Below are positions 1 through 64,000 of a DNA stretch of 64,000 nucleotides, piece after piece (within the stretch, counting starts at the first letter, position 1; each line of letters starts with the position of its first letter). This DNA comes from Bacteroidota bacterium. GTDB lineage: Bacteria > Bacteroidota > Bacteroidia > Flavobacteriales > Schleiferiaceae. A program made the translations under genes and the position numbers. The notes beneath the pieces are model-generated. The model saw nothing but the letters and a program-made list of their open reading frames with translations. It searched no databases and was not told where the DNA came from. The stretch is from contig JANSYJ010000001.1 of the NCBI GenBank assembly GCA_024742495.1, positions 248,001-312,000 on the forward strand. Direction: 5' to 3'.

Positions 1-6
1 TCTAAA

Positions 7-1647
7 ATGGTTAAGCACACGATCGATCACTACATAAGTAATTTGTTGTATTACAACGAATGTGTGGTGGTGCCTGGCTTTGGGGCCTTTATTACCCGCT
101 ATTACCCAGCGGAGATCAACTCTGCTACCCATATGTTCCGTCCGCCATCCAAGCGCGTTACTTTTAATGCGCGCATCCATGAAAATGACGGCTTACTAGC
201 AAAGCACATCGCACAAACCGATGAAGTAAGCTATGAGAAGGCGCTAGAAAGCATCGATATTTCAACCCGGAGTTGGAAAAAACTTCTTCGCGCAGGGAAG
301 AAGGTAAACCTTAATGGAATTGGAAGATTATACATGAGTGATAAGGGTAAGCTACAGTTTAACCCAGCTCATGATATCAACTATGATATCAACTCATACG
401 GCTTAAACATTTTTAGAGCCAACGCCATGGACAGAGACCTAGAGATAAAGCGCAGCGTGAATAAAGCTATTGAAAAGCATCAAGTTAAAAAAGGCAAAAA
501 GCTTGAGCCTCAGAAGCCGGAAACAGTTGTTCGCGATATTAACTACCGTCGTTGGGTAGGAATCTTAGGGCCGGTTGCCGCCATGTTAGTGGTAGGGGTT
601 TACCTTTATACCAATCCCGCCTCTGTAAATACGGTGCAACAACAAGTAAGTGGAATTTTCCTAAACGACAGCTCCTTCAAGATGGAGGAGAAATCGGATC
701 TCGCCAATTTAACCGACGGTGAATCTTCAATCGGCTTTAGCGATGGGCCTCGCCTAAATGGTGATTTTGGTCCGGAAGATGACGTAATAAACGAAAGCCC
801 CGCAGAAGAAACACTTGAAAAAGAAGAGGCCAAAGAGGCTGCCAAGCCAATTGAAAAAGAAATTGCTAGTCCTGAATCCAGTGTTGACATTCTTGCTTCC
901 GCAGAAGAAGCACCGATAGAAAAACCCCTTATTGAAAGCCCCAGCATTGGAACTAAATTTCGGCCCGCAAGCCGAGAGGAGGAAGCCGAAGAAGCACTTG
1001 CCCTTCAGGAAAACCTCAACCCTAATAGCTCCGATAATGCGGTGAGCAATGACTTAGGCACCAAAGCGCTGAAGTCCAATAAAGGTCCCTCGGTGAAAAA
1101 TCTTGCTGAAGAACTTGATGAGGACAATTATTACCTTCCTGAAAAACCACTCTATCACGTTAAGAAACGTCCAGATGGTGAAAACTACCAGGAGGATAAC
1201 AGTTATAAGGATGACTACGGAAGTGGTTATACCAATACTTCTGGATTAGAATCTCAAGCCAAATTTGAAAACACTTCCAAGGCAGCTCCCGAAAAGGAGA
1301 TTGCAAAGCCTAAAACTAAGGCGCTAACAGAATCAAAAACCGTTTCTCCGGTAAAGCCCAGCCCATCTGCCACCGCCAGTACTAAGGTGGATAATGCAGC
1401 GAGCTCCAGCAAGCCGGTTTTAGAAAGTGGTGTGTACCAAGTTGTGGTGGGCGCCTTTTCTTCACAGGCTAATGCTTCTCGCTATGCAAAGCAACTACAA
1501 GGGAATGGTTGGGTAGCCTACAGCTACTTATCAGGGAACTTATATCGTGTAGCGGTAGGTAAGTTGGATAATCGCAGTCAGGCGGAGCGCTTATTGACTC
1601 AAATTAAACAGCAAGTTAACGCTCAAGCCTGGGTGAACCTTCAGTAA
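7..1647 (+). CDS. HU-like (CCDC81-type) and SPOR domain membrane protein
   Basis: The protein (546 aa) opens with an HU/IHF-like fold of the CCDC81 type at about residues 1-130 (VVVPGFGAF near 21-29, VNLNGIGRLY near 100). A single membrane span follows at about 183-202, preceded by basic residues, then a long acidic, Pro/Ser/Lys-rich low-complexity linker. The C-terminal 70 residues form a SPOR domain starting at YQVVVGAFSS. SPOR domains bind denuded septal peptidoglycan, so the C-terminus should be periplasmic and the HU-like part cytoplasmic. Known Bacteroidota proteins share this architecture; a cell division or envelope role is inference. The ATG lies only 7 nt from the window edge, so the promoter is not visible, but the HU-like fold begins right at this methionine, which supports the start. 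Confidence 0.85.
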   Translation: MVKHTIDHYISNLLYYNECVVVPGFGAFITRYYPAEINSATHMFRPPSKRVTFNARIHENDGLLAKHIAQTDEVSYEKALESIDISTRSWKKLLRAGKKVNLNGIGRLYMSDKGKLQFNPAHDINYDINSYGLNIFRANAMDRDLEIKRSVNKAIEKHQVKKGKKLEPQKPETVVRDINYRRWVGILGPVAAMLVVGVYLYTNPASVNTVQQQVSGIFLNDSSFKMEEKSDLANLTDGESSIGFSDGPRLNGDFGPEDDVINESPAEETLEKEEAKEAAKPIEKEIASPESSVDILASAEEAPIEKPLIESPSIGTKFRPASREEEAEEALALQENLNPNSSDNAVSNDLGTKALKSNKGPSVKNLAEELDEDNYYLPEKPLYHVKKRPDGENYQEDNSYKDDYGSGYTNTSGLESQAKFENTSKAAPEKEIAKPKTKALTESKTVSPVKPSPSATASTKVDNAASSSKPVLESGVYQVVVGAFSSQANASRYAKQLQGNGWVAYSYLSGNLYRVAVGKLDNRSQAERLLTQIKQQVNAQAWVNLQ

Positions 1648-1652
1648 TACCT

Positions 1653-1660
1653 TACTTTTG
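1653..1660 (+). promoter_or_regulatory. Bacteroidota -7 box before the thioesterase
   Basis: TACTTTTG matches the Bacteroidota -7 consensus TAnnTTTG exactly and sits 14 nt before the thioesterase ATG, just after the preceding stop codon. No convincing TTTG -33 element lies at the usual 17-23 nt upstream, so this rests on the -7 box alone. Confidence 0.5.
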
Positions 1661-1674
1661 CCGAAAATTCTGGC

Positions 1675-2202
1675 ATGAAAGCGAAAACTCCATCGGAGTC
1701 TCAGACGGTAATGACTGAGATCGTTCTACCTAACGATACTAATAATCTTAAAAATTTATTTGGCGGTCAACTCCTTAGTTGGATGGATCGCTGTGCCGCA
1801 ATAGCTGCGCATCGTCACTGCCGCCGGATTGTTGTTACCGCCTCGGTAAATAATGTATCCTTTAACAAAGCCATCCCACAGGGTGCCATCGTAACCTTAG
1901 AGGCTAAAGTATCACGTGCCTTTAGCTCCAGCATGGAGGTTTTTGTGGATGTTTATATCGAAGACCAAACCATCTCTGGAAAGAAAAGTAAGGCCAATGA
2001 GGCTATTTACACCTTCGTGGCGGTAGACCAATTAGGCAATCCTATAAATATTCCCGCAATTACACCCGAAACTGAGCTGGAAAAAGATCGTTATGATGGC
2101 GCTTTGCGCAGACGTCAGCTTTCGCTGATATTAAGCGGTAAAATGGAGCCCTCAGAGGCCACCGAACTCAAGGCCCTATTCTTAGACGAAGAAGGCCAGT
2201 AA
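1675..2202 (+). CDS. acyl-CoA thioesterase (hotdog fold, YciA/BACH type)
   Basis: A 175 aa single-hotdog enzyme that hydrolyses acyl-CoA thioesters in the cytoplasm. The family signature is clear near the N-terminus: NDTNNLKNLFGG (20-31) followed by LLSWMD with catalytic Asp38, then ASVNNVSF on the next strand. Length agrees with the YciA/ACOT group. It probably has its own promoter at 1653-1660. The 3' end overlaps the converging membrane-protein gene by 21 bp. Substrate chain length cannot be read from sequence. Confidence 0.9.
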   Translation: MKAKTPSESQTVMTEIVLPNDTNNLKNLFGGQLLSWMDRCAAIAAHRHCRRIVVTASVNNVSFNKAIPQGAIVTLEAKVSRAFSSSMEVFVDVYIEDQTISGKKSKANEAIYTFVAVDQLGNPINIPAITPETELEKDRYDGALRRRQLSLILSGKMEPSEATELKALFLDEEGQ

Positions 2203-3135
2203 GTAGGCGCTAAAGGGTAAAATTAATAGGCCATCTTTTAACCAAGGGTTCTTAATTCCCTGAATAGCTAAGCTTCCTAAAATAGCGGTAGGCCAGAGGC
2301 AGAGGCCTAGCCAGAAATTACTATTGTTAAAGAGTAGAAATCCTGATAGGCCTATTAGGGCTAGGAATAACCAGTAGTTAATTTCCTTGCGTTGCTCGTT
2401 ATTATAATGGCTGCCCTGCGAAAAACTAATCAGGCCACTAAAGAATAAAAATATTCCAATTGGGATTAATATCGCCAGTCTCTTATAGCTGGGGCTGAAA
2501 GCGATGAAGTCGATGCTTTGCAATTCGCTTCGCCAAGTTGTCATTAGTGACCAATCTAAAAAGAAATCTAAGCTAAAGGCAAAGTACAAAGCCCCACCAT
2601 AGCCTAAAACCAAGGCTAAGAAAGTTCTACCACTAAGCCTTCTTACCGCCGACATAATGATAAGCACAAACAGAAGCAGGCCCGTGCTTTCGGCATTTAT
2701 AAAGCTAGCAATGGCAATAGTGAAGCCGCTTATGAAAACAAGGGCAGAGCCCGAGGCTTGAGGTTTTAATAAGGGAAGTGTGGTGAAAATTAAGGGGGCG
2801 AATAATAAAACGCTCCATATTTGGGAGCCTCCATTTAGGGGGTAAAGCCATATCCAGCATAGGATACCACTTAGTAAGAGGGTGAGGTACTGGGCTCTAA
2901 AAGCGTGACGTCGATTTTGACTTTCTGCGAAAGCAAGAGGCAGTAGTATGCTAAGGCTGCCAATAAGAATAAAACCCAAAATTGCACCTGCTTTTGCAAA
3001 AGGCCAAGCCTCATTTGGGTACCATTGCCAGTCATTAAAAGGGTATATCCAAAAGCTCGCCTCCAAAACTAAAAGCACCAAAATTGCATTGAGCATATTT
3101 CTGGGGCTGATATTATTAAAGAGTTTTGCAAACAT
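2182..3135 (-). CDS. polytopic membrane protein, DUF6427-like
   Basis: A 317 aa, very hydrophobic protein with roughly nine predicted membrane spans and no catalytic motif I recognise. Flavobacteriia carry a DUF6427 family gene beside purD and a tiny membrane protein of the DUF6341 type, and the same arrangement is seen here; that synteny is the main reason for the family call. Function is unknown. The start at 3135 is followed at once by an amphipathic segment and the first membrane span. It is divergent from the small gene at 3177 (41 nt gap) and its 3' end overlaps the thioesterase gene antisense. Confidence 0.75.
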   Translation of the reverse strand: MFAKLFNNISPRNMLNAILVLLVLEASFWIYPFNDWQWYPNEAWPFAKAGAILGFILIGSLSILLPLAFAESQNRRHAFRAQYLTLLLSGILCWIWLYPLNGGSQIWSVLLFAPLIFTTLPLLKPQASGSALVFISGFTIAIASFINAESTGLLLFVLIIMSAVRRLSGRTFLALVLGYGGALYFAFSLDFFLDWSLMTTWRSELQSIDFIAFSPSYKRLAILIPIGIFLFFSGLISFSQGSHYNNEQRKEINYWLFLALIGLSGFLLFNNSNFWLGLCLWPTAILGSLAIQGIKNPWLKDGLLILPFSAYLLAFFV

Positions 3136-3176
3136 GGGCGCTTTTTGGCTATTTTTGAGGCCTAAATTATCAGGCC

Positions 3177-3347
3177 ATGCAATTTAAAGATGTTGTGTAC
3201 GCTTTAGGCGATTTTTTCCTTTGGACATTTGAGATTCTTTCATCCTTAGAGAATCTTCCTAATATTTTCTTTTCCGCTATAATCGCGATTTTATTCCTTT
3301 ACTGGATGCGTGAAATGGCGGGTCACGCCAAGGCAGGCGAAAAGTAA
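3177..3347 (+). CDS. small single-span membrane protein, DUF6341-like
   Basis: An ATG-to-TAA frame of 56 codons encodes a protein starting MQFKDVVYALGDF, with a hydrophobic span near residues 29-43 (NIFFSAIIAILFLYW) and a short polar tail ending HAKAGEK. Small proteins of this kind (DUF6341) sit between DUF6427 and purD in Flavobacteriia, and that synteny supports it as a real gene. It diverges from the DUF6427-like gene and converges with purD, its stop lying 7 nt from the purD stop. Function is unknown; a partner role for the neighbouring membrane protein is speculation. Confidence 0.7.
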   Translation: MQFKDVVYALGDFFLWTFEILSSLENLPNIFFSAIIAILFLYWMREMAGHAKAGEK

Positions 3348-3354
3348 TCGCTAA

Positions 3355-4623
3355 TTAAAGGTCAAATCCTATATCGTTGCGATATTGGATTCCTTCAAAA
3401 CATATTGTTTTTACAGCCGCGTAGCTTTTAGCTAGAGCGGCTTCTTTATTTGCGCCCATAGCACTGAGCGCTATTACTCTACCGCCAGCGCTAAGTACTT
3501 TGCCATCTGCAAGCTTAGTTCCCGCATGAAAAGGAATGCAATCGCTAAGATTGTTTAAGCCAGTAATTTCCTTACCCTTGGGATACGATCCCGGATAACC
3601 TTCTGATACGGCCATCACCGTTGTGCAGAAATCAGAACTAATCTCTATTTTTTCATTGGCAATATTCCCTTCGGCAGCAGCCCAAAGATGACTAAGTAGA
3701 TCACTTTTGATGCGCGGCAGTACCACCTCCGTTTCGGGGTCGCCCATGCGCACATTGTACTCAATTACTTTTGGAGCACCCTTCACTTCTATTAATCCAA
3801 AAAACACAAATCCCGCATAGTCATAGTTTTCCTCGGAAAGACCCTTTATTGTTGGCTCCACCACTTCCTCTAAGGTGCGCTGCCACAGAGTATCATCTAC
3901 AAAACTCACTGGCGATACCGCTCCCATTCCGCCAGTATTAAGTCCGGTGTCGCCTTCTCCAATTCGTTTATAATCTTTAGCAACCGGCAATACCAAGTGG
4001 TTCTTTCCATCGGTAATGGCAAAAACAGAATATTCTAAGCCCCCTAAGAACTCTTCGATAACTAAGGTTTTTGAGGCTTCTCCAAACTTTCCTTTCAACA
4101 TGGCCGCAGTTTCAGCCTTGGCCTCCGCTAAATCTTCCAATATTAAAACCCCTTTGCCCGCAGCCAAGCCATCAGCTTTTAATACGTAGGGTGGATTTAG
4201 GCTTTCCAAAAAGGATTCTGCCTCCGCTAGCTCATCACTATTAAAACTTTTATAGGCAGCAGTAGGAATCTCGTATTTGGCCATAAACTCCTTGGCGTAT
4301 TTTTTACTACCCTCCAAGGCGGCGGCTCTTTTATCTGGACCAATAATACCTACCTCCTTGAGCTCCTCATCTTGATGGAAAAAATCCACTATCCCCGCCA
4401 CCAATGGTGCCTCTGGGCCAACCACCACCAATTGAATATTCTCCTTAAGGCAAAACTGTTTTAGAGCCGGAAAGTCTTCGGGAGATAGGGCAATATTTTG
4501 AGCGATTTGGGCTGTGCCTGCATTTCCGGGAGCGACGAATAGTCCTTCACAGTTTTCACTTTGCTTAATCTTCCATGCCAAAGCATGTTCACGGCCACCG
4601 CCACCAAGGATAAGTACGTTCAT
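3355..4623 (-). CDS. purD: phosphoribosylamine-glycine ligase (GAR synthetase)
   Basis: The 422 aa product joins phosphoribosylamine and glycine with ATP, the second step of de novo purine synthesis. The N-terminal domain starts with the nucleotide-binding loop VLILGGGGREHALAW. The ATP-grasp domain shows KADGLAAGKGV (149-159), GLNTGGMGA (227-235) and the metal/ATP site EYNVRMGDPE (288-297). Length is typical for bacterial PurD. No other purine gene is nearby, so it appears monocistronic. It is divergent from gdhA, with candidate promoters for both in the 136 nt gap. Confidence 0.97.
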   Translation of the reverse strand: MNVLILGGGGREHALAWKIKQSENCEGLFVAPGNAGTAQIAQNIALSPEDFPALKQFCLKENIQLVVVGPEAPLVAGIVDFFHQDEELKEVGIIGPDKRAAALEGSKKYAKEFMAKYEIPTAAYKSFNSDELAEAESFLESLNPPYVLKADGLAAGKGVLILEDLAEAKAETAAMLKGKFGEASKTLVIEEFLGGLEYSVFAITDGKNHLVLPVAKDYKRIGEGDTGLNTGGMGAVSPVSFVDDTLWQRTLEEVVEPTIKGLSEENYDYAGFVFFGLIEVKGAPKVIEYNVRMGDPETEVVLPRIKSDLLSHLWAAAEGNIANEKIEISSDFCTTVMAVSEGYPGSYPKGKEITGLNNLSDCIPFHAGTKLADGKVLSAGGRVIALSAMGANKEAALAKSYAAVKTICFEGIQYRNDIGFDL

Positions 4624-4642
4624 GTGCTAAAAAAATATTTTG

Positions 4643-4676
4643 CGAAAATAGCATTTATTGCGCCCAGCTCAGCCAA
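4643..4676 (-). promoter_or_regulatory. candidate purD promoter
   Basis: On the minus strand a TTG (4676-4674) is followed after 23 nt by TATTTTCG (4650-4643), one mismatch from the Bacteroidota -7 box TAnnTTTG. It lies about 20 nt before the purD ATG. The spacing is at the long end of the usual range, so confidence is moderate. Confidence 0.4.
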
Positions 4677-4730
4677 TTACAATTTTTGATGGGCTCGAAA
4701 TGAAGGCTTAAAATGGAAACATAAAAAAAC

Positions 4731-4738
4731 TACTTTTG
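4731..4738 (+). promoter_or_regulatory. -7 box of the gdhA promoter
   Basis: TACTTTTG is an exact match to TAnnTTTG, 21 nt before the gdhA ATG in the purD/gdhA divergent gap. I see no TTTG at the expected -33 distance; the upstream stretch is A-rich instead. Confidence 0.5.
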
Positions 4739-4750
4739 CTCTAGAATTAA

Positions 4751-6115
<1,365 letters not shown>

Positions 6116-6136
6116 TCCTTATACCCTATAAAAAAA

Positions 6137-6168
6137 GAGCCCCAGCAATTATGCCGGGGCTTTTTTTG
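6137..6168. terminator. bidirectional terminator between gdhA and the 6179 lipoprotein gene
   Basis: A GC-rich hairpin (arms GCCCC at 6139-6143 and GGGGC at 6156-6160, extended by an inner GC pair) is followed by seven T on the plus strand. A run of A precedes it, giving T on the minus strand. It separates two converging genes and can serve both. Confidence 0.85.
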
Positions 6169-6178
6169 TTTAAATATC

Positions 6179-7048
6179 TTAAAGCCTTACCCGATAACCG
6201 AGAAGCAAATTCCTATTGGAAGTGCCTCCAAAAATGGATGAGGAAGGATTAAAGTTTCCTAGGTTAAAACGGATATAGAAATCTTGGAAGTTAAAACCAA
6301 GATGAAAGGTGGGTGATAACATATAAGATGTCCAGACGTCTAATTCCGATTGGGAATAATAGTTTATTCCGCCCAAAGCGAAGCTGAAACCAAAATCTTC
6401 GTAATTCAAAATTACTTCAGTATAAAAATGCGAACTCAGGAAATCCGAATTTGCCTGTACTACCCGATATTCATTATCTGACGAAGAGATGCCACGACGG
6501 CCCGCGCTCGAGTCAATGGCAACTTGCCGATAGTTGGAATAGCCTCCAGATTCTGCGGCATAGCTTAGCTGGGCGTTAAATACCCGCCAGCATACTGCCG
6601 ACGATCCCAGGTCGTAATTAAGGTCGAAGGAGAGGTTTAGACGGCCACCATTTCCTTGTAGATCCTGCCTTACATCGATTCCAAATTCCTCGGCCTCCTC
6701 GCTTCCTATGGAGCGCCCGGAATAGGTGAAAAAACTTGCTCCACCACTAAATGCTCCTTTAGCATCAGCAGCAGCACCAATCTTTTTTGAAAAGCTAACA
6801 CCGGCTTCTCCGAAATAATTCCGAAGGCTGATTTCATCAAGCATAGTAGGCTCATCAAAGAAATCAATTGAGCTTAAATTATAAAAGCCAATGCCTCCCT
6901 CAACGGGAATCATAATTTCTATTTTCTCCTTTGGGGCGGTAGGCTTTTCCATTGGTTTAGGACCAATCGGATGTGCAGAATGCGGCAGCGTAACACAGGA
7001 CGACGCTCCAATTGCAATGGCTAAAAGCGCCACTATTTTTCGAGTCAT
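6179..7048 (-). CDS. hypothetical lipoprotein or outer-membrane protein
   Basis: A 289 aa exported protein of unknown function. The N-terminus MTRKIVALLAIAIGASSC resembles a lipoprotein signal with Cys18 as the acylation site, although the lipobox is not ideal. A Pro/Lys-rich linker follows, then a segment rich in alternating aromatic and polar residues (many short strands ending in RV or RL), as in outer-membrane beta-barrels of Bacteroidota. The last residues, LLGYRVRL, resemble a barrel-closing strand. It stands alone, converging with gdhA and diverging from the GH16-like lipoprotein. An unusual hairpin lies in its leader (7080-7098). No family recognised. Confidence 0.65.
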   Translation of the reverse strand: MTRKIVALLAIAIGASSCVTLPHSAHPIGPKPMEKPTAPKEKIEIMIPVEGGIGFYNLSSIDFFDEPTMLDEISLRNYFGEAGVSFSKKIGAAADAKGAFSGGASFFTYSGRSIGSEEAEEFGIDVRQDLQGNGGRLNLSFDLNYDLGSSAVCWRVFNAQLSYAAESGGYSNYRQVAIDSSAGRRGISSSDNEYRVVQANSDFLSSHFYTEVILNYEDFGFSFALGGINYYSQSELDVWTSYMLSPTFHLGFNFQDFYIRFNLGNFNPSSSIFGGTSNRNLLLGYRVRL

Positions 7049-7079
7049 AAGGCTTTAATTAGGCCCTAAAGATAAAAAG

Positions 7080-7098
7080 CTTCCACCGCTGGTGGAAG
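7080..7098 (-). other. perfect hairpin in the divergent leader region
   Basis: Arms CTTCCACC (7080-7087) and GGTGGAAG (7091-7098) pair perfectly around a 3-nt loop. Read on the minus strand the hairpin is followed by CTTTTTATC, a terminator-like layout about 30 nt ahead of the 6179-7048 gene. It may be an attenuator or a protein-binding dyad. Confidence 0.55.
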
Positions 7099-7175
7099 AA
7101 AATCTGCCATACGTCGAAATTTTAACAAGCCAGTAGCAGCTTTAGCTACTTTCACTTGGTATTAGGGAGTGTTTT

Positions 7176-7973
7176 ATGAGGGGACTACTATTTGTATTTT
7201 TGCTATTCCTTTTGAATGCCTGCGGCAATCGCCTTGGGCAGAGTGACTATATGCCCCGTGAATTAAAATTCAGTAACCACCAATGGTGGATTAAAAGTAG
7301 CCCGGAAATTCAAGGCCCGGGAAATAATATCTATCACCATCGTAATGTTTGGGTAGACTGGCTAGGGCATCTTCACTTAAAAGTAAACGAGCAAGACGGG
7401 AAATGGTCTTGCGCCGAGATTTACTCTAAAGAAAAGCTTGGTTATGGACGCTATAAAATTGTGGTTGACTCCCAATTAGGGGATCTCGATCCCAATCTTG
7501 TTTTTGGCTTTTTCACCTGGAATCCCGAAGACTTTAAAAGCTTAGCAAATAGTGAAATCGATATTGAGTTTTCACGATGGGGCTATCCTCTAGCACCACG
7601 GGTGCTTCACTATTCGGTGCATCCTGTTTCGCTCCAAAAGTTATTCTTAGAGCGCTTTCAATCTTCCAATTCAAATCCTAAAAACTGGAATGGTTTAAGC
7701 AGCCATATCATAGAGTGGCGGGATACATCCATAAGCTTTTATTCCTATCGAGGCGATGAGGAAGAGCTACTGGAAGAATTTCACTTTAGCAATGTAAATC
7801 CACCACGAGTAAAGGGTAAACAGGGTGAATTTAGCGATCCTGTAACCATCCCTCAGCCGGGTGATCATACCCAGGCGCGATTAAACTTTTGGATTTTTGG
7901 AGATAATGAAAGTCCCTTATACGGGGCCGATGGAGAAGTAATAATTCGCTCCTTCAGCTATGAAGCGTATTAA
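7176..7973 (+). CDS. GH16-like lipoprotein
   Basis: A 265 aa lipoprotein: signal MRGLLFVFLLFLLNAC with lipobox LNAC and Cys16. The mature part looks like a glycoside hydrolase family 16 jelly roll (concanavalin-like): WSCAEIYSKEKLGYGRY (77-93) is the typical strand leading to the active site, and SEIDIEFSRWG carries the family motif ExDxE, with Glu127, Asp129 and Glu131 as nucleophile, helper and acid/base. Family members cut beta-1,3 or beta-1,4 glucans, agar, carrageenan or porphyran; the substrate here is unknown. No SusCD pair or other polysaccharide locus is next to it. Its 3' end overlaps gatC by 4 nt in convergence. Confidence 0.75.
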   Translation: MRGLLFVFLLFLLNACGNRLGQSDYMPRELKFSNHQWWIKSSPEIQGPGNNIYHHRNVWVDWLGHLHLKVNEQDGKWSCAEIYSKEKLGYGRYKIVVDSQLGDLDPNLVFGFFTWNPEDFKSLANSEIDIEFSRWGYPLAPRVLHYSVHPVSLQKLFLERFQSSNSNPKNWNGLSSHIIEWRDTSISFYSYRGDEEELLEEFHFSNVNPPRVKGKQGEFSDPVTIPQPGDHTQARLNFWIFGDNESPLYGADGEVIIRSFSYEAY

Positions 7974-8269
7974 TCCTCTTCCCTACTTAATACCTTAGGT
8001 ACGCGGAAATAATCGCTGTCCTTATCCGGTGCATTTTTAAGGGCTTCATCTTTACTTAAAATCGTTGAAGAACGATCCTCACGCAATACATTCCGCTCCT
8101 CACTTAGATATACTAAAGGCTCTACTCCTTCTAAGTTAAGTTCATCAATTTTAGCAACAAAGCCGAGAATTTTATCCATGTCCCCTTGCATGCTCTTCAT
8201 TTCCTCCTCTTTAAACTCTAAACGAGCTAAATGGGCCAAGTGGCGTATCTCTTCTAAGCTGATCTTCAT
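7970..8269 (-). CDS. gatC: Asp-tRNA(Asn)/Glu-tRNA(Gln) amidotransferase subunit C
   Basis: A 99 aa GatC, the small belt subunit that holds GatA and GatB together in the complex amidating mischarged Glu-tRNA(Gln) or Asp-tRNA(Asn). The sequence starts MKISLEEIRHLAHLARLEF, the usual N-terminal helix, and contains the conserved central VEPLVYLSE segment and the C-terminal FRVPKVL. Length is normal. asnS is present elsewhere in this window, so the Gln branch is the likelier need. It follows plsC with a 9-nt gap, so the two are probably co-transcribed. gatA and gatB are not here, which is common. Confidence 0.92.
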   Translation of the reverse strand: MKISLEEIRHLAHLARLEFKEEEMKSMQGDMDKILGFVAKIDELNLEGVEPLVYLSEERNVLREDRSSTILSKDEALKNAPDKDSDYFRVPKVLSREED

Positions 8270-8278
8270 GCTTCTTGC

Positions 8279-9001
8279 TTATTTGGATTGCAAAGATTGC
8301 AAAATATCCTGGTAACATTTGTTCTTTAAACGCTCAACTTCCTCGGGGCTATCTTCCTTAGGGTGGAGCACTGGCATTACATCTACTCTTAATAAACCGG
8401 GGCGCCCACGAAAGTTATCGTAGGGCAGCAATCGTTTGCAATCGTGAAAGGCCACCGGGATAATAGGCACATCTTTACTAGCGGATAATCTAAAGGCTCC
8501 TGTTTTAAAAGGCGCTAAGGTGATTTCCTCCCTTGGCGCCATGCCCTCGGGGTAGATGCACACACCCATACCTTCATCTACTTTTTCCGCAGCCAGGATA
8601 AAAGTTTGTTTTCGACTGGTGTAACTCGATCGATCCACAAGGATATTGGTGCGTTTATAAAAGTATCCGAATAGGGGGAGTTTGGTGAGCTCCTTCTTTC
8701 CAATAAATAAATAGGGCATTGGGAATACCGCTAAGGTTAGCATGATGTCCAACATGCTCGTATGGTTGGGGCAAATCAAATATTGACCTTTGGGGTCGGG
8801 TTTCTCCGCCCAATTTACGGTCCACCTGAAACCGCATAAAATCAGCACCAGCTTGGCCCAAAGCCGCTCGAAGTAGAAAAACTGTAGGTAGGTTTTTGGA
8901 CTTAATGAGCTTAGAAAAATAAAGGGAAAAAGGATCATGATCGCCAAGAAATTAGCGAGGTAGAACCAAATGCGGAATAAAGGAGCAAAAATATATCGCA
9001 T
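8279..9001 (-). CDS. plsC: 1-acyl-glycerol-3-phosphate acyltransferase family protein
   Basis: The PlsC-type acyltransferase makes phosphatidic acid from lysophosphatidic acid at the inner membrane. Starting at the ATG at 9001 it has 240 aa, the usual size. A hydrophobic N-terminal span (about 11-32) precedes the NHx4D active site (NHTSMLD, His80 and Asp85) and the glycerol-phosphate site YPEGMAP (150-156), a variant of the usual EGTR block. An in-frame ATG at 9085 would add 28 residues, but it lies within the opposite-strand trpS start and adds a non-conserved basic stretch, so 9001 is preferred. Substrate specificity within the family is uncertain. gatC follows. Confidence 0.87.
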   Translation of the reverse strand: MRYIFAPLFRIWFYLANFLAIMILFPFIFLSSLSPKTYLQFFYFERLWAKLVLILCGFRWTVNWAEKPDPKGQYLICPNHTSMLDIMLTLAVFPMPYLFIGKKELTKLPLFGYFYKRTNILVDRSSYTSRKQTFILAAEKVDEGMGVCIYPEGMAPREEITLAPFKTGAFRLSASKDVPIIPVAFHDCKRLLPYDNFRGRPGLLRVDVMPVLHPKEDSPEEVERLKNKCYQDILQSLQSK

Positions 9002-9048
9002 GCGCCGGCAAAAATAAGAGAATGCGCGCTCCAACAGAGGGAGCTTCT

Positions 9049-9056
9049 TACATTTG
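9049..9056 (+). promoter_or_regulatory. -7 box of the trpS promoter
   Basis: TACATTTG matches TAnnTTTG exactly and lies 18 nt before the ATG at 9075. It overlaps the alternative in-frame ATG at 9054, which argues that translation starts at 9075. Confidence 0.55.
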
Positions 9057-9074
9057 TGCGCGAAAATTTTAATT

Positions 9075-10046
9075 ATGGCACGCATTCTAACCGGAATTCA
9101 AAGTACAGGGGTACCTCACCTAGGCAATGCACTTGGTGCTATTGAGCCAGGGATTGAGATATCAAAGCAGGCAGGAAATGAATCCTTCTTTTTTATTGCA
9201 GACTTACATTCTTTAACCACAATTAAAGATGCTCAAGAACGCAAGCAAAGCGTTTACGCTGTGGCCGCGGCCTGGTTGGCCCTAGGTTTTGATGTGGAAA
9301 ATAATTTTTTCTATCGCCAAAGCGATATCCCCCAAGTAACAGAATTAACCTGGTATTTGTCCTGCTTTACGCCTTATCCCATGTTGGCCAATGCCCATAG
9401 TTTTAAGGATAAGAGTGATCGATTATCAGATGTTAATGCCGGACTATTTACCTATCCCGTGCTTATGGCCGCTGATATCTTATTGTACGATGCCGACCAA
9501 GTACCGGTGGGAAAAGATCAGCAGCAGCATTTAGAAATGGCCCGAGATATGGCGGGTGCCCTAAATAGGGGTGTAAACTCCGAAATTTTAAAGCTCCCAG
9601 AAGCGGTTATCCGAGAATCGGTTAAGACCGTTCCAGGTACTGATGGGCAAAAAATGAGCAAGAGCTATGGCAATACCATTGATCTTTTTGCACCTGCCAA
9701 GCAATTGAAAAAACAAGTGATGGGAATTACAACCGATAGCACCCCATTGGAGGAGCCTAAAAACCCTGACACTTGCAATGTATTTACCCTTTATGCGCTT
9801 TTGGCTGATGAGGCCCAAGTTTCGGAAATGCGCCAAAATTACCTCGGGGGAAATTATGGTTACGGACATGCCAAAAAAGCCCTATTGGAGCTAATTGTAA
9901 ATCGCTATAGTGAAGCTCGAGCTAAATATGATGCGCTAATGAGTGAACCCGAGATCATTGAAGAACAACTGCAAATTGGAGCCGAAAAAGTGCGGCCAAT
10001 TGCCAATGAAGTTGTTAAAAGGGTTCGCGCTAGTTTAGGCTATTAG
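9075..10046 (+). CDS. trpS: tryptophanyl-tRNA synthetase
   Basis: A class I aminoacyl-tRNA synthetase of 323 aa charging tRNA(Trp). The HIGH-type signature is PHLGNALG (14-21) and the KMSKS loop is KMSKSYGN (193-200). The middle segment [22 protein letters not shown] is typical of bacterial TrpRS. The start at 9075 is chosen because [12 protein letters not shown] is the usual N-terminus and a -7 promoter box covers the earlier ATG at 9054. Its stop codon overlaps the end of lepA by 4 nt in convergence. Confidence 0.95.
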
Positions 10047-11839
10047 TCGTTAAGCTTTAGCACTGCTAAGAAGGCTTGCTGCGGGATTTCCACATTCCCA
10101 ACTTGACGCATTCTTTTCTTTCCTGCCTTTTGCTTTTCCAAAAGCTTACGTTTCCTAGAGATATCCCCACCATAACACTTGGCGGTTACATCTTTGCGCA
10201 GGGCGCTTAAGGTTTCACGGGCAATAATTTTTGCGCCAATGGCCGCTTGTATAGCGATCATAAATTGTTGGCGGGGAATCAACTCTTTGAGTTTTTCGCA
10301 AATCTTCTTACCTATATCGTAGGCATTACTGCGGTGAATTAATGCCGACAAGGCATCAACCGGTTCGCCATTGAGCATCACATCCACTTTTACCATATCG
10401 CTTTCGCGGTAGCCCGTAGGATGGTAATCAAAAGAAGCGTATCCTCTAGATATTGACTTCAATCGGTCGTAAAAGTCAAACACAATCTCCGCCAAGGGCA
10501 TGTCAAAGGTCATTTCAACCCGCTCCGAAGTGAGGTAAACCTGATTTTTTAGAATGCCCCTTTTCTCAATAGCCAAATTCATTACCGCCCCTACATAATC
10601 AGCCTTAGTAATAATCTGGGCCTTTATATAAGGTTCTTCCATGCGTTCCATCTTGGTGGGATCTGGGAATTCTGTTGGGTTGTTCACGATCACCATCGTA
10701 TCTGGATCCTTCTTCATAAAGGAATGGTAAGAAACATTGGGAACCGTGGTAATTACCGTCATATTAAATTCCCGTTCCAGGCGCTCTTGGATAATCTCCA
10801 TATGTAGCATCCCTAAGAATCCGCAACGGAAGCCAAATCCCAGTGCCGCAGAAGACTCCGGTTCGAAAGTGAGGGAGGCGTCATTTAACTGAAGTTTCTC
10901 CAGGGAATTTCTCAATTCCTCAAACTCATCTGTATCTACGGGGTAAATACCCGCAAAAACCATGGGCTTTACGTTCTCAAAACCTTCAATAGGTTTGTCT
11001 GCTGGTTTATCTACCGAAGTAATAGTGTCACCAACTTTAACCTCCTTGGCTTCTTTGATGCCCGAAATTATATAGCCTACATTACCGGTACCAATTTCTT
11101 TACGTGCTTCTTGTGTAAAGCGAAGCACGCCAATTTCATCTGCAAAATAGCGACTGCCGGTGTTCATAAATTTTACCGCTGAGCCACTTTTCATGGTGCC
11201 ATTTACCACCTTAAAGAAGGCTTCGATGCCGCGATAAGGATTAAAAACCGAATCAAAAATTAGGGCTTGCAAGGGCGCATCAGGATCTCCTTCCGGCGCT
11301 GGAATACGCTTTACCACCGCTTCTAAAATATCCAGGATACCAATACCCGTTTTAGCAGAGGCCAAAATGATATCCTCATCTTCGCAACCAATAAGATCAA
11401 TAATCTGATCCTTTACTTCTTCTGGATTGGCACTTGGTAAATCAACCTTATTTAAAACCGGAATGATTTCCAAATCATGCTCCAGGGCTAAATAAAGGTT
11501 AGAGATGGTTTGGGCCTGAATGCCTTGAGCGGCATCAACCACTAATAAAGCTCCCTCGCAGGCCGCTATTGCCCGGGATACTTCGTATGAGAAGTCCACA
11601 TGCCCGGGAGTATCAATTAGGTTAAAGGTGTATTCCTCTCCTTGAAAAGGAAAGTTCATTTGAATCGCATGGCTTTTTATGGTTATCCCGCGTTCGCGCT
11701 CCAAATCCATATCATCCAATAATTGATTCTTTGCTTGGCGGTCCGAAACCGTCTGAGTATGCTCCAACAATCGGTCTGCCAAGGTGCTCTTGCCGTGATC
11801 GATGTGGGCAATAATGCAGAAATTACGGAGCTTCGTCAT
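10043..11839 (-). CDS. lepA: elongation factor 4 (LepA)
   Basis: LepA is a ribosome-associated GTPase related to EF-G and is linked to translation under stress and to 30S biogenesis. The G1 loop AHIDHGKST is at 11-19 and NKVDLPSA forms the NKxD motif. The C-terminal domain specific to LepA ([20 protein letters not shown]) is complete. The ATG at 11839 ([18 protein letters not shown]) gives 598 aa, the family length; in-frame ATGs at 11845, 11854 and 11860 are possible but add only MKMRPMK-type residues. The gene is isolated and converges with trpS. Confidence 0.95.
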
Positions 11840-11966
11840 CTTCATAGGGCGCATTTTCAAATCAAATGCGAAAGTACGTAAAAGCTTGGGCTGAATGCTA
11901 TTTAAGGCAATCTTGAATCATTAACAAAGTAAAACCCGTCGATAACTATAGGAAGGGGCATATTGA

Positions 11967-11997
11967 TTTGCATAATACCGCTTATCTGTTACTTTTA
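11967..11997 (+). promoter_or_regulatory. promoter of the first tandem T9SS paralogue
   Basis: TTTG (11967-11970), a 19-nt spacer and TACTTTTA (11990-11997) fit the Bacteroidota promoter pattern with one mismatch in the -7 box. The leader to the ATG at 12018 is about 14 nt. The same GTTAyTTTTACATT context recurs before the fourth paralogue. Confidence 0.6.
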
Positions 11998-12017
11998 CAT
12001 TCCTAAAGAAATCAGGC

Positions 12018-14393
12018 ATGAAATTTTTTAAACAATTGGCCATTATGGCGCTCTTTTTCCTTTTTGCAGGAAATCAAGCTGCCGAAGCCTCTCACTTCTC
12101 AAGTGGGGAAATTTATTATCGTTGGGCACCAACCGCTGCTGATTCGAGCAGATATGAAGTGTTCGTAAATTGGTACCGTAATAACAATGGGGTTAACATT
12201 ACCCAAACTACTCAAGTTGTTTGTATTACCAGTAGTTGTTTTTCAAACGTAACCTCCACCCTAAACCGCGTTATGCCACCTCCAGGCCAAGCTTCTCCAA
12301 ATGATGCTAACGGTGGATGGATTGTTCCTGGTTTAGATGAGTGTGCCAACGCAACCGATCCAAGCTATAAAGATCTTTCAATTCACAAATTCTCAGGTTT
12401 TGTTTCCTTACCGGGAACTTGTGGTGACTTTAAGTTCACCGCTAATGCAGTTTGCTGCCGTGACCAGTCCACCAACCTTTCAGCTTCTCCGAACATGTTC
12501 TTAGAGGCTAAGTTGAATAACACCCTGGGGGAAAGTTCTTCTCCAGAAATTCAAGCTCCAGCGGGAAAGGCTTTCTGTTTAACGCAGCCTGGTGCTAAGC
12601 CATTCCAGTTTATTCAAGCGGCAATTGATGCCGATGGCGATAGTATCCTTTACCGTTTTGGTCAACCTCAACAAGGTGTTCAATGTGGTCCTGGTGCTAA
12701 CATTGCATTCTCTGCTGGCTATACTGTAAATGCTCCATTCCCAAGTTCTACTGGTATTATTATTGACCAGAGTTCTGGAATTTTCACCTTTAGTCCCAAC
12801 CAACAAGGTTCTTACGTTGTAAAAATTGTAGTGGAAGACTGGCGTTTTGACCCAATCACCTTACAGTGGCTTAATATTGGTGAATCGGTACGCGAAATTC
12901 AGATTCCAGTTACCGCCAACTGTAACCCACTTTCTGCGGATGGTCCAAGGCTTTCCTTAAGCGCCGCTACTAACAATGCCTCGATTCAAAACTACACCAG
13001 AGCCGACATCGACTCTATGAAAGCTGCCTATAATATGCGCTTTTTCTTTGGTGAAGATTCAATTCCGGTGAATAACCCTACTGTATTCCAAATTCCAGTA
13101 TTCCAGGGTTATCAATGTTTTGACTCTATTGTATCTATTGAATTCAGTAACAACATCCGTTGTTCTTCAGTAGAGCCTACCGACTTTCGTTTAATTGGCC
13201 CAGACGGAGTTTCTCGTCCGGTTGTTGATGTAGAAACGAACTGTCAGTTCTTAGTTACTCGGGTACTCGATCTTAAGTTAAACCAGCCGCTTGATGTGGA
13301 TGGTACTTATGTATTGCAAATTCGTCGCGGTAATGATGGAACTACCCTCCTTAACGAGTGTGGTATTGAACTATCCGAATTTTACACCTTCTTAATTCCG
13401 GTAAGTGGTTGTCCTGCGCCTACCTATGAAATGGAAGGATTAACCGTAGAGCGTGATGTTGATGTACGTATTGATTGGTCTGGAAACGCCGCTTTACAAG
13501 ACCCTGCGATCCTTGCTACTTTTAACTCTTGGAATATTTTCCGTGCCGATTCCGGAGTTCGTCCATTTACCTTATTAAAGGTACTCGATGATCCTAATGC
13601 TCGCTTCTTTGTAGATAGCTTTGATCAGAATGGATACTATGTAGATAATTTCATTTACGACTATCAAGTACAATTGGTTTACAACGGAAAAGGAAGGATT
13701 CCTAGTGGTTTCTGTTCTACCATAAACCTCCGTGTGGATAGCGCCAAGCGCAGTGAGAATAATTTACCCCTTTTCTGGAATCATTACAATTGCATCGATC
13801 AATCGGTTCGTAATTATGATGTGTTTAATGGAAAACGCGATACGAACTTAGTTGCGCCAGGAATACGCAATTGGGATCTGGTTACCCAAACCACGGATAC
13901 CTTTGCGAGTATTAGCGTTCCCGCCGCCGATTCTGCGACCCAAGGAACCTATGTAGCCCGTGTAGTTGCTCGCAATGTAAACGGATCCACCCGCACCGAC
14001 TCCTCGGAATCTAACTGGATCTATTATTTCATCACCTATTTCCCTCCAGCGCCACCGGTAATTCCACCAGTAGTTGGTGAAGTGTTAATCCCTAATGTGA
14101 TTACACCTAATGGAGATATGGTTAATGACCGTTTCTTTATTGAAGCTCCAGCCGATGGAGGTGTTCAATACGAGAGAATTTCAATTAGCATTTACAACCG
14201 TCATGGTGAGCGCGTTTTCCAAGATGAAAACTTCGCAGACCGCAATACCCGCGAATTAGGTTGGGAGGGTGTAAACAACTCCGGTCAGAAATTGGCTTCT
14301 GGAGTTTATTACTACGTAATCCAAATGGATAACCCTACAACCAGTGAGTCACAAACCCTTCAAGGGAACTTGACCATCAACAGCGGTATTTAA
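12018..14393 (+). CDS. T9SS-secreted surface protein, tandem paralogue 1
   Basis: A 791 aa secreted protein with signal peptide MKFFKQLAIMALFFLFAGNQAAEA. The mature protein starts SHFSSGEIYYRWAP, the opening of a cysteine-rich beta-sandwich module (about 25-310) with paired cysteines (TSSCF, PGTCGDFKF, CCRDQS, TANCNP). Ig/FN3-like domains follow (YQCFDSIVSIEFSNN, then ERDVDVRIDWSGN). The CHU_C/type B sorting domain is at 689-791 (IPNVITPNGD, SIYNRHGERVF, GVYYYVIQ), which targets the protein through the type IX system. It has its own promoter and terminator. Codon use is the most biased of the four copies, suggesting strong expression. The exact role (adhesin, gliding, matrix) is unknown. Confidence 0.88.
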   Translation: MKFFKQLAIMALFFLFAGNQAAEASHFSSGEIYYRWAPTAADSSRYEVFVNWYRNNNGVNITQTTQVVCITSSCFSNVTSTLNRVMPPPGQASPNDANGGWIVPGLDECANATDPSYKDLSIHKFSGFVSLPGTCGDFKFTANAVCCRDQSTNLSASPNMFLEAKLNNTLGESSSPEIQAPAGKAFCLTQPGAKPFQFIQAAIDADGDSILYRFGQPQQGVQCGPGANIAFSAGYTVNAPFPSSTGIIIDQSSGIFTFSPNQQGSYVVKIVVEDWRFDPITLQWLNIGESVREIQIPVTANCNPLSADGPRLSLSAATNNASIQNYTRADIDSMKAAYNMRFFFGEDSIPVNNPTVFQIPVFQGYQCFDSIVSIEFSNNIRCSSVEPTDFRLIGPDGVSRPVVDVETNCQFLVTRVLDLKLNQPLDVDGTYVLQIRRGNDGTTLLNECGIELSEFYTFLIPVSGCPAPTYEMEGLTVERDVDVRIDWSGNAALQDPAILATFNSWNIFRADSGVRPFTLLKVLDDPNARFFVDSFDQNGYYVDNFIYDYQVQLVYNGKGRIPSGFCSTINLRVDSAKRSENNLPLFWNHYNCIDQSVRNYDVFNGKRDTNLVAPGIRNWDLVTQTTDTFASISVPAADSATQGTYVARVVARNVNGSTRTDSSESNWIYYFITYFPPAPPVIPPVVGEVLIPNVITPNGDMVNDRFFIEAPADGGVQYERISISIYNRHGERVFQDENFADRNTRELGWEGVNNSGQKLASGVYYYVIQMDNPTTSESQTLQGNLTINSGI

Positions 14394-14420
14394 AATCATA
14401 AAAACCTTCGTAAACTCAAA

Positions 14421-14449
14421 GCCCTAGCGAATTTGCTAGGGCTTTTTTT
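14421..14449 (+). terminator. terminator after paralogue 1
   Basis: Perfect 8-bp arms GCCCTAGC (14421-14428) and GCTAGGGC (14435-14442) with a 6-nt loop, then seven T. It ends transcription 28 nt after the paralogue 1 stop, so paralogue 2 needs its own promoter. Confidence 0.9.
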
Positions 14450-14544
14450 ATGCTTTTTGGCTCTCACTCAGTTAAAGGGACTATAGGTTTCTTTGCTCTT
14501 TCAAGAGCCTTGCTTCGGCCTTAGTTTAGATTTAAAATTAAGCT

Positions 14545-16956
14545 ATGACCTATATGCTACGTTCCTTTATAAGCCTGATGGCTTTATCCTTATTTTTTCT
14601 TGCTGGCCCCCAAGCCCAGGCCTCACATTACTCCAGTGGCGAAATATTCTATCGCTGGTCGCCAACGCCTAGCGACTCGCTGCGCTACGAGGTTTGTGTT
14701 TATTTCTATCGCAATAATAATGGCGCTCAAATTCCAAATCAGCCTATAAACATTTGTGTGTCGAGTAGCTGTTTTGCGGATGTAACGGCATTGCTTAATA
14801 AAGATTTGCCCCCTCCCGGAATGGCCTCACCTGGCGACCCTAATGGAGGTTGGATTGTACCCGGTTTAGATGAGTGTGCTGATGCCTCCGACCCAGACTA
14901 TAAAGATCTATCGGCTCATATTTGGTGCGGCTATGTAACGCTACCCGGAACCTGTGGCGATTTTGAGTTTAAAGCAGCCGCCCCTTGTTGTAGGGATCTT
15001 TCCGACAATCTACTTGGTTCCTCGGGCCGAAATATGATGCTTTCCGCAGCCCTTAATAATACCCTTGGTGAAAACTCCTCTCCTGAAATTCAAGCTCCCG
15101 CTGGTAAGGCCTTTTGCCTCAGCCAAGCCGGCGCCCGACCCTTCGAATTTATTCAAGCAGCCATTGATGCCGATGGCGACAGTATCGTTTATCGTTTTGG
15201 GAATCCTCAGGAATCCTCAGGACCAGCGAATTCATTTACCGCTGCTTATTGCGGATCAGCCACTAATATTCCCTTTGCCCCAGGCTATACCGTAAACAAT
15301 CCTTTTCCCAGTAGCACTGGAATTATTATCGATCAACAAAATGGGATATTTCGCTTTAGTCCTAGCCAACAAGGTTCCTATGTAGTAAAAATTATTGTAG
15401 AAGATTGGCGCTTAGATCCCCTTCATCTTATTTGGGTGAATATTGGTACTACCATTCGTGAAATTCAAATTCCGGTAACCGCCAATTGCAATCCCAACTC
15501 CTCTGGGGGACCAAGGCTGGCATTAGGATCTTCCTCAAACAATGCCAGTATTCAAAATTATACTCAAGCTCAGATAGACAGTATGATGGCCCTTTACAAT
15601 ATGCTCCGATTTGCCGGCAACGACAGCTCGGGCTCTGGCGCCAACCTCCTACATCAAATTCCGGTTTTTCAAGGTTACCAATGTTTCGATAGCATCGTTT
15701 CTATAGAGTTTAATAATAATGTTCGCTGCTCCTCAGTAGACCCCACCGACTTTAGGCTTATTGGCCCCGATGGAATTAGCAGGCCGATTATTGCCGCAGA
15801 AACCAATTGCCAGTTCCTCGTTACCCGCCATGTAAACTTGCGCCTCGAAAAACCGCTAGACGTAGATGGCAATTACGTTCTTCAAATAAGACGCGGTAAT
15901 GATGGAAATACCCTCACTAATGAATGTGGCATTGAACTGCCTGAATTCTATACCTTTTTAATTCCCGTAAGCGGCTGCCCAAAACCCATTTATAATTTAG
16001 ATGGATTAACAGTCCAGCGAGATGTATTTGTACGAATAGATTGGTCGGGAAATAACGACCTTCAAAACCCGGCTATTCTTCAAAATTTTGATGCTTGGAA
16101 TATCTATCGATCAGAGAAAAATCAAAGCTCCTTTAGCCTCATTAAGGTTATCAAAGATCCCAATGCACGGTTTTTCGTTGATAGCATGGACCAAAATGGC
16201 TTTTATGTAGATCACCACGAATACGACTATCAGGTGCAACTGGTTTATAATGGCAAAGGCAGAAGTACTAGTCGAGCCTGTAGGAATATACTTCTCCGCA
16301 TCGACGAAAGTCAAAAAACCGAAGCCGAACTTCCCTTGTTTTGGAACCACTTTGAATGCATTGATGCTTCGGTTAGAAATTACGATGTTTTTGTTGGAAA
16401 GCGCGATTCTAGCCTAGCTGATCCCGGTATTCGTAAATGGCAGCGGATAAATCAAACTACCGACACCACTGCCATTATAAACCTACCGAGTAGTAGCGCC
16501 GAAAATCAAGGCACCTATGTAAGTAGAGTAGTGGCGCGAAACGTCAATGGCTCTAGCCGGGTAGACTCTTCCGAATCCAATTGGATCTATTATTTTATAA
16601 ACCACTATCCACCTCAAGAGCCCGAACCAGATTTGAAACCGGGAGCAGTACTAATTCCAAATATTATTACTCCAAATGGCGATGGCGTCAACGACCGCTT
16701 CTTTATTGCCACGCCAGAAAATGGTGTTCAGTTTGAGCAGATCAGTTTAAGCATCTACAATCGTCATGGAGAGGAAGTGTTCAGAGATGCCGCCTTCCAC
16801 CAGAGTAATAGTCGCGAAAACGGCTGGGGCGGGCTAAACCAAGCCGGACAAAAACTTAGTTCTGGTGTATATTTTTACGTGATTCAGCTTCAAAACCCAT
16901 CTACCAATGAAAGTCAAACCCTTAATGGCAGCCTTACGCTGAACAGCACTAAGTAA
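14545..16956 (+). CDS. T9SS-secreted surface protein, tandem paralogue 2
   Basis: An 803 aa close relative of paralogue 1, collinear over nearly the whole length. The signal peptide ends at PQAQA and the mature protein starts SHYSSGEIFYRWSP. All of the paired cysteines of copy 1 are kept (SSCF, GTCGDFEF, CCRDLS, TANCNP, YQCF, VRCSS) and an extra Cys appears in IWCGYV. A short insertion near residues 224-236 (ESSGPANSFTAAY) begins at a 10-bp tandem duplication. The sorting domain at 702-803 has the full IPNIITPNGDGVNDRFF signature. Codon bias is much weaker than in copy 1. A weak -7 candidate TAGATTTA lies at 14527-14534. Confidence 0.88.
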   Translation: MTYMLRSFISLMALSLFFLAGPQAQASHYSSGEIFYRWSPTPSDSLRYEVCVYFYRNNNGAQIPNQPINICVSSSCFADVTALLNKDLPPPGMASPGDPNGGWIVPGLDECADASDPDYKDLSAHIWCGYVTLPGTCGDFEFKAAAPCCRDLSDNLLGSSGRNMMLSAALNNTLGENSSPEIQAPAGKAFCLSQAGARPFEFIQAAIDADGDSIVYRFGNPQESSGPANSFTAAYCGSATNIPFAPGYTVNNPFPSSTGIIIDQQNGIFRFSPSQQGSYVVKIIVEDWRLDPLHLIWVNIGTTIREIQIPVTANCNPNSSGGPRLALGSSSNNASIQNYTQAQIDSMMALYNMLRFAGNDSSGSGANLLHQIPVFQGYQCFDSIVSIEFNNNVRCSSVDPTDFRLIGPDGISRPIIAAETNCQFLVTRHVNLRLEKPLDVDGNYVLQIRRGNDGNTLTNECGIELPEFYTFLIPVSGCPKPIYNLDGLTVQRDVFVRIDWSGNNDLQNPAILQNFDAWNIYRSEKNQSSFSLIKVIKDPNARFFVDSMDQNGFYVDHHEYDYQVQLVYNGKGRSTSRACRNILLRIDESQKTEAELPLFWNHFECIDASVRNYDVFVGKRDSSLADPGIRKWQRINQTTDTTAIINLPSSSAENQGTYVSRVVARNVNGSSRVDSSESNWIYYFINHYPPQEPEPDLKPGAVLIPNIITPNGDGVNDRFFIATPENGVQFEQISLSIYNRHGEEVFRDAAFHQSNSRENGWGGLNQAGQKLSSGVYFYVIQLQNPSTNESQTLNGSLTLNSTK
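15201..15220 (+). repeat. 10-bp tandem duplication inside paralogue 2
   Basis: GAATCCTCAG occurs twice in direct succession. The unit is not a multiple of three, so loss or gain of one copy would shift the frame. It coincides with the start of an insertion that the other three paralogues lack. Confidence 0.9.
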
Positions 16957-16975
16957 TTGAGTCTGCAATGATAAT

Positions 16976-17025
16976 AGCTTCGGTTTAGGGTAAAAGGTCT
17001 TAAACCGAAGCTAATTTTACCCTAA
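16976..17025 (+). promoter_or_regulatory. two overlapping, mutually exclusive inverted repeats between paralogues 2 and 3
   Basis: Dyad A pairs AGCTTCGGTTTA (16976-16987) with TAAACCGAAGCT (17001-17012), 12 perfect pairs. Dyad B pairs TTAGGGTAAAA (16985-16995) with TTTTACCCTAA (17015-17025), 11 perfect pairs. The 5' arms overlap and the A 3' arm lies in the B loop, so both cannot form at once. No T-run follows. It could be the 3' end of paralogue 2 mRNA, a leader switch for paralogue 3, or a DNA dyad. Confidence 0.55.
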
Positions 17026-17114
17026 GCTTCCACTAAGAGAGAGGCCCGTTCAACTAAATCGAGCTTTACGCTTAGGCAGTCATTTTATATTTTCACCTAC
17101 CAATCAAGTTCTGT

Positions 17115-19427
17115 ATGTTAACCTATATTAAGAATTCGCTTCTCTTCCTTTTTTTATGCATTGCCATTAGCCCGGCCAAAGCCAGTCATGACAGTTATGG
17201 TGAAATATATTATCGCTGGGCTCCAACTGCTACCGACTCACTTCGCTATGAAATTATTGTTGATTGGTTTTGGCATCTCGCCGGAGCGAGCAGTAATGCT
17301 ACCGAGGATATTTGCATTAGAAGCAGTTGTTTTAGCGATACAACTATCAGCTTAAATAAGCTCATTCCACCTAGCCATTTGGCTGCAGCAGGAGATCCTA
17401 GTGCTTGGGCCATAGTAACCGAGAATAGTTGCGCGGATAGCAATGATCCCAATTACAGCCGCCTTCAAATTATGCGTTATAGCGGCTTTATAAGTTTACC
17501 GGGAACCTGTGGCGATTTCAAATTCTCAACTATAGGTGCACCCTATACCTACGGTCTCAGTGATAACCTCAATTCTTCTAGCCTTAATTTTTATCTAGAG
17601 GCAACTTTAAACAATACGCTCGGGGAAAGTTCCTCGGCTCAAATCACCAGTTCTCCCATGGTGAGTTTATGTGTGAAACCATCTACCGCCCTCGAAAGCA
17701 TTTTCTATCAACATGCTTTTGACCCAGAAGGAGACAGTATCGTTTACCGCTTGAGCCATTCCTTAGGAGGTCCCATTTGTGGTCCTTCCGGTCCAATTCC
17801 CTATTTACCTGGCTTTACCTCCAATAACCCTATTCCCAGTCATACTGGTTTAAACTTCGATCCACGTTACGGGCGATTTGCCCTTAAAGCAAGTCAGCAA
17901 GGTTCTTATAATTTAAGGGTAGTGGTGGAGTCTTGGACCTTTGATCCTATCTCTTTGCAATGGCTGATGCAAAGCAGCTCCAGCAGAGAAATCGCTGTGG
18001 GTGTTACCGCGAACTGTGATCCCCTGAGTCAGACTAGTCTAAACCTCAACTCTTCTATGCCAGGCATCTACAGTCAAAATTATTTTAGTGGATCACAAAT
18101 AGATAGTTTACGAGGAGCATATAATGTTAATCAAATCCACATCGACTCCGCTGCTGGCACTTCAATTAGCTTTTACAACGATTACCAGTGTCTCCAGTCC
18201 CTTATCCCCTTGGAGTTTGATAAAGCCCTTCGAAAGAATAGCGTGGATGAGACCGATTTTAGAGTCTTAGGACCAGATAGTATTGCCCGTCCCGTGCTGG
18301 CCATTATAGACAGCTGCGATAGTGATCTCTGTTCAAAAATATACCTGCAACTATTACACCCTCTCGTGAAAAACGGGAACTATCTATTGCAAATAAAAAC
18401 CGGGAATGATGGCAATACTCTTATCAGCGAATGCGGATATATGGTGCCTGAGTTTACAAGTTTCATTATACCCTTGAATAACTGCCCTAGCCCTAGCTAT
18501 CAGTTAAACCAAGTGACCTTAAAAGATGATCGCAATATAATGGTTCATTGGACGGGAAGTCCCGAGCTACAAGACTCATCGGTTTATGCCCTTTTCCAAT
18601 CTTGGGATCTTTTTGTAAGCAAGAACAATGGCCCTTGGCAGCTGGAGAAAAGAATTTTGGATCCCCTTGCCCGTCGTTATCAGATGGACTTTGGAGGCAG
18701 CAGACAGGAGGTCGATCAGAATAATTACAAGTTTAAGCTAGATCTTAATTATGCCGGTTCCAAATGGGGAGAAACCCGCTCTTGTACTAATATTCTCCTT
18801 CAAAGCAGCTCCGTGCAAAGTACCGCTGTGGCTGATGTGGTGCAGCTTCAATGGAATCACTATGAATGCTTGCCGGCTAATTCGCGGAAGTATTACCTGC
18901 AATACGGGCGCTACCATCAAAATATAAACATCAATTGGCAGCCCCCAATCATTGTGCAAGGAAACTCAGCGAGTATCAGTCTTCCAAAAACCGCCGGGTC
19001 TGGCACTTACGCCATTCGTGTGTATGCTCGAGCAGATGGAAATCGGCTTTTACCCTCCGAATCAAATTGGCTGATGCATGATATGAGCCTTGACCCTAAT
19101 CAAGTAAGTGGCCAGCAAAGTTCCTGGATAATACCCAATTTAATAAGTCCGAATGGCGATGGACAAAATGATCGATTCTTCTTTATTATTCCACCTGCCG
19201 ATGCTGGGGTTCAGCAAATTGCATTGCGCATTTATAATAGAGATGGGGTTTTAAAGTTTGAAGACTTGGCCTTCCAAAATAATAACAATCCCAATATGGG
19301 TTGGGACGGAAGCGACCTCAATGGCAATGCGGTAGCAAAGGGAGTTTACTTTTATCTTATAAGTTACATCAATCCCAATACCGGTCAAAATGTAAACCTA
19401 CAAGGTAGTGTAAGTGTGCTTCGTTAA
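17115..19427 (+). CDS. T9SS-secreted surface protein, tandem paralogue 3
   Basis: A 770 aa member of the tandem family. Signal peptide MLTYIKNSLLFLFLCIAISPAKA; mature start SHDSYGEIYYRWAP. The N-terminal module is recognisable (IRSSCFSDTT, PGTCGDFKF) but the double cysteine CCRD of copies 1, 2 and 4 is lost, replaced around GAPYTYGLSD, and the RCSS cysteine has become RKNS, so at least one disulphide has changed. The sorting domain at 671-770 is intact (IPNLISPNGDGQNDRFF, LRIYNRDGVLKFED, GVYFYLISY). It sits 158 nt after copy 2; TATATTTT at 17086-17093 is a weak -7 candidate. It groups with copy 4 by loss of the RCSS cysteine and by its FN3-like region. Function unknown. Confidence 0.87.
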   Translation: MLTYIKNSLLFLFLCIAISPAKASHDSYGEIYYRWAPTATDSLRYEIIVDWFWHLAGASSNATEDICIRSSCFSDTTISLNKLIPPSHLAAAGDPSAWAIVTENSCADSNDPNYSRLQIMRYSGFISLPGTCGDFKFSTIGAPYTYGLSDNLNSSSLNFYLEATLNNTLGESSSAQITSSPMVSLCVKPSTALESIFYQHAFDPEGDSIVYRLSHSLGGPICGPSGPIPYLPGFTSNNPIPSHTGLNFDPRYGRFALKASQQGSYNLRVVVESWTFDPISLQWLMQSSSSREIAVGVTANCDPLSQTSLNLNSSMPGIYSQNYFSGSQIDSLRGAYNVNQIHIDSAAGTSISFYNDYQCLQSLIPLEFDKALRKNSVDETDFRVLGPDSIARPVLAIIDSCDSDLCSKIYLQLLHPLVKNGNYLLQIKTGNDGNTLISECGYMVPEFTSFIIPLNNCPSPSYQLNQVTLKDDRNIMVHWTGSPELQDSSVYALFQSWDLFVSKNNGPWQLEKRILDPLARRYQMDFGGSRQEVDQNNYKFKLDLNYAGSKWGETRSCTNILLQSSSVQSTAVADVVQLQWNHYECLPANSRKYYLQYGRYHQNININWQPPIIVQGNSASISLPKTAGSGTYAIRVYARADGNRLLPSESNWLMHDMSLDPNQVSGQQSSWIIPNLISPNGDGQNDRFFFIIPPADAGVQQIALRIYNRDGVLKFEDLAFQNNNNPNMGWDGSDLNGNAVAKGVYFYLISYINPNTGQNVNLQGSVSVLR

Positions 19428-19446
19428 GATTAATTTGAAGGAATGC

Positions 19447-19471
19447 TCACCCCTAGTTTCGACCGGGGTGA
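19447..19471 (+). terminator. possible weak terminator after paralogue 3
   Basis: Arms TCACCCC (19447-19453) and GGGGTGA (19465-19471) form a 7-bp stem with an 11-nt loop, 20 nt after the stop codon. No T-run follows, so it may only stabilise the mRNA end. Confidence 0.35.
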
Positions 19472-19511
19472 AATCCCTTTAGCTATAAATCGGCAAATCC
19501 TAGGCGAATAC

Positions 19512-19542
19512 TTGAATAGGCTTAGGGCATTTGTTATTTTTA
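19512..19542 (+). promoter_or_regulatory. promoter of the fourth tandem T9SS paralogue
   Basis: TTG (19512-19514), a 20-nt spacer and TATTTTTA (19535-19542) resemble the Bacteroidota promoter; the last base of the -7 box is A instead of G, exactly as before paralogue 1. The surrounding GTTATTTTTACATT is nearly identical in the two. Confidence 0.5.
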
Positions 19543-19575
19543 CATTGATTCGCTTATTTTCTTAAACCTAACCTT

Positions 19576-21894
19576 ATGCAAGCTAAACCTACCTGTTTCG
19601 TCTTTTTACTTTTTCTTTCCTCCGCCTTTATAAACCCTAGTTATGCTGGGCATTTTAGCGCAGGAGAAATCTATTATGAGTGGGCTCCAATTCCCACAGA
19701 TTCTAACCGCTATGAAGTTTTCGTCCATTACTATCGCAACACCTCTGGCGCCAGCATAGTACAGAACACAGTTTCCGTTTGTATTCGAAGTTCTTGTTTT
19801 ACGCAAATGACGATTACCGCGAATAAGATATTACCTCCTCCTGGCCTCGCTTCCCCGAATGATCAAAATGGAGGCTGGATTGTACAAGGAATAGATGATT
19901 GTGCCGACCCGACTGACCCTAACTATAAGGGATTAGCTATCCATAAATATTCGGGCTTCGTTAGTCTGCCTAACCCCTGCGGTGACATTCGCTTTAAGGT
20001 TAGCGCACCTTGCTGCAGAGATCTTAGCACAAATATGGCTACAAATCCACACTTCTTTATCGAAGCTGGTCTTAACAATACTTTGGGCCCTTCTTCTTCG
20101 CCCAAAATTACCAGTAGCCCTGGAATGGGGCTCTGTATAATTGGCCCCAACGATTCGCCTTTTAAGTTTGAGCAATTAGCGGTTGATAGTGACAATGATA
20201 GTGTTTTCATGGCATTAACCCAACCCACTGGAGGTGTTCTATGTGTTGATTCAGCGCCACTTATACCTTATTCAGCCGGCTATAGTGCAATAAACCCTTT
20301 TAAGGGCTGGCAGCCCGTTCAAATTAATCAACAGACCGACGTACTCTCAATTTACCCTAAGCAGCAGGGAAATTATTTGATGAAAATAAAAGTGGTGAAT
20401 TTTAGGTTTGACCCTCTTACTTTGAGCTGGATTGATATTGGCTTCTCCGTGAGAGAAATGAGTATACCGGTAACGGCCGCCTGTGTTAACGCAGATAGAG
20501 TTGGTTTTAGCGAAATCATAAGCGACAGCATACATAGCGGAACTTGGTTCCAAACCGCATCGATAGACAGTCTTAAAAATGCCTATAACCTTTCCAACAT
20601 TTATTCCGATACCCTAGTTAGCTACGTGGGAGAACTCCTAAACCAAGATTGTTGGAGTAAATACATCCGAGTTGAGTTTAACTCCCCTTATCAGAAAAAC
20701 AGTATTGACCCAACTGACTTTAGAATATATGGCCCGGATAGTTCCATTTTACCTGTAATTGGTGTGTTAGACAGTTCTACTAGTCTCTTATATACTGATG
20801 AAATATACCTCGAACTTTTAAACCCTCTGCTTGATTCTGGCAACTACCTATTGCAGATAAGGCCTGGAAATGATGGCAACACCCTTTTGGGAAAGTGTGG
20901 AAGAGTAGTTGAACCTTATAGCGTTTCTATAATTCCCGTAGCGGCTTGTCCAAGTCCGAGCTATAATTTAAGCAAAGTGGAAGTTTTGGACGATCAGAAC
21001 ATAGCGCTACAATGGACGGCAAATGCCGTTTTAAACCAAGCGGCAGTAGCCGATATTTTCGGAGGTTGGGATGTTTATGTTCGGGAAAACCAAGCGCCAT
21101 GGGCTTTGCATCATTCAGTAGATAGCGCCTCAGCCAGATCCTATACGCTGCCCTTTAATGGCCCTTATCCAGTTGATCATAATCAATATGAATTTTACCT
21201 TGACATGCGCTATGGTGGCAAGAATTGGGGGAGTTCCAATCAAGGAGTACAGCTATTGCTTAGTTTGGATTCCATCCAAGCTGGAATTAGCGAGGATAGT
21301 TTAATTTTTAGCTGGAATGACTACAATTTAATTCCTGCTGCAGACCGTGCATATATATTGGAATATGGCATTTATATCAGGCCCGATTCCATCGTTTGGC
21401 AAAACACCAGTTCTGTTCAAACTATCTCTAATAGTGCCCGCCTGAATATTGTTAAGCCCATCGTCGGGTCTAATATTATTGTTGCACGACTACGCGCTAT
21501 TAATCAGCAAAATCAACAAGCTAATTCTCAGTCTAATTGGATTCCTTACAGTCCAATCGGAATTCCAGTGGGTTTAACTGAAATTAAAAACCCCAAATGG
21601 TTTGTTCCCAACCTCATACTACCCAATGAAAATGATGGTAACGAACTCTTCATTATTGCTTATGATGAGCCTACGGAAATGCCGGATTTTGGCTTGAAAA
21701 TATTTGATACTTCTGGGAATTTAGTCTTCAAGGCTGCCAATTATAAAGCGCTAAATAACAGCTCTAGAGCTTGGAATGGTCATAGTGCTAATGGCCAGCT
21801 AATGCCGCAAGGCCTCTACATTTACCTGATTGAATATCAAGATAAATCAGGACAAAAAAAGGTGCATTCTGGGCGCCTAAGCATCGTTCATTAA
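19576..21894 (+). CDS. T9SS-secreted surface protein, tandem paralogue 4
   Basis: A 772 aa member of the tandem family with signal peptide ending NPSYA and mature start GHFSAGEIYYEWAP. The N-terminal module is well kept (IRSSCF, LPNPCGDIRF, APCCRDLS), while the middle and C-terminal parts have drifted. The sorting domain at 675-772 still shows VPNLILPN, LKIFDTSGNLVFKA and GLYIYLIEY, but the hallmark TPNGDGxND block reads LPNENDGNELF. Whether this copy is still handled by the T9SS as a type B substrate is therefore less certain. It ends in a terminator shared with accC on the opposite strand. Confidence 0.85.
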   Translation: MQAKPTCFVFLLFLSSAFINPSYAGHFSAGEIYYEWAPIPTDSNRYEVFVHYYRNTSGASIVQNTVSVCIRSSCFTQMTITANKILPPPGLASPNDQNGGWIVQGIDDCADPTDPNYKGLAIHKYSGFVSLPNPCGDIRFKVSAPCCRDLSTNMATNPHFFIEAGLNNTLGPSSSPKITSSPGMGLCIIGPNDSPFKFEQLAVDSDNDSVFMALTQPTGGVLCVDSAPLIPYSAGYSAINPFKGWQPVQINQQTDVLSIYPKQQGNYLMKIKVVNFRFDPLTLSWIDIGFSVREMSIPVTAACVNADRVGFSEIISDSIHSGTWFQTASIDSLKNAYNLSNIYSDTLVSYVGELLNQDCWSKYIRVEFNSPYQKNSIDPTDFRIYGPDSSILPVIGVLDSSTSLLYTDEIYLELLNPLLDSGNYLLQIRPGNDGNTLLGKCGRVVEPYSVSIIPVAACPSPSYNLSKVEVLDDQNIALQWTANAVLNQAAVADIFGGWDVYVRENQAPWALHHSVDSASARSYTLPFNGPYPVDHNQYEFYLDMRYGGKNWGSSNQGVQLLLSLDSIQAGISEDSLIFSWNDYNLIPAADRAYILEYGIYIRPDSIVWQNTSSVQTISNSARLNIVKPIVGSNIIVARLRAINQQNQQANSQSNWIPYSPIGIPVGLTEIKNPKWFVPNLILPNENDGNELFIIAYDEPTEMPDFGLKIFDTSGNLVFKAANYKALNNSSRAWNGHSANGQLMPQGLYIYLIEYQDKSGQKKVHSGRLSIVH

Positions 21895-21900
21895 ATAAAA

Positions 21901-21926
21901 AAGCCCCGAAAAATTTCGGGGCTTTT
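21901..21926. terminator. bidirectional terminator between paralogue 4 and accC
   Basis: GCCCCGAAA pairs with TTTCGGGGC around a 2-nt loop, flanked by an A-run upstream and TTTT downstream, so it can stop transcription from both the tandem array and the converging fatty acid operon. Confidence 0.88.
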
Positions 21927-21947
21927 ATATAATTTCAAGCAGAGCTA

Positions 21948-23291
21948 TCACACATTCTTATAGTCGAAATCTTCCATAAATTTAGTGGTGTAGTTTCCTG
22001 CTATATAATTCGGGTCGTCCATTAATGCGCGGTGAAAAGGAATGGTGGTTTTCACGCCTTCGATTACGAACTCATCTAATGCACGTCGCATTTTGTCGAT
22101 AGCCTCTTCGCGGGTTTGCGCCGTGGTAATCAACTTTGCAATCATGGAGTCGTAAAATGGAGGAATGCTGTATCCAGCATACACATGCGTGTCTAGGCGC
22201 ACTCCATGTCCACCTGGAGCATGAAAAGTGGTAATGGTACCAGGAGAAGGACGGAAATCATTTGCTGGGTCCTCAGCATTAATCCTACATTCAATAGAGT
22301 GTAATTTAGGCTCGTAATTTTTACCTGAAATTTTAATTCCAGCTGCAACCTTGATTTGCTCTCTAATTAAATCATAATCTATTACCTGCTCCGTAATGGG
22401 ATGTTCTACCTGAATTCGGGTATTCATCTCCATAAAATAGAAATTGCGGTGCTTATCCACTAAAAACTCAATGGTTCCCGCGCCTTCGTACTTAATGTGC
22501 TCACAGGCCTTAACCGCAGCTTCACCCATTTGCTTACGAAGTTTGCTCGTCATAAATGGAGAAGGGGTTTCCTCGGTGAGCTTTTGGTGACGACGCTGGA
22601 TAGAGCAATCGCGTTCCGAAAGGTGACAAGCCTTACCGGATTGATCACCAACCACTTGAATCTCAATATGGCGTGGCTCTTCAATGAGCTTTTCCATGTA
22701 CATGCCATCGTTTCCAAAGGCTGCTCCTGCTTCTTGTCGTGCCGATTCCCAAGCTTTTAATAAGTCTTCCTCTTTCCATACCGCGCGCATCCCTTTACCA
22801 CCGCCACCAGCAGTAGCTTTTAGCATTACCGGGAAGCCCATTTCTGAGGCAATCTTTTGCGCTTCTTCGAAGCTTTCTAATAAACCCTCAGATCCTGGAA
22901 TCGTAGGAACGCCAGCAGCCTTCATGGTAGCTTTGGCGGTCGCTTTATCGCCCATGCGATCGATCATCTCTGGACTAGGTCCAATAAATTTGATCCCATT
23001 CTCGGCGCAAATTTTTGAAAAGCGGGCATTTTCTGATAAAAAGCCATAACCGGGATGGATGGCGTCGGCATTGGTAATTTCTGCCGCCGCAATAATATTG
23101 GGGATGTTTAGGTAAGACTCCGAACTGGCGGAAGGACCTATGCACACCGCTTCATCTGCGAAGCGAACGTGTAAACTTTCTTTATCGGCCAAGGAGTAAA
23201 CCGCTACGGTAGAAATGCCCATTTCACGACAAGTACGTAAAACTCGAAGGGCAATCTCTCCGCGATTTGCGATGAGTACTTTTTTAAACAT
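21948..23291 (-). CDS. accC: acetyl-CoA carboxylase, biotin carboxylase subunit
   Basis: AccC carboxylates the biotin of BCCP with ATP and bicarbonate, the first half-reaction of malonyl-CoA formation. The 447 aa chain has the biotin carboxylase N-terminal fold ([13 protein letters not shown]), the ATP-grasp loop GGGGKGM (162-168), and [11 protein letters not shown] (288-298), which holds metal-binding and catalytic residues. Length is normal. accB lies 9 nt upstream in the same direction, so the two are co-transcribed in the DUF177-rpmF-plsX-fabH-accB-accC run, ending at the terminator at 21901-21926. The carboxyltransferase subunits accA/accD are not in the window. Confidence 0.97.
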
Positions 23292-23300
23292 AGGCGCGAT

Positions 23301-23795
23301 TTAAGATGGATCTACAAGGTAAAGTGGCTGATCGTATTCCACCGGACTTTGATCGTCCACAAGAATCTTTACAATCTTTCCTTTTACCTCACTTTCAATC
23401 TCATTGAAGAGCTTCATAGCTTCAATAATACAAACTACGGTTCCCTCGGAGATTTCATCACCTACACTTACAAATAGGTCTTTATCTGGGCTTGGGCGAC
23501 GGTAGAAGGTACCAATCATTGGCGACTTTATAGTCACGTATTTAGAATCGTCCTCTTCATTTGCTGGCGCAGCTGCTGCGGCAGGTGCAGCAGGCGCTTC
23601 TGCCGGGGCAGCAGCCACCGGTGCAGGAGCAGCAGCCATTTGCTGAGGCATGCTAATTACTTGCGTTTTGTGTTCGCTTAAAACAGCTGATTCTGTTTTA
23701 ATGTTGATTTTGAAGTCCTCTGTTTCGAGGTTAACCTCAGCGGCACCGGAACGGGCCACAAACTTTATAAGATTCTGAATTTCTTTTAAGTCCAT
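23301..23795 (-). CDS. accB: acetyl-CoA carboxylase biotin carboxyl carrier protein
   Basis: A 164 aa BCCP. The N-terminal helix (MDLKEIQNLIKFVARSGAAEV) is followed by an Ala/Pro linker around 48-80 and the biotinyl domain from about 85. Biotin is attached to Lys128 in EAMKLFNEIE; Phe in place of the more usual Met two residues after Lys is seen in other Bacteroidota. The carrier moves carboxybiotin between AccC and the carboxyltransferase. It lies between fabH (48 nt) and accC (9 nt). Confidence 0.96.
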   Translation of the reverse strand: MDLKEIQNLIKFVARSGAAEVNLETEDFKINIKTESAVLSEHKTQVISMPQQMAAAPAPVAAAPAEAPAAPAAAAAPANEEDDSKYVTIKSPMIGTFYRRPSPDKDLFVSVGDEISEGTVVCIIEAMKLFNEIESEVKGKIVKILVDDQSPVEYDQPLYLVDPS

Positions 23796-23843
23796 GGAAG
23801 GTGGTGTTTAATTTAATAAGGTTACAAACAAAGCTAAAAATTT

Positions 23844-24839
23844 TTACTTGGCGTCAATGGCCCACTTAAGGTAGATAGCACCCCAGGTAAAGCCACCGCC
23901 AAAGGCTGCAAATACAAGATTGTCGCCTTTCTTTAACTGCTTCTCATAATCCCACAAACAGAGCGGTAAGGTTCCGTTGGTGGTATTGCCATAGCGATCG
24001 ATATTAAGCATTACCTTTTCGGAGCTCAATCCCATTCGCTTTGCAGTGGCATCTATAATTCTTTTATTGGCTTGATGCGGCACCAACCAAGCTACATCAT
24101 CGGAGCTTAAGTTATTGCGCTCCATAATCCGAGCGCTTACATCTGCCATATTAGTTACAGCAAATTTAAAAACCTGCTGTCCTTCTTGGTGCACGAAATG
24201 CTGGCCAAGTTCAACTGTTTCTTTACTTGGTGGATACTGTGATCCACCGGCCTTAATATTCAAATATTGACGACCAACGCCATCACTACGTAAAATGGTA
24301 TCCTGCACCCCTAAACCCTCTTCATTAGGTTCCAAAAGCACCGCTCCACAGCCGTCTCCAAAAATCACACAAGTGGTGCGATCACTGTAGTCGATAATGG
24401 AAGACATTTTATCGCCGGAAACAATAAGGACCTTTTTAAAGCGGCCAGACTCTATATACTGTGAGCCCGTGGTAAGACCAAATAGAAAACCTGAGCAAGC
24501 CGCTTGCACATCGAAGCCAAAAGCATTGCTCATTCCCATTTCGGAAATAAGAAAGGAGGCGGTATTTGCCACCGGCATATCGGGGGTTACCGTGCAAAAA
24601 ATAACTACTTCAATTTCTTCGGGACTAATCCCTCTTTTATCCAGTAATTCTTGAGCGGCCTTAATGCCCATTTCCGAAACACCCTTGCCCTTTTCTCTGA
24701 GAATGCGACGTTCCTTTATACCAGTGCGGGTGGTGATCCACTCGTCGGTAGTATCTACCATGGTTTCCAAAACCGCATTGGTTAAACGATATTCGGGAAG
24801 GTAGCCTCCAACGGCGGTAATTGCTGCAGTAATTGCCAT
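23844..24839 (-). CDS. fabH: beta-ketoacyl-ACP synthase III
   Basis: FabH condenses acetyl-CoA or a branched starter with malonyl-ACP and so starts each fatty acid. The 331 aa protein carries the Cys-His-Asn triad: Cys115 in [11 protein letters not shown], His in VPHQANKRI and Asn in RYGNTTNGT. The C-terminal [12 protein letters not shown] glycine loop is also typical. Bacteroidota make iso-branched acids, so a branched starter is plausible but not visible in the sequence. plsX lies 12 nt upstream. Confidence 0.96.
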
Positions 24840-24851
24840 ATATTAATGGTG

Positions 24852-25751
24852 CTAAGAATCTACAAAATTAGCAAGTGCAATGGATTCGGCACCCAATATC
24901 ATGTTTTTTATGGCTTTAGGACCAGAAGCGCCATGCGCCAAAAGCACCTTAGCGCGCACTCCCATTACAGGGGAAGCACCATAATTTTCGTAATCTAAGC
25001 GATTGAGAAAGTCATGATTTAAGCCTAATTCCTTGCTTAAAGCGTAAAATGATTCGGTTTGCTTGAGGATAATATTTCCTGTAAAGCCATCACAAAGAAG
25101 GACATCAACCTTAGATTGAAAAAAGTCACGCGCTTCCAGGTTTCCCGAAAAGCCGCCACAATTCTCTTTTAAAAGCTCATGCGCTCGCTTGTAAAGGATA
25201 TTCCCTTTTGATTCTTCGGCTCCAGTGTTTAATAAAGCAATTTTGGGCTTGTTGATCCCCAATACCGCTTTGGCATAGGAGGCTCCCAAGGAAGCAAACT
25301 CCAAAAACTGCTCCGCCTTAAGATCGACATTGATGCCAACATCCAAGACTACAGTTTGGCCGCCATCGAGCCTGGGAAAAAGAGAGACCACGGCCGGTCG
25401 AGAAATGCCCTCTTGCAAGCCAAGGATTTGCATTGAAGCCACCATAAGAGCACCACTATGCCCCGCACTAGCGAAAGCATCGGTTTGGCCTTTGGCGAGG
25501 TCTGCGATACCCCGAATTAAACTTGAGTCTTGTTTTTGCTGAAAAGCCTTAACGGGATGTTCTCCCATTTCAATGGCCTCTGCACAAATATGAAACTTGG
25601 TATTGCTAGGTGCTTTTGGGGCATCTTCTGCCAGTCCGTACAGATGAAGCTCCGTATCAGATTTCAATTCACTTAGGGCCATAGATAGCCCATCCCATAC
25701 TACCAATGGTGCATGGTCCCCACCCCTTATATCAATACCAATTCTGGTCAT
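24852..25751 (-). CDS. plsX: phosphate acyltransferase PlsX
   Basis: PlsX converts acyl-ACP to acyl-phosphate, feeding PlsY in phospholipid synthesis. The 299 aa protein begins IGIDIRGGDHAP (usual form IGIDAMGGDFAP), with GHSGALMVASM and CDGFTGNIILKQTES as further family blocks. It is slightly short for the family. The start codon directly abuts the T-run of a hairpin at 25752-25780, so its expression from the upstream rpmF promoter may be attenuated. fabH follows at once, giving the conserved rpmF-plsX-fabH cluster. Confidence 0.94.
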   Translation of the reverse strand: MTRIGIDIRGGDHAPLVVWDGLSMALSELKSDTELHLYGLAEDAPKAPSNTKFHICAEAIEMGEHPVKAFQQKQDSSLIRGIADLAKGQTDAFASAGHSGALMVASMQILGLQEGISRPAVVSLFPRLDGGQTVVLDVGINVDLKAEQFLEFASLGASYAKAVLGINKPKIALLNTGAEESKGNILYKRAHELLKENCGGFSGNLEARDFFQSKVDVLLCDGFTGNIILKQTESFYALSKELGLNHDFLNRLDYENYGASPVMGVRAKVLLAHGASGPKAIKNMILGAESIALANFVDS

Positions 25752-25780
25752 AAAAAAAGGCAGACGCTAGGACTGCCTTC
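25752..25780 (-). terminator. terminator-like hairpin abutting the plsX start codon
   Basis: On the minus strand, AAGGCAG pairs with CTGCCTT around a 9-nt loop and the T-run continues straight into the plsX ATG. It lies between rpmF and plsX. As a terminator it would uncouple ribosomal protein L32 from the lipid genes; as a partial terminator it would set their ratio. Confidence 0.75.
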
Positions 25781-25805
25781 AAATACTGTAGAAGAGCTGC
25801 AGCGC

Positions 25806-26000
25806 TTAAGCTACGGCCTCTTGTTTTTCCATAACCACTTTACCCTTGTAGTAAAGTTTTCCTTCATGCCAATAAGCACGGTGGTACAAATGCGCCTCAC
25901 CAGTTACAGAGCATACTGCAACAGTAGGTACTTCTGCTTTATAGTGGGTTCTTCTCTTATCGCGGCGAGTTGTACTCTGTCTGCGTTTAGGATGCGCCAT
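25806..26000 (-). CDS. rpmF: 50S ribosomal protein L32
   Basis: A 64 aa basic protein starting [20 protein letters not shown], the canonical L32 N-terminus. Only one cysteine is left (Cys30), so this is the zinc-free form without the CxxC pairs. It follows the DUF177 gene by 10 nt, the standard pairing in bacteria, and precedes plsX after a hairpin. Confidence 0.96.
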
Positions 26001-26010
26001 TTTTCTAAAT

Positions 26011-26547
26011 TTAGTTCAATAAGTCCTTTAATTTATCCCAACGAGGATCCGTATCCTCATCTCTTTCTCTTCCTTCTGGTTCTTCAGGGCTAAGAGCCTC
26101 TAATTGCTTCCTTATTTCTTGGCCTTTTTCACCAGCCTCAACATCAGGGTGTACTACTTTAAGTGGTTTTGCCAATACTGCCATTTCATAGAAGTACTGC
26201 GCCACATTAAAGCTATGTGCACCATGCGGAAGAATCAATAGATCCTCTCGACTATCATCGAAGTCCTCGCCGAACTTTACCATCAAATCCGCCTGGGCCT
26301 CTAAAGGCATCCAAAACTTTTCATTGCTAAGGTCGCAAGGGAGCCAAACTTCTCCTGAAAGACTTAGCTGCAAAGCCATCTGCGTATCGCGCTTTAGCAT
26401 ATGCATCTCTGCTTTCAAGGTCGATTTCTCGAACTCCTCATAGTCAAATGCCTCAAAGAACTTTGCATCAATCTCAAAATCAAATTGATGCTCCCCTAGC
26501 TTTAAACCAATGAAGGATATTTCAAAGTCCTTCTTTTGCATGTCCAT
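26011..26547 (-). CDS. DUF177 (YceD-type) protein linked to 23S rRNA/L32
   Basis: A 178 aa acidic protein of the DUF177/YceD family, which in other bacteria and plastids acts in 23S rRNA accumulation and is encoded before rpmF. The N-terminus [20 protein letters not shown] matches Bacteroidota members. The family's short cysteine segment is present only as a single Cys in [10 protein letters not shown]. The ATG at 26547 is chosen over the one at 26571 because a perfect -7 promoter box (26576-26569) covers the latter. It is the first gene of the rpmF-plsX-fabH-accBC run. Confidence 0.85.
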
Positions 26548-26568
26548 AGCCGGTTTTTTTAAGGAGCG

Positions 26569-26598
26569 CAAATGTATAAATTTTTAATCAGCCACAAA
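26569..26598 (-). promoter_or_regulatory. promoter of the DUF177-rpmF-plsX-fabH-accBC operon
   Basis: On the minus strand TTTG (26598-26595) is followed after 18 nt by TACATTTG (26576-26569), an exact match to TAnnTTTG. The ATG at 26547 is 21 nt downstream. This is one of the clearest Bacteroidota promoters in the window. Confidence 0.7.
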
Positions 26599-26601
26599 GG
26601 C

Positions 26602-27654
26602 TTATAGCTTTTTTTTCGCTTTGATTTTTAAGGGATTGGCGCTTATTTCTGCAGTCCCTTTTCTACTGCGGTACAAATCGATGGCGCCATATACCGCTGA
26701 GCGGAAGGAGCCAGGATCGGCTTTGCCCTGCCCAGCAATGTCGAAGGCCGTACCGTGATCGGGGCTGGTGCGGATAATAGGCAGGCCAGCAGAGTAATTA
26801 ACGCCTTCACCAAAAGTGAGACTCTTGAAAGCCACCAAGCCTTGGTCGTGGTACATGGCTAAAACCGCATCAAAGGCCGTGTAAGTACTCGCTCCAAAAA
26901 AGCTATCTGCGGGATAAGGCCCAAAAGCTAAGGCTCCTGCCTCTTTGGCCTTTTCAATTCCGGGACTAACGATATCCTGATCCTCCAGACCGATAACCCC
27001 CTTATCGCCAGCATGTGGATTTAAGGCTAAAACTGCAATTCTCCCTTTTGGTAAATGAAAGTCTTGCTTGAGGCTTTTATGAATGGCCAGAATTTTTTGC
27101 TCCACCAAATTTGAACTAATGGCTTCTGAAACTTTTGATACCGGAATGTGAACGGTGGCCAAAGCCAAACGCAAATCTTCGGACAAGAACATCATTGTAG
27201 CCTTGCTTTTATAGCGGCTTTCCAAATAATCGGTATGGCCCGAAAACTGGAAGTCACTGCTTTGGATACTCTCTTTATGAATGGGCGCGGTTACTAAGGC
27301 ATCGATACTTCCAGCGTCTATGGCATCACAGGCCGCCTCCAAACTTTTTATGGCATAGGTCCCCACAATGGGATCCACCTTGCCAAAATCCATTTTCACC
27401 TCTTCCTTCCAGCAATTAACCAAATTGGCCTTCCCTTCAACAGCGTCTTCCGGGTTTTGGATAATATTGAAATTAAAGTCTCGCATATCGATGGCATTGC
27501 GATGATAGGAGACAACCTTGGTGGAACCGAAAACAAGGGGCGTGCATAATTCTAGCATTGCCGGATCCGAAAAAGTCTTGATGATTAACTCCAGTCCAAC
27601 TCCATTTAAATCGCCAATGCTTATGCCGATGCGTGGTAAACGATCTTCGCTCAT
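26602..27654 (-). CDS. pdxA: 4-hydroxythreonine-4-phosphate dehydrogenase
   Basis: PdxA oxidises 4-phosphohydroxythreonine in the DXP-dependent pathway to pyridoxal phosphate. In the 350 aa chain the three metal-binding histidines are in place: His169 (TVHIPVS), His214 (NPHAGDKG) and His269 (MYHDQGL). The SGHTDYLESRY substrate loop is intact. It overlaps the preceding pepA by 4 nt (ATGA), so the two are translationally coupled. The short Lys-rich tail KIKAKKKL is not a family feature. The dxs later in the window would supply DXP for the same vitamin. Confidence 0.95.
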   Translation of the reverse strand: MSEDRLPRIGISIGDLNGVGLELIIKTFSDPAMLELCTPLVFGSTKVVSYHRNAIDMRDFNFNIIQNPEDAVEGKANLVNCWKEEVKMDFGKVDPIVGTYAIKSLEAACDAIDAGSIDALVTAPIHKESIQSSDFQFSGHTDYLESRYKSKATMMFLSEDLRLALATVHIPVSKVSEAISSNLVEQKILAIHKSLKQDFHLPKGRIAVLALNPHAGDKGVIGLEDQDIVSPGIEKAKEAGALAFGPYPADSFFGASTYTAFDAVLAMYHDQGLVAFKSLTFGEGVNYSAGLPIIRTSPDHGTAFDIAGQGKADPGSFRSAVYGAIDLYRSRKGTAEISANPLKIKAKKKL

Positions 27655-29051
27655 ACTTTCGATTTTAAGAAATTATACATCAGGCGAACGCCTACACCGG
27701 TGCCACCTTGACTGCGGTAATGGTCGGCGGCATTTAAAAAGGCTGGTCCGGCAATGTCAATATGTATCCAAGGATAATCGGTGAATTTTTCGAGGAACTT
27801 ACCAGCAGTAATGGCCCCTGCTTCTCTTCCACCAATATTCTTTTGATCGGCAATTGTTGATTTTAATAAATCGTCATATTCTTCCCAAAAGGGAAATCTT
27901 GCAATACGCTCGTAAGCGGTATTTCCCGAAACTTGGAGTTTGTGAAAATCTTCTTCCTCTGCGGTACCCATGGCAACCACACCATATTTTCCAATGGCAA
28001 TCGCTGCGGCTCCGGTTAAAGTTGCTAAATCTACTACCAAGTCGGGCTTGTAATTTTTAGCATAAGCAAGGGCATCTGCAAGTAGCATCCGGCCTTCCGC
28101 ATCGGTATTTAAAACCTCTACCGTTGATCCATCAAACATCTTCACTACATCACCGGGAACATAGGCGTTTAAACCCGGACGGTTATCTGTAGCTGGTACC
28201 AATCCGATAACGTGGATGGGCAGTTTATTAGCGGCCGCAGCACTAATTGCTCCAATTACCGCAGCAGCGCCACCCATATCGCTTTTCATGGAGTCCATAG
28301 AGTTGGGCGTTGGCTTGAGGCTTAAACCGCCAGTATCGTACACAACGCCTTTGCCCACCAAAACGATGGGTTTTTCATTTGTGGCTCCTTCGCCCTTGTA
28401 TTCCAAAATGCTAAAGCTGGGCGGATCAATACTACCGCGATTAACCGCCAAGAGGCCGCCCATTTTTAAGGATTCAATTTTCTTTTTATTGAGGACCTCA
28501 ACTTTGAAACCGAATTTTTCGCCGGCTTTTGTCGCTTCCTTGCCCAATCGCTTTGCTGTCAAGTAGCTTAAAGGTTCATTAACGAGGTTTCGCGCTAAAA
28601 AGGTAGCCTGAACCACCGCATTTAATTCTTGCAAATGTGCCTCGCCAAATGAGCCACTTAGGAGAATGCTTTGAAGGGAATCGTCCTCTTTTTTAGTGAA
28701 ATATTTATTGAATTTGTAAGAGGCTAGGGCTAAACCTTCGGCAAAAGCCATCGCTTTCTCACTGGCATCAGCAATAATTTCTAGAGAGATCCCCTTATTA
28801 ATCCCCGCTACTTTGGTAGCTAGTAAGCGCGCTTTTTCCCAACCTTTATAATCATTGGCCTCCGGCATGGAGGCAACGCTTAGCGCGGGTTTGCGACTAA
28901 GACTAACAAAGGAGCCTGGCTTTAATTCGCTTTTTATATACTCCAATTCTTGATCGGAAAGATCTAAGTTTTGAGCGTCTTCTGCTTGGTTCAGAAGATA
29001 TATTTGATGATCGATACCACGCTCGGGGCGGGTAAGACTGAAATTCAACAT
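27651..29051 (-). CDS. pepA: leucyl aminopeptidase family M17
   Basis: A 466 aa cytosolic metallo-aminopeptidase of family M17. The catalytic C-terminal domain shows VGKGVVYDTGGLSLKP (metal ligands Lys and Asp) and NTDAEGRMLLADAL near residue 315, with the remaining ligands. The family removes N-terminal residues from peptides using two divalent metals. The N-terminal domain is shorter than in E. coli PepA, as is common in Bacteroidota. A -7 box TAACTTTG lies about 20 nt ahead of the ATG. pdxA follows with a 4-nt overlap. Symbol is by family; exact orthology is not proven. Confidence 0.92.
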   Translation of the reverse strand: MLNFSLTRPERGIDHQIYLLNQAEDAQNLDLSDQELEYIKSELKPGSFVSLSRKPALSVASMPEANDYKGWEKARLLATKVAGINKGISLEIIADASEKAMAFAEGLALASYKFNKYFTKKEDDSLQSILLSGSFGEAHLQELNAVVQATFLARNLVNEPLSYLTAKRLGKEATKAGEKFGFKVEVLNKKKIESLKMGGLLAVNRGSIDPPSFSILEYKGEGATNEKPIVLVGKGVVYDTGGLSLKPTPNSMDSMKSDMGGAAAVIGAISAAAANKLPIHVIGLVPATDNRPGLNAYVPGDVVKMFDGSTVEVLNTDAEGRMLLADALAYAKNYKPDLVVDLATLTGAAAIAIGKYGVVAMGTAEEEDFHKLQVSGNTAYERIARFPFWEEYDDLLKSTIADQKNIGGREAGAITAGKFLEKFTDYPWIHIDIAGPAFLNAADHYRSQGGTGVGVRLMYNFLKSKV

Positions 29052-29070
29052 AAGAATCTTTAAATTTGAG

Positions 29071-29078
29071 CAAAGTTA
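29071..29078 (-). promoter_or_regulatory. -7 box of the pepA-pdxA operon
   Basis: TAACTTTG on the minus strand matches TAnnTTTG exactly, 19 nt before the pepA ATG. No TTTG is found at the right -33 distance. Confidence 0.5.
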
Positions 29079-29140
29079 CCAATTCAAAAGCCGCTAATAT
29101 AAATGCATTCGCCCAACACAAAATAGGCATTGGCACGTTA

Positions 29141-29148
29141 TAGGTTTG
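29141..29148 (+). promoter_or_regulatory. -7 box before the large T9SS protein and ribE
   Basis: TAGGTTTG matches TAnnTTTG exactly, 19 nt before the ATG at 29168. It probably drives both the secreted protein and the downstream ribE, which has almost no gap of its own. Confidence 0.5.
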
Positions 29149-29167
29149 GACAAGGATAATCCCCAAT

Positions 29168-31828
29168 ATGAAAAAAGGCTTACTGCTATTTTTCCTTTTT
29201 ATAAGTATCAGCCTCACGGCAACTCATAACCGTGCGGGTGAAATTACCTATCGTTGGATTAATGGACTCACCTACGAAGTAACTATTACCACCTACACCC
29301 GCGCTTGTCAGCTTTGTGCCGATCGTTGCGAATTAACCCTTCAATGGGGCGATGGCTCGGCCGATACCATTCCAAGATCTAATGGACCCAGCATAGTTTG
29401 TGCTACTGCTCGCGATGGAGAAATCATTGATCCATTAAATCAAATTCGAAAAAACACCTACGTTGGTATTCACACTTACGATGCTCCCGGTATTTACACT
29501 ATAGTGATGGAGGATCGAAACCGAAATGCGGGTATTAGCAATATTTTAAACTCCGATCAAGTACCTTTTTATATTGAAACCGAACTGTTTATTTCTCCAA
29601 GCCTCGGAACAAACAGCTCGCCGGTTTTTACCAATGCGCCCGTAGAGCGTGGCTGTGTAGGAAAACGCTTTGAGCACAATGGAGGAGCCTTTGATCCTGA
29701 TGGCGACTCTTTAGCCTATCGCTTGGTTTTTTCAAGGGCGCAGAATGGAGATCCTATTCAAACTATTTACGATCCTCAATATGTGCAGGATAGTGTGAAG
29801 ATTGACCCTTATACCGGCTTGCTATATTGGGATGTTCCCTTAAATGTTGGTCAGTATAACTTTGCTTTTGAGGTGCTCGAATACCGGAAAAATAATCAGG
29901 GGCGCTATGTAAGAATTGGCTACGTAACCCGCGATTTACAAGTGGATATTGAAGATTGCGGTAATAATCCTCCCGAAGTAAATCCGATTGGACCATTTTG
30001 CGTAGAAGCTGGCACCTCCTTAAATTTTAACGTTACCGCTACGGATATAGACGGAGATGACCTCACGCTAGAAGCATTTGGAGGACCTTTTGCGGTGCAA
30101 ACGCCGAGGGCCACCTTCCCGGAAGTGAACGGCCCCGAACCTTTAACCGGGTTCTTCAATTGGAATACCCGATGCTTTCACGTAAGAAAACAGCCTTATC
30201 AGGTTAGCTTTAAGGCCACCGATCTGCCCCCGGATCCAAACGATATATCGCTTTCAGACATTTACACTACGGAGATACTGGTAATTGCCCCTGCCCCTAA
30301 AAACCCATCGGCGCAAGCAGAAGGATTTGATTTAAGATTAAACTGGGATCGCTCCATTTGTGGAGAAGCGGAAGGCTATTTATTATATCGAAGAGAAGCT
30401 GAATACGGCTTTATTCCCGGAGCTTGTGAAACGGGGGTTCCAGCCTATACGGGCTATAGCTTCCTGGACTCATTACCGAATGTAAACAGCCTAACTTACC
30501 TCGATAGCAATAACATTCAAATCGGAAAGCAATACTGCTATATGGTGGTTGCCTATTTTGAAGATGAAGCATTGAGCTATGCTAGCGAAGAGTTTTGCGC
30601 TTCCTTGCCCCTAAACCTGCCCATGTTTACAAAAGTGGATGTGGAAGATACCGATCCACTAATTGGGCAAATTGCCATTGAATGGATTGAAGCACCCGAA
30701 TTTGATTCGATTTTGTATCCGCCTCCCTATCGTTTAGAACTTTGGGGGAAATCGGAAAACGAGGCTAGCTTTAGCCAATTGAGCACTGCACCAAACCTCG
30801 ATGCGGGATCCTTTAGCCATATTGGCCTAAATACCACCGATTTCCAATATCAATATCGATTGGATGTTTACGCCGGCCCAAGTTTGGATTTCGTAGGCGC
30901 AACACCCATCGCCAGCTCGGTTTATAATGATGCCCTAGGCTCTGATCGCAGTGTAGAGCTAAGTTTTGATTTTGAAACCCCTTGGCAAAATCAGCGCTTT
31001 GTAATTTATCGGGAAAACCCTACCGGCTCGGGCCTTTTTGATAGTATTGGCGAAAGCTTTAGCCCGGCCTATACCGACACAGGATTGGTAAATGGTGAAG
31101 AGTATTGCTATTATGCAGAAAGCTTTGGCCGTTATTCGGCCAGTGATTCTTTGCCGGCACCTTTAGTAAATCGCAGCCAGGTGAATTGTGCCGTGGCCAG
31201 AGATACTACCGCTCCTTGTATTCCTCAGTTTGCCTTAAGTAATGTTTGTCCCGATACCATCTATTTTTCTTGGAAACTAGGACAGGCGGCAAATTGTAGC
31301 GATGATGTGCGTCGAATAAATATTTACTTCCGCACCGGTGAAGATCCTTTTGGGAGCACTCCATTCTTAAGCATCCCCACTAGAGGTGACTCCACTATTC
31401 GCATTGTTAGCGATGGTTCCATTTTTGGTTGCTATGCCATCACGGCAGTAGATGATGCGGACCAAGACCCAGGAGGCGTGGCCAATGAAAGCGCCTTAAG
31501 CGAAGAGCTTTGCATTGAAAGCTGCTTTGCCATTCGCTTCCCAAATATTTTCACACCCAATGGCGATGCCTTTAATGAAAGGTTTTTACCGATTGAAATT
31601 GAGCAGGTTGCGGAATTGGAGATTTCCATTTACAGTAGATGGGGCAATAAGGTTTTTGGGTCCAATAACTTAGAAGACTTTAGCCAAAATGGCTGGGATG
31701 GTACGGTACAAAGTACCGGCGGCTTGGCGCCAGACGGCGTTTATTATTACGTGTGTCGCTACACCGCAGAAAGTATTGGCCCCGCCGCTGAACAAAGCAC
31801 CTCTGGATTTGTCCATCTAGTACGATAA
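29168..31828 (+). CDS. T9SS-secreted multidomain surface protein
   Basis: An 886 aa secreted protein with signal peptide MKKGLLLFFLFISISLTA. The mature start THNRAGEITYRWINGLTYEV is the same module that opens the four tandem paralogues, but here the sequence is much closer to the widespread Bacteroidota form (YTRACQLCADRCELTLQWGDGS). It continues with a cadherin-like segment (ATDIDGDDLTLEAFGG), several FN3-like domains with cysteine pairs, and a CHU_C sorting domain at 789-886 (FPNIFTPNGDAFNERF, GVYYYVCRY). It should be exported by the T9SS to the cell surface. The gene is only 9 nt before ribE. Confidence 0.87.
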   Translation: MKKGLLLFFLFISISLTATHNRAGEITYRWINGLTYEVTITTYTRACQLCADRCELTLQWGDGSADTIPRSNGPSIVCATARDGEIIDPLNQIRKNTYVGIHTYDAPGIYTIVMEDRNRNAGISNILNSDQVPFYIETELFISPSLGTNSSPVFTNAPVERGCVGKRFEHNGGAFDPDGDSLAYRLVFSRAQNGDPIQTIYDPQYVQDSVKIDPYTGLLYWDVPLNVGQYNFAFEVLEYRKNNQGRYVRIGYVTRDLQVDIEDCGNNPPEVNPIGPFCVEAGTSLNFNVTATDIDGDDLTLEAFGGPFAVQTPRATFPEVNGPEPLTGFFNWNTRCFHVRKQPYQVSFKATDLPPDPNDISLSDIYTTEILVIAPAPKNPSAQAEGFDLRLNWDRSICGEAEGYLLYRREAEYGFIPGACETGVPAYTGYSFLDSLPNVNSLTYLDSNNIQIGKQYCYMVVAYFEDEALSYASEEFCASLPLNLPMFTKVDVEDTDPLIGQIAIEWIEAPEFDSILYPPPYRLELWGKSENEASFSQLSTAPNLDAGSFSHIGLNTTDFQYQYRLDVYAGPSLDFVGATPIASSVYNDALGSDRSVELSFDFETPWQNQRFVIYRENPTGSGLFDSIGESFSPAYTDTGLVNGEEYCYYAESFGRYSASDSLPAPLVNRSQVNCAVARDTTAPCIPQFALSNVCPDTIYFSWKLGQAANCSDDVRRINIYFRTGEDPFGSTPFLSIPTRGDSTIRIVSDGSIFGCYAITAVDDADQDPGGVANESALSEELCIESCFAIRFPNIFTPNGDAFNERFLPIEIEQVAELEISIYSRWGNKVFGSNNLEDFSQNGWDGTVQSTGGLAPDGVYYYVCRYTAESIGPAAEQSTSGFVHLVR

Positions 31829-31837
31829 AGAATATTC

Positions 31838-32431
31838 ATGTTTACAGGAATTATTGAAAGCCTAGGAAGGCTAAAGCGCAGCGAACAAGAGGGTAGCAAT
31901 CTTCATTTAAGCTTCGAATGTGATTTTACCGATGAGCTTAAAATCGATCAAAGTTTAGCGCATAATGGCGTTTGCCTCACGGTAGTTGCAATTGATGGCT
32001 CAGAATATACGGTTACCGCTATCGACGAAACCCTAAAGCTCAGTAACATTGGTAATTTAAAGCCGGGCGATTTTGTGAACCTCGAGCGCTGTATGGCCGC
32101 CAATGGTCGCTATGATGGCCATATTGTGCAAGGACATGTTGATACTATGGCCGAGTGTCTTAAGGTTGAGGAGAAAGACGGGAGTTGGGAATACCTTTTT
32201 AAACATCCAAGTGGACATGAAAACCTCACGGTAGAAAAAGGCTCGGTTACCGTAAATGGTGTAAGCCTAACCGTGGTGCATTCTGATCCTGAACATTTCT
32301 CGGTGGCGATTATCCCTTATACCCATGAACACACCAATTTCAAAAGCTTTGAAGTAGGAACTATGGTGAATATCGAATTTGATATTTTAGGGAAGTATGT
32401 TGCTCGAATGATGGCGCAGAGAATGGGCTAG
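31838..32431 (+). CDS. ribE: riboflavin synthase alpha subunit
   Basis: A 197 aa riboflavin synthase, which dismutates two 6,7-dimethyl-8-ribityllumazines into riboflavin. It starts MFTGIIESLG, as the family does, and holds two repeated lumazine-binding barrels: NGVCLTVV in the first and NGVSLTVV in the second. No FMN riboswitch can lie in front, because only 9 nt separate it from the T9SS gene; it must share that transcript or use a promoter inside it. Also called ribC in some species. Confidence 0.95.
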   Translation: MFTGIIESLGRLKRSEQEGSNLHLSFECDFTDELKIDQSLAHNGVCLTVVAIDGSEYTVTAIDETLKLSNIGNLKPGDFVNLERCMAANGRYDGHIVQGHVDTMAECLKVEEKDGSWEYLFKHPSGHENLTVEKGSVTVNGVSLTVVHSDPEHFSVAIIPYTHEHTNFKSFEVGTMVNIEFDILGKYVARMMAQRMG

Positions 32432-32447
32432 ATCTATTCTTTGATTT

Positions 32448-33383
32448 CTACCGGTAACGGTATTCGTACTTCGCGTAGATTTTTCCATTTAGGTTATAGT
32501 CAAGCTTAGACCGTGCTAAACCGTCTTTGAAAATAGTTTCGGAGATGAGCCTATTGTTTTCGAAAACCTTTTCGTTTTGCTTTTCACCTTTGGCATTGTA
32601 AAGGACCACGGTTCTTCCTTGCAATGCCTCATCTTCCGAACCCGCCTGCCAATGTTCTTCTATCATTCTATTCTCGCTATCGAATAGGCGATAAAGAGCA
32701 TATACTAAGCTACTGTCGGGATTTAAAAAGCGTGTCTCAGTTGTATTTCCAAGGGAGTCATAGCGATTAATCATTAACTCGCTAAAGCTTAATTCCGACC
32801 TTCCTTCATACAAACGGTAGGTATAAATCTTATTGGGAACTGAAGAAACTAACTCCTCCCTGGCAATGCATTGATTATCGATATAGCTTTCATTGAATTC
32901 CAGTATTCCCTCCTTGGTAAACCTGTAAATCGAGCGCGTATTTGGACCGTATAAGCTCGAATAAGTTTGAGTATGTATTTCTCGAGAACCATTAGGGTAG
33001 GCGTAAACTATCCGGCGCTCGTCATTAGTATCGGCCCCGTAGGAAAGCAGCAAAGTAATTCGGTTCAAAGAATCATATTGGTAAACACTAGACTGAAAAT
33101 TCCAGCCAAAAGGACCATAGCCGCTGCTTTCAATTAAAAGTCCCTTTTGATTATATCGCTCCAACTGGTAAAGCAAGGTATCTTCTTGCTGATCCGCTTC
33201 TGGCATCGCCAACAGACTTTCGCTTGCCGAAGAATCTAAGTCTTGAGGAATGGCAAATCGCCACACTTCAATTTTCGAATAAGAATGATTAGCGGCTTTG
33301 CTAATCCATTCGTCATAGCGCTGGCCAAATCCTAAATGGCTGATAAAAACTAGGACTACTATTCCAAGCGCCTTATTATTCAT
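32448..33383 (-). CDS. secreted repeat protein of unknown function
   Basis: A 311 aa protein with a signal peptide (MNNKALGIVVLVFISHLGFGQ). The mature part is built of short strand-turn repeats of the type YNQKGLLIES, YDSLNRITLL, YDSLGNTTET, FDSENRMIEE and YNAKGEKQNE, similar to YD/RHS-like or YwqK-type repeats found in many Bacteroidota exported proteins. No enzyme motif is visible. Its ATG overlaps the end of dxs by 8 nt, so it is probably co-translated with dxs although no link to isoprenoids is apparent. Confidence 0.7.
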   Translation of the reverse strand: MNNKALGIVVLVFISHLGFGQRYDEWISKAANHSYSKIEVWRFAIPQDLDSSASESLLAMPEADQQEDTLLYQLERYNQKGLLIESSGYGPFGWNFQSSVYQYDSLNRITLLLSYGADTNDERRIVYAYPNGSREIHTQTYSSLYGPNTRSIYRFTKEGILEFNESYIDNQCIAREELVSSVPNKIYTYRLYEGRSELSFSELMINRYDSLGNTTETRFLNPDSSLVYALYRLFDSENRMIEEHWQAGSEDEALQGRTVVLYNAKGEKQNEKVFENNRLISETIFKDGLARSKLDYNLNGKIYAKYEYRYR

Positions 33384-35040
33384 CCCCAGAATTCTGGCTA
33401 AGGCTCAGTAAATGATCTAAGCTTAGTCCTGCTGTTTTTAACTGTTCTGAACGGCCAGCGTGTTCCATAAATTCAGCAGCTAGGGTTATATGCTGGTAGT
33501 TGAGTTCTAATTCTCCAGTAGCTATAAGCTCAGCTATATTATGATGCACACTACCCGCACTAGGATTTTCATCTACCAAAATAAGATGCTCCACATTTTT
33601 TAATTGCTCCAAGACATCTCCTTTAGGAAAAGGACGTGCAATGGGTATATGCAAGTGGCCGCAGCCCGATTGCACCGCCGCGGATTGAACCACTTCGGCA
33701 ATTTTCCCATAGGAGATGAAAACCTTCTTAGCACTTTGATGCCACCAATGCGGACGGTAAGAGCGCCACAATTTATCCATTTCGGGATCAAAGCTATCCT
33801 TAGGATAACGAAGGAAAACCGGCCCCTCTGATTGACTCATCGCCCAATCGAGCATTTCCATTAATGCCCTTCCCCCCGAAGGTGCTCCCAAACGAATATT
33901 TGGAATATCCATTAATAAAGACTGATCGAAAACACCATGATGCGTAGGCCCATCCTCACCAACATAACCGGCTCGATCTAGCACAAAGGTTACTCCTAAA
34001 CTCTGCAGCGCTACGTCGTGTATTATCTGATCTATGGCCCTTTGGGCAAAGGTGCTGTAAAGGTGAACGAGAGGCTTCATTCCCGCAGCGGCTAATCCAG
34101 CGGCCATGGTTACTACATGCTGCTCGGCAATACCTACATCAATAACGCGATCTGGAAACTTTGCTTTGGCGGCGCTTAAATTAGCCCCTGCCAACATTGC
34201 CGGACTGAGCACTACTAATTTTGGGTTTTCCGCTAAAGCCGCTAAGGCCCAAGTACCAAATGTGGATTGAAAACTGGGCTTTTGAGTTTTGGTCTTAGCG
34301 GTATTTTTAGCCTTATAGCCCAAGCCTTTTTGGGTTCTTACATGCCAGAATAAAGGACCTTTTATTTCGCTTAAGTGGTTTAGAGCGCCCAGTAGGCTTT
34401 CTAGATTATTTCCCGATTCGGTGCTGTGGTATTGAAAACCTAAGGCTTCGCTCCAAGCTCGATAAGAATCTCGAGCCTGCAAAGCGCCAATATTTGGGTC
34501 AATACTCGATTGATTATCATTAAACACGATCAGGCAATCAGACTGCTCTTCCCCTAAAAAATTTAGGGCTTCAAAGGCCTGTCCGCCGGTTAAGGCCCCA
34601 TCGCCAATTACCGCAATATGCTTTCGCTGAAGATGGCTTAGCTGGGCCGCTTTTATAAATCCGGCTAAAGCCGAGATTGAAGCCGAGGAATGCCCCGAGC
34701 CAAAAGGATCGTATTTACTTTCGGAGCGCTTGGTAAAGCCCGCAATTCCTCCTTGCTTGCGATTTGTGGCAAAGTCCCTCTTTCGCTCGGTTAAAACTTT
34801 ATGAGCATAGGCCTGATGGCCCACATCCCAAATAAGAATATCTTCTGGGGTATTGAAGTGGTAATGTAAGGCGATGGAAAGCTCTACTACTCCCAAGCTC
34901 GATTTAATATGACCCTCCTTCTCGGAGGTTTCTGTTTGGATAAATGATCGAAGCGATTCTACCAAAATAAGAAGGTCAGCAAGGCTCAGCTTGCGCAGCT
35001 CTTCAGGTTTCGTTATTCGCTCTAGAACGGGATAGCTCAT
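33376..35040 (-). CDS. dxs: 1-deoxy-D-xylulose-5-phosphate synthase (short form)
   Basis: DXS condenses pyruvate and glyceraldehyde 3-phosphate into DXP, the precursor of MEP-pathway isoprenoids, thiamine and pyridoxal phosphate. The thiamine-diphosphate motif is GDG (146-148) to NDN (174-176). The second domain has the strongly conserved DRAGYVGEDGPTHHGVFD, and the C-terminal domain DENPSAGSVHHNIAEL. At 554 aa it is clearly shorter than typical DXS (about 600-640), mostly through a compact linker after the first domain. Key residues seem present, so an active enzyme is likely. pdxA in this window uses the same DXP branch. Confidence 0.9.
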   Translation of the reverse strand: MSYPVLERITKPEELRKLSLADLLILVESLRSFIQTETSEKEGHIKSSLGVVELSIALHYHFNTPEDILIWDVGHQAYAHKVLTERKRDFATNRKQGGIAGFTKRSESKYDPFGSGHSSASISALAGFIKAAQLSHLQRKHIAVIGDGALTGGQAFEALNFLGEEQSDCLIVFNDNQSSIDPNIGALQARDSYRAWSEALGFQYHSTESGNNLESLLGALNHLSEIKGPLFWHVRTQKGLGYKAKNTAKTKTQKPSFQSTFGTWALAALAENPKLVVLSPAMLAGANLSAAKAKFPDRVIDVGIAEQHVVTMAAGLAAAGMKPLVHLYSTFAQRAIDQIIHDVALQSLGVTFVLDRAGYVGEDGPTHHGVFDQSLLMDIPNIRLGAPSGGRALMEMLDWAMSQSEGPVFLRYPKDSFDPEMDKLWRSYRPHWWHQSAKKVFISYGKIAEVVQSAAVQSGCGHLHIPIARPFPKGDVLEQLKNVEHLILVDENPSAGSVHHNIAELIATGELELNYQHITLAAEFMEHAGRSEQLKTAGLSLDHLLSLSQNSGDE

Positions 35041-35044
35041 GGCA

Positions 35045-35071
35045 CAAAAATAAGCTTCCCTATTGGGAAGC
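35045..35071 (-). promoter_or_regulatory. hairpin plus -7 box just ahead of dxs
   Basis: Minus strand: GCTTCCC pairs with GGGAAGC around a 4-nt loop (35071-35054) and is followed by TATTTTTG (35052-35045), which fits both a T-rich terminator tail and the -7 consensus TAnnTTTG. The dxs ATG is only 4 nt further, so if the box is a promoter the mRNA is nearly leaderless. Confidence 0.4.
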
Positions 35072-35101
35072 CCTGCACTAGTTAATTATAAATTAAGTTC
35101 T

Positions 35102-35134
35102 AAAAAAAGTCCCTCGACCAAAGGAAGAGGGACT
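35102..35134 (-). terminator. terminator of the RND efflux operon
   Basis: GTCCCTC (35109-35115) and GAGGGAC (35127-35133) form a 7-bp stem; on the minus strand seven T follow (35108-35102). It lies 30 nt after the stop of the RND pump gene and before dxs. Confidence 0.85.
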
Positions 35135-35163
35135 CATTTAACCAATTAACCAAACCTTAATGT

Positions 35164-38100
35164 TTACTGAGTGCGTCCAAAAGTTGACCGCAGGAAACGG
35201 TTCAATCTTTCAAGAACGAGGTACATCACTGGTACCAATATCAGCGTTAAGAAGGTTGCAAATACTAGACCAAAAATAACCGTCCAGGCCATTGGTGACC
35301 AGAAGATGGCATTATCGCCACCGAAGTAAATATTTGCGCCACGGCCATCTAAGAGTCCGATAAAATCAATGTTTAATCCTACCGCCAAAGGCAGCAATCC
35401 GAGAACGGTAGTAATTGCGGTAAGTAATACAGGACGTAAACGCGTTTTACCGCCCATTTCAATCGCCTCAATAAGTTCTTTATCGCCTAATTCTTCACCA
35501 TCCGGTAAATTGGCGTCTTCACGCATGCGCGCTCGGCTGAGCTCAATAAAGTCGATAAGTACAATACCGTTATTCACCACAATTCCCGCTAGCGATACAA
35601 TTCCAATACCGGTCATAATTACCACAAACTCCATTTGGAAAATTCCCAATCCAAGGAATACGCCAATGGTACTAAAGAGTACGGTAAGAATAATAATAAG
35701 CGGTTTTAGGGCCGAGTTAAATTGAGAAACCAGAATAATGGCAATCAAGGATACGGCGATTAACATAGCGGTTGCTAAAAATTCCGCGCTTTCTTGTTGC
35801 TCCTGCTGTGATCCTGTAAACTTCAAGTCATAACCGGCTGGCACCTTATACTTCTCTAAAACTTCTCTTATTTCATTATTGATTTCGGTTTCGTTAAAAC
35901 CTTCCACCACATTAGAGAAAATAGTGATTAGGCGTTCCGAGTCTTTACGCTTAATAGAGTTGTAAGAGGTAACGAACTCATAGCTCGCCACCGAGGATAT
36001 GGGCACCTGCACAATCTGTCCACTAGCTTGCGAACGGAAGGTTACCAATTGATTCATCAGACTGGCTACATCGTAACGATAGTCCTTTTTCAGTCGCACC
36101 TCAATGGGGTAATCATCCTCTCCTTCTTTATACTTGCTCGCCTCGGAACCATAAAGGGCGGTTCTTAAAACCAATGCAATTTGCTGAGTGCTTACACCTA
36201 GGCGTCGGGCTCGATCGCGATCGATACGCACCAGCATTTCGGGTTTATTGGTTTCAAGGTCAATCTGTAATCCTTCGATACCCGGGATTTCCGCTTCTTC
36301 GATAATTTGCTGTACTTCATCAGCAGTAGCGATAAGCACGTCAAATTCATCGCCGGTAATCTCTAAGTTAATTGGTCTACCGGTTGGCGGTCCATTTTGC
36401 TCCTTCTCTACCGAGATGGTTAGGCCGGGCATCCAGTTCGTTAATTGCTCCGAAACCGTCCTTTGAATGTCAGTGGTTTTAATTCCTCCACGGAACTCGA
36501 ACTCCACAAAGGAAATGGTAATCCGCGCTTTATTAGGCGTGTTTTGGCCACCACCACCAAACTCATTTTGAGAAGCAGTTTCCGCACCAACATTAGTTAC
36601 CACACTTTCAACTAGACTGTCGTAAGGTTCCAAAATTTCATCAATTTCTTCCTCTACGATCCGCGCAATGCTATCTGTAGCTAAGATATCTGTACCCAAA
36701 GGAACCTCAACAAAAACGTTGATATAGTTGGGCTCATTTACCGGGAAGAACTGCACGCTTGGGTTAGAGCCAAAATAGAAGCTTATGGAACCCATCATTA
36801 ATACAATGGTGCCAATAATGATAGCTGCCGGCCGCCATTTACGCAAGGAATACTCCAAGGTATTGGCATATATTTTCTCTAATCTTGGTAAGAGAACCAA
36901 TTGGAACCAAGCCGACAAGGGGTTTAAAGCATAAGTAAATAGCAATACTCCAACCGCGGTTGATACCAATAAATTCCCCAGGATTGTTTCTCCACCAACT
37001 AGGCTAAGAAATCCTAAGATTAAGAATATCGCGAACCAAATTATCGCCTTACGGTGATTGGTTTTCGATTCGAAATCCTGCTTCTTGATAAAGGCTGCCG
37101 CTATTACGGGATTAATTACCAAGGCCACAAATAGTGAAGATCCTAAAACAATAATTAAGGTTCGCGGGAGGTATCCCATGAACTCACCGATAATACTATC
37201 CCAAAAGATTAATGGGAAGAAAGCGGCCAAAGTGGTGGCGGTGGAACTAATAATCGGTACGGCAATTTCACCCACACCTTGTCGAGATGCCTCCCAAGCA
37301 CTTAGGCCTTCTTCGGCATAAAGGCGGTAAATATTCTCAATGGTAACAATGGCATTATCTACCAGCATACCAAGGGCCAGAATTAAGGAGAAGAGTACAA
37401 TAAAGTTTAGGGTTACTCCCGAGGCGCTCAGCACCAAGAAGGAGATAAACATCGAGAAGGGAATACTCAATCCTACGAAGGTTGCATTGCGCAGACCAAG
37501 GAAAAAGAGTAGGGTTATAATCACCAAGATTACCCCCGAAATGATACTGTTCTCTAGGTTCGCAATTTGATTACGCGTCTGTTTACTCTGATCATTGGTG
37601 ATGGTAATTTTTAAAGATTCGGGAAGCTTTAGCTTTTGAGCCTCCTTAATGATTTGGCGAATCTTATCCGTAGCATCGAGAAGGTTTTCGCCTCCTTTTT
37701 TAATCACGTTCAGTGATACTACTGCCTCCCCATTAAGACGGGCCGTGCTCTCTACTTCGCGATAAGTAAATAGCACATCGGCAATATCCTTTAGGTAAAC
37801 GATATTGCCATTTTCATGCTTTACAATCACATTGCGGATTTCGTCCATGGAGGTGAACTCCGCATCGGTTCGAATACTGCGTCGGGTTTTACCCAATAAA
37901 ATATCGCCGGCTCCAATATTGATGTTTTCCGCCGCCAGGGCATTCTGCACATCATTAAAACTCAGTTTATTCTCCTGGAGCTTGGGCATATCCACATTGA
38001 TCTGCACCTCTTTCTCCTTATCACCGGTAATGGTTGCTTCGGAGATTTCACTCAGCTCCTCTATCTCATCCTGTAAAAGCTCCGAATAATCTACCAACTC

Positions 38101-38580
38101 ATCAATGGAAAAGTCCTCACCGGATAGGTTAATGTTTAGGATTGGAATTCGACTTAAGTCAATATCCAATACCACCGGATCCTGATCGAGGTCAGAAGGC
38201 AAATCACTCATCGCGCGATCTACCGCATCCTTAACATCTTGAAGGGCTTTTTCGGTATCTACATCAATGTTAAACTCTACATTAATAATTGATACATCCT
38301 GTACCGACTCGGAGTTGAGGTTCTTAATTCCGTCCACGGACTTAATTTCCTTCTCAAGAGGTCTGGTAATTAGGTTTTCAATATCCTGTGGCGTATTGCC
38401 CGGATAAGGCGTTTGTACATAAATCAGTGGAAATACAATTTCAGGAAAAGACTCCTTGGGCATGGTGATGTAGGAGAACACCCCAAAGAGTATCAGCAAT
38501 GCTGAAAGTATAAATACACTGATGCTATTTTTTAGGGACAGCGTACTGAGCCCAAAATTTCTATCGGTCTTTATTGCCAT
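35164..38580 (-). CDS. RND efflux pump, inner-membrane transporter (AcrB/MMPL superfamily)
   Basis: An 1138 aa proton-driven pump with the RND layout: one N-terminal span, a large periplasmic loop, a bundle of spans, a second loop and a second bundle. Motifs include the start IKTDRNFGLSTLSLKNSISVFIL, LILALGMLVDNAIVTIENIY in the fourth span and VLLTAITTVLGLLPLAVG near the end. The charged pair Asp-Asp of AcrB reads Asp-Asn here, as in many Bacteroidota homologues. Extra length comes partly from added membrane segments around residues 500-560. It forms a tripartite system with the two upstream gene products; substrate unknown. Confidence 0.93.
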   Translation of the reverse strand: MAIKTDRNFGLSTLSLKNSISVFILSALLILFGVFSYITMPKESFPEIVFPLIYVQTPYPGNTPQDIENLITRPLEKEIKSVDGIKNLNSESVQDVSIINVEFNIDVDTEKALQDVKDAVDRAMSDLPSDLDQDPVVLDIDLSRIPILNINLSGEDFSIDELVDYSELLQDEIEELSEISEATITGDKEKEVQINVDMPKLQENKLSFNDVQNALAAENINIGAGDILLGKTRRSIRTDAEFTSMDEIRNVIVKHENGNIVYLKDIADVLFTYREVESTARLNGEAVVSLNVIKKGGENLLDATDKIRQIIKEAQKLKLPESLKITITNDQSKQTRNQIANLENSIISGVILVIITLLFFLGLRNATFVGLSIPFSMFISFLVLSASGVTLNFIVLFSLILALGMLVDNAIVTIENIYRLYAEEGLSAWEASRQGVGEIAVPIISSTATTLAAFFPLIFWDSIIGEFMGYLPRTLIIVLGSSLFVALVINPVIAAAFIKKQDFESKTNHRKAIIWFAIFLILGFLSLVGGETILGNLLVSTAVGVLLFTYALNPLSAWFQLVLLPRLEKIYANTLEYSLRKWRPAAIIIGTIVLMMGSISFYFGSNPSVQFFPVNEPNYINVFVEVPLGTDILATDSIARIVEEEIDEILEPYDSLVESVVTNVGAETASQNEFGGGGQNTPNKARITISFVEFEFRGGIKTTDIQRTVSEQLTNWMPGLTISVEKEQNGPPTGRPINLEITGDEFDVLIATADEVQQIIEEAEIPGIEGLQIDLETNKPEMLVRIDRDRARRLGVSTQQIALVLRTALYGSEASKYKEGEDDYPIEVRLKKDYRYDVASLMNQLVTFRSQASGQIVQVPISSVASYEFVTSYNSIKRKDSERLITIFSNVVEGFNETEINNEIREVLEKYKVPAGYDLKFTGSQQEQQESAEFLATAMLIAVSLIAIILVSQFNSALKPLIIILTVLFSTIGVFLGLGIFQMEFVVIMTGIGIVSLAGIVVNNGIVLIDFIELSRARMREDANLPDGEELGDKELIEAIEMGGKTRLRPVLLTAITTVLGLLPLAVGLNIDFIGLLDGRGANIYFGGDNAIFWSPMAWTVIFGLVFATFLTLILVPVMYLVLERLNRFLRSTFGRTQ

Positions 38581-38592
38581 AATTCAGTCGAC

Positions 38593-39720
38593 TTATTGGA
38601 TCTCTACCAATTGGCCATCAGTAACCCCACTGGCACCAACAACAATTACTCTATCACCGCTTTCAATACCAGAGTCAATTTCAGACTTCTCACCAAAGGA
38701 ACGGCCGATACTTACATACTTCTTGCGCGCAACAAAACCATCACCTTCCTTTTCTACAAAGTAAACATAGTCGCCTTTGAGGTCTTTTAAAACGGCCATT
38801 GATGGCAAAACAAAAGCCTGACGATTTTCGTAATCCTTCAGCTTGATTTCGGCTAAAAGATTAGGCTTAATCATCGCATCATTATTCTTCAATCCCACTT
38901 TTACAGTAAAGCTGCGGTTTTCCGGGTTGATGAATTGGCTGGTGAAAATCACCCGTTCTTGCTGCTCCAATCCTAATGATGGAATTTTTACCGCCACGGT
39001 ATCACCTACCTTAATGTCCTTTAAGTAGCGTTCTGAAAGATCTGTTTCCAGTTCCAAGTTTGTTAAGTCCACTACGCGTGCAACAGGGGATCCAGCACCA
39101 ACAAACTCACCTTTATTCACGGTAATTAAATCTACACTACCGCTTACGGGAGCCTTCACGAAAGTATTTTCATACTGAGCACGCGCTTGTTTTACGCGGT
39201 TTTCAGCGGCCTTAAAATTGGTTTCGGAGTTTAGGTACTCAATCTCTGAGCCGATGCTGTCTTTCCATAATCGCGCTCTACGCTCAAAGGTGGTTTTCGC
39301 CAATTTATAGGCGGCTTCTGCTTCCTTTAACTGACCTTCAATGAAGTCACTCTCTAAACGTAAAATGGTTTGACCTTTTTGAACGCGATCCCCTTCTTCT
39401 ACATTAATCGATACCACGCGTCCGTTTCCTTCTGCGCTTAAGCGAACATTTTGCTTAGAGCTAACGGTGGCATTTAAGCGCACAAAGTGCCTAAAGGCTT
39501 CTGGTTGTAGTTCCTTAACCCGCACCGGAGTTAAGCTAACTTCCACTTCAATTTTAATGGTATCTAAACGGGCGATCTTATCGTTAAGGCTATCAATCTC
39601 AACTTGGATGGCTTTGAGCTCTGCTTCCTTTTCGGAGAGGGATTTCTTTAAAGTAGGAAGATCCTCTTGGTTGCAGGCCACTAGTAAGCCTAGAGCTAAT
39701 AGAATGCTTAGTTTTTTCAT
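38593..39720 (-). CDS. RND efflux periplasmic adaptor (membrane fusion) lipoprotein
   Basis: A 375 aa adaptor linking pump and outer-membrane channel. The signal MKKLSILLALGLLVAC has lipobox LVAC (Cys16), and a coiled coil follows directly (LPTLKKSLSEKEAELKAI). The barrel-sandwich motif GRVVSINVEEGDRVQKGQ and its partner VKAPVSGSVDLITVNKGE are typical of HlyD/AcrA proteins. An in-frame ATG 36 nt earlier would hide the lipoprotein signal, so the start at 39720 is chosen. Gaps to neighbours are 12 and 19 nt. Confidence 0.93.
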   Translation of the reverse strand: MKKLSILLALGLLVACNQEDLPTLKKSLSEKEAELKAIQVEIDSLNDKIARLDTIKIEVEVSLTPVRVKELQPEAFRHFVRLNATVSSKQNVRLSAEGNGRVVSINVEEGDRVQKGQTILRLESDFIEGQLKEAEAAYKLAKTTFERRARLWKDSIGSEIEYLNSETNFKAAENRVKQARAQYENTFVKAPVSGSVDLITVNKGEFVGAGSPVARVVDLTNLELETDLSERYLKDIKVGDTVAVKIPSLGLEQQERVIFTSQFINPENRSFTVKVGLKNNDAMIKPNLLAEIKLKDYENRQAFVLPSMAVLKDLKGDYVYFVEKEGDGFVARKKYVSIGRSFGEKSEIDSGIESGDRVIVVGASGVTDGQLVEIQ

Positions 39721-39739
39721 GGTTTTTAAGGAGCTAAAA

Positions 39740-41083
39740 TTATTGGCCCAAAGCATATTCCAGTGCTTCTTTGGCGTTTAAGACAGTTAAAATTGATGTT
39801 ATATAATTGCGTTCTGCTTCTAGGTATTGATTTTCTACCTGGGTAAGCTCTAGGCTGCTCGCTAAGCCTTCTTGGTACTTTCGGAGAGTACGGTTTCTTA
39901 TGCGTTCACTTAAATCGCGATTACGCATTTGATTACTGAGATTATCCATCGCGAATTCATAATCGCTAATGGCTTGCTTGTACTGCAGTTCCAATTGGCT
40001 TTCGGTAGCGGTTTTAGCCACTCTAATGCGATCGAGGTCAATTTTGGCTTTTTGCACTTTAGCCTGGCGACCCATCCCCGAAAAAATTTGCCAATTTAAG
40101 CTGGCGCCGATGGTAGTTCCTGGTATCCAGTAAGTATCGAAGTCAAAAACATCCGAAGCACTATTCCCAAAATTACTTTGACTGTGATTTACGAAGCCAC
40201 TTAAAGTGGGGAAGTATTTAGCCCTTTCATTGGATAGGGAAAGTTGAGCCCCTTTTTCTTGGCTTAATAAGCCCCGATAGCTAATATGCTGATCTACTTG
40301 AAAAGGACTAGAGGCCAAGCTTAAATCCGAACGGACAGGGTTTATGATATCCTCCAGTGAACTGGTTAAAACTATTTGCTCCTGAAGATCGATGCCCATA
40401 TTAAACTTTAAAAGCTGCTGAGCTAGGTCTACTTGGCGTCGCGCATTACGCACATTATTACTGAGGTTGTTTACCAATAACTCTAATTGAGTGACATCTT
40501 GGTCTTCCACAAAACCATTTTCATAAAGCTTGCGGGTTTCCTCGAAGTTTTTAGTCAGGGTTTTTAAATTCTTCTCTAAAATTTCCTCGGTTTTTTGAGC
40601 AACTAAAACACCGTAATAGCTCTGGGCTACATTTTTACGTGCTTCAATTTCCGCTTCCTCCCTTTCCAGTGATTTGGTTTCCTTAAAAACGCGGGTGGCT
40701 TGCAAGGCCACAAAGTAGGAGCCGTCAATTAGGAGCTGGTTCAATTGGATGCTCGCTTGATTTTGATGGGCAACACCAAAGGCAACCGTAGCAAATTCAT
40801 CTTCAGGCGCATTAGGATCAAAGAAACGTGCCGGTACAGGCTGCTGAGGAATTTGCGCATTATAGCTGTATCCAAAGGAACCATTAATTTGAGGCAAGCC
40901 CATGGCCGCCGTTTCCTTAATGGTCTTTCGGGCCTTTTCATAGTCCAGAATTTTATCCTGAACCGTATAGGCATTTTGAGCCGCATAATCCTGCGCTTCA
41001 GCCAGCGTAAAAGGCTTTGCTTCTTGCTGCGCTACTGTGGAACCTGCTATTAACAGGGCTCCAAGCAAAAGGTGCTTTTTCAT
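39740..41083 (-). CDS. TolC-type outer-membrane efflux channel
   Basis: A 447 aa outer-membrane factor: signal MKKHLLLGALLIAGSTVAQQ, then two long alpha-helical hairpin repeats typical of TolC (for example ALQATRVFKETKSLEREEAEI and the C-terminal ELTQVENQYLEAERNYI). It provides the exit duct of the tripartite pump. The ATG at 41083 is preferred to an upstream TTG because it begins the signal peptide. It lies 17 nt after tetR. Confidence 0.92.
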   Translation of the reverse strand: MKKHLLLGALLIAGSTVAQQEAKPFTLAEAQDYAAQNAYTVQDKILDYEKARKTIKETAAMGLPQINGSFGYSYNAQIPQQPVPARFFDPNAPEDEFATVAFGVAHQNQASIQLNQLLIDGSYFVALQATRVFKETKSLEREEAEIEARKNVAQSYYGVLVAQKTEEILEKNLKTLTKNFEETRKLYENGFVEDQDVTQLELLVNNLSNNVRNARRQVDLAQQLLKFNMGIDLQEQIVLTSSLEDIINPVRSDLSLASSPFQVDQHISYRGLLSQEKGAQLSLSNERAKYFPTLSGFVNHSQSNFGNSASDVFDFDTYWIPGTTIGASLNWQIFSGMGRQAKVQKAKIDLDRIRVAKTATESQLELQYKQAISDYEFAMDNLSNQMRNRDLSERIRNRTLRKYQEGLASSLELTQVENQYLEAERNYITSILTVLNAKEALEYALGQ

Positions 41084-41100
41084 TTTTTGGTATTCGTTTT

Positions 41101-41703
41101 TCAAGACTTTATTTTTTGCGCCAAATAAGCGAGGCCCTTTTCGTTGGCAATGCCTCTAACATGGTAAATTAAAATTTCGCGCATTAAACTCGAAGTACTT
41201 AGGTTTTGGCCTTGGAGGTGGCTCATATCCGATTCCGTCATCAGTCGCGCTCGGCTGTAGTACAGAAAAGCCACAACATCCGCATTCAGCTCCGGACGAA
41301 AAAGACCCTCTTCTTTTCCTTGTTTAATATTATGATGCATCATTAAATACACCATTTTCTGCTTTTGGTTTTCCAGCTTTGCATGAAGCTCCGGATAATA
41401 GCGTTCCAACTGAAACTGCAGTCCTGGGTCATGCTCCTCAATATTGGAACAGATCACCTCATCCATGGCAAATAGCATATCTATAGCATTGCCCGAAGAA
41501 TTTAGCAGTTCACGCATGCGCCCGCTTACGGTTTCAAATATCTGTTCTACCGATTTTTCAACCAGCTCTTCTTTATTTGAAAAGTACTTGTAGAGGGTTT
41601 TCTTAGAAACACTTAACTCCTTAGCAATGTCGTCCATGGTTACCGGCCGCAATCCATAGCGGTGGAACATTTCCTTAGCTTTTCCTATAATGTCAGTCTC
41701 CAT
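41101..41703 (-). CDS. TetR-family transcriptional regulator of the efflux operon
   Basis: A 200 aa TetR-type repressor. The N-terminal helix-turn-helix is clear: AKEMFHRYGLRPVTMDDIAKELSVSKKTLYKYFSNKEELV. The C-terminal part would bind an inducer. It is the first gene of the tetR-tolC-acrA-acrB run, so it likely controls its own operon. The start at 41703 (METDIIGKAKEMF) is chosen since a -7 box TAGTTTTG ends 18 nt upstream and the upstream ATG at 41736 would lie before that box; 41712 is also possible but nearly leaderless. Confidence 0.88.
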   Translation of the reverse strand: METDIIGKAKEMFHRYGLRPVTMDDIAKELSVSKKTLYKYFSNKEELVEKSVEQIFETVSGRMRELLNSSGNAIDMLFAMDEVICSNIEEHDPGLQFQLERYYPELHAKLENQKQKMVYLMMHHNIKQGKEEGLFRPELNADVVAFLYYSRARLMTESDMSHLQGQNLSTSSLMREILIYHVRGIANEKGLAYLAQKIKS

Positions 41704-41720
41704 CGTTTCCATTCGAGGCG

Positions 41721-41790
41721 CAAAACTAGGAAACATATCGCACTTGGAAACTTATTTTTTAAAAAAGTTTCTCGGTGTCAAGGTTTCCTA
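41721..41790 (-). promoter_or_regulatory. tetR operon promoter with nested operator dyads
   Basis: Minus-strand -7 box TAGTTTTG lies at 41728-41721. Two inverted repeats share almost the same centre: TAGGAAAC (41727-41734) with GTTTCCTA (41783-41790), and GAAACTT (41747-41753) with AAGTTTC (41765-41771). The outer repeat overlaps the -7 box by two bases. This is what an autoregulatory TetR operator would look like; no binding data exist here. Confidence 0.55.
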
Positions 41791-41847
41791 ATTCTTTAGG
41801 CCTTAGAATGGAAAATTTGTGAAATTTGCCCCCCAAACAGGAATGAG

Positions 41848-43275
41848 ATGACATTGTCCGTAAAAGATATATTGAGCCAAAAACCCATCGGCACAACCAT
41901 AGAGTTGAAAGGCTGGGTAAGAACCTTTCGCAGCAATCGCTTTATAGCTATTAGCGACGGTTCCACGATTAAGACTGTACAAGCGGTTATCGACTTTGAA
42001 AATGTAGCAGAAGAAACCTTAAAGAAAATCAGTACCGGTGCTGCAATTCAGGTTAAGGGCGACCTGCTCAGCTCTTTAGGCAAGGGTCAGGATGTTGAAA
42101 TTCAAGTTACTGAAATCACCGTGCTGGGAGAAAGTAATCCCGAAGAATATCCACTGCAACCCAAAAAACACTCCTTGGAGTTTTTAAGGGAAATCGCCCA
42201 TCTGCGTATGCGCACGAATACCTTCGGAGCAATCATGCGGGTGCGCCATAGCTTGGCTTTTGCAGTTCATCACTATTTTAATAGTAAGCAGTTTTTCTAT
42301 TTACACACTCCAATTATTACCGGTAGCGATGCGGAAGGGGCGGGTGAAATGTTTAATGTTTCCATCTTAGATAAAAAGAATCCGCCACTTAAGGATGATG
42401 GCAGCATTGACTACAGCAAAGACTTTTTTGAAAAGGAAACCAATCTCACCGTATCCGGACAATTAGAAGCTGAGTTAGGCGCCATGGCCCTTTCCAAGGT
42501 TTATACCTTTGGCCCTACATTCCGCGCAGAAAACTCCAATACTTCGCGTCACCTAGCCGAGTTTTGGATGATTGAGCCCGAGGTGGCCTTCGCCGATTTG
42601 AATGACAATATGGATTTGGCGGAAGACTTTTTAAAGTATGTTATTCGCTACACCTTGGAGCATTGTGCTGATGATTTGGAGTTTTTAGAAAAACGCCTTT
42701 TAGATGAGGAAAAAAGTAAGCCCGAAAAAGATCGCAGTCCACAGGCCTTAAGGGAAAAACTGCAATTTGTTGCCGACAATAATTTCCGCAGAGTAAGTTA
42801 TACGGAAGCGATTGATATCCTGCGTAACTCGAAGCCCAACAAAAAGAAAAAGTTCAAATACCTTATTGAAGAATGGGGTGCCGACCTGCAATCCGAGCAT
42901 GAAAAATTCTTGGTGCAGCATTTTAACGCTCCGGTAATCCTCTTTGATTACCCCGCCACAATTAAGGCCTTTTACATGCGTCTTAATGAGGATGAAAAAA
43001 CGGTTAGAGCGATGGACATTCTTTTCCCGGGGATTGGTGAAATTGTAGGCGGTTCGCAAAGGGAAGAAAGACACGATGTTTTGCTTGGCAAGATGAATGA
43101 CTTTGATATTGACCAAAAGGAATTGCAGTGGTATCTCGATACCCGAAAATTTGGCACTTGCGTGCATAGCGGCTTCGGCTTAGGCTTCGAACGCCTGGTG
43201 CTTTTCGCCACTGGCATGGGCAATATTCGCGACGTTATTCCATTTCCGCGTACACCGGGGAATGCCGAATTTTAA
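41848..43275 (+). CDS. asnS: asparaginyl-tRNA synthetase
   Basis: A class II synthetase of 475 aa charging tRNA(Asn). The N-terminal OB-fold anticodon domain ([28 protein letters not shown]) is followed by the catalytic domain with motif 2 ([26 protein letters not shown]) and motif 3 ([10 protein letters not shown]). An insertion of about 80 residues lies between motifs 2 and 3, a known feature of the larger AsnRS forms. It is divergent from tetR. rpoN and a membrane protein follow on the same strand, an arrangement seen in other Bacteroidota. Confidence 0.96.
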
Positions 43276-43389
43276 GGACCCTTAAAAAACGCGGCGAACT
43301 GGCATAGCCTTTGTTAAAATGTGTGAAAACGGCTCAATCTTTGATAGAGGGGGCCGGCTTTTTGTTACCTTCACCCAACGAAACAAATT

Positions 43390-44850
43390 ATGCTAAAGCA
43401 ACAACTCAACCAGAAATTATTGCAGAAGCTGAGTCCGCAGCAGATTCAGCTAATGAAGCTGATTCAGTTGCCTACCTTGGCTTTTGAGCAAAAGATTAAG
43501 GAGGAGTTAGAAAGCAATCCCGCATTAGACGAGGGTAAAGAGCAGAGCGATGATTTGAGTGCCGAAGACCTTGATCTGACGAGTTCCAGTCAGGAAGAAT
43601 CGGAGACCATTGAGGCGGAGGACATTAATGTTGACGAGTATTTAAGCGACGATGACATTCCCGAATATCGCCTACAGGCAAATAATTATTCGGTTGATGA
43701 CGAGGATAGTAAAGTGCCCATTACCGGAGGTAAGAGTTTCCATGAATATCTAATTGAGCAAATCGGAACCTTTTCCCTAAGTGAACAAAATCGAAAAATA
43801 GCTGAGTACTTAGTGGGAAACATCGATGATGATGGCTATATCCGCCGCGATTTAAGCTCTATTGTTGACGACCTTGCCTTCACCCAAAACATTATGGAGG
43901 AGGAGGAGCATCTCGAAAAAATCCTTCAATTAATCCAATCTTTAGAACCCGCCGGTGTAGGCGCTCGAAATTTACAAGAATGCCTGGCCATTCAATTAAG
44001 GCAAGCCGATAACTGCTACCATCAAAGGTTGGCCTTGGAAATTATTGAAGACCATTTTGAGGCCTTCACCAAAAAACACTATAAAAAACTTATTAAAAAG
44101 CTAGAGCTCGACGAAGAGGATCTGAAATTAGCAATAGAAGAGATTACCCGTTTAAATCCCAAGCCAGGCAATAGCACCAGCAATAGCAATCGCAGCGTTC
44201 AGGTGGTGGTTCCCGACTTTACTCTAAGAATTACTGACGGGGAGCTGGAGCTGAGTTTAAACGGTAGAAATGCCCCTGAATTAAACGTTAGTCGGGAATA
44301 CCGCGAGATGCTCGAGACTTATCGAGAAGGGCAAAAGAAAGACAAGGCTCAAAAAGAGGCCGCTCAATTTGTAAAGCAAAAGTTGGATGGTGCCAAATGG
44401 TTTATTGATGCGATTAAGCAGCGGCAACAAACCCTAATGCTTACCATGGGCTCCATTATGCAGTATCAGAAGGAGTACTTTTTAAGTGGCGATGAAACTA
44501 AGTTGCGCCCTATGATATTGAAGGATATCGCCGATGAAATTGGAATGGACATCTCAACGGTTTCTAGGGTAGCTAGTAATAAATATGTGAACACGCCTTA
44601 TGGTACCATCCTGATAAAGGAGTTTTTCAGCGAAAGCATGAAAAACGATTCTGGCGAAGATGTGAGTACTAGAGAAATTAAGAAAATACTGGAAGATTCC
44701 GTTTCGGAAGAAAATAAGCGCAGGCCCCTTACCGACGAAAAGCTAGCCCAGTTATTAAAGGAAAAAGGCTACCCCATTGCCCGCCGTACCGTGGCAAAAT
44801 ACCGAGAGCAACTGGATATTCCGGTAGCACGATTGCGTAAACAGATTTAA
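43390..44850 (+). CDS. rpoN: RNA polymerase sigma-54 factor
   Basis: A 486 aa RpoN, the alternative sigma factor that needs AAA+ activators. Region I is Gln/Leu-rich (LNQKLLQKLSPQQIQLMKLIQ), followed by an acidic region II (about 50-90), the core-binding domain, and the C-terminal RpoN box ARRTVAKYRE (464-473), which reads the -24 element. All parts are complete. A TTTG at 43340 and TACCTTCA at 43366 make a weak promoter candidate. No sigma-54 activator is encoded in the window. A membrane-protein gene starts 1 nt after the stop. Confidence 0.97.
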   Translation: MLKQQLNQKLLQKLSPQQIQLMKLIQLPTLAFEQKIKEELESNPALDEGKEQSDDLSAEDLDLTSSSQEESETIEAEDINVDEYLSDDDIPEYRLQANNYSVDDEDSKVPITGGKSFHEYLIEQIGTFSLSEQNRKIAEYLVGNIDDDGYIRRDLSSIVDDLAFTQNIMEEEEHLEKILQLIQSLEPAGVGARNLQECLAIQLRQADNCYHQRLALEIIEDHFEAFTKKHYKKLIKKLELDEEDLKLAIEEITRLNPKPGNSTSNSNRSVQVVVPDFTLRITDGELELSLNGRNAPELNVSREYREMLETYREGQKKDKAQKEAAQFVKQKLDGAKWFIDAIKQRQQTLMLTMGSIMQYQKEYFLSGDETKLRPMILKDIADEIGMDISTVSRVASNKYVNTPYGTILIKEFFSESMKNDSGEDVSTREIKKILEDSVSEENKRRPLTDEKLAQLLKEKGYPIARRTVAKYREQLDIPVARLRKQI

Positions 44851-44851
44851 T

Positions 44852-45457
44852 ATGAGGCCGAGCTTAGCGCGATACCTTTCCATTCTTTTCCACCCGGCCA
44901 TTTACCCTCTAATCGGTCTGTTTTTTATTCTCGAATACCTGCCATATCACTATCCTCAAAAAGTGGTTATGCTTTCCTTGTTGATGGTGTTCTCTGGTAC
45001 CTATTTAATTCCGGTATTGATCAGCATTCTCCTTTATCGCTTTAAGGTTATTCCCAGCTTAATGATGGAAAATGCCCGCGACCGGCGCTGGCCCTATGCC
45101 ATAGGTGCCCTTTGCTTTTTTCTAACTTCTCATCTTATTCATTCTGCCGGCTTGGCCGCTGAGGCCAGTAATTACCTAATGGGCGCGGCCCTTGTAATTG
45201 TACTTCATTTAGCCTTATTGCCTTTTTTAAAACCCAGCGCCCACCTTGGTGGACTAGGTGGCTTTTTAGGAATGCTGCTAGCGGTTTCAGCTAAATACGC
45301 TCTAAACCTCTTGCCATTTATAGCGCTACTAATGCTTTTGGCTGGCATTGTTTCAAGCGCCCGCTTAAGCCTAAACGCCCACGATGGTAGAGAACTTTTA
45401 CTAGGCTTTGGCAGTGGGCTCTTAGTAGTGTTTTGCACCGTTTACTTCTTGACTTAA
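44852..45457 (+). CDS. polytopic membrane protein following rpoN
   Basis: A 201 aa hydrophobic protein with six or so membrane spans. It resembles the small membrane proteins that follow rpoN in many Bacteroidota, sometimes annotated as PAP2-like, but I do not see a complete phosphatase signature; the best piece is NARDRRWPYAIGA in an early loop and a late SARLSLNAHDGRELLLGF. Starting 1 nt after the rpoN stop, it is surely in the same operon. Function unknown. Confidence 0.8.
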   Translation: MRPSLARYLSILFHPAIYPLIGLFFILEYLPYHYPQKVVMLSLLMVFSGTYLIPVLISILLYRFKVIPSLMMENARDRRWPYAIGALCFFLTSHLIHSAGLAAEASNYLMGAALVIVLHLALLPFLKPSAHLGGLGGFLGMLLAVSAKYALNLLPFIALLMLLAGIVSSARLSLNAHDGRELLLGFGSGLLVVFCTVYFLT

Positions 45458-45461
45458 AAAA

Positions 45462-45493
45462 ACAAAAGCGACCTTTTAAGGGGCCGCTTTTGT
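45462..45493. terminator. bidirectional terminator after the rpoN operon
   Basis: ACAAAAGCG (45462-45470) pairs with CGCTTTTGT (45485-45493), with further GG/CC pairing in the loop. It separates the rpoN operon from the converging esterase-like gene; the T-rich 3' arm acts as the tail. Confidence 0.7.
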
Positions 45494-45521
45494 CACTAAA
45501 CATAGAGGAGGGAGGAAGATT

Positions 45522-46532
45522 TTACTTAGTATTCCTTTCGATGAAATCAAATATTTGGGGGTAATAACCGTGGTATAATGGCGCGTAGTTAGAAGTCTTG
45601 TATTTAGAAGCGCCGGCGATTCTGATGTACTCTAAATCCTGACCATCTACAAAACCTCTTTGGCGAGCGGTATTGGCAATGGGGTCGGTGCCGTAGCCTG
45701 GTAAGTTCGCATAAGTGTAGGTGCCAATAATACGCGTTCCGTCTGTAAAATGAGTGTCCCAGTGGTTTATAAGCATCATCGCCGCATCACTGCGATCAAT
45801 CATGTTTTTATCGAAACTGTAAGTGAACATGCCCAAATATCCGCGCACCTTGGTGCTGGCACCGGGATTATCGTTATTGTCGAAGCCATGTGTATTTACC
45901 GCGTTTGAAACCAGCATTCTGTGTGTTGGATTAACAATCCCTGAAATTTCGCTGGAATCCATATAAGCTGTAATGAAGGCCACCATAGCTCCAGAACTCC
46001 AGCCACCGATGAAGATATTCGCGGTATCCACCTTATACTGCTCGGCATTTAAACGGAAGAATCGTATTGAAGAGCGAAGGTCCTGATTCGCTTTAGTAAT
46101 GGTATTATAATCTGGGGACCCACCGCTATACTTTACTACTGCCGCCTGATATCCTTTAAGCGCCAATGAAGTAGCAAACTGTCTTAATTTGGGCATCTCC
46201 GTGTAAGAGGTAAATCCACCCCCGGGTGCAAGTATAATGAGCGGGCGAGGTCCATCTTCCCCATCAAGAGAGGTGAAAAACTCGGCTTGATGAACGCTAT
46301 CCGACCCATAAGCAAAGGTTTGGGACTGCACCGAGCTTCCAAAAACAAAGGTTCTACCCGAATCTGGTACATGCACAAAATCTGGATCTGCACTTATAGC
46401 AAACTCCGCAACGCTAGAAGTGGATGGTTGCGTGTTATTAAAGTCTTCATTGTTCTTTTCACAAGCGCTTAATAAAAGGATAGCCATTGCGCTTAAAGCT
46501 AGTTGACGAGAATTTAATTTTGAAACTTTCAT
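45522..46532 (-). CDS. alpha/beta-hydrolase (esterase-like) lipoprotein
   Basis: A 336 aa lipoprotein with signal MKVSKLNSRQLALSAMAILLLSAC (lipobox LSAC, Cys24) and an acidic Asn/Ser spacer after it. The alpha/beta-hydrolase fold is indicated by the oxyanion-hole segment APGGGF (102-107, equivalent to HGGGF) and the nucleophile elbow GWSSG with Ser179. A likely catalytic His lies in LYHGYYP near the end. The family hydrolyses carboxyl esters; substrate unknown. The gene stands alone, converging with the rpoN operon and diverging from the AraC-STAND operon. Confidence 0.82.
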   Translation of the reverse strand: MKVSKLNSRQLALSAMAILLLSACEKNNEDFNNTQPSTSSVAEFAISADPDFVHVPDSGRTFVFGSSVQSQTFAYGSDSVHQAEFFTSLDGEDGPRPLIILAPGGGFTSYTEMPKLRQFATSLALKGYQAAVVKYSGGSPDYNTITKANQDLRSSIRFFRLNAEQYKVDTANIFIGGWSSGAMVAFITAYMDSSEISGIVNPTHRMLVSNAVNTHGFDNNDNPGASTKVRGYLGMFTYSFDKNMIDRSDAAMMLINHWDTHFTDGTRIIGTYTYANLPGYGTDPIANTARQRGFVDGQDLEYIRIAGASKYKTSNYAPLYHGYYPQIFDFIERNTK

Positions 46533-46751
46533 AGTATCTGTTTTTTGGTTTTACAATTTCACTGCAGCAAACCTAGCTCGGGTATTGGCCTCAGATTTAG
46601 CAGTTATGTTGTAAATGATTTAAGCACTGGACGAAGTTGAAAATTTAAGTCATCATTCATCTTTAAGACATGTTGCAAAGACTTGAACATATGATGCATG
46701 AGGCCACTTTGCGACTTATATATAGTACTTTAGACTCGTTGTCATTAGGCC

Positions 46752-48212
46752 ATGAACCCATTAAACAGCCCACATATACCCCCTCAAGCGAAAGCCAATA
46801 TGTCTATGGACGAGCGCTTTTTGCAGAAACTCCAAGAGCATGTCCTCCAGAATCTTCAGGTAGAAGATTACAGCGTGGAGGACCTGGCTCAGGAGGTGGC
46901 TTTTAGTCGGTCGCATCTCTATCGGAAACTGCAAAGTTTAACCGGTCTCTCCATCTCGCAATTCATTCGTAAAGTTCGCCTCGAAAAGGCCTATGAGCTG
47001 CTCCAAGACGAGGTGGCTACCATATCGGAGATTGCTTACTCAGTAGGCTTTGGCAGTAGCACATATTTCAGTAAATGCTTTCATGAGGAATACGGCTTTC
47101 CGCCGGGCGAATTAAAAAAGCGCCCCGCTTCCGAGCAAAATCCTAACTCAAAAGTGACCTTGGCCGTAAAACCAAACGCCAATAGCGCCATTGAAGCTTT
47201 ACATCCCGGCAGCAGTGGCGAGCTAATTGAAGAACTCTTTCGCTCCTTAATTCCTTTTAAACCGAGTTTAGAAAAGTTTGTCATCATTGATGAAGAGGAG
47301 GGTGAAAGTTTAGACCCCAGATTATTAGCTTATCAAACTATAAAGTGTTTTCCCTGGCCCTTGGGAGTGGAGCTACGTCGTTTGTTCTCCGCAAGCTTCA
47401 AGCAAGTCTCCGAGGAACGTTATCATCAAAGTTTAAAAACCCTGCGTAAAACCTTACGGTTTTGCTCCTTTTTAATGATTGCAGAGCTTTTAGAGCTTAT
47501 TCAAAATAAAGGCCAACTCGAAAGCTTAAAGGGAAAAGGCAAGGCCATCAGCGATGCGATAATGCGCATGGCCGATCCAGATTTCCTATTTCTATTTAAT
47601 GCCCTTTCTACTCCTTTAAGAGAAAACGAAAGCTTATTTATCCCTGAGCTATGTGAGCTCAACGATCCGGTATTAAACCGAGAATTGGAAGCATGGCTGG
47701 ATATGCTGGAGGAGGCCGATAATTTAGATTTAGCTATTCGCTGTCAAACGGTTGATCAATCCTTAAACTTAATCCTAAAAAAGGTTGGCTTCTTAGCCCG
47801 CTATCGCCTTGTAAACATTAGCGAAATTCAAGTCTTAAAAAACAAGTTTCAAGAGGCGGAATACGAACATCACTATCACTTTTTAAACGCGGTAGATGCC
47901 GACTTTAAAGCGCATGCCGAAAAGCTCCATCAATTTGCAGATTCCCAATCCGTTCTGCTCATGAGCAGCATAAGAGAAACCAAACATTTCTTAAACCTTT
48001 CGCCCTTTTTAGTAGACACTTACGACTCTGTAAAATCGCTGCAAGGGGCAAGTTCCCGCCGCGATGTTTTTCTGCTTCAAAGCGTTGACAAGGATAGGCT
48101 CTATTTTGAAGGCTCCGATCTCAATCGAACGGAGGACCTCAGCTCCGAGCGTCATTTCCCAATCTGGATGAATGCTTTTCGAAAAAGTATTCAATTATTA
48201 AACACCCTATGA
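46752..48212 (+). CDS. protein with N-terminal AraC-type DNA-binding domain and unrecognised C-terminal region
   Basis: A 486 aa protein, first of a five-gene overlapping operon. The AraC double helix-turn-helix is at the N-terminus (about 17-120: YSVEDLAQEVAFSRSHLYRK, then ISEIAYSVGFGSSTYFSKCF), unlike standard AraC regulators, where it is C-terminal. The remaining roughly 350 residues look mostly helical (LRKTLRFCSFLMIAELLELI, LNRELEAWLDMLEEADNL) and match no family I know. There is no signal peptide, so it should be cytoplasmic. A second ATG at 46800 (MSMDERFLQ) may be the true start. Its stop overlaps the STAND gene ATG (ATGA), suggesting coupled synthesis and perhaps physical partnership. 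DNA binding is strongly implied; target unknown. Confidence 0.85.
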   Translation: MNPLNSPHIPPQAKANMSMDERFLQKLQEHVLQNLQVEDYSVEDLAQEVAFSRSHLYRKLQSLTGLSISQFIRKVRLEKAYELLQDEVATISEIAYSVGFGSSTYFSKCFHEEYGFPPGELKKRPASEQNPNSKVTLAVKPNANSAIEALHPGSSGELIEELFRSLIPFKPSLEKFVIIDEEEGESLDPRLLAYQTIKCFPWPLGVELRRLFSASFKQVSEERYHQSLKTLRKTLRFCSFLMIAELLELIQNKGQLESLKGKGKAISDAIMRMADPDFLFLFNALSTPLRENESLFIPELCELNDPVLNRELEAWLDMLEEADNLDLAIRCQTVDQSLNLILKKVGFLARYRLVNISEIQVLKNKFQEAEYEHHYHFLNAVDADFKAHAEKLHQFADSQSVLLMSSIRETKHFLNLSPFLVDTYDSVKSLQGASSRRDVFLLQSVDKDRLYFEGSDLNRTEDLSSERHFPIWMNAFRKSIQLLNTL

Positions 48213-50782
48213 GCCAATCCAAGCCCATATCGCCCTATAAATTTTTAGACTCTTACGGTTTAGATGATGCCCCATTCTTTTTTGGTAGAGAAAAAGAAAT
48301 AGAAGAGGCTTACCAGAAGGTTTTTCAAAGTCGCATCTTACTAGTTTACGGTGCTTCCGGTACTGGTAAATCCAGCCTTATTCAATGTGGGCTTGCCAAT
48401 CAATTTAGGTCATCGGATTGGATGCCCATAAATGTGCGTAGAGGCGGACATGTGCTGCGCTCCATGCAAAGGCAGCTCGAAAAGAATTGCAGCCTCGATG
48501 CCAAGCTTGATAGTAATATCCTTCCGCAGCCCCGCGATATTCAGGCTTTAGTACAGCAGGTTTTTTTAGATCACTTCAAACCCATCTATTTCATATTTGA
48601 TCAGTTTGAAGAGTTATTCATCTTTGGCAATCGCGAAGAGTGGGAGCTCTTTGGACAAACCATCCAAGCTTTGTTACAGAGCGAATTGGATATACACTTC
48701 ATCTTCGTTGTTCGCGGCGATTACCTCGAATACCTCAATGAATTTGAGAAGGAAATTCCGGGTTTTTTCGACAATCGCCTGAGGGTTGAAAAAATGTCGG
48801 CCCGACAAGCAGAGGAGAGCATTAAAGGACCCGCAGCCGCAGGTGGAATTAAACTTGAAGAAGGATTTGCCGAAACGCTTTTACAAAGACTAAGCGGACC
48901 TCAACATGCGGTAGAACCGACCTTCCTGCAGGTATACCTCGATAAACTCTTTCAGGTGCAAGGGGCTAAGGCCGCTTTTCGCAAAGAGGATTTAGATAAA
49001 ATTGGTCCTATTGACGATATCCTCGGTGAATTCGTTGATGAGCAGGTATTTAAAATGGAGGAGCCAAAGCTCGCCTGGTCAATTCTTAAGTGTTTTGTAT
49101 CCCTCGATGGAACGAAATTGCCCTTGCCTAAGAATGAAATTGCCAAAGTTTTAGGTCAGCTTGGGGTAAATTGCCCGGCCGATAAACTGCAAAACTACCT
49201 GGAGGAACTCGTATCGAAACGCATTTTAAAAAGTGCCGATGAAGAATCTCGCCTCGAATTAAGACACGACAGCTTGGCGCTTAAAATTTATGAGCGCATT
49301 TCATTGCAAGAAAAAGAGCGTCTTGAAGTACAGCGCTTTTTAAACCTTAGCTTTAAGGAGTTTCAAAAAAGAGGAACTCTCTTAAAGGAGGAAGACCTAG
49401 CTTATATCGCGCCTCATGAGCGTAAATTAGACTTAAGCGCAGAGATGACGATGTTCATTGAACGCAGTCGGAAAAACTCTATATCCGCAAGACGAAAGGC
49501 ACGCAATCAAAGAATAATAGCCCTTCTGATTCTGCTCTTAGCCTTAAGCTCATTGGGCGGTTGGTATTACAGTGGCCTCGAAAAAGAACGCGCCAATGCC
49601 GAAGCGGCCCGAGCGCAAATTGAATCGAATAAGGCTAAAAATCAAAAGGAAATAGCCGAGGCCCAAAAAGAGAAAGCCCTAAGCCAAGAGGCGGAAGCTC
49701 TTAAGCAGGCCCAGCTAGCGCAAGCGGCCGAAAACCTAGCAGAGGAAAAATCGCAAAGGGCCATTGCGGCCGAAAAAGAGGCACGTTTGGAAAAACAAGC
49801 TGCCGACGAAGCAAGGGCCTCAGCGCAGCTAAACGCCCAAGAAGCCTTAAGTCAAAAAGCTAAAGCGGAAGTCGCTAGGGCGGAGGAAACACGACTTCGT
49901 AGAATTTCTCAAGCACGACAAATGGCGTTAAAGGCCCAGCAAATGGAATTTCCGGCAAGAGCGCAACTCGCCCTGCAGGCATTTCTTTTACATAAAGCGC
50001 AAAAGGGAGACCCCGAAGAAGCGGCCATTTTTGAAGCGCTACTTGCTGCAAAACGCAGCAAATTAAAAGATCCATTCTTGCTGCAAAACCTTGAAGTCCA
50101 AATTGTTGATTTTGTTCGGAGCCCGGCTGGAATTCGATTGCAAAGTAACGATGGAGCGCTTTATGAATGGGAGAACTCCAAGCTAAGCTTAATAGAAGCG
50201 GCTCCTCAAGGTTTTTCACATCAAAACAAATTGGATGAAGCCGGCGGCTACAAAATTAGAGCCACCGAAAATGGACAGTTGTTCTACGAAAATCCTCAGG
50301 GTGAAGAGGCTGAACTTAGCTTAAAAACGGAAGATTTATCGGTTGTGAAAATTAGTGCTGATGGGCAGTGGATTGCATGGGGCCAGCAAAATGGTTCCCT
50401 TTTCGCCTACCATGTGCCTAGTGGCGAACGCCGACAGTTACCTGCCCATTACAGCGCGGTGAGTGATCTTAGCTTTAGTCCTAATTCCCAGCAACTCGCT
50501 TCTAGTGGCTACGATAGAATGGTGCAGATTTGGGATCTTCAAAATCTTAATAAAAGCCCGCGCCGGATTAACAACCTTGCCTTTTGGGTGGCCTGTATCG
50601 AATTTGGACCTAAGGATAATCTTTGGGTAAACACCTATGAAGGTCAGCTTTATAAATTTCCCCTGAAGACCCAGGCTTTACACCATTTTCTTTGTGCCGA
50701 TGCCCTCCCTCTTCCCAGCGCTAAAGAGTGGCAACAATGGGCGGCTGAAGGTATCCCTCTAAAAAATCCCTGCCAACCATGA
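48209..50782 (+). CDS. membrane-anchored STAND NTPase with coiled coil and WD40-like C-terminus
   Basis: An 857 aa protein of the nSTAND1 kind. An FFFGREKEIEEAY helix leads into Walker A GASGTGKSS (48-56); Walker B is IYFIFDQFEEL (126-136). A helical wing carrying LRHDSLALKIYERI follows. A basic stretch (RRKARNQR) precedes the only membrane span (about 436-455). After it comes an Ala/Glu/Lys coiled coil (about 456-570), then RISQARQMALKAQQ and WD40-like blades, clearest at 747-775 (SDLSFSPNSQQLASSGYDRM). Positive-inside logic puts the NTPase in the cytoplasm and the WD40 end in the periplasm. STAND proteins act as ligand-gated switches. Overlaps neighbours by 4 nt on both sides. Confidence 0.88.
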   Translation: MSQSKPISPYKFLDSYGLDDAPFFFGREKEIEEAYQKVFQSRILLVYGASGTGKSSLIQCGLANQFRSSDWMPINVRRGGHVLRSMQRQLEKNCSLDAKLDSNILPQPRDIQALVQQVFLDHFKPIYFIFDQFEELFIFGNREEWELFGQTIQALLQSELDIHFIFVVRGDYLEYLNEFEKEIPGFFDNRLRVEKMSARQAEESIKGPAAAGGIKLEEGFAETLLQRLSGPQHAVEPTFLQVYLDKLFQVQGAKAAFRKEDLDKIGPIDDILGEFVDEQVFKMEEPKLAWSILKCFVSLDGTKLPLPKNEIAKVLGQLGVNCPADKLQNYLEELVSKRILKSADEESRLELRHDSLALKIYERISLQEKERLEVQRFLNLSFKEFQKRGTLLKEEDLAYIAPHERKLDLSAEMTMFIERSRKNSISARRKARNQRIIALLILLLALSSLGGWYYSGLEKERANAEAARAQIESNKAKNQKEIAEAQKEKALSQEAEALKQAQLAQAAENLAEEKSQRAIAAEKEARLEKQAADEARASAQLNAQEALSQKAKAEVARAEETRLRRISQARQMALKAQQMEFPARAQLALQAFLLHKAQKGDPEEAAIFEALLAAKRSKLKDPFLLQNLEVQIVDFVRSPAGIRLQSNDGALYEWENSKLSLIEAAPQGFSHQNKLDEAGGYKIRATENGQLFYENPQGEEAELSLKTEDLSVVKISADGQWIAWGQQNGSLFAYHVPSGERRQLPAHYSAVSDLSFSPNSQQLASSGYDRMVQIWDLQNLNKSPRRINNLAFWVACIEFGPKDNLWVNTYEGQLYKFPLKTQALHHFLCADALPLPSAKEWQQWAAEGIPLKNPCQP

Positions 50783-51807
50783 AACAACTTTTAACCCCCC
50801 TCCTATTTTTATGTTTTCAACTTCCTGCGCAAAGTTGTTTGCAAAACTTGGAAGAAGCCCAAATCGCCTATTTCAACGGTCGCTTTTCCGCCTGTATCGA
50901 ATTGCTTGAAAGCTGCGCCCCTGAGCTCAAGGAAAAAGCAGATCGCGTAAAGGCCTATGAGCTACTAGCGAAGAGCTTTGAAATGATAAAGAGTAGAGAT
51001 AAAGCGCTCATTGCTATGCAAAACTTGCTGCAAGAAGACCCCTTTTATCGCACCAGACCCAGCTTAAGCATTTCATTGGAGGAGCTCCGTTCACAGTTTA
51101 AGCTTCAAAAGCAATGGCATTTTGGATTGGAGGCCTCCTACCTTCAAAATAATTTGGAAGCCCTTAAATACTGGTCTTTCTCCGGAGATGCAGCGCAGCA
51201 AACTGTAAGTGCCTCACCGGGTTTGCAGTTTGGCCTATGGTCGAGTTATCAATTGTGGAAAGGGCTGCGGCTTCAAGCGGGAGTTTATTACCAATGGCTT
51301 GAAACGGAGAGTTCCGAGCTTCAGCAAGGCTACCTGCTTCAAAGCAGTTCCGAGACCTATCAATTTTGGAAGCCCTCTTTTGGCTTGGAGTACGAACAAG
51401 ATTTAAAGCGTTTATCGCTATTCCTAGGTGCGGGTGCTAGCTTGCAGTTTTTACAAAGCGCTCAAGGTGATTTGCGCTTAGATCCCCAAGAGAGCGATTT
51501 TCCAACCGCCTTCCCTGGCTTTCCCGAAAAGATAGAAAACGCCGATCTCAACTTCCAAAGGCAAAAGATGCTTCCATCCCTGTACTTAGAGTTCGGCATT
51601 CGTGTACCCTTTGGCTATAATCAAGTACAGTTCTCTTACCGATACAGCTTGGGTCAGCGAAATATGGTACTCCACGATGAACGCTATTCCAAGGAAGTTT
51701 TTTATCAAAACCTCGGCTACATACCCGATGATTACATCCTACATACTGGGTCCATCAACATCAGTTTTGTGCGCAGTATTATCCGGCCTAAACGAAGAAT
51801 GTTATGA
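50779..51807 (+). CDS. TPR plus beta-barrel outer-membrane protein
   Basis: A 342 aa exported protein (signal MKQLLTPLLFLCFQLPAQS). Residues about 20-105 form two or three TPR-like helix pairs (AQIAYFNGRFSACIELLESC, AYELLAKSFEMIKSRDKALI). The rest (about 115-340) is made of alternating strands typical of small outer-membrane barrels in Bacteroidota (LQFGLWSSYQLWKGLRLQAGVYYQW, LYLEFGIRVPFGYNQVQFSYRYSLG). It overlaps the STAND gene before it and the lipoprotein gene after it by 4 nt each, so the three are translated together. Role unknown; a link from the outer membrane to the periplasmic part of the STAND protein is inference. Confidence 0.8.
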   Translation: MKQLLTPLLFLCFQLPAQSCLQNLEEAQIAYFNGRFSACIELLESCAPELKEKADRVKAYELLAKSFEMIKSRDKALIAMQNLLQEDPFYRTRPSLSISLEELRSQFKLQKQWHFGLEASYLQNNLEALKYWSFSGDAAQQTVSASPGLQFGLWSSYQLWKGLRLQAGVYYQWLETESSELQQGYLLQSSSETYQFWKPSFGLEYEQDLKRLSLFLGAGASLQFLQSAQGDLRLDPQESDFPTAFPGFPEKIENADLNFQRQKMLPSLYLEFGIRVPFGYNQVQFSYRYSLGQRNMVLHDERYSKEVFYQNLGYIPDDYILHTGSINISFVRSIIRPKRRML

Positions 51808-53090
51808 GAAAAGGTTTACTTATTTACGCCCTGGCTTTGCTAAGTATAGCTTGCCAAAAAGAAGAGGCTGAAAGGGCGGCAGTTTTTGTAAAAAGTTATG
51901 GGCTGCAAGGAAACAGTCGCTTAAATGATGTTTTGGAATTGGCCAATGGCGATTTACTTTTTTGCGGTCAAGTATCAAAACCGGCCTTCATTAGCAATGC
52001 CTCCTCGGATATTAGCGGTGGTACGCTCGAAGAAAGCTCCCCGGCGCTAATACTAACCGATGCTGAAGGAAACTTAAAAGAGCAACGCCTTTACCCTATA
52101 AATTACGCAGATATCGATCCTGCCATTGAAATCGATGATTTATATGGTTTGGCGAATTTCTTAGAAGTACTGCCCCTTGCAAATGGCGGTTATTTGGTTC
52201 ATGGCGAATTCCGTGGTTTTGGATTTGATATACCCACCGTAAATCTCTCCAGAGAAAGAAGCACCAGTAATTCCACCCCCTTCCTAGCCCGCTTTAATGC
52301 TAATCTCGAAATGCTGGAATTTCAAAATCTAAATGGCAGTCCGCCCTGGGATAGGCGACTTTATTCGGGCGGAGTTTTAAAAGCCAAACCAGATCAATCC
52401 GGTTTTGTATTTATGATAGGTTTTAGCGTGGGCTTTCCAGGTGGCTTTTTAGGCTATCGCCTTATGGAACTTGACGAGAACGGTCAAGAGATAAAAACCA
52501 CCTCCTTTTACAATAGCTCAGAACTAAAGTTTGCCCGCGATTTTACTTTTTTAAATGATGATGAAATTGGCGTCGTTGGCCAGCTTGGGGGTGATTACCA
52601 AATCTTTCGGGTAGATGCAGGAAGCTTTTTTGAATTTACCAAGGTATTCCTGGCTCCAGATGGTACCAATCAAACCTTTAATGACAATGCCATTTTAATT
52701 GAAAAACTTGCTGGTGGCGAGGTCTTTTGTTTCTATACCCAACCGGTTGAAATAAACTACATGCACATTCTCGACTCTCGTTTAGCCTCCCAAAGCAAGG
52801 AGGATTTAGAGCCCGATCATATCGACCAATATCCTTTGAAAAGCAATATCTGTCGCAATGGAGATGTTTTGCTGACTTGTATCGATTTGGAAGATGAGTT
52901 TATTGAACGCAGTCATGTTTATCGAATCAGCCCCGAAGGAGAGGTGCATTGGAAACGCACTTATAACGGTCGCGTGCAACAAATAAAGGAAAGTGCCGAT
53001 GGTGGCATTTTTGTTTTAGCCGATCTGTTTTACAGCGGAGGAAACCGAAAGGGAACTTTTTACAAAATCAGCGCCAATGGTACGTTCTAA
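51804..53090 (+). CDS. lipoprotein with beta-propeller-like repeats
   Basis: A 428 aa lipoprotein: signal MRKGLLIYALALLSIAC (lipobox SIAC, Cys17). The mature part has recurring blocks such as NDVLELANGDLLFCGQV, LEVLPLANGGYLVHGEF and IKESADGGIFVLADLF, which suggest a beta-propeller of the delta-60 or Kelch-like sort found in secreted Bacteroidota proteins. No catalytic motif. It overlaps the barrel gene by 4 nt and the next lipoprotein gene by 14 nt. Probably periplasmic or surface-exposed; a sensor or ligand-binding role is speculation. Confidence 0.78.
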   Translation: MRKGLLIYALALLSIACQKEEAERAAVFVKSYGLQGNSRLNDVLELANGDLLFCGQVSKPAFISNASSDISGGTLEESSPALILTDAEGNLKEQRLYPINYADIDPAIEIDDLYGLANFLEVLPLANGGYLVHGEFRGFGFDIPTVNLSRERSTSNSTPFLARFNANLEMLEFQNLNGSPPWDRRLYSGGVLKAKPDQSGFVFMIGFSVGFPGGFLGYRLMELDENGQEIKTTSFYNSSELKFARDFTFLNDDEIGVVGQLGGDYQIFRVDAGSFFEFTKVFLAPDGTNQTFNDNAILIEKLAGGEVFCFYTQPVEINYMHILDSRLASQSKEDLEPDHIDQYPLKSNICRNGDVLLTCIDLEDEFIERSHVYRISPEGEVHWKRTYNGRVQQIKESADGGIFVLADLFYSGGNRKGTFYKISANGTF

Positions 53091-53628
53091 ATATTTGCTT
53101 GTTCTTTTAATTTTCTTGGGCGCTTGCGCTGAAAGCGATTCCCCAATTGAGCCTTCACCCGCTAAGGGAATAATCGGCCTTTGGCAATACGAGTATTTAG
53201 TTGTGGCCGATAGCCTGGAAACGCCCTTCGCCAATAATCGAATGGAGCCCGGCACCTTTAAAGGTACTCTCGGAGGTGAAAGAGCAGAAATTAACCGTCG
53301 GCAAGTGCGCTATTTTGAAGACGGCACCTATCAGCTGCTGTGGCTAGATCGAGGTTCCTATCAGCTGGGCACAGAAGACAGTCCCAACTGGCAACCCTCC
53401 TATGGTTTGTATCAAGTTTCAGCCGGGGAAGACAGTCTTTGGCATAATGCCCCATTTTACTATGCTTATCCCTACTCCATCCGTATTGATGGCGACACCC
53501 TAATACGAACTTCTCAACGCTATATGAGTAGCAATAGTCGCGATTTCAACGGAGCTCCTTTTCAGTCTTTATGGAATAGCGGCGATCGGGTACAATACAA
53601 AGAGGTTTTCATTCGTCTATCTGAATAG
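53077..53628 (+). CDS. small lipocalin-like lipoprotein
   Basis: A 183 aa lipoprotein with signal MVRSKYLLVLLIFLGAC (lipobox LGAC, Cys17), then IIGLWQYEYLVVAD, which resembles the opening GxW strand of lipocalin-like domains in Bacteroidota. Further strands (VRYFEDGTYQLLW, YSIRIDGDTLIRT) fit a small barrel. It is the last gene of the overlapping operon; its ATG is inside the previous gene. Function unknown. Confidence 0.78.
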   Translation: MVRSKYLLVLLIFLGACAESDSPIEPSPAKGIIGLWQYEYLVVADSLETPFANNRMEPGTFKGTLGGERAEINRRQVRYFEDGTYQLLWLDRGSYQLGTEDSPNWQPSYGLYQVSAGEDSLWHNAPFYYAYPYSIRIDGDTLIRTSQRYMSSNSRDFNGAPFQSLWNSGDRVQYKEVFIRLSE

Positions 53629-53679
53629 AATAAATTGATTTGAAAATTTATAGGATTCGCTGAAGACTTAAGTTTTAGG

Positions 53680-53687
53680 TACTTTTG
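53680..53687 (+). promoter_or_regulatory. -7 box of the lysS promoter
   Basis: TACTTTTG matches TAnnTTTG exactly, 17 nt before the lysS ATG. It shows that lysS is not simply the end of the preceding five-gene operon. Confidence 0.5.
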
Positions 53688-53704
53688 CGCGAAATTTTTA
53701 GGTC

Positions 53705-55429
53705 ATGAGTCAACAACTTTCCGAACAGGAAATTCTACGTCGCGAATCTTTAGTCGCCTTAAGGGAGATGGGGATAGAGCCCTACCCGGCCGCGCGCTAT
53801 GAAGCCAGCCACTTTTCTACCGATATTCTTGAGGGATTTGAAAAGCAGGAAGATGACGAAGTATGGACTTCGGTTAAGCTTAGTGGTAGAATTATGACCA
53901 AGCGCATCATGGGAAAGGCTTCTTTCTTGGATGTGATGGATTCTAAAGGCCGCTTACAGGTTTATTTAAACCGCGATATTCTTTGTCCAGATGAAAATAA
54001 AGATCTCTACAATGTGGTTTTTAAACGCCATTTAGACATTGGCGATTTCATTGGGATTACCGGAAAGGTATTCCGCACTAAAATGGGTGAAATAACCATT
54101 GAGGCTGATAGTCTAACTGTTTTAAGCAAGAGCTTGAAACCTCTGCCAATTGTAAAGAAAGATGAGGAAGGCAATGTTTATGATGCCTTCACCGATCCCG
54201 AGCAACGCTATCGTATGCGTTATGTGGATTTAGTGGTTAATGATCACGTTAAGGAAACCTTCATTACCCGCTCGAAGATTATGACTGCCATGCGGGAGTT
54301 TTTCAACCGCCACGACTATCTTGAGGTAGAAACACCCATCCTACAGCCCATACCAGGAGGCGCAGCCGCCCGTCCTTTCATTACCCACCACAATGCCTTA
54401 AATATTCCCCTTTATCTGCGAATTGCCAATGAGCTTTACCTGAAACGACTCATTGTAGGTGGCTTTGAAGGAGTTTATGAGTTTGCTAAGGATTTTCGAA
54501 ATGAAGGTATGGACCGCACCCATAATCCAGAGTTTACCGCTATGGAAATATACGTGGCCTACAAGGACTATTTCTGGATGATGGAGTTCACCGAGCAAAT
54601 GTTAGAACATGTGGTGAAAACAGTGCATAATGGCAAAACCGAAGTAAGCTTTGGAGGCACCAAGCTAAACTTTAAAGCGCCCTATGCGAGAGTGAGCATG
54701 CGCGATGCCATTCTGGAGCACACCCAATTTGATATTGATGGGAAATCGGAGGAAGAGCTTCGAGAAGCTTGTAAGAAAATGGGGGTTGAGGTTGATTCCA
54801 CTTATGGTAAAGGCAAATTAATTGATGAGATTTTTGGCGAAAAGTGTGAGCCAAAATATATACAGCCCACCTTTATTACCGACTACCCTGTGGAGATGTC
54901 GCCCCTCTGCAAGAAGCATCGCGAAAACCCAGAATATACCGAGCGTTTTGAGCTCATGATAAATGGTAAAGAAGTAGCCAATGCCTATTCTGAATTAAAC
55001 GATCCAATCGACCAGAGGGAGCGTTTTGAAGAACAAGTAAAATTGGCCGAGAAGGGTGATGATGAAGCGATGTTCATTGATCAAGATTTTCTACGTGCTC
55101 TGGAATACGGTATGCCGCCCACCTCGGGTATGGGAATTGGAATTGATCGTTTAACGATGATGTTAACCGATAATGCTTCCATCCAAGAAGTACTTTTCTT
55201 CCCTCAAATGAAGCCAGAGAATAAGGAAGAAAAGAAAGTGGAGCTTAATGAGAATGAGAAGCTAATTTCATCCTTATTAGAGCCCGAAACTAGCTATGCC
55301 CTTAGCGAGATAAAGGAGAAGGCTGGTCTTTCTAATAAACAGTGGGACAAAAGCCTCAAAGGCTTAAACCAAAAGGAAGTTACCAAAGTTGAGAAAACCG
55401 AAAGTGGCTTGTTTATTCGGCTCGCCTAA
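53705..55429 (+). CDS. lysS: lysyl-tRNA synthetase with C-terminal extension
   Basis: A class II LysRS of 574 aa. The N-terminal OB fold (VKLSGRIMTKRIMGKASFLDVMD) is followed by catalytic motif 2 (YEFAKDFRNEGMDRTHNPEFT) and motif 3 (GMPPTSGMGIGIDRLTMMLT), all complete. The normal enzyme ends near residue 504 (FFPQMKPE). A further 70 residues (505-574) form a charged linker and a compact helical segment (LISSLLEPETSYALSEIKEKAGLSNKQW) that looks like a small winged helix. Extensions of this kind occur in some Bacteroidota; role unknown. Confidence 0.95.
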   Translation: MSQQLSEQEILRRESLVALREMGIEPYPAARYEASHFSTDILEGFEKQEDDEVWTSVKLSGRIMTKRIMGKASFLDVMDSKGRLQVYLNRDILCPDENKDLYNVVFKRHLDIGDFIGITGKVFRTKMGEITIEADSLTVLSKSLKPLPIVKKDEEGNVYDAFTDPEQRYRMRYVDLVVNDHVKETFITRSKIMTAMREFFNRHDYLEVETPILQPIPGGAAARPFITHHNALNIPLYLRIANELYLKRLIVGGFEGVYEFAKDFRNEGMDRTHNPEFTAMEIYVAYKDYFWMMEFTEQMLEHVVKTVHNGKTEVSFGGTKLNFKAPYARVSMRDAILEHTQFDIDGKSEEELREACKKMGVEVDSTYGKGKLIDEIFGEKCEPKYIQPTFITDYPVEMSPLCKKHRENPEYTERFELMINGKEVANAYSELNDPIDQRERFEEQVKLAEKGDDEAMFIDQDFLRALEYGMPPTSGMGIGIDRLTMMLTDNASIQEVLFFPQMKPENKEEKKVELNENEKLISSLLEPETSYALSEIKEKAGLSNKQWDKSLKGLNQKEVTKVEKTESGLFIRLA

Positions 55430-55498
55430 TGGGCTTTAAGCGCCGTATTTTGGACTTTTTCAGCAAGTTTATTTTTAAGGAGGCGGCATCTTTGTAAG

Positions 55499-56347
55499 AT
55501 GAAGATGTATGACGAAAGGATTATCAGCTATCGCGGTCGTCCTCTATTTCAAACGGCTAAAATTAGCTCGCCCTATGAAGCGGCCAATCGCTTGGAAGAT
55601 GTGGCCTGCTTTTTCTACATCCTTAAAGGTTGTATAGATACCATAGAGGCTAGTGGCGAAAGACGTTCAAAAAACCAGGAGGGACTGCTAAAAAGCTGCG
55701 GGAATTTTATCTCCCGCTATCATCCCGATCAGGATGGTAGTGATTTTGAAGCAGCGGTAATCTACTTCTATCCCGATGTGCTGAAGGAAATCTATCGCAA
55801 CGATCTTCCTCCTTTTGTTTTAAACGATGCCAAGGCGATGCCTCCAAAAAAAGTAGTGGGCAATGCCCTCATCCAGCGTTTTATGGAAGGTCTTTTTGTG
55901 TACTTCGAAAATGAGGAGTTGATGGATGAAAATCTGGCCCGCCTTAAAATACAAGAGCTGGTCATGATTCTTTTAAAGTCCAACTACTTTGAAGGGGTAG
56001 TAAGTTTTTTCCAAGGACTATTTGCGCCTAAGTCCGCTACTTTCCGTCAGGTGGTTGAGAATAACCGCTTTAGCAATATTAGTGTCGATCAACTGGCCTT
56101 TCTTTGTCATCAAAGTTTATCCTCTTTTAAACGAAATTTCAAATTAGAGTTTGGAGAAAGCCCAGCGCGCTACCTTAAAAATGAAAAATTAAAGGAGGCG
56201 GCGAAAAAGCTCCTGCACACGCAGGACAGCATCAGTGCAATTGCATACGATTGCGGTTTTCAGGATCCAAGCACCTTTTCCAGTCTTTTTAGTGAGCGCT
56301 TTGGCCTTTCGCCGAGAGCCTATCGTCAGGACCAAATCAGAAAGTAA
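55499..56347 (+). CDS. AraC-family transcriptional regulator
   Basis: A 282 aa regulator with classical layout: an N-terminal cupin-like sensing region (about 1-170) and a C-terminal AraC helix-turn-helix pair (FSNISVDQLAFLCHQSLSSFKRNF, then SISAIAYDCGFQDPSTFSSLFSERFGLSPRAYR). Many Bacteroidota regulators of this form act on a neighbouring gene. The START-like gene follows after 64 nt on the same strand and could be its target. No convincing -7 box is seen in the gap after lysS. Inducer unknown. Confidence 0.9.
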   Translation: MKMYDERIISYRGRPLFQTAKISSPYEAANRLEDVACFFYILKGCIDTIEASGERRSKNQEGLLKSCGNFISRYHPDQDGSDFEAAVIYFYPDVLKEIYRNDLPPFVLNDAKAMPPKKVVGNALIQRFMEGLFVYFENEELMDENLARLKIQELVMILLKSNYFEGVVSFFQGLFAPKSATFRQVVENNRFSNISVDQLAFLCHQSLSSFKRNFKLEFGESPARYLKNEKLKEAAKKLLHTQDSISAIAYDCGFQDPSTFSSLFSERFGLSPRAYRQDQIRK

Positions 56348-56411
56348 TACAACCAAACCAGAAAGCGAAGCGGGTGCAATTCATGGACTTTTGAAGTCTA
56401 AAATAAAGTTC

Positions 56412-57017
56412 ATGAAAATTTTAATGTTTCTAATCCCAACGCTTATGTTAAGTCCAAATACCAATGCCCCGGAGCTTTCCGAAGGTCGAATCAAGGAAGT
56501 TCAAAAAACGAAACTTAGTGAGGTTATAAATGTTTCCGCTGATGATTTATGGGAAATTGTAGGACCTGGTTTTACTGATGCCTATGTTTGGAGCACCGCT
56601 ATCGATCATTCCGAAGGTAAAGGTGAAGCTCAGTTTGAAGGTGCCACTTGTAATGAACGCTATTGCGATGTTAATGCCAGTGGCTTCGATAAAATTAGCG
56701 AAAAGCTAAGCCTTTATAATTCCGAAAACAGGGAGTTAAAATACCGCGCCTTTGATGGCCTACCTGGATTTGTCACCTTGGCTGAAAATCACTGGGAAGT
56801 TATCGACCTTGGTGCTGGTAAAAGTCAAATTAGAATGACCATAACCATGCACATGAAACCCTTTATGGGCTGGTTAATGGGTGGCCTCTTCCAAAAAAAT
56901 TTAGACAAAACCTTAAACTCAGTGATGGAGGATTTAAAGATTTATGCTGAAACAGGTGAGGTGTCTGATGCCAAGAAAAAACGCCTCCAGAAGTTGGCCG
57001 CCAAAAAGGCCGCTTAA
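56412..57017 (+). CDS. START/SRPBCC-like exported protein
   Basis: A 201 aa protein. From the ATG at 56412 it starts MKILMFLIPTLMLSPNTNAP, a short possible signal peptide, followed by a START/Bet v 1-type fold: KLSEVINVSADDLWEIVGPGFTDAYVWSTAI is the typical strand-helix opening, and a long C-terminal helix (NLDKTLNSVMEDLKIYAETG) closes the cavity. These domains bind hydrophobic ligands. A longer frame from 56235 is possible but would overlap the AraC gene and has no coding look. Ligand and role unknown; the AraC gene upstream may regulate it. Confidence 0.75.
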   Translation: MKILMFLIPTLMLSPNTNAPELSEGRIKEVQKTKLSEVINVSADDLWEIVGPGFTDAYVWSTAIDHSEGKGEAQFEGATCNERYCDVNASGFDKISEKLSLYNSENRELKYRAFDGLPGFVTLAENHWEVIDLGAGKSQIRMTITMHMKPFMGWLMGGLFQKNLDKTLNSVMEDLKIYAETGEVSDAKKKRLQKLAAKKAA

Positions 57018-57240
57018 TTAGCAGCCCTCTAGAAACGCTTAGAATATTGTGGATGAAATTCGACGAATTTCCAAACTTCATCTACAAGTAAAAATGGATA
57101 AGCAAGCTTTCTTTGGTGCATGATAAAGGTCAAGCCAATTGAACTGCAGGTTGAGGACGGAATTTTTTAGGGGGTAAAAAATGACGCCTCTTCTACGGTG
57201 GGGTTTGAGGGTTGAAGATCCTACTCTGGCTTTTATTCTA
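57018..57240. other. intergenic stretch with a palindrome and a possible short frame
   Basis: Contains a perfect 17-bp palindrome at 57055-57071 (GAAATTCG, one base, CGAATTTC) and an ATG frame of 37 codons from 57181 that runs through the terminator, preceded by AGGGGG. The segment CGCCTCTT at 57185-57192 repeats the 3' arm of the following terminator and could pair with its 5' arm. I cannot show that any of this is functional. Confidence 0.4.
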
Positions 57241-57269
57241 AAAGAGGCGCTTTTCGGCGCCTCTTTTTA
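57241..57269. terminator. bidirectional terminator
   Basis: Perfect 10-bp arms AAAGAGGCGC (57241-57250) and GCGCCTCTTT (57257-57266) with a 6-nt loop and T-runs in both directions, between the converging START-like and TLC-like genes. Confidence 0.9.
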
Positions 57270-57278
57270 TTTCCCTTA

Positions 57279-57944
57279 TTATTTATTCAAATAAGCGTGA
57301 GTGAAGCGCTTCACATTTGGAATTAAGATAAAGCCCCACAAATTCAATAAGCCCAAGAATAGCGCAACGGGCCAGTCCAATTGATGCTTGTATATCACCC
57401 AAGCACAAAATATGGGAATAACAAAGCCTCGCATGAGTAGGAACAAATGCCAAAGCCAAAATGCGTTTTGATACTCGAAATGGGGTAAGGTCCAGCGAAA
57501 AATGCGCAGTAAACTCAAAATAGGGTACTGAAAGGTAATTTGCGCGAACATCAATAATAGGCAAGCTTCTAAATGCAAGTTTGGATATCGCGACATCCAA
57601 AAAACCCCACCGATGGAAATGCTATGGTGCATAACATGCGACCAATTAATTGGGCGTTTCAAAAACTGAAAAAGACCATCGGCCAAATAAAAGGCTAAAA
57701 CACTGGCCAATAAAAAATAGAAGCCTCGATTAAGCCACCAAAGCTTAAAAAAGAAATAATTTAGAATGAAAATTAAGCCGTATACCTCTAAAATTAGAGT
57801 GTCCAGTAGGTTTAATAAATGGCTTGTGCCCTCTATGGCCCGTGCCCCAAAAAGAAATTTACCCGCAAAATAAAGGCTAAAGAACAGACAGGACCAAGCC
57901 AGGAAAAAAAAGAAACTTAAAGCTAAGAATGTTGGAATTGACAT
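57279..57944 (-). CDS. polytopic membrane protein, TLC-domain-like
   Basis: A 221 aa membrane protein with about six spans. A paired histidine motif WSHVMHHSISIGG (near residues 101-113) inside a loop next to a span resembles the TLC (TRAM-LAG1-CLN8) family, whose members act on or carry lipids. The rest is rich in Phe, Leu and Trp. The match is a judgement by eye, not by search. It stands alone, converging with the START-like gene and sharing its terminator. Function unknown. Confidence 0.65.
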   Translation of the reverse strand: MSIPTFLALSFFFFLAWSCLFFSLYFAGKFLFGARAIEGTSHLLNLLDTLILEVYGLIFILNYFFFKLWWLNRGFYFLLASVLAFYLADGLFQFLKRPINWSHVMHHSISIGGVFWMSRYPNLHLEACLLLMFAQITFQYPILSLLRIFRWTLPHFEYQNAFWLWHLFLLMRGFVIPIFCAWVIYKHQLDWPVALFLGLLNLWGFILIPNVKRFTHAYLNK

Positions 57945-58290
57945 AAGTAATGTACTTAGTCTGCTCCATTCCTTTTCGTAATAATTTTACTAAGGTAGTA
58001 TAATTAATTTATTTACTCAAGAAAGGCTCTTTCGCTAGGCCATCAAGCCTCCAGCTTGCTACTAATGAAAAAGTCATATAACAATAAACTGCCCCCATTT
58101 CACAAAAATCTAGCATACAGGCATTTAAAGTGAGAATTCCAATTAAAAGTAAAACTTGTTTTACCAAAAAAACAAACTTGCACTACGCCTTTCTAAGGGG
58201 GCTAAAGCTAGATTTGGATGATTAAAATAATTATTAACCCTCTGTTTTATTCCTTTTCGTAATTCTTGAATAATCGGAGTATTAATTCTT
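57945..58290. other. AT-rich intergenic region without a clear gene
   Basis: 346 nt between the TLC-like and iron-sulphur protein genes, both on the minus strand. I see no supported open frame. A short palindrome GTAAAACTTGTTTTAC at 58149-58164, followed on the minus strand by a T-rich run, may be a weak terminator for the iron-sulphur gene. Runs of A and T elsewhere could hold the promoter of the TLC-like gene, but no exact -7 box is visible. Confidence 0.4.
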
Positions 58291-58713
58291 TTAAGACTGA
58301 AAGCCAACCTTTTTATGGCTACCGTCGCAAAAGGGTTTGTTGGCAGAAGCGCCACAGCGACAAATTACCGGGTTTTTCTCGAGGCTGGTGGATCCATCGG
58401 GGTGCATAAAGTTGATGCTTCCCTTAATAAGAATAGGGCCATTCGCTACTAAGGTTGCTTTAAGGTCGCCTTCCTCTTCTTCCGATTTTAACTCTTGTCC
58501 TATATAGCTTAATGCTCCCGATGGACATTGCTCTATTTGCTGTCGAATCTTTTCACCTGAAGCTCCGTTCGGATCAACCCAGGGTTTTTTGCCATACCTA
58601 AAAACATCCTCCAAGTTTCGCCAGCATTTCTCACTGTGTATGCACTTATGAGCTTGCCATACAATGGTTACTTCTTCTCCCTGATATTCTTTTTTGCTAG
58701 GCTTTATTCGCAT
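58291..58713 (-). CDS. iron-sulphur protein with YjdI-like and CDGSH domains
   Basis: A 140 aa fusion. Residues 1-70 match the divergent 4Fe-4S mono-cluster domain of the YjdI type (Cys24, Cys30, Cys63 in EQCPSGAL). Residues 85-140 hold a CDGSH 2Fe-2S domain with all ligands: Cys118, Cys120, Cys129 and His133 in CRCGASANKPFCDGSH. CDGSH proteins carry a labile, redox-active cluster. The partner and pathway are unknown. It lies 45 nt after the sulfotransferase-like gene on the same strand, so the two could be co-transcribed. Confidence 0.88.
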   Translation of the reverse strand: MRIKPSKKEYQGEEVTIVWQAHKCIHSEKCWRNLEDVFRYGKKPWVDPNGASGEKIRQQIEQCPSGALSYIGQELKSEEEEGDLKATLVANGPILIKGSINFMHPDGSTSLEKNPVICRCGASANKPFCDGSHKKVGFQS

Positions 58714-58758
58714 GCTATGCTATTTTTTCTTGCCTGCCTAAATTACATTATCCTTCGC

Positions 58759-59538
58759 TTATTCAAAATCAGTAAAACGGGCAAACTCGCTATAGCTTAA
58801 ACACTCTTTTAATTCAGTCCAGTTTTCCACATAATCGGCGACCTTATCGGTGCTTATTCGCTTTAAATCCGAATTGGGCTTTACAATGGATACGCCTAAA
58901 TAATGGGTAAGGCGATCCATTAAACGCCAATGTTCCTTTGGCTCTTTAAGGTCTTGCTCATAAACCACTTTGAAGTTATTTAGTCCTTTCAAGCAAAATT
59001 GCTCAAACTCATCGAGCTCAATGCTGGCGCGTAATTCCTGAATAAAGCTAGGAACATTAATCCTCATCTTCTCTGGCTTTGCTTCATTAGTTTGATGCCA
59101 AGATCCTCTGTGGCGGGCATAATGCTTAGATAAGGTTTGAAGCACAGGGTTTTCACGAGTTAGGTAAACAATTTTATAACCTTGCTTTTCGGATAAATAC
59201 CTTAAAAATTCTCTGGCCTGACTGGGGGAGTACATCTCACGAAGTTGATACGATAGGAGCTTAAATCCGTAGATGTTTCGGTTTGTACGTGACTTTCGGC
59301 TTCTCAGGAATAGACGAGGAAAGAGCACGGGACGATTAAAAATTTCTTTATCGCAGGAAATGTCGGGGCTTTCATTTAACATCTGCGTAAGCAAGGTGCT
59401 ACCACTGCGGCCTCTGCCAAAAAGCACAAACTTAGATTGGGGTTTACCGGTGTATAAAAATACGCGGCGCATTACGGTAACAAACTCGCGAACATAACCG
59501 CCAAGGCCTTGATTAAATGGGGGGGAGATCAATGACAT
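58759..59538 (-). CDS. sulfotransferase-like protein
   Basis: A 259 aa protein with the 5'-phosphosulfate-binding P-loop of PAPS-dependent sulfotransferases, GRGRSGSTLL (41-50), preceded by strand KFVLF. A likely 3'-phosphate site lies in KIVYLTRENPVLQTLSKHYA near 140. Such enzymes transfer sulfate to sugars, lipids or proteins. No carbohydrate cluster or PAPS synthesis genes are next to it, so the acceptor is unknown. A -7 box TACTTTTG is 17 nt ahead of the ATG on the minus strand. Confidence 0.78.
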   Translation of the reverse strand: MSLISPPFNQGLGGYVREFVTVMRRVFLYTGKPQSKFVLFGRGRSGSTLLTQMLNESPDISCDKEIFNRPVLFPRLFLRSRKSRTNRNIYGFKLLSYQLREMYSPSQAREFLRYLSEKQGYKIVYLTRENPVLQTLSKHYARHRGSWHQTNEAKPEKMRINVPSFIQELRASIELDEFEQFCLKGLNNFKVVYEQDLKEPKEHWRLMDRLTHYLGVSIVKPNSDLKRISTDKVADYVENWTELKECLSYSEFARFTDFE

Positions 59539-59554
59539 ATTTAATTCTTTCCCA

Positions 59555-59562
59555 CAAAAGTA
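59555..59562 (-). promoter_or_regulatory. -7 box before the sulfotransferase-like gene
   Basis: TACTTTTG on the minus strand (59562-59555) is an exact match to TAnnTTTG, 16 nt before the ATG at 59538. No -33 TTTG at normal spacing. Confidence 0.5.
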
Positions 59563-59624
59563 TCGGGCCTCCCCTCCAGATTCTTTTTCTTTCGTTCGAT
59601 TGGCCTTAAAGCACCACGAAAAAG

Positions 59625-62201
59625 ATGTTTTCCTCGATTAATTGCAGGGATAAATTGGCTCAATCGAACATTTTAAGGGATAACTGTCTTTATTTTGCAA
59701 AAAAACCATTGAAGCTCTATCCATCAGATCTGGCCCAAGCCCTCGACTTTCCTTTTATACAAGGAGAGCTGGCAAAATTTTGCTCAAGTAAGAAAGCGAA
59801 GCAGGCGGCTTTTGATTTGGCGCCAGAACTGGATAAGGAGCGCCTTTTTCAAAGCATCGCTGAGAGCGATCAAATTTTAGCCCTACTGCTTAGTGATGAA
59901 CAATTCCCCAATGCGGAACATCCCGACCTCAGAAGCTTTCTATCCAAACTAAATATTCGCGGCCATGCTTTAAGAGAAGAGCAATTTGCCGATATCCGCA
60001 GCCTTTGTTTAAACTACAAACACCTCTACCTCTTCGTAAAAAACAAAGTTGAACGCTTAGCGGCCATTTGGCGAGTGCTTCAATTTTTAGAGCCCGAAAA
60101 ATTTGTAGTTGATGCCATCGATAAAGTTTTAGACGAAAGAGCACAGGTGCGCTCCAACGCTTCACCAGAACTGGGCCGTATTCGCCGAGATTTAAATCGA
60201 AAAAGAAGTTCCGCCGATCGGATCTTTAATCGGGTACTTAAGAAGTATCGCGATAAAGGCTATTTAGCTGATTTTGATGAAAGCGTTTCGGAAACCCGCA
60301 GAGTTATCGCCATAAGCTCCGCCTATAAAAATCAGATACAAGGCATTCTTCATGGAAGTTCTAACCGGCATAGTATAGCCTTTTTTGAACCAGGTGAAAC
60401 GGTGGAAATTAACAATGAAATCTCCGAATTACTAGAAGCGGAAAAAGAGGAAATCAAACGCATACTTCGGCAATTAAGCACCGACCTCATGCCCTATCAC
60501 GATTACCTTCAGCGTTTGGGGGAAACCATGGTTTGGCTGGACTTATGTCGGGCGAAGGCCCTATTCGCCCATCAGCAAGAAGCCTGCTACCCCATCATTA
60601 AAGAGGAGCGGCAGCTTTATTTAAAACAAGCCTTTAACCCTGTTTTAAGGCACTTCAATAAGGATAAACAGAAAAGTACTATTCCCCTTAACCTAGAGCT
60701 CGATTTACAAAAACGCATTCTAGTAATTAGCGGGCCAAACGCTGGTGGTAAGTCGCTTTCCCTTAAAACCGTTGGTCTTTTGCAAATTATGCTGCAATGT
60801 GGCCTCGCCGTGCCCGTTCATCCCGACAGTCAATTTTGCCTTTTCGATCAATTACTAGGCGATATCGGTGATGCCCAGAGTATTGAGAACGAATTGAGTA
60901 CCTATAGCTCCAAGCTTCAAAAAATGGAGCACTTTCTCACCTATACCGACTCTTCTTCACTCTTATTAATAGATGAATTTGGTTCGGGCTCCGATCCCGA
61001 ATTGGGTTCTGCCTTAGCTCAGGTATTCTTGGATCGCTTAAATGCCTATGGTGCTTTTGGGATAATGACCACCCACTTCAATGCCATTAAAGCATTGGCC
61101 GCCGAAACCGAAGGTGTGGTTAATGGAGCAATGCTCTTTGATCAAAAGACTTTCGATCCACTTTACGAATTACAAATTGGTCAACCTGGGAGCTCCTATA
61201 CTTTCGAAGTAGCCCAGCGAAGTGGAATTCCAAGTCACCTTATTGAAGATGCACGTAAAAGAGTAAAGCAAAACACCCTGGAGGTGGACCGGCTCTTGGT
61301 GCAGATTCAGCAGGATAAAGTGGAAATTGAAAAAATTAGAAATAAACAGGAGCAGGAACTTCGAAAACTTCGACAACTTGAGAAGGTACAAGAGGATCGT
61401 ATTTTAAAACTCGAGGAAAAGCTGAAGAAGCACGGCCGGATTAATGAGGAGCAAGACCGCCTGATGTATTGGGGACAGCGATTTCAAAAGCTCATTGATA
61501 GCTGGATGGATCAAAAAACCCAGAAGGATAAAAAAGCGGTGGTTGCCCGTTTTATTGCCATTTTAAACCAGCGATCTAGCGAAGTACTGAAGGACGAAAA
61601 AGTGCAACACCGCAAGGAGGTGAAAAAGCATGTTAAGGACCTCGATAAATACCTCAGTGAATCCGTTGAAATTGGGATGGAGGTTAAAATCATCGACTCC
61701 GGGATTCGAGGAACCTTGCTAGAAATGAAGGGGGATAAATATGTTGTTGCCCTTGGTGGAGCCATGACCGCCATTATGGAGCGCTCCAAATTTGTACGCG
61801 CCACGGCCGACCTTGGTGATGGCCCCAAACGAAAAAAACGAGGCAAGAATTTTAAAGCTAAAGACGAAAAGCAAGAGCAAAGTAAGGCCAAAAAGCCAGC
61901 CCTAAAAGGAAAACAAGCGGCAGCTCCGAAAAGCGCTACAACCAAAAAGGATGGCCCTAAAAAAGCGCCGCCAAAGCCCCAAAAGGCAAATGCCCCTAAG
62001 AAGCAAAAAACCAAGGCGCCCAAGCAAGAAGTTCGGCCGCCAAAGGAAAAGCCTAAAACCAGTCCAAAGCCCAAAATTGAAGCTCCAATAAAGGCCACTT
62101 CCCCGCCTCCAGCTCCGGCTGAGAAAAAGCAAGAAGAGAGCTTGGATCCGACAAAATTGGAAGCGAAAGGTTGGCTTATAAAGCCGGCCAAGCAGAAATA
62201 G
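59625..62201 (+). CDS. MutS2-family ATPase lacking an Smr domain, with basic C-terminal tail
   Basis: An 858 aa MutS2 homologue. The core is typical: clamp/lever region (SNASPELGRIRRDLNRKRSS), Walker A GPNAGGKS (370-377), Walker B LLLIDEFGSGSDPE, a long coiled coil (about 540-620) and the barrel-like GIRGTLLEMKGDKYVVALGG. Instead of the usual C-terminal Smr nuclease domain there are about 124 residues (735-858) of Lys, Pro and Ala with almost no other residues, ending LEAKGWLIKPAKQK. MutS2 suppresses recombination or rescues collided ribosomes in other bacteria. The ATG is taken at 59625; TTG at 59709 (LKLYPSDL) is an alternative closer to family starts. Confidence 0.85.
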   Translation: MFSSINCRDKLAQSNILRDNCLYFAKKPLKLYPSDLAQALDFPFIQGELAKFCSSKKAKQAAFDLAPELDKERLFQSIAESDQILALLLSDEQFPNAEHPDLRSFLSKLNIRGHALREEQFADIRSLCLNYKHLYLFVKNKVERLAAIWRVLQFLEPEKFVVDAIDKVLDERAQVRSNASPELGRIRRDLNRKRSSADRIFNRVLKKYRDKGYLADFDESVSETRRVIAISSAYKNQIQGILHGSSNRHSIAFFEPGETVEINNEISELLEAEKEEIKRILRQLSTDLMPYHDYLQRLGETMVWLDLCRAKALFAHQQEACYPIIKEERQLYLKQAFNPVLRHFNKDKQKSTIPLNLELDLQKRILVISGPNAGGKSLSLKTVGLLQIMLQCGLAVPVHPDSQFCLFDQLLGDIGDAQSIENELSTYSSKLQKMEHFLTYTDSSSLLLIDEFGSGSDPELGSALAQVFLDRLNAYGAFGIMTTHFNAIKALAAETEGVVNGAMLFDQKTFDPLYELQIGQPGSSYTFEVAQRSGIPSHLIEDARKRVKQNTLEVDRLLVQIQQDKVEIEKIRNKQEQELRKLRQLEKVQEDRILKLEEKLKKHGRINEEQDRLMYWGQRFQKLIDSWMDQKTQKDKKAVVARFIAILNQRSSEVLKDEKVQHRKEVKKHVKDLDKYLSESVEIGMEVKIIDSGIRGTLLEMKGDKYVVALGGAMTAIMERSKFVRATADLGDGPKRKKRGKNFKAKDEKQEQSKAKKPALKGKQAAAPKSATTKKDGPKKAPPKPQKANAPKKQKTKAPKQEVRPPKEKPKTSPKPKIEAPIKATSPPPAPAEKKQEESLDPTKLEAKGWLIKPAKQK

Positions 62202-62237
62202 CACATTGCTTACATTTGGGCCACAAACAAAACACCT

Positions 62238-63641
62238 ATGGAAGAAGTAGTATCGGATATTCCCTTAATCACCAATGATGCGGTCGTTTTCGGGATTCTC
62301 ATGGCCCTTTTGCTTTTCATCTTTCGCAGTAGCGAGATGCCGGCCTTTAAAAAGTTCTATGCGGTCATACCTACCCTTTTACTCTGTTATTTCTTGCCTT
62401 CGGTATTTAGTACCCTCGGGGTTATCTCTCCACATTGGATTGATGTAGCTGCGGCTAAAGAGTTTCTGCAAGAACAAGGCTACGCTATGCAGGGTCTTAC
62501 AAGCTTTAAAGACTTTAAAAATTTTGTGATCAATGAAGAAATAGACGGACATCTATTAGAGCCCTTTATGGGGGAATCTCGTTTATACTTTATGGCCTCG
62601 CGCTATTTGTTGCCGGCTAGTCTTATCCTCCTTACCCTTAGCATAGATTTGCGCGAAGTATTTCGCTTAGGACCAAAAGCCTTAATCATGTTTGCCACGG
62701 GAACTGTTGGGGTGGTTATTGGTGGACCTTTAGCTATTTTACTATTTAGTGCAATTGCACCTGAAGTTGTTGGCGCTGGAAGCGATGAGATTTGGCGAGG
62801 TATGACAACCATCGCCGGTAGCTGGATTGGTGGTGGCGCAAATCAAGCAGCCATGTATGAGATTTTTGGTGAGAATGGACAGATTAGCGGGAAGATTTTC
62901 TCGGTGATGATCACCGTTGACATCATCGTTGCGGAGATTTGGATGTTCTTTTTACTTTTGGGTGTTGGAAAGGCAGATTCCATTGACAAATATTTTAAGG
63001 CCGACGCCTCAGCCGTTACTGCGCTTAAGGATCACATGCAGGAATTTTCATCCCGCATTGCGCGTATCGCTTCAACAATTGATCTTTTTGTGATTTTTGG
63101 CATCGCTTTAGGTGCTACAGGGCTGGCTCATTTGTTAGCCGATGTGATCGCTCCTTTCATTGCCGACAATGCTCCCTTCCTTACTAAGTATTTTAGCATG
63201 GGAAGCAAGTTTTTCTGGCTAATCGTTATTGCCACTACGGTGGGAATTTTAATGTCTTTTACCAAATTACGCGAATACGAAGGCGCTGGTGCTTCCAAAA
63301 TTGGATCGGTCTTTATCTATATTCTGGTAGTAACCATTGGTATGAAAATGAACATCATGGGCATCTTCGAAAACCCGGGTTTATTCTTGGTCGGCTTGGT
63401 GTGGATGATTGTTCACGTTGGCTTACTCTTTATAGTTGGTAAACTCATAAAAGCACCCTTCTTCTTCCTGGCGGTGGGCTCTAAAGCGAATATTGGTGGT
63501 GCAGCTTCAGCGCCGGTTGTAGCGGCCGCTTTTCATCCTTCTTTGGCGCCGGTTGGCGTTTTATTAGCCGTTTTAGGCTATGCGCTAGGAACCTTTGGTG
63601 CCTTGCTATGTGGAACTCTAATGCAAATTGCAGCGACCTAA
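62238..63641 (+). CDS. DUF819-family membrane protein (YjcL type)
   Basis: A 467 aa membrane protein with about eleven spans. The motif TTIAGSWIGGGANQAAM and the later SKANIGGAASAPVVAAAF are hallmarks of the DUF819/YjcL family, whose two halves each contain a glycine-rich re-entrant loop like that of cation or carboxylate transporters. Substrate is unknown. The start 36 nt after the MutS2 gene suggests co-transcription. Its stop codon overlaps the next ATG by 1 nt (TAATG), so it is coupled with the peptidase gene. Confidence 0.88.
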   Translation: MEEVVSDIPLITNDAVVFGILMALLLFIFRSSEMPAFKKFYAVIPTLLLCYFLPSVFSTLGVISPHWIDVAAAKEFLQEQGYAMQGLTSFKDFKNFVINEEIDGHLLEPFMGESRLYFMASRYLLPASLILLTLSIDLREVFRLGPKALIMFATGTVGVVIGGPLAILLFSAIAPEVVGAGSDEIWRGMTTIAGSWIGGGANQAAMYEIFGENGQISGKIFSVMITVDIIVAEIWMFFLLLGVGKADSIDKYFKADASAVTALKDHMQEFSSRIARIASTIDLFVIFGIALGATGLAHLLADVIAPFIADNAPFLTKYFSMGSKFFWLIVIATTVGILMSFTKLREYEGAGASKIGSVFIYILVVTIGMKMNIMGIFENPGLFLVGLVWMIVHVGLLFIVGKLIKAPFFFLAVGSKANIGGAASAPVVAAAFHPSLAPVGVLLAVLGYALGTFGALLCGTLMQIAAT

Positions 63642-64000
63642 TGAAAAAAACATTCACTCTCCTTTTTAGCCTAGCCCTCATCGGAACAAGTCTAGGACAA
63701 AAAGACGCCGCCAAGTTTCGGGAAATTTACTCCCAAGCGCTTACAGAACAACAGGGCTTTGCCTGGCTTACGGAACTTTGCGGATTGGGACCTCGCTTTG
63801 CCGGAAGCGAGCAAGCCACCGAGTCTATTTTGTACTTCCAAGAAGTAATGGACTCCCTTGGTTTCGAAACCCGACTTCAGGCGGTTAAGGTACCACGATG
63901 GGTGCGAGGACCGCAAGAAAAGGCCTGGCTGGTCCAAGGTATCGATCAAGCCGAAATGGCGGTTACCGCACTTGGGGGCAGCGTTCCCACACCCAATGGT
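63641..64000 (+). CDS. M28-type peptidase, N-terminal part (cut by window end)
   Basis: The first 120 codons of a longer frame. Signal peptide MKKTFTLLFSLALIGTSLGQ, then WLTELCGLGPRFAGSEQATE, the usual opening of M28 metallopeptidases of the carboxypeptidase Q kind, and VPRWVRGPQEKAWLV, also typical of that group. The metal-binding catalytic part lies beyond the window. Expected to be secreted or periplasmic. The start overlaps the DUF819 stop by 1 nt. Confidence 0.8.
   Translation, partial: MKKTFTLLFSLALIGTSLGQKDAAKFREIYSQALTEQQGFAWLTELCGLGPRFAGSEQATESILYFQEVMDSLGFETRLQAVKVPRWVRGPQEKAWLVQGIDQAEMAVTALGGSVPTPNG

Follow-up and report, generated by a model that had tools for sequence, protein, structure and literature searches.

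The window is a stretch of 64,000 nucleotides from a bacterium of the phylum Bacteroidota (family Schleiferiaceae; contig JANSYJ010000001.1, positions 248,001 to 312,000 of the forward strand). Within it lie five consecutive genes that overlap by 4, 4, 4 and 14 nt, the first three overlaps all being ATGA (Table 1). A previous reading of the sequence alone had described five genes with these overlaps, and our recomputed coordinates, all on the forward strand, agree exactly. Its domain assignments are likewise borne out by Pfam, a transmembrane window and lipoboxes recognized by eye: an AraC HTH in gene 1, nSTAND1, WD40 and a membrane helix in gene 2, a TPR/barrel protein in gene 3, and two lipoproteins in genes 4 and 5. 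The same reading had proposed that the five genes form one unit. Their joint occurrence supports this, although the count has to be raised to six by a divergently oriented gene encoding an esterase lipoprotein.

Table 1. Genes and putative regulatory elements of the locus, in window coordinates
Feature	Position	Strand	Remarks
Esterase lipoprotein (sixth gene)	45522..46532	-	alpha/beta-hydrolase, BD-FAE type, PF20434 E 5.5e-13; lipobox by eye
Divergent regulatory region common to esterase and gene 1	46533..46751	.	219 bp
ATGTTG half-site, putative	46606..46611	+	matching place in 4/4 copies
Tandem half-sites ATGTTGCAA + ATGATGCAT, putative, 21 bp apart	46670..46699	+	21-bp spacing in 4/4 copies
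TACTTTAG, -7-like promoter element	46726..46733	+	TAC(A)TTTAG 35 bp after start of last half-site, 4/4 copies
Gene 1: AraC HTH (~19-125) and coupling domain (~154-486)	46752..48212	+	486 aa; PF12833
Gene 2: nSTAND1 (9-388), TM (436-454), long helix (462-576), short WD40-type propeller (632-818)	48209..50782	+	857 aa
Gene 3: predicted signal peptide, periplasmic TPR, outer-membrane beta-barrel	50779..51807	+	sequence prediction
Gene 4: lipoprotein, propeller-like fold guessed from repeats	51804..53090	+	~400 aa; lipobox LSIAC by eye
Gene 5: small lipoprotein	53077..53628	+	183 aa; lipobox FLGAC by eye

We searched 395 genomes of the order for this set, scoring the best five candidates per genome; the resulting counts are lower bounds. 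At least four genomes carry it: the window genome itself (G000), a second member of the genus (G017), a member of another family of the order (G499), and a relative in that same family (G508), in which the set is split over several frames. Among the matches listed, these four are also the only genomes of the order search with the C-terminal domain of gene 1, and all are of the six-gene type. G499 has homologues of all six genes in the same arrangement, with the esterase again divergent; in G508 the esterase also lies divergently beside the AraC gene. Identity between the window and G499 is 40% for gene 1, 42% for gene 2, 28% for gene 3, 25% for gene 4, 37% for gene 5 and 35% for the esterase. 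The small gene 5 has its counterparts in the corresponding position of G017, G499 and G508. The overlaps are also similar: 4, 4, 4 and 17 nt in G017, by the chosen starts, and in G499 4 nt between genes 1 and 2, 4 nt between genes 3 and 4, and 17 nt between genes 4 and 5, the start of gene 3 being ambiguous there.

Of the seven genomes of the genus, only the two with the operon have the esterase. The operon is missing from the other five, and in four of these (G014, G015, G018, G019) the genes flanking the block, a PAP2-like gene and lysS (both named by eye), are directly adjacent to each other, and in the fifth (G016) a different gene lies between them. A tree of four flanking genes shows that the two carriers are not sisters. 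This, together with the joint absence at the flank site, indicates that the six genes come and go as one block. The neighbourhood does not travel with them: of nine proteins flanking the block in the window, none recurred next to the copies in G499 and G508, except for one HTH cross-match in which an AraC-type flank protein matches gene 1 itself. By eye, the neighbours in the window are housekeeping genes (AsnRS, RpoN, LysS). Whether the five genes co-occur in order across Bacteroidota had been put forward as a check on the original proposal; they do, in two families with different flanks and with presence and absence block by block. Genes 1-5 and the divergent esterase are therefore almost certainly one functional unit.

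Gene 1 matches the AraC HTH family over all 80 of its 80 positions (PF12833, E = 8e-20), i.e., it has the complete double HTH of AraC/XylS proteins, and its AlphaFold model, of middling confidence (mean pLDDT 74), matches AraC-family HTH chains with Z up to 9.6. The HTH is the best conserved part that we measured (87% to G017, 53% to G499). Its closest relatives in the family, at identities of up to 51%, are found in AraC-TM-TPR regulators within the same genus, which suggests that gene 1 is a domain fusion. The C-terminal part (approximately 330 amino acids), which we call the coupling domain, matches no Pfam family of weight and no PDB sequence at E up to 1. A fold search with the gene 1 model gives convincing matches for the HTH alone; the helical-bundle matches of the coupling part (Z 5-7) were taken as uninformative.

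The genomic company of the coupling domain is more telling. It is present in at least 13 of 395 genomes of the class, again with the best five candidates per genome scored and counts to be read as lower bounds. Twenty loci were fetched, comprising all results of the class search except the window's own, G472:C2 and G393:C111. An nSTAND1 gene lies directly downstream of the coupling gene in 17 of them; it is missing from two, and one locus stops at the end of its contig (this and the other neighbour tallies below, namely 28/37, 22/28, 30/58 and the output classes, were counted by hand). Free-standing homologues of approximately 345 amino acids stand just upstream of nSTAND1 at L009, L010, L012, L013 and L015, and also at L017, with a small ORF in between. 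In the same position, the domain forms the C-terminal part of CHAT proteins at L019, L021, L080, L081 and L091 and is fused to a caspase C14 domain at L020 (CHAT and C14 by Pfam). Since the pairing of coupling domain and nSTAND1 is common to the CHAT and caspase fusions, the AraC domain occupies the place held by a protease in these relatives. This is the layout of effector-associated-domain STAND conflict systems, in which a STAND gene lies beside a protein that joins an effector domain to a common adaptor domain; here the fused part is CHAT, caspase or AraC. Conflict systems of this kind answer an invader with a response that is protective and in most cases lethal. A CHAT-like front part is present in 13 coupling proteins, and an adjacent barrel gene was seen for L080 alone. 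We regard it as very probable that the STAND protein acts via the coupling domain on the AraC domain.

Gene 2 is a clear nSTAND1 protein (PF20703, E = 5e-41, 142 bits against a cut-off of 27.1) with the Walker A (GASGTGKS) and Walker B (YFIFDQFE) motifs of that family and a C-terminal WD40 region. It has a single transmembrane window, and the 25 residues on either side contain eight K/R (before) and five (after). The AlphaFold model, whose confidence is middling (mean pLDDT 72; coil approximately 60), starts with the NTPase fold and continues with a helix that crosses the membrane position, a helix of 115 residues, and a short propeller. Its five best fold matches in Foldseek are all Apaf-1 structures (E = 9e-16), at low whole-chain TM-scores of 0.18-0.26 by query length. 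All 20 barrel-linked STAND proteins that we examined have a single transmembrane window followed by at least 126 proline-free residues rich in coil-formers, and 18 of the 20 have an excess of K/R on the NTPase side of the membrane helix. The stretch after the membrane helix is 368-413 residues in three copies of the six-gene type, compared with 500-528 in 17 relatives, the propeller part being short here. A continuous helix of 115 residues would measure approximately 170 angstroms, which is of the order of a periplasm, so that the propeller of the modelled protein could reach the TPR domain predicted at the outer membrane.

For gene 3, a signal peptide was recognized by eye, and TPR and barrel regions are predicted, the Pfam barrel matches of the single sequence falling below cut-off. 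A TonB receptor was considered and rejected, the protein being too short and having no plug match. A link of the locus to type IX secretion was likewise rejected, as no Pfam match points to one. Gene 4 matches a profile of lipoproteins from loci with a STAND gene and a barrel gene (E = 2e-6, with Z set to 5000), while pairwise hhalign comparisons with the lipoproteins of L080 and L078 are not significant (E = 0.21 and 0.059). Searches of genes 4 and 5 against Pfam and NCBIfam returned nothing, apart from one very weak NCBIfam match for gene 4. The mature gene 4 product would start with C-Q-K-E-E, which fits C-X-K-(D/E)2, a surface-export signal reported for Capnocytophaga (excerpts of PMC5080379). 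The surface-export reading is nevertheless weak, because the relatives in G017 (C-S-R-D-E) and G499 (C-S-Q-E-A) are off motif.

The region between the esterase and gene 1 has nearly the same length in the three relatives as in the window (218, approximately 222 and 219 bp, by the chosen starts). In a four-way alignment that includes the short coding ends, 83 of 271 columns are invariant, and identity between families is 48-50%. The longest invariant runs are ATGTTGCAA (nine columns) and TATGTTG (seven). The alignment has three invariant runs of six columns or more, a number that none of 5000 column shuffles reached; a nine-column run was reached in 20 of the 5000. On the operon strand, every one of the four copies contains three ATGWTG sites, the last two of them 21 bp apart, where 0.12-0.22 sites would be expected. 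In E. coli, AraC half-sites are direct repeats approximately 21 bp apart, and all four intergenic regions have putative half-sites with this AraC/XylS spacing. Scanning the whole genome with the 30-nt tandem pattern gives a single match with zero mismatches, namely the pair in this intergenic region; allowing two or three mismatches adds eight matches, compared with one for a backwards control. Bacteroidota promoters have a -7 box of the form TAnnTTTG, which we take TACTTTAG to be.

The placement of the half-sites upstream of this -7-like box fits an activator that touches RNA polymerase, and their retention between families, in the intergenic region that both sides share, means that the AraC domain probably controls its own locus. 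We think it highly likely, judging from these sequence patterns, that the gene 1 protein works on the intergenic region. That it activates both sides is a less secure, though still favoured, proposal, and it makes the esterase a candidate target gene of the AraC protein.

How widely does the STAND-barrel-lipoprotein part recur? At L080 (in G414), a CHAT-coupling gene, nSTAND1, a TM-coil-WD40 region, a TPR-barrel gene and a lipoprotein of 402 amino acids follow one another in one run; two ORFs together make up the STAND protein there. The TPR-barrel protein there is related to gene 3 (phmmer, 3e-13), and L080 is the same cassette with a CHAT protease in the place of AraC. We built a barrel profile (A2) from seven STAND-adjacent barrels only and searched it in the 395 genomes of the class. 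It gives at least 51 matches with E below 1e-20, in 30 genomes and at 37 loci, six of which are the profile's own seeds; weaker matches, mostly partial, were dropped. A STAND gene with a membrane helix is part of the cluster at 28 of the 37 loci (22 of 31 without the seed loci), and 22 of these 28 clusters also have a lipoprotein of approximately 400 amino acids, six of them recognized by lipobox and size alone.

Of the remaining nine barrel loci, one lies at a contig edge with a WD40 end (G346), one could not be judged (G472:C173), and seven have no STAND gene nearby. Those seven are in five genomes. Three genomes (G407, G380, G288), with five of the seven loci, each have one STAND-TM gene elsewhere, so that a single STAND protein may serve more than one barrel/lipoprotein set; in G472 four nSTAND1 genes lie at other places, and G279 has no nSTAND1 match at E 1e-10 genome-wide.

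Counting from the STAND side, 30 of 58 nSTAND1 genes in 32 chosen genomes adjoin a TPR-barrel gene, and the other 28 have none among the barrel matches listed nearby (65 matches were reduced to 58 genes, seven being second pieces of frames already counted). As the majority of the 32 genomes have at most two nSTAND1 genes, we take the adjacency as probably not due to chance. A tree of 37 STAND domains has two deep groups, one coupling-linked and one marked by PFPGLRPF, with barrel-linked members in both. The association of STAND, barrel and lipoprotein genes is strong. The sequence-only reading would have been contradicted by STAND homologues regularly found without the other four genes. This applies by half: the AraC gene is often absent, while the core of STAND, barrel and lipoprotein recurs. 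Outside these counts, G021 and G022 have a TM-coil-WD40 gene that lacks STAND. The protein encoded next begins with TPR and, by eye, has a plug-like stretch and a length like that of a TonB receptor.

What adjoins the core is variable. Among the 28 STAND-barrel clusters, there is one AraC-coupling protein (the window), one CHAT-coupling protein, and four coupling proteins alone. Five clusters have a class III nucleotidyl cyclase with GAF, divergently oriented in two (all five with Pfam E values of 1e-50 to 3e-58). Nine have a DUF4062-type or TIR_2+DUF4062 gene by a home-made profile, one of them a few genes away; of eight such neighbours scanned with Pfam, three pass the DUF4062 cut-off, and the others match more weakly or not at all. 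The last eight clusters have no recognized output gene adjoining. As far as gene neighbourhoods can tell, AraC is one of several exchangeable outputs beside the core.

The six-gene unit and the domains it encodes, its presence or absence as a whole, the sites conserved between the esterase and gene 1, and the recurrent core with interchangeable output neighbours lead us to favour, with reasonable confidence, an Apaf-1-like STAND switch across the envelope, with exchangeable outputs and here with transcription as the output. The barrel protein and the lipoproteins would be located in the outer membrane, where they would sense either a ligand or the state of the surface. The periplasmic TPR domain of the barrel protein would meet the propeller, held off the inner membrane by the long coiled coil, and this contact would open or oligomerise the cytoplasmic STAND NTPase. 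The STAND platform could then engage the coupling domain of gene 1, gathering or freeing AraC DNA-binding domains on the tandem 21-bp half-sites. Acting as an activator rather than a repressor, gene 1 would switch on the operon in positive feedback, and probably the divergent esterase lipoprotein too. We think the signal likely, on balance, to start at the outer membrane and to pass from the barrel's TPR domain to the propeller. As for the ligand, the esterase allows a guess at an ester-bearing surface or polysaccharide. The earlier proposal, a trans-envelope STAND system with an AraC-like protein as its output, is thus well supported by its occurrence in two families, its block-wise presence and the recurrent core; the unit has six genes rather than five, however, and AraC is one of several outputs.

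Could these genes serve defence instead? In a conflict system against phages or toxins, the barrel and lipoproteins would detect attack at the surface and STAND would trigger protection, here through a transcriptional output. The coupling domain shared by CHAT and caspase proteins is consistent with such a role, as are the patchy presence in the genus, the neighbouring enzyme that resembles a killer in many relatives, and the DUF4062/TIR-like genes adjoining the same core, DUF4062 proteins having been described as NADases in phage defence (parts of PMC13174449). However, PADLOC-DB has no match of real weight for genes 1-5, all matches being partial or weak and none covering most of a model (the best, at 8e-11, spans 132 of 1972 positions of HEAT-ARM_XIII); a transcriptional output on the system's own promoter together with an esterase would be an odd defence, and the neighbours in the window look like housekeeping genes. 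We consider this explanation unlikely.

A small locus for substrate uptake is slightly less likely still. The esterase and lipoproteins would handle an ester or glycan, the barrel would be a plain pore, and the propeller would sense a periplasmic ligand without contact to the barrel. AraC regulators often control catabolic loci, and the BD-FAE esterase with the conserved sites does resemble a regulated one; against this, STAND-barrel adjacency recurs with unrelated outputs, and the block contains no transporter or catabolic enzyme besides the esterase. Finally, the overlaps by themselves point only to co-transcription, so the genes might be co-transcribed yet functionally separate. That they occur together in two families whose flanks differ, and are missing together from an otherwise intact site, makes this very improbable.

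A trans-envelope STAND switch as we propose it has several partial counterparts. As in Apaf-1 of the apoptosome, to which the top fold matches belong at low whole-chain TM-scores, the protein predicted from gene 2 has a STAND NTPase followed by a WD40-type propeller. Unlike in Apaf-1, a membrane helix and a long coil part the NTPase from the propeller and would make the sensor periplasmic, and a second protein, with an AraC domain, provides the proposed output. Bacterial effector-associated-domain/STAND conflict systems likewise have nSTAND1 beside a protein with an exchangeable N-terminal effector, and an HTH in the effector position has been noted, as an ECF-like HTH with TRADD-N and as a CRP-like HTH (Kaur et al. 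2020, 2021; PMC7159879, PMC8195603). STAND systems with exchangeable effectors, including HTH, are thus already known from these sources. In the parts of the two papers covered here, an outer-membrane partner is absent, and the coupling domain of approximately 330 amino acids is a further difference, being uncatalogued in Pfam. Swarozyc/DUF4062 NADases resemble the cassette in that DUF4062-type genes hold the output place in some of its relatives; they differ in being triggered by a phage portal protein and, in the sections of PMC13174449 covered, in having no trans-envelope partners. A STAND target predicted to be periplasmic is mentioned in PMC10907252 (in part). Among the matches listed from the open-licence literature, as far as their text extended, we recognized no description of a STAND protein tied to an outer-membrane barrel and lipoproteins.

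It is tempting to generalize the locus to a class of apoptosome-like receptors in Bacteroidota, in which an outer-membrane barrel/lipoprotein gates an inner-membrane STAND protein via a periplasm-spanning coil, with a transcription factor, a CHAT protease, a TIR-like NADase or a nucleotidyl cyclase as output. We put this forward tentatively, as a possibility with slightly less than an even chance. If true, gene regulation, second-messenger signalling and cell death would all make use of one receptor chassis. So far, STAND switches have been described mainly as soluble proteins that sense infection or nutrients in the cytoplasm. A version that senses the periplasm and is tied to an outer-membrane receptor would explain signalling from the surface to the cytoplasm without a kinase or sigma factor, and would link gene regulation and programmed cell death to that one chassis. 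With its compact predicted promoter read-out, the AraC version offers a good place to start.

Other comparisons concern signalling to transcription. The FecA-FecR-FecI system resembles the proposed arrangement in having an outer-membrane barrel with a periplasmic domain, a middle protein in the inner membrane and a cytoplasmic transcription output; here the middle protein is an NTPase. The Pfam matches listed for the six proteins (for gene 2, the best 25 of 38 families) include no domains of sigma or anti-sigma factors or of TonB-dependent receptors, and those listed for genes 1 and 2 (with the same scope for gene 2) contain no histidine kinase or receiver. The hybrid two-component systems of Bacteroidota share the periplasmic propeller sensor proposed for gene 2 and the AraC HTH output, whereas gene 2 has an NTPase switch and the output is on a separate chain. 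In MalT-type activators a STAND NTPase controls transcription, as gene 2 is proposed to do; MalT, unlike the pair of genes 1 and 2, is a single soluble polypeptide that combines a LuxR-type HTH with a cytoplasmic sensor. If the proposed class is real, it would represent a third way of signalling across the envelope, beside two-component and sigma/anti-sigma systems.

In three of the genomes compared (G407, G380 and G288; loci L155, L159, L165, L167, L169 and L196-L198), there is a single STAND-TM gene, and sets of TPR-barrel and lipoprotein genes are located elsewhere in the genome, G380 having three such sets; this suggests that one hub serves several receptors. The STAND gene has a nucleotidyl-cyclase gene nearby in G380 and G407. 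In G212 (L153/L178) and G273 (L152), TPR-barrel and lipoprotein genes form long arrays that end with one STAND gene and a nucleotidyl cyclase; in G212 there are four barrels and several lipoproteins.

The six-gene copy of G508, a carrier from another family, has three frames for gene 1 and splits in both gene 2 and gene 4; it is either in decay or affected by assembly errors. When the proteins flanking the system in the window were compared with the loci of the other-family carriers G499 and G508, the ORF downstream of lysS cross-matched their gene 1 homologues. The four consecutive ORFs may be tandem paralogues, judged on length alone. Elsewhere in the window's own genome, the second tandem site has on one side a 967-aa protein with a frame matching the AraC HTH, and on the other a secreted-looking protein encoded divergently.

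Features outside the intact six-gene system
Feature	Location	Strand	Remark
Four consecutive ORFs, 770-803 aa	window 12018-21894	+	known from lengths alone
ORF with AraC HTH-like C-terminal end	window 55499-56347		just downstream of lysS (named by eye)
Second tandem ATGTTGCAA-N12-ATGTTG site	G000:C2:179995-180024 (L194)		3 mismatches to the 30-nt esterase/gene 1 intergenic pattern
Frame-broken six-gene copy	L184 8659-15528		G508
TM-coil-WD40 protein without STAND domain, then TPR-fronted protein	L045 6084-10317		G021
TM-coil-WD40 protein without STAND domain, then TPR-fronted protein	L046 7503-11714		G022

The loci of G021 and G022 indicate that the pair of periplasmic coil/propeller and TPR-barrel may exist free of STAND. 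There the pair appears to share an operon with genes that resemble ABC-transporter and permease genes, and the TPR-fronted protein, encoded directly after the TM-coil-WD40 gene, has by eye a plug-like stretch and a TonB-receptor-like length.
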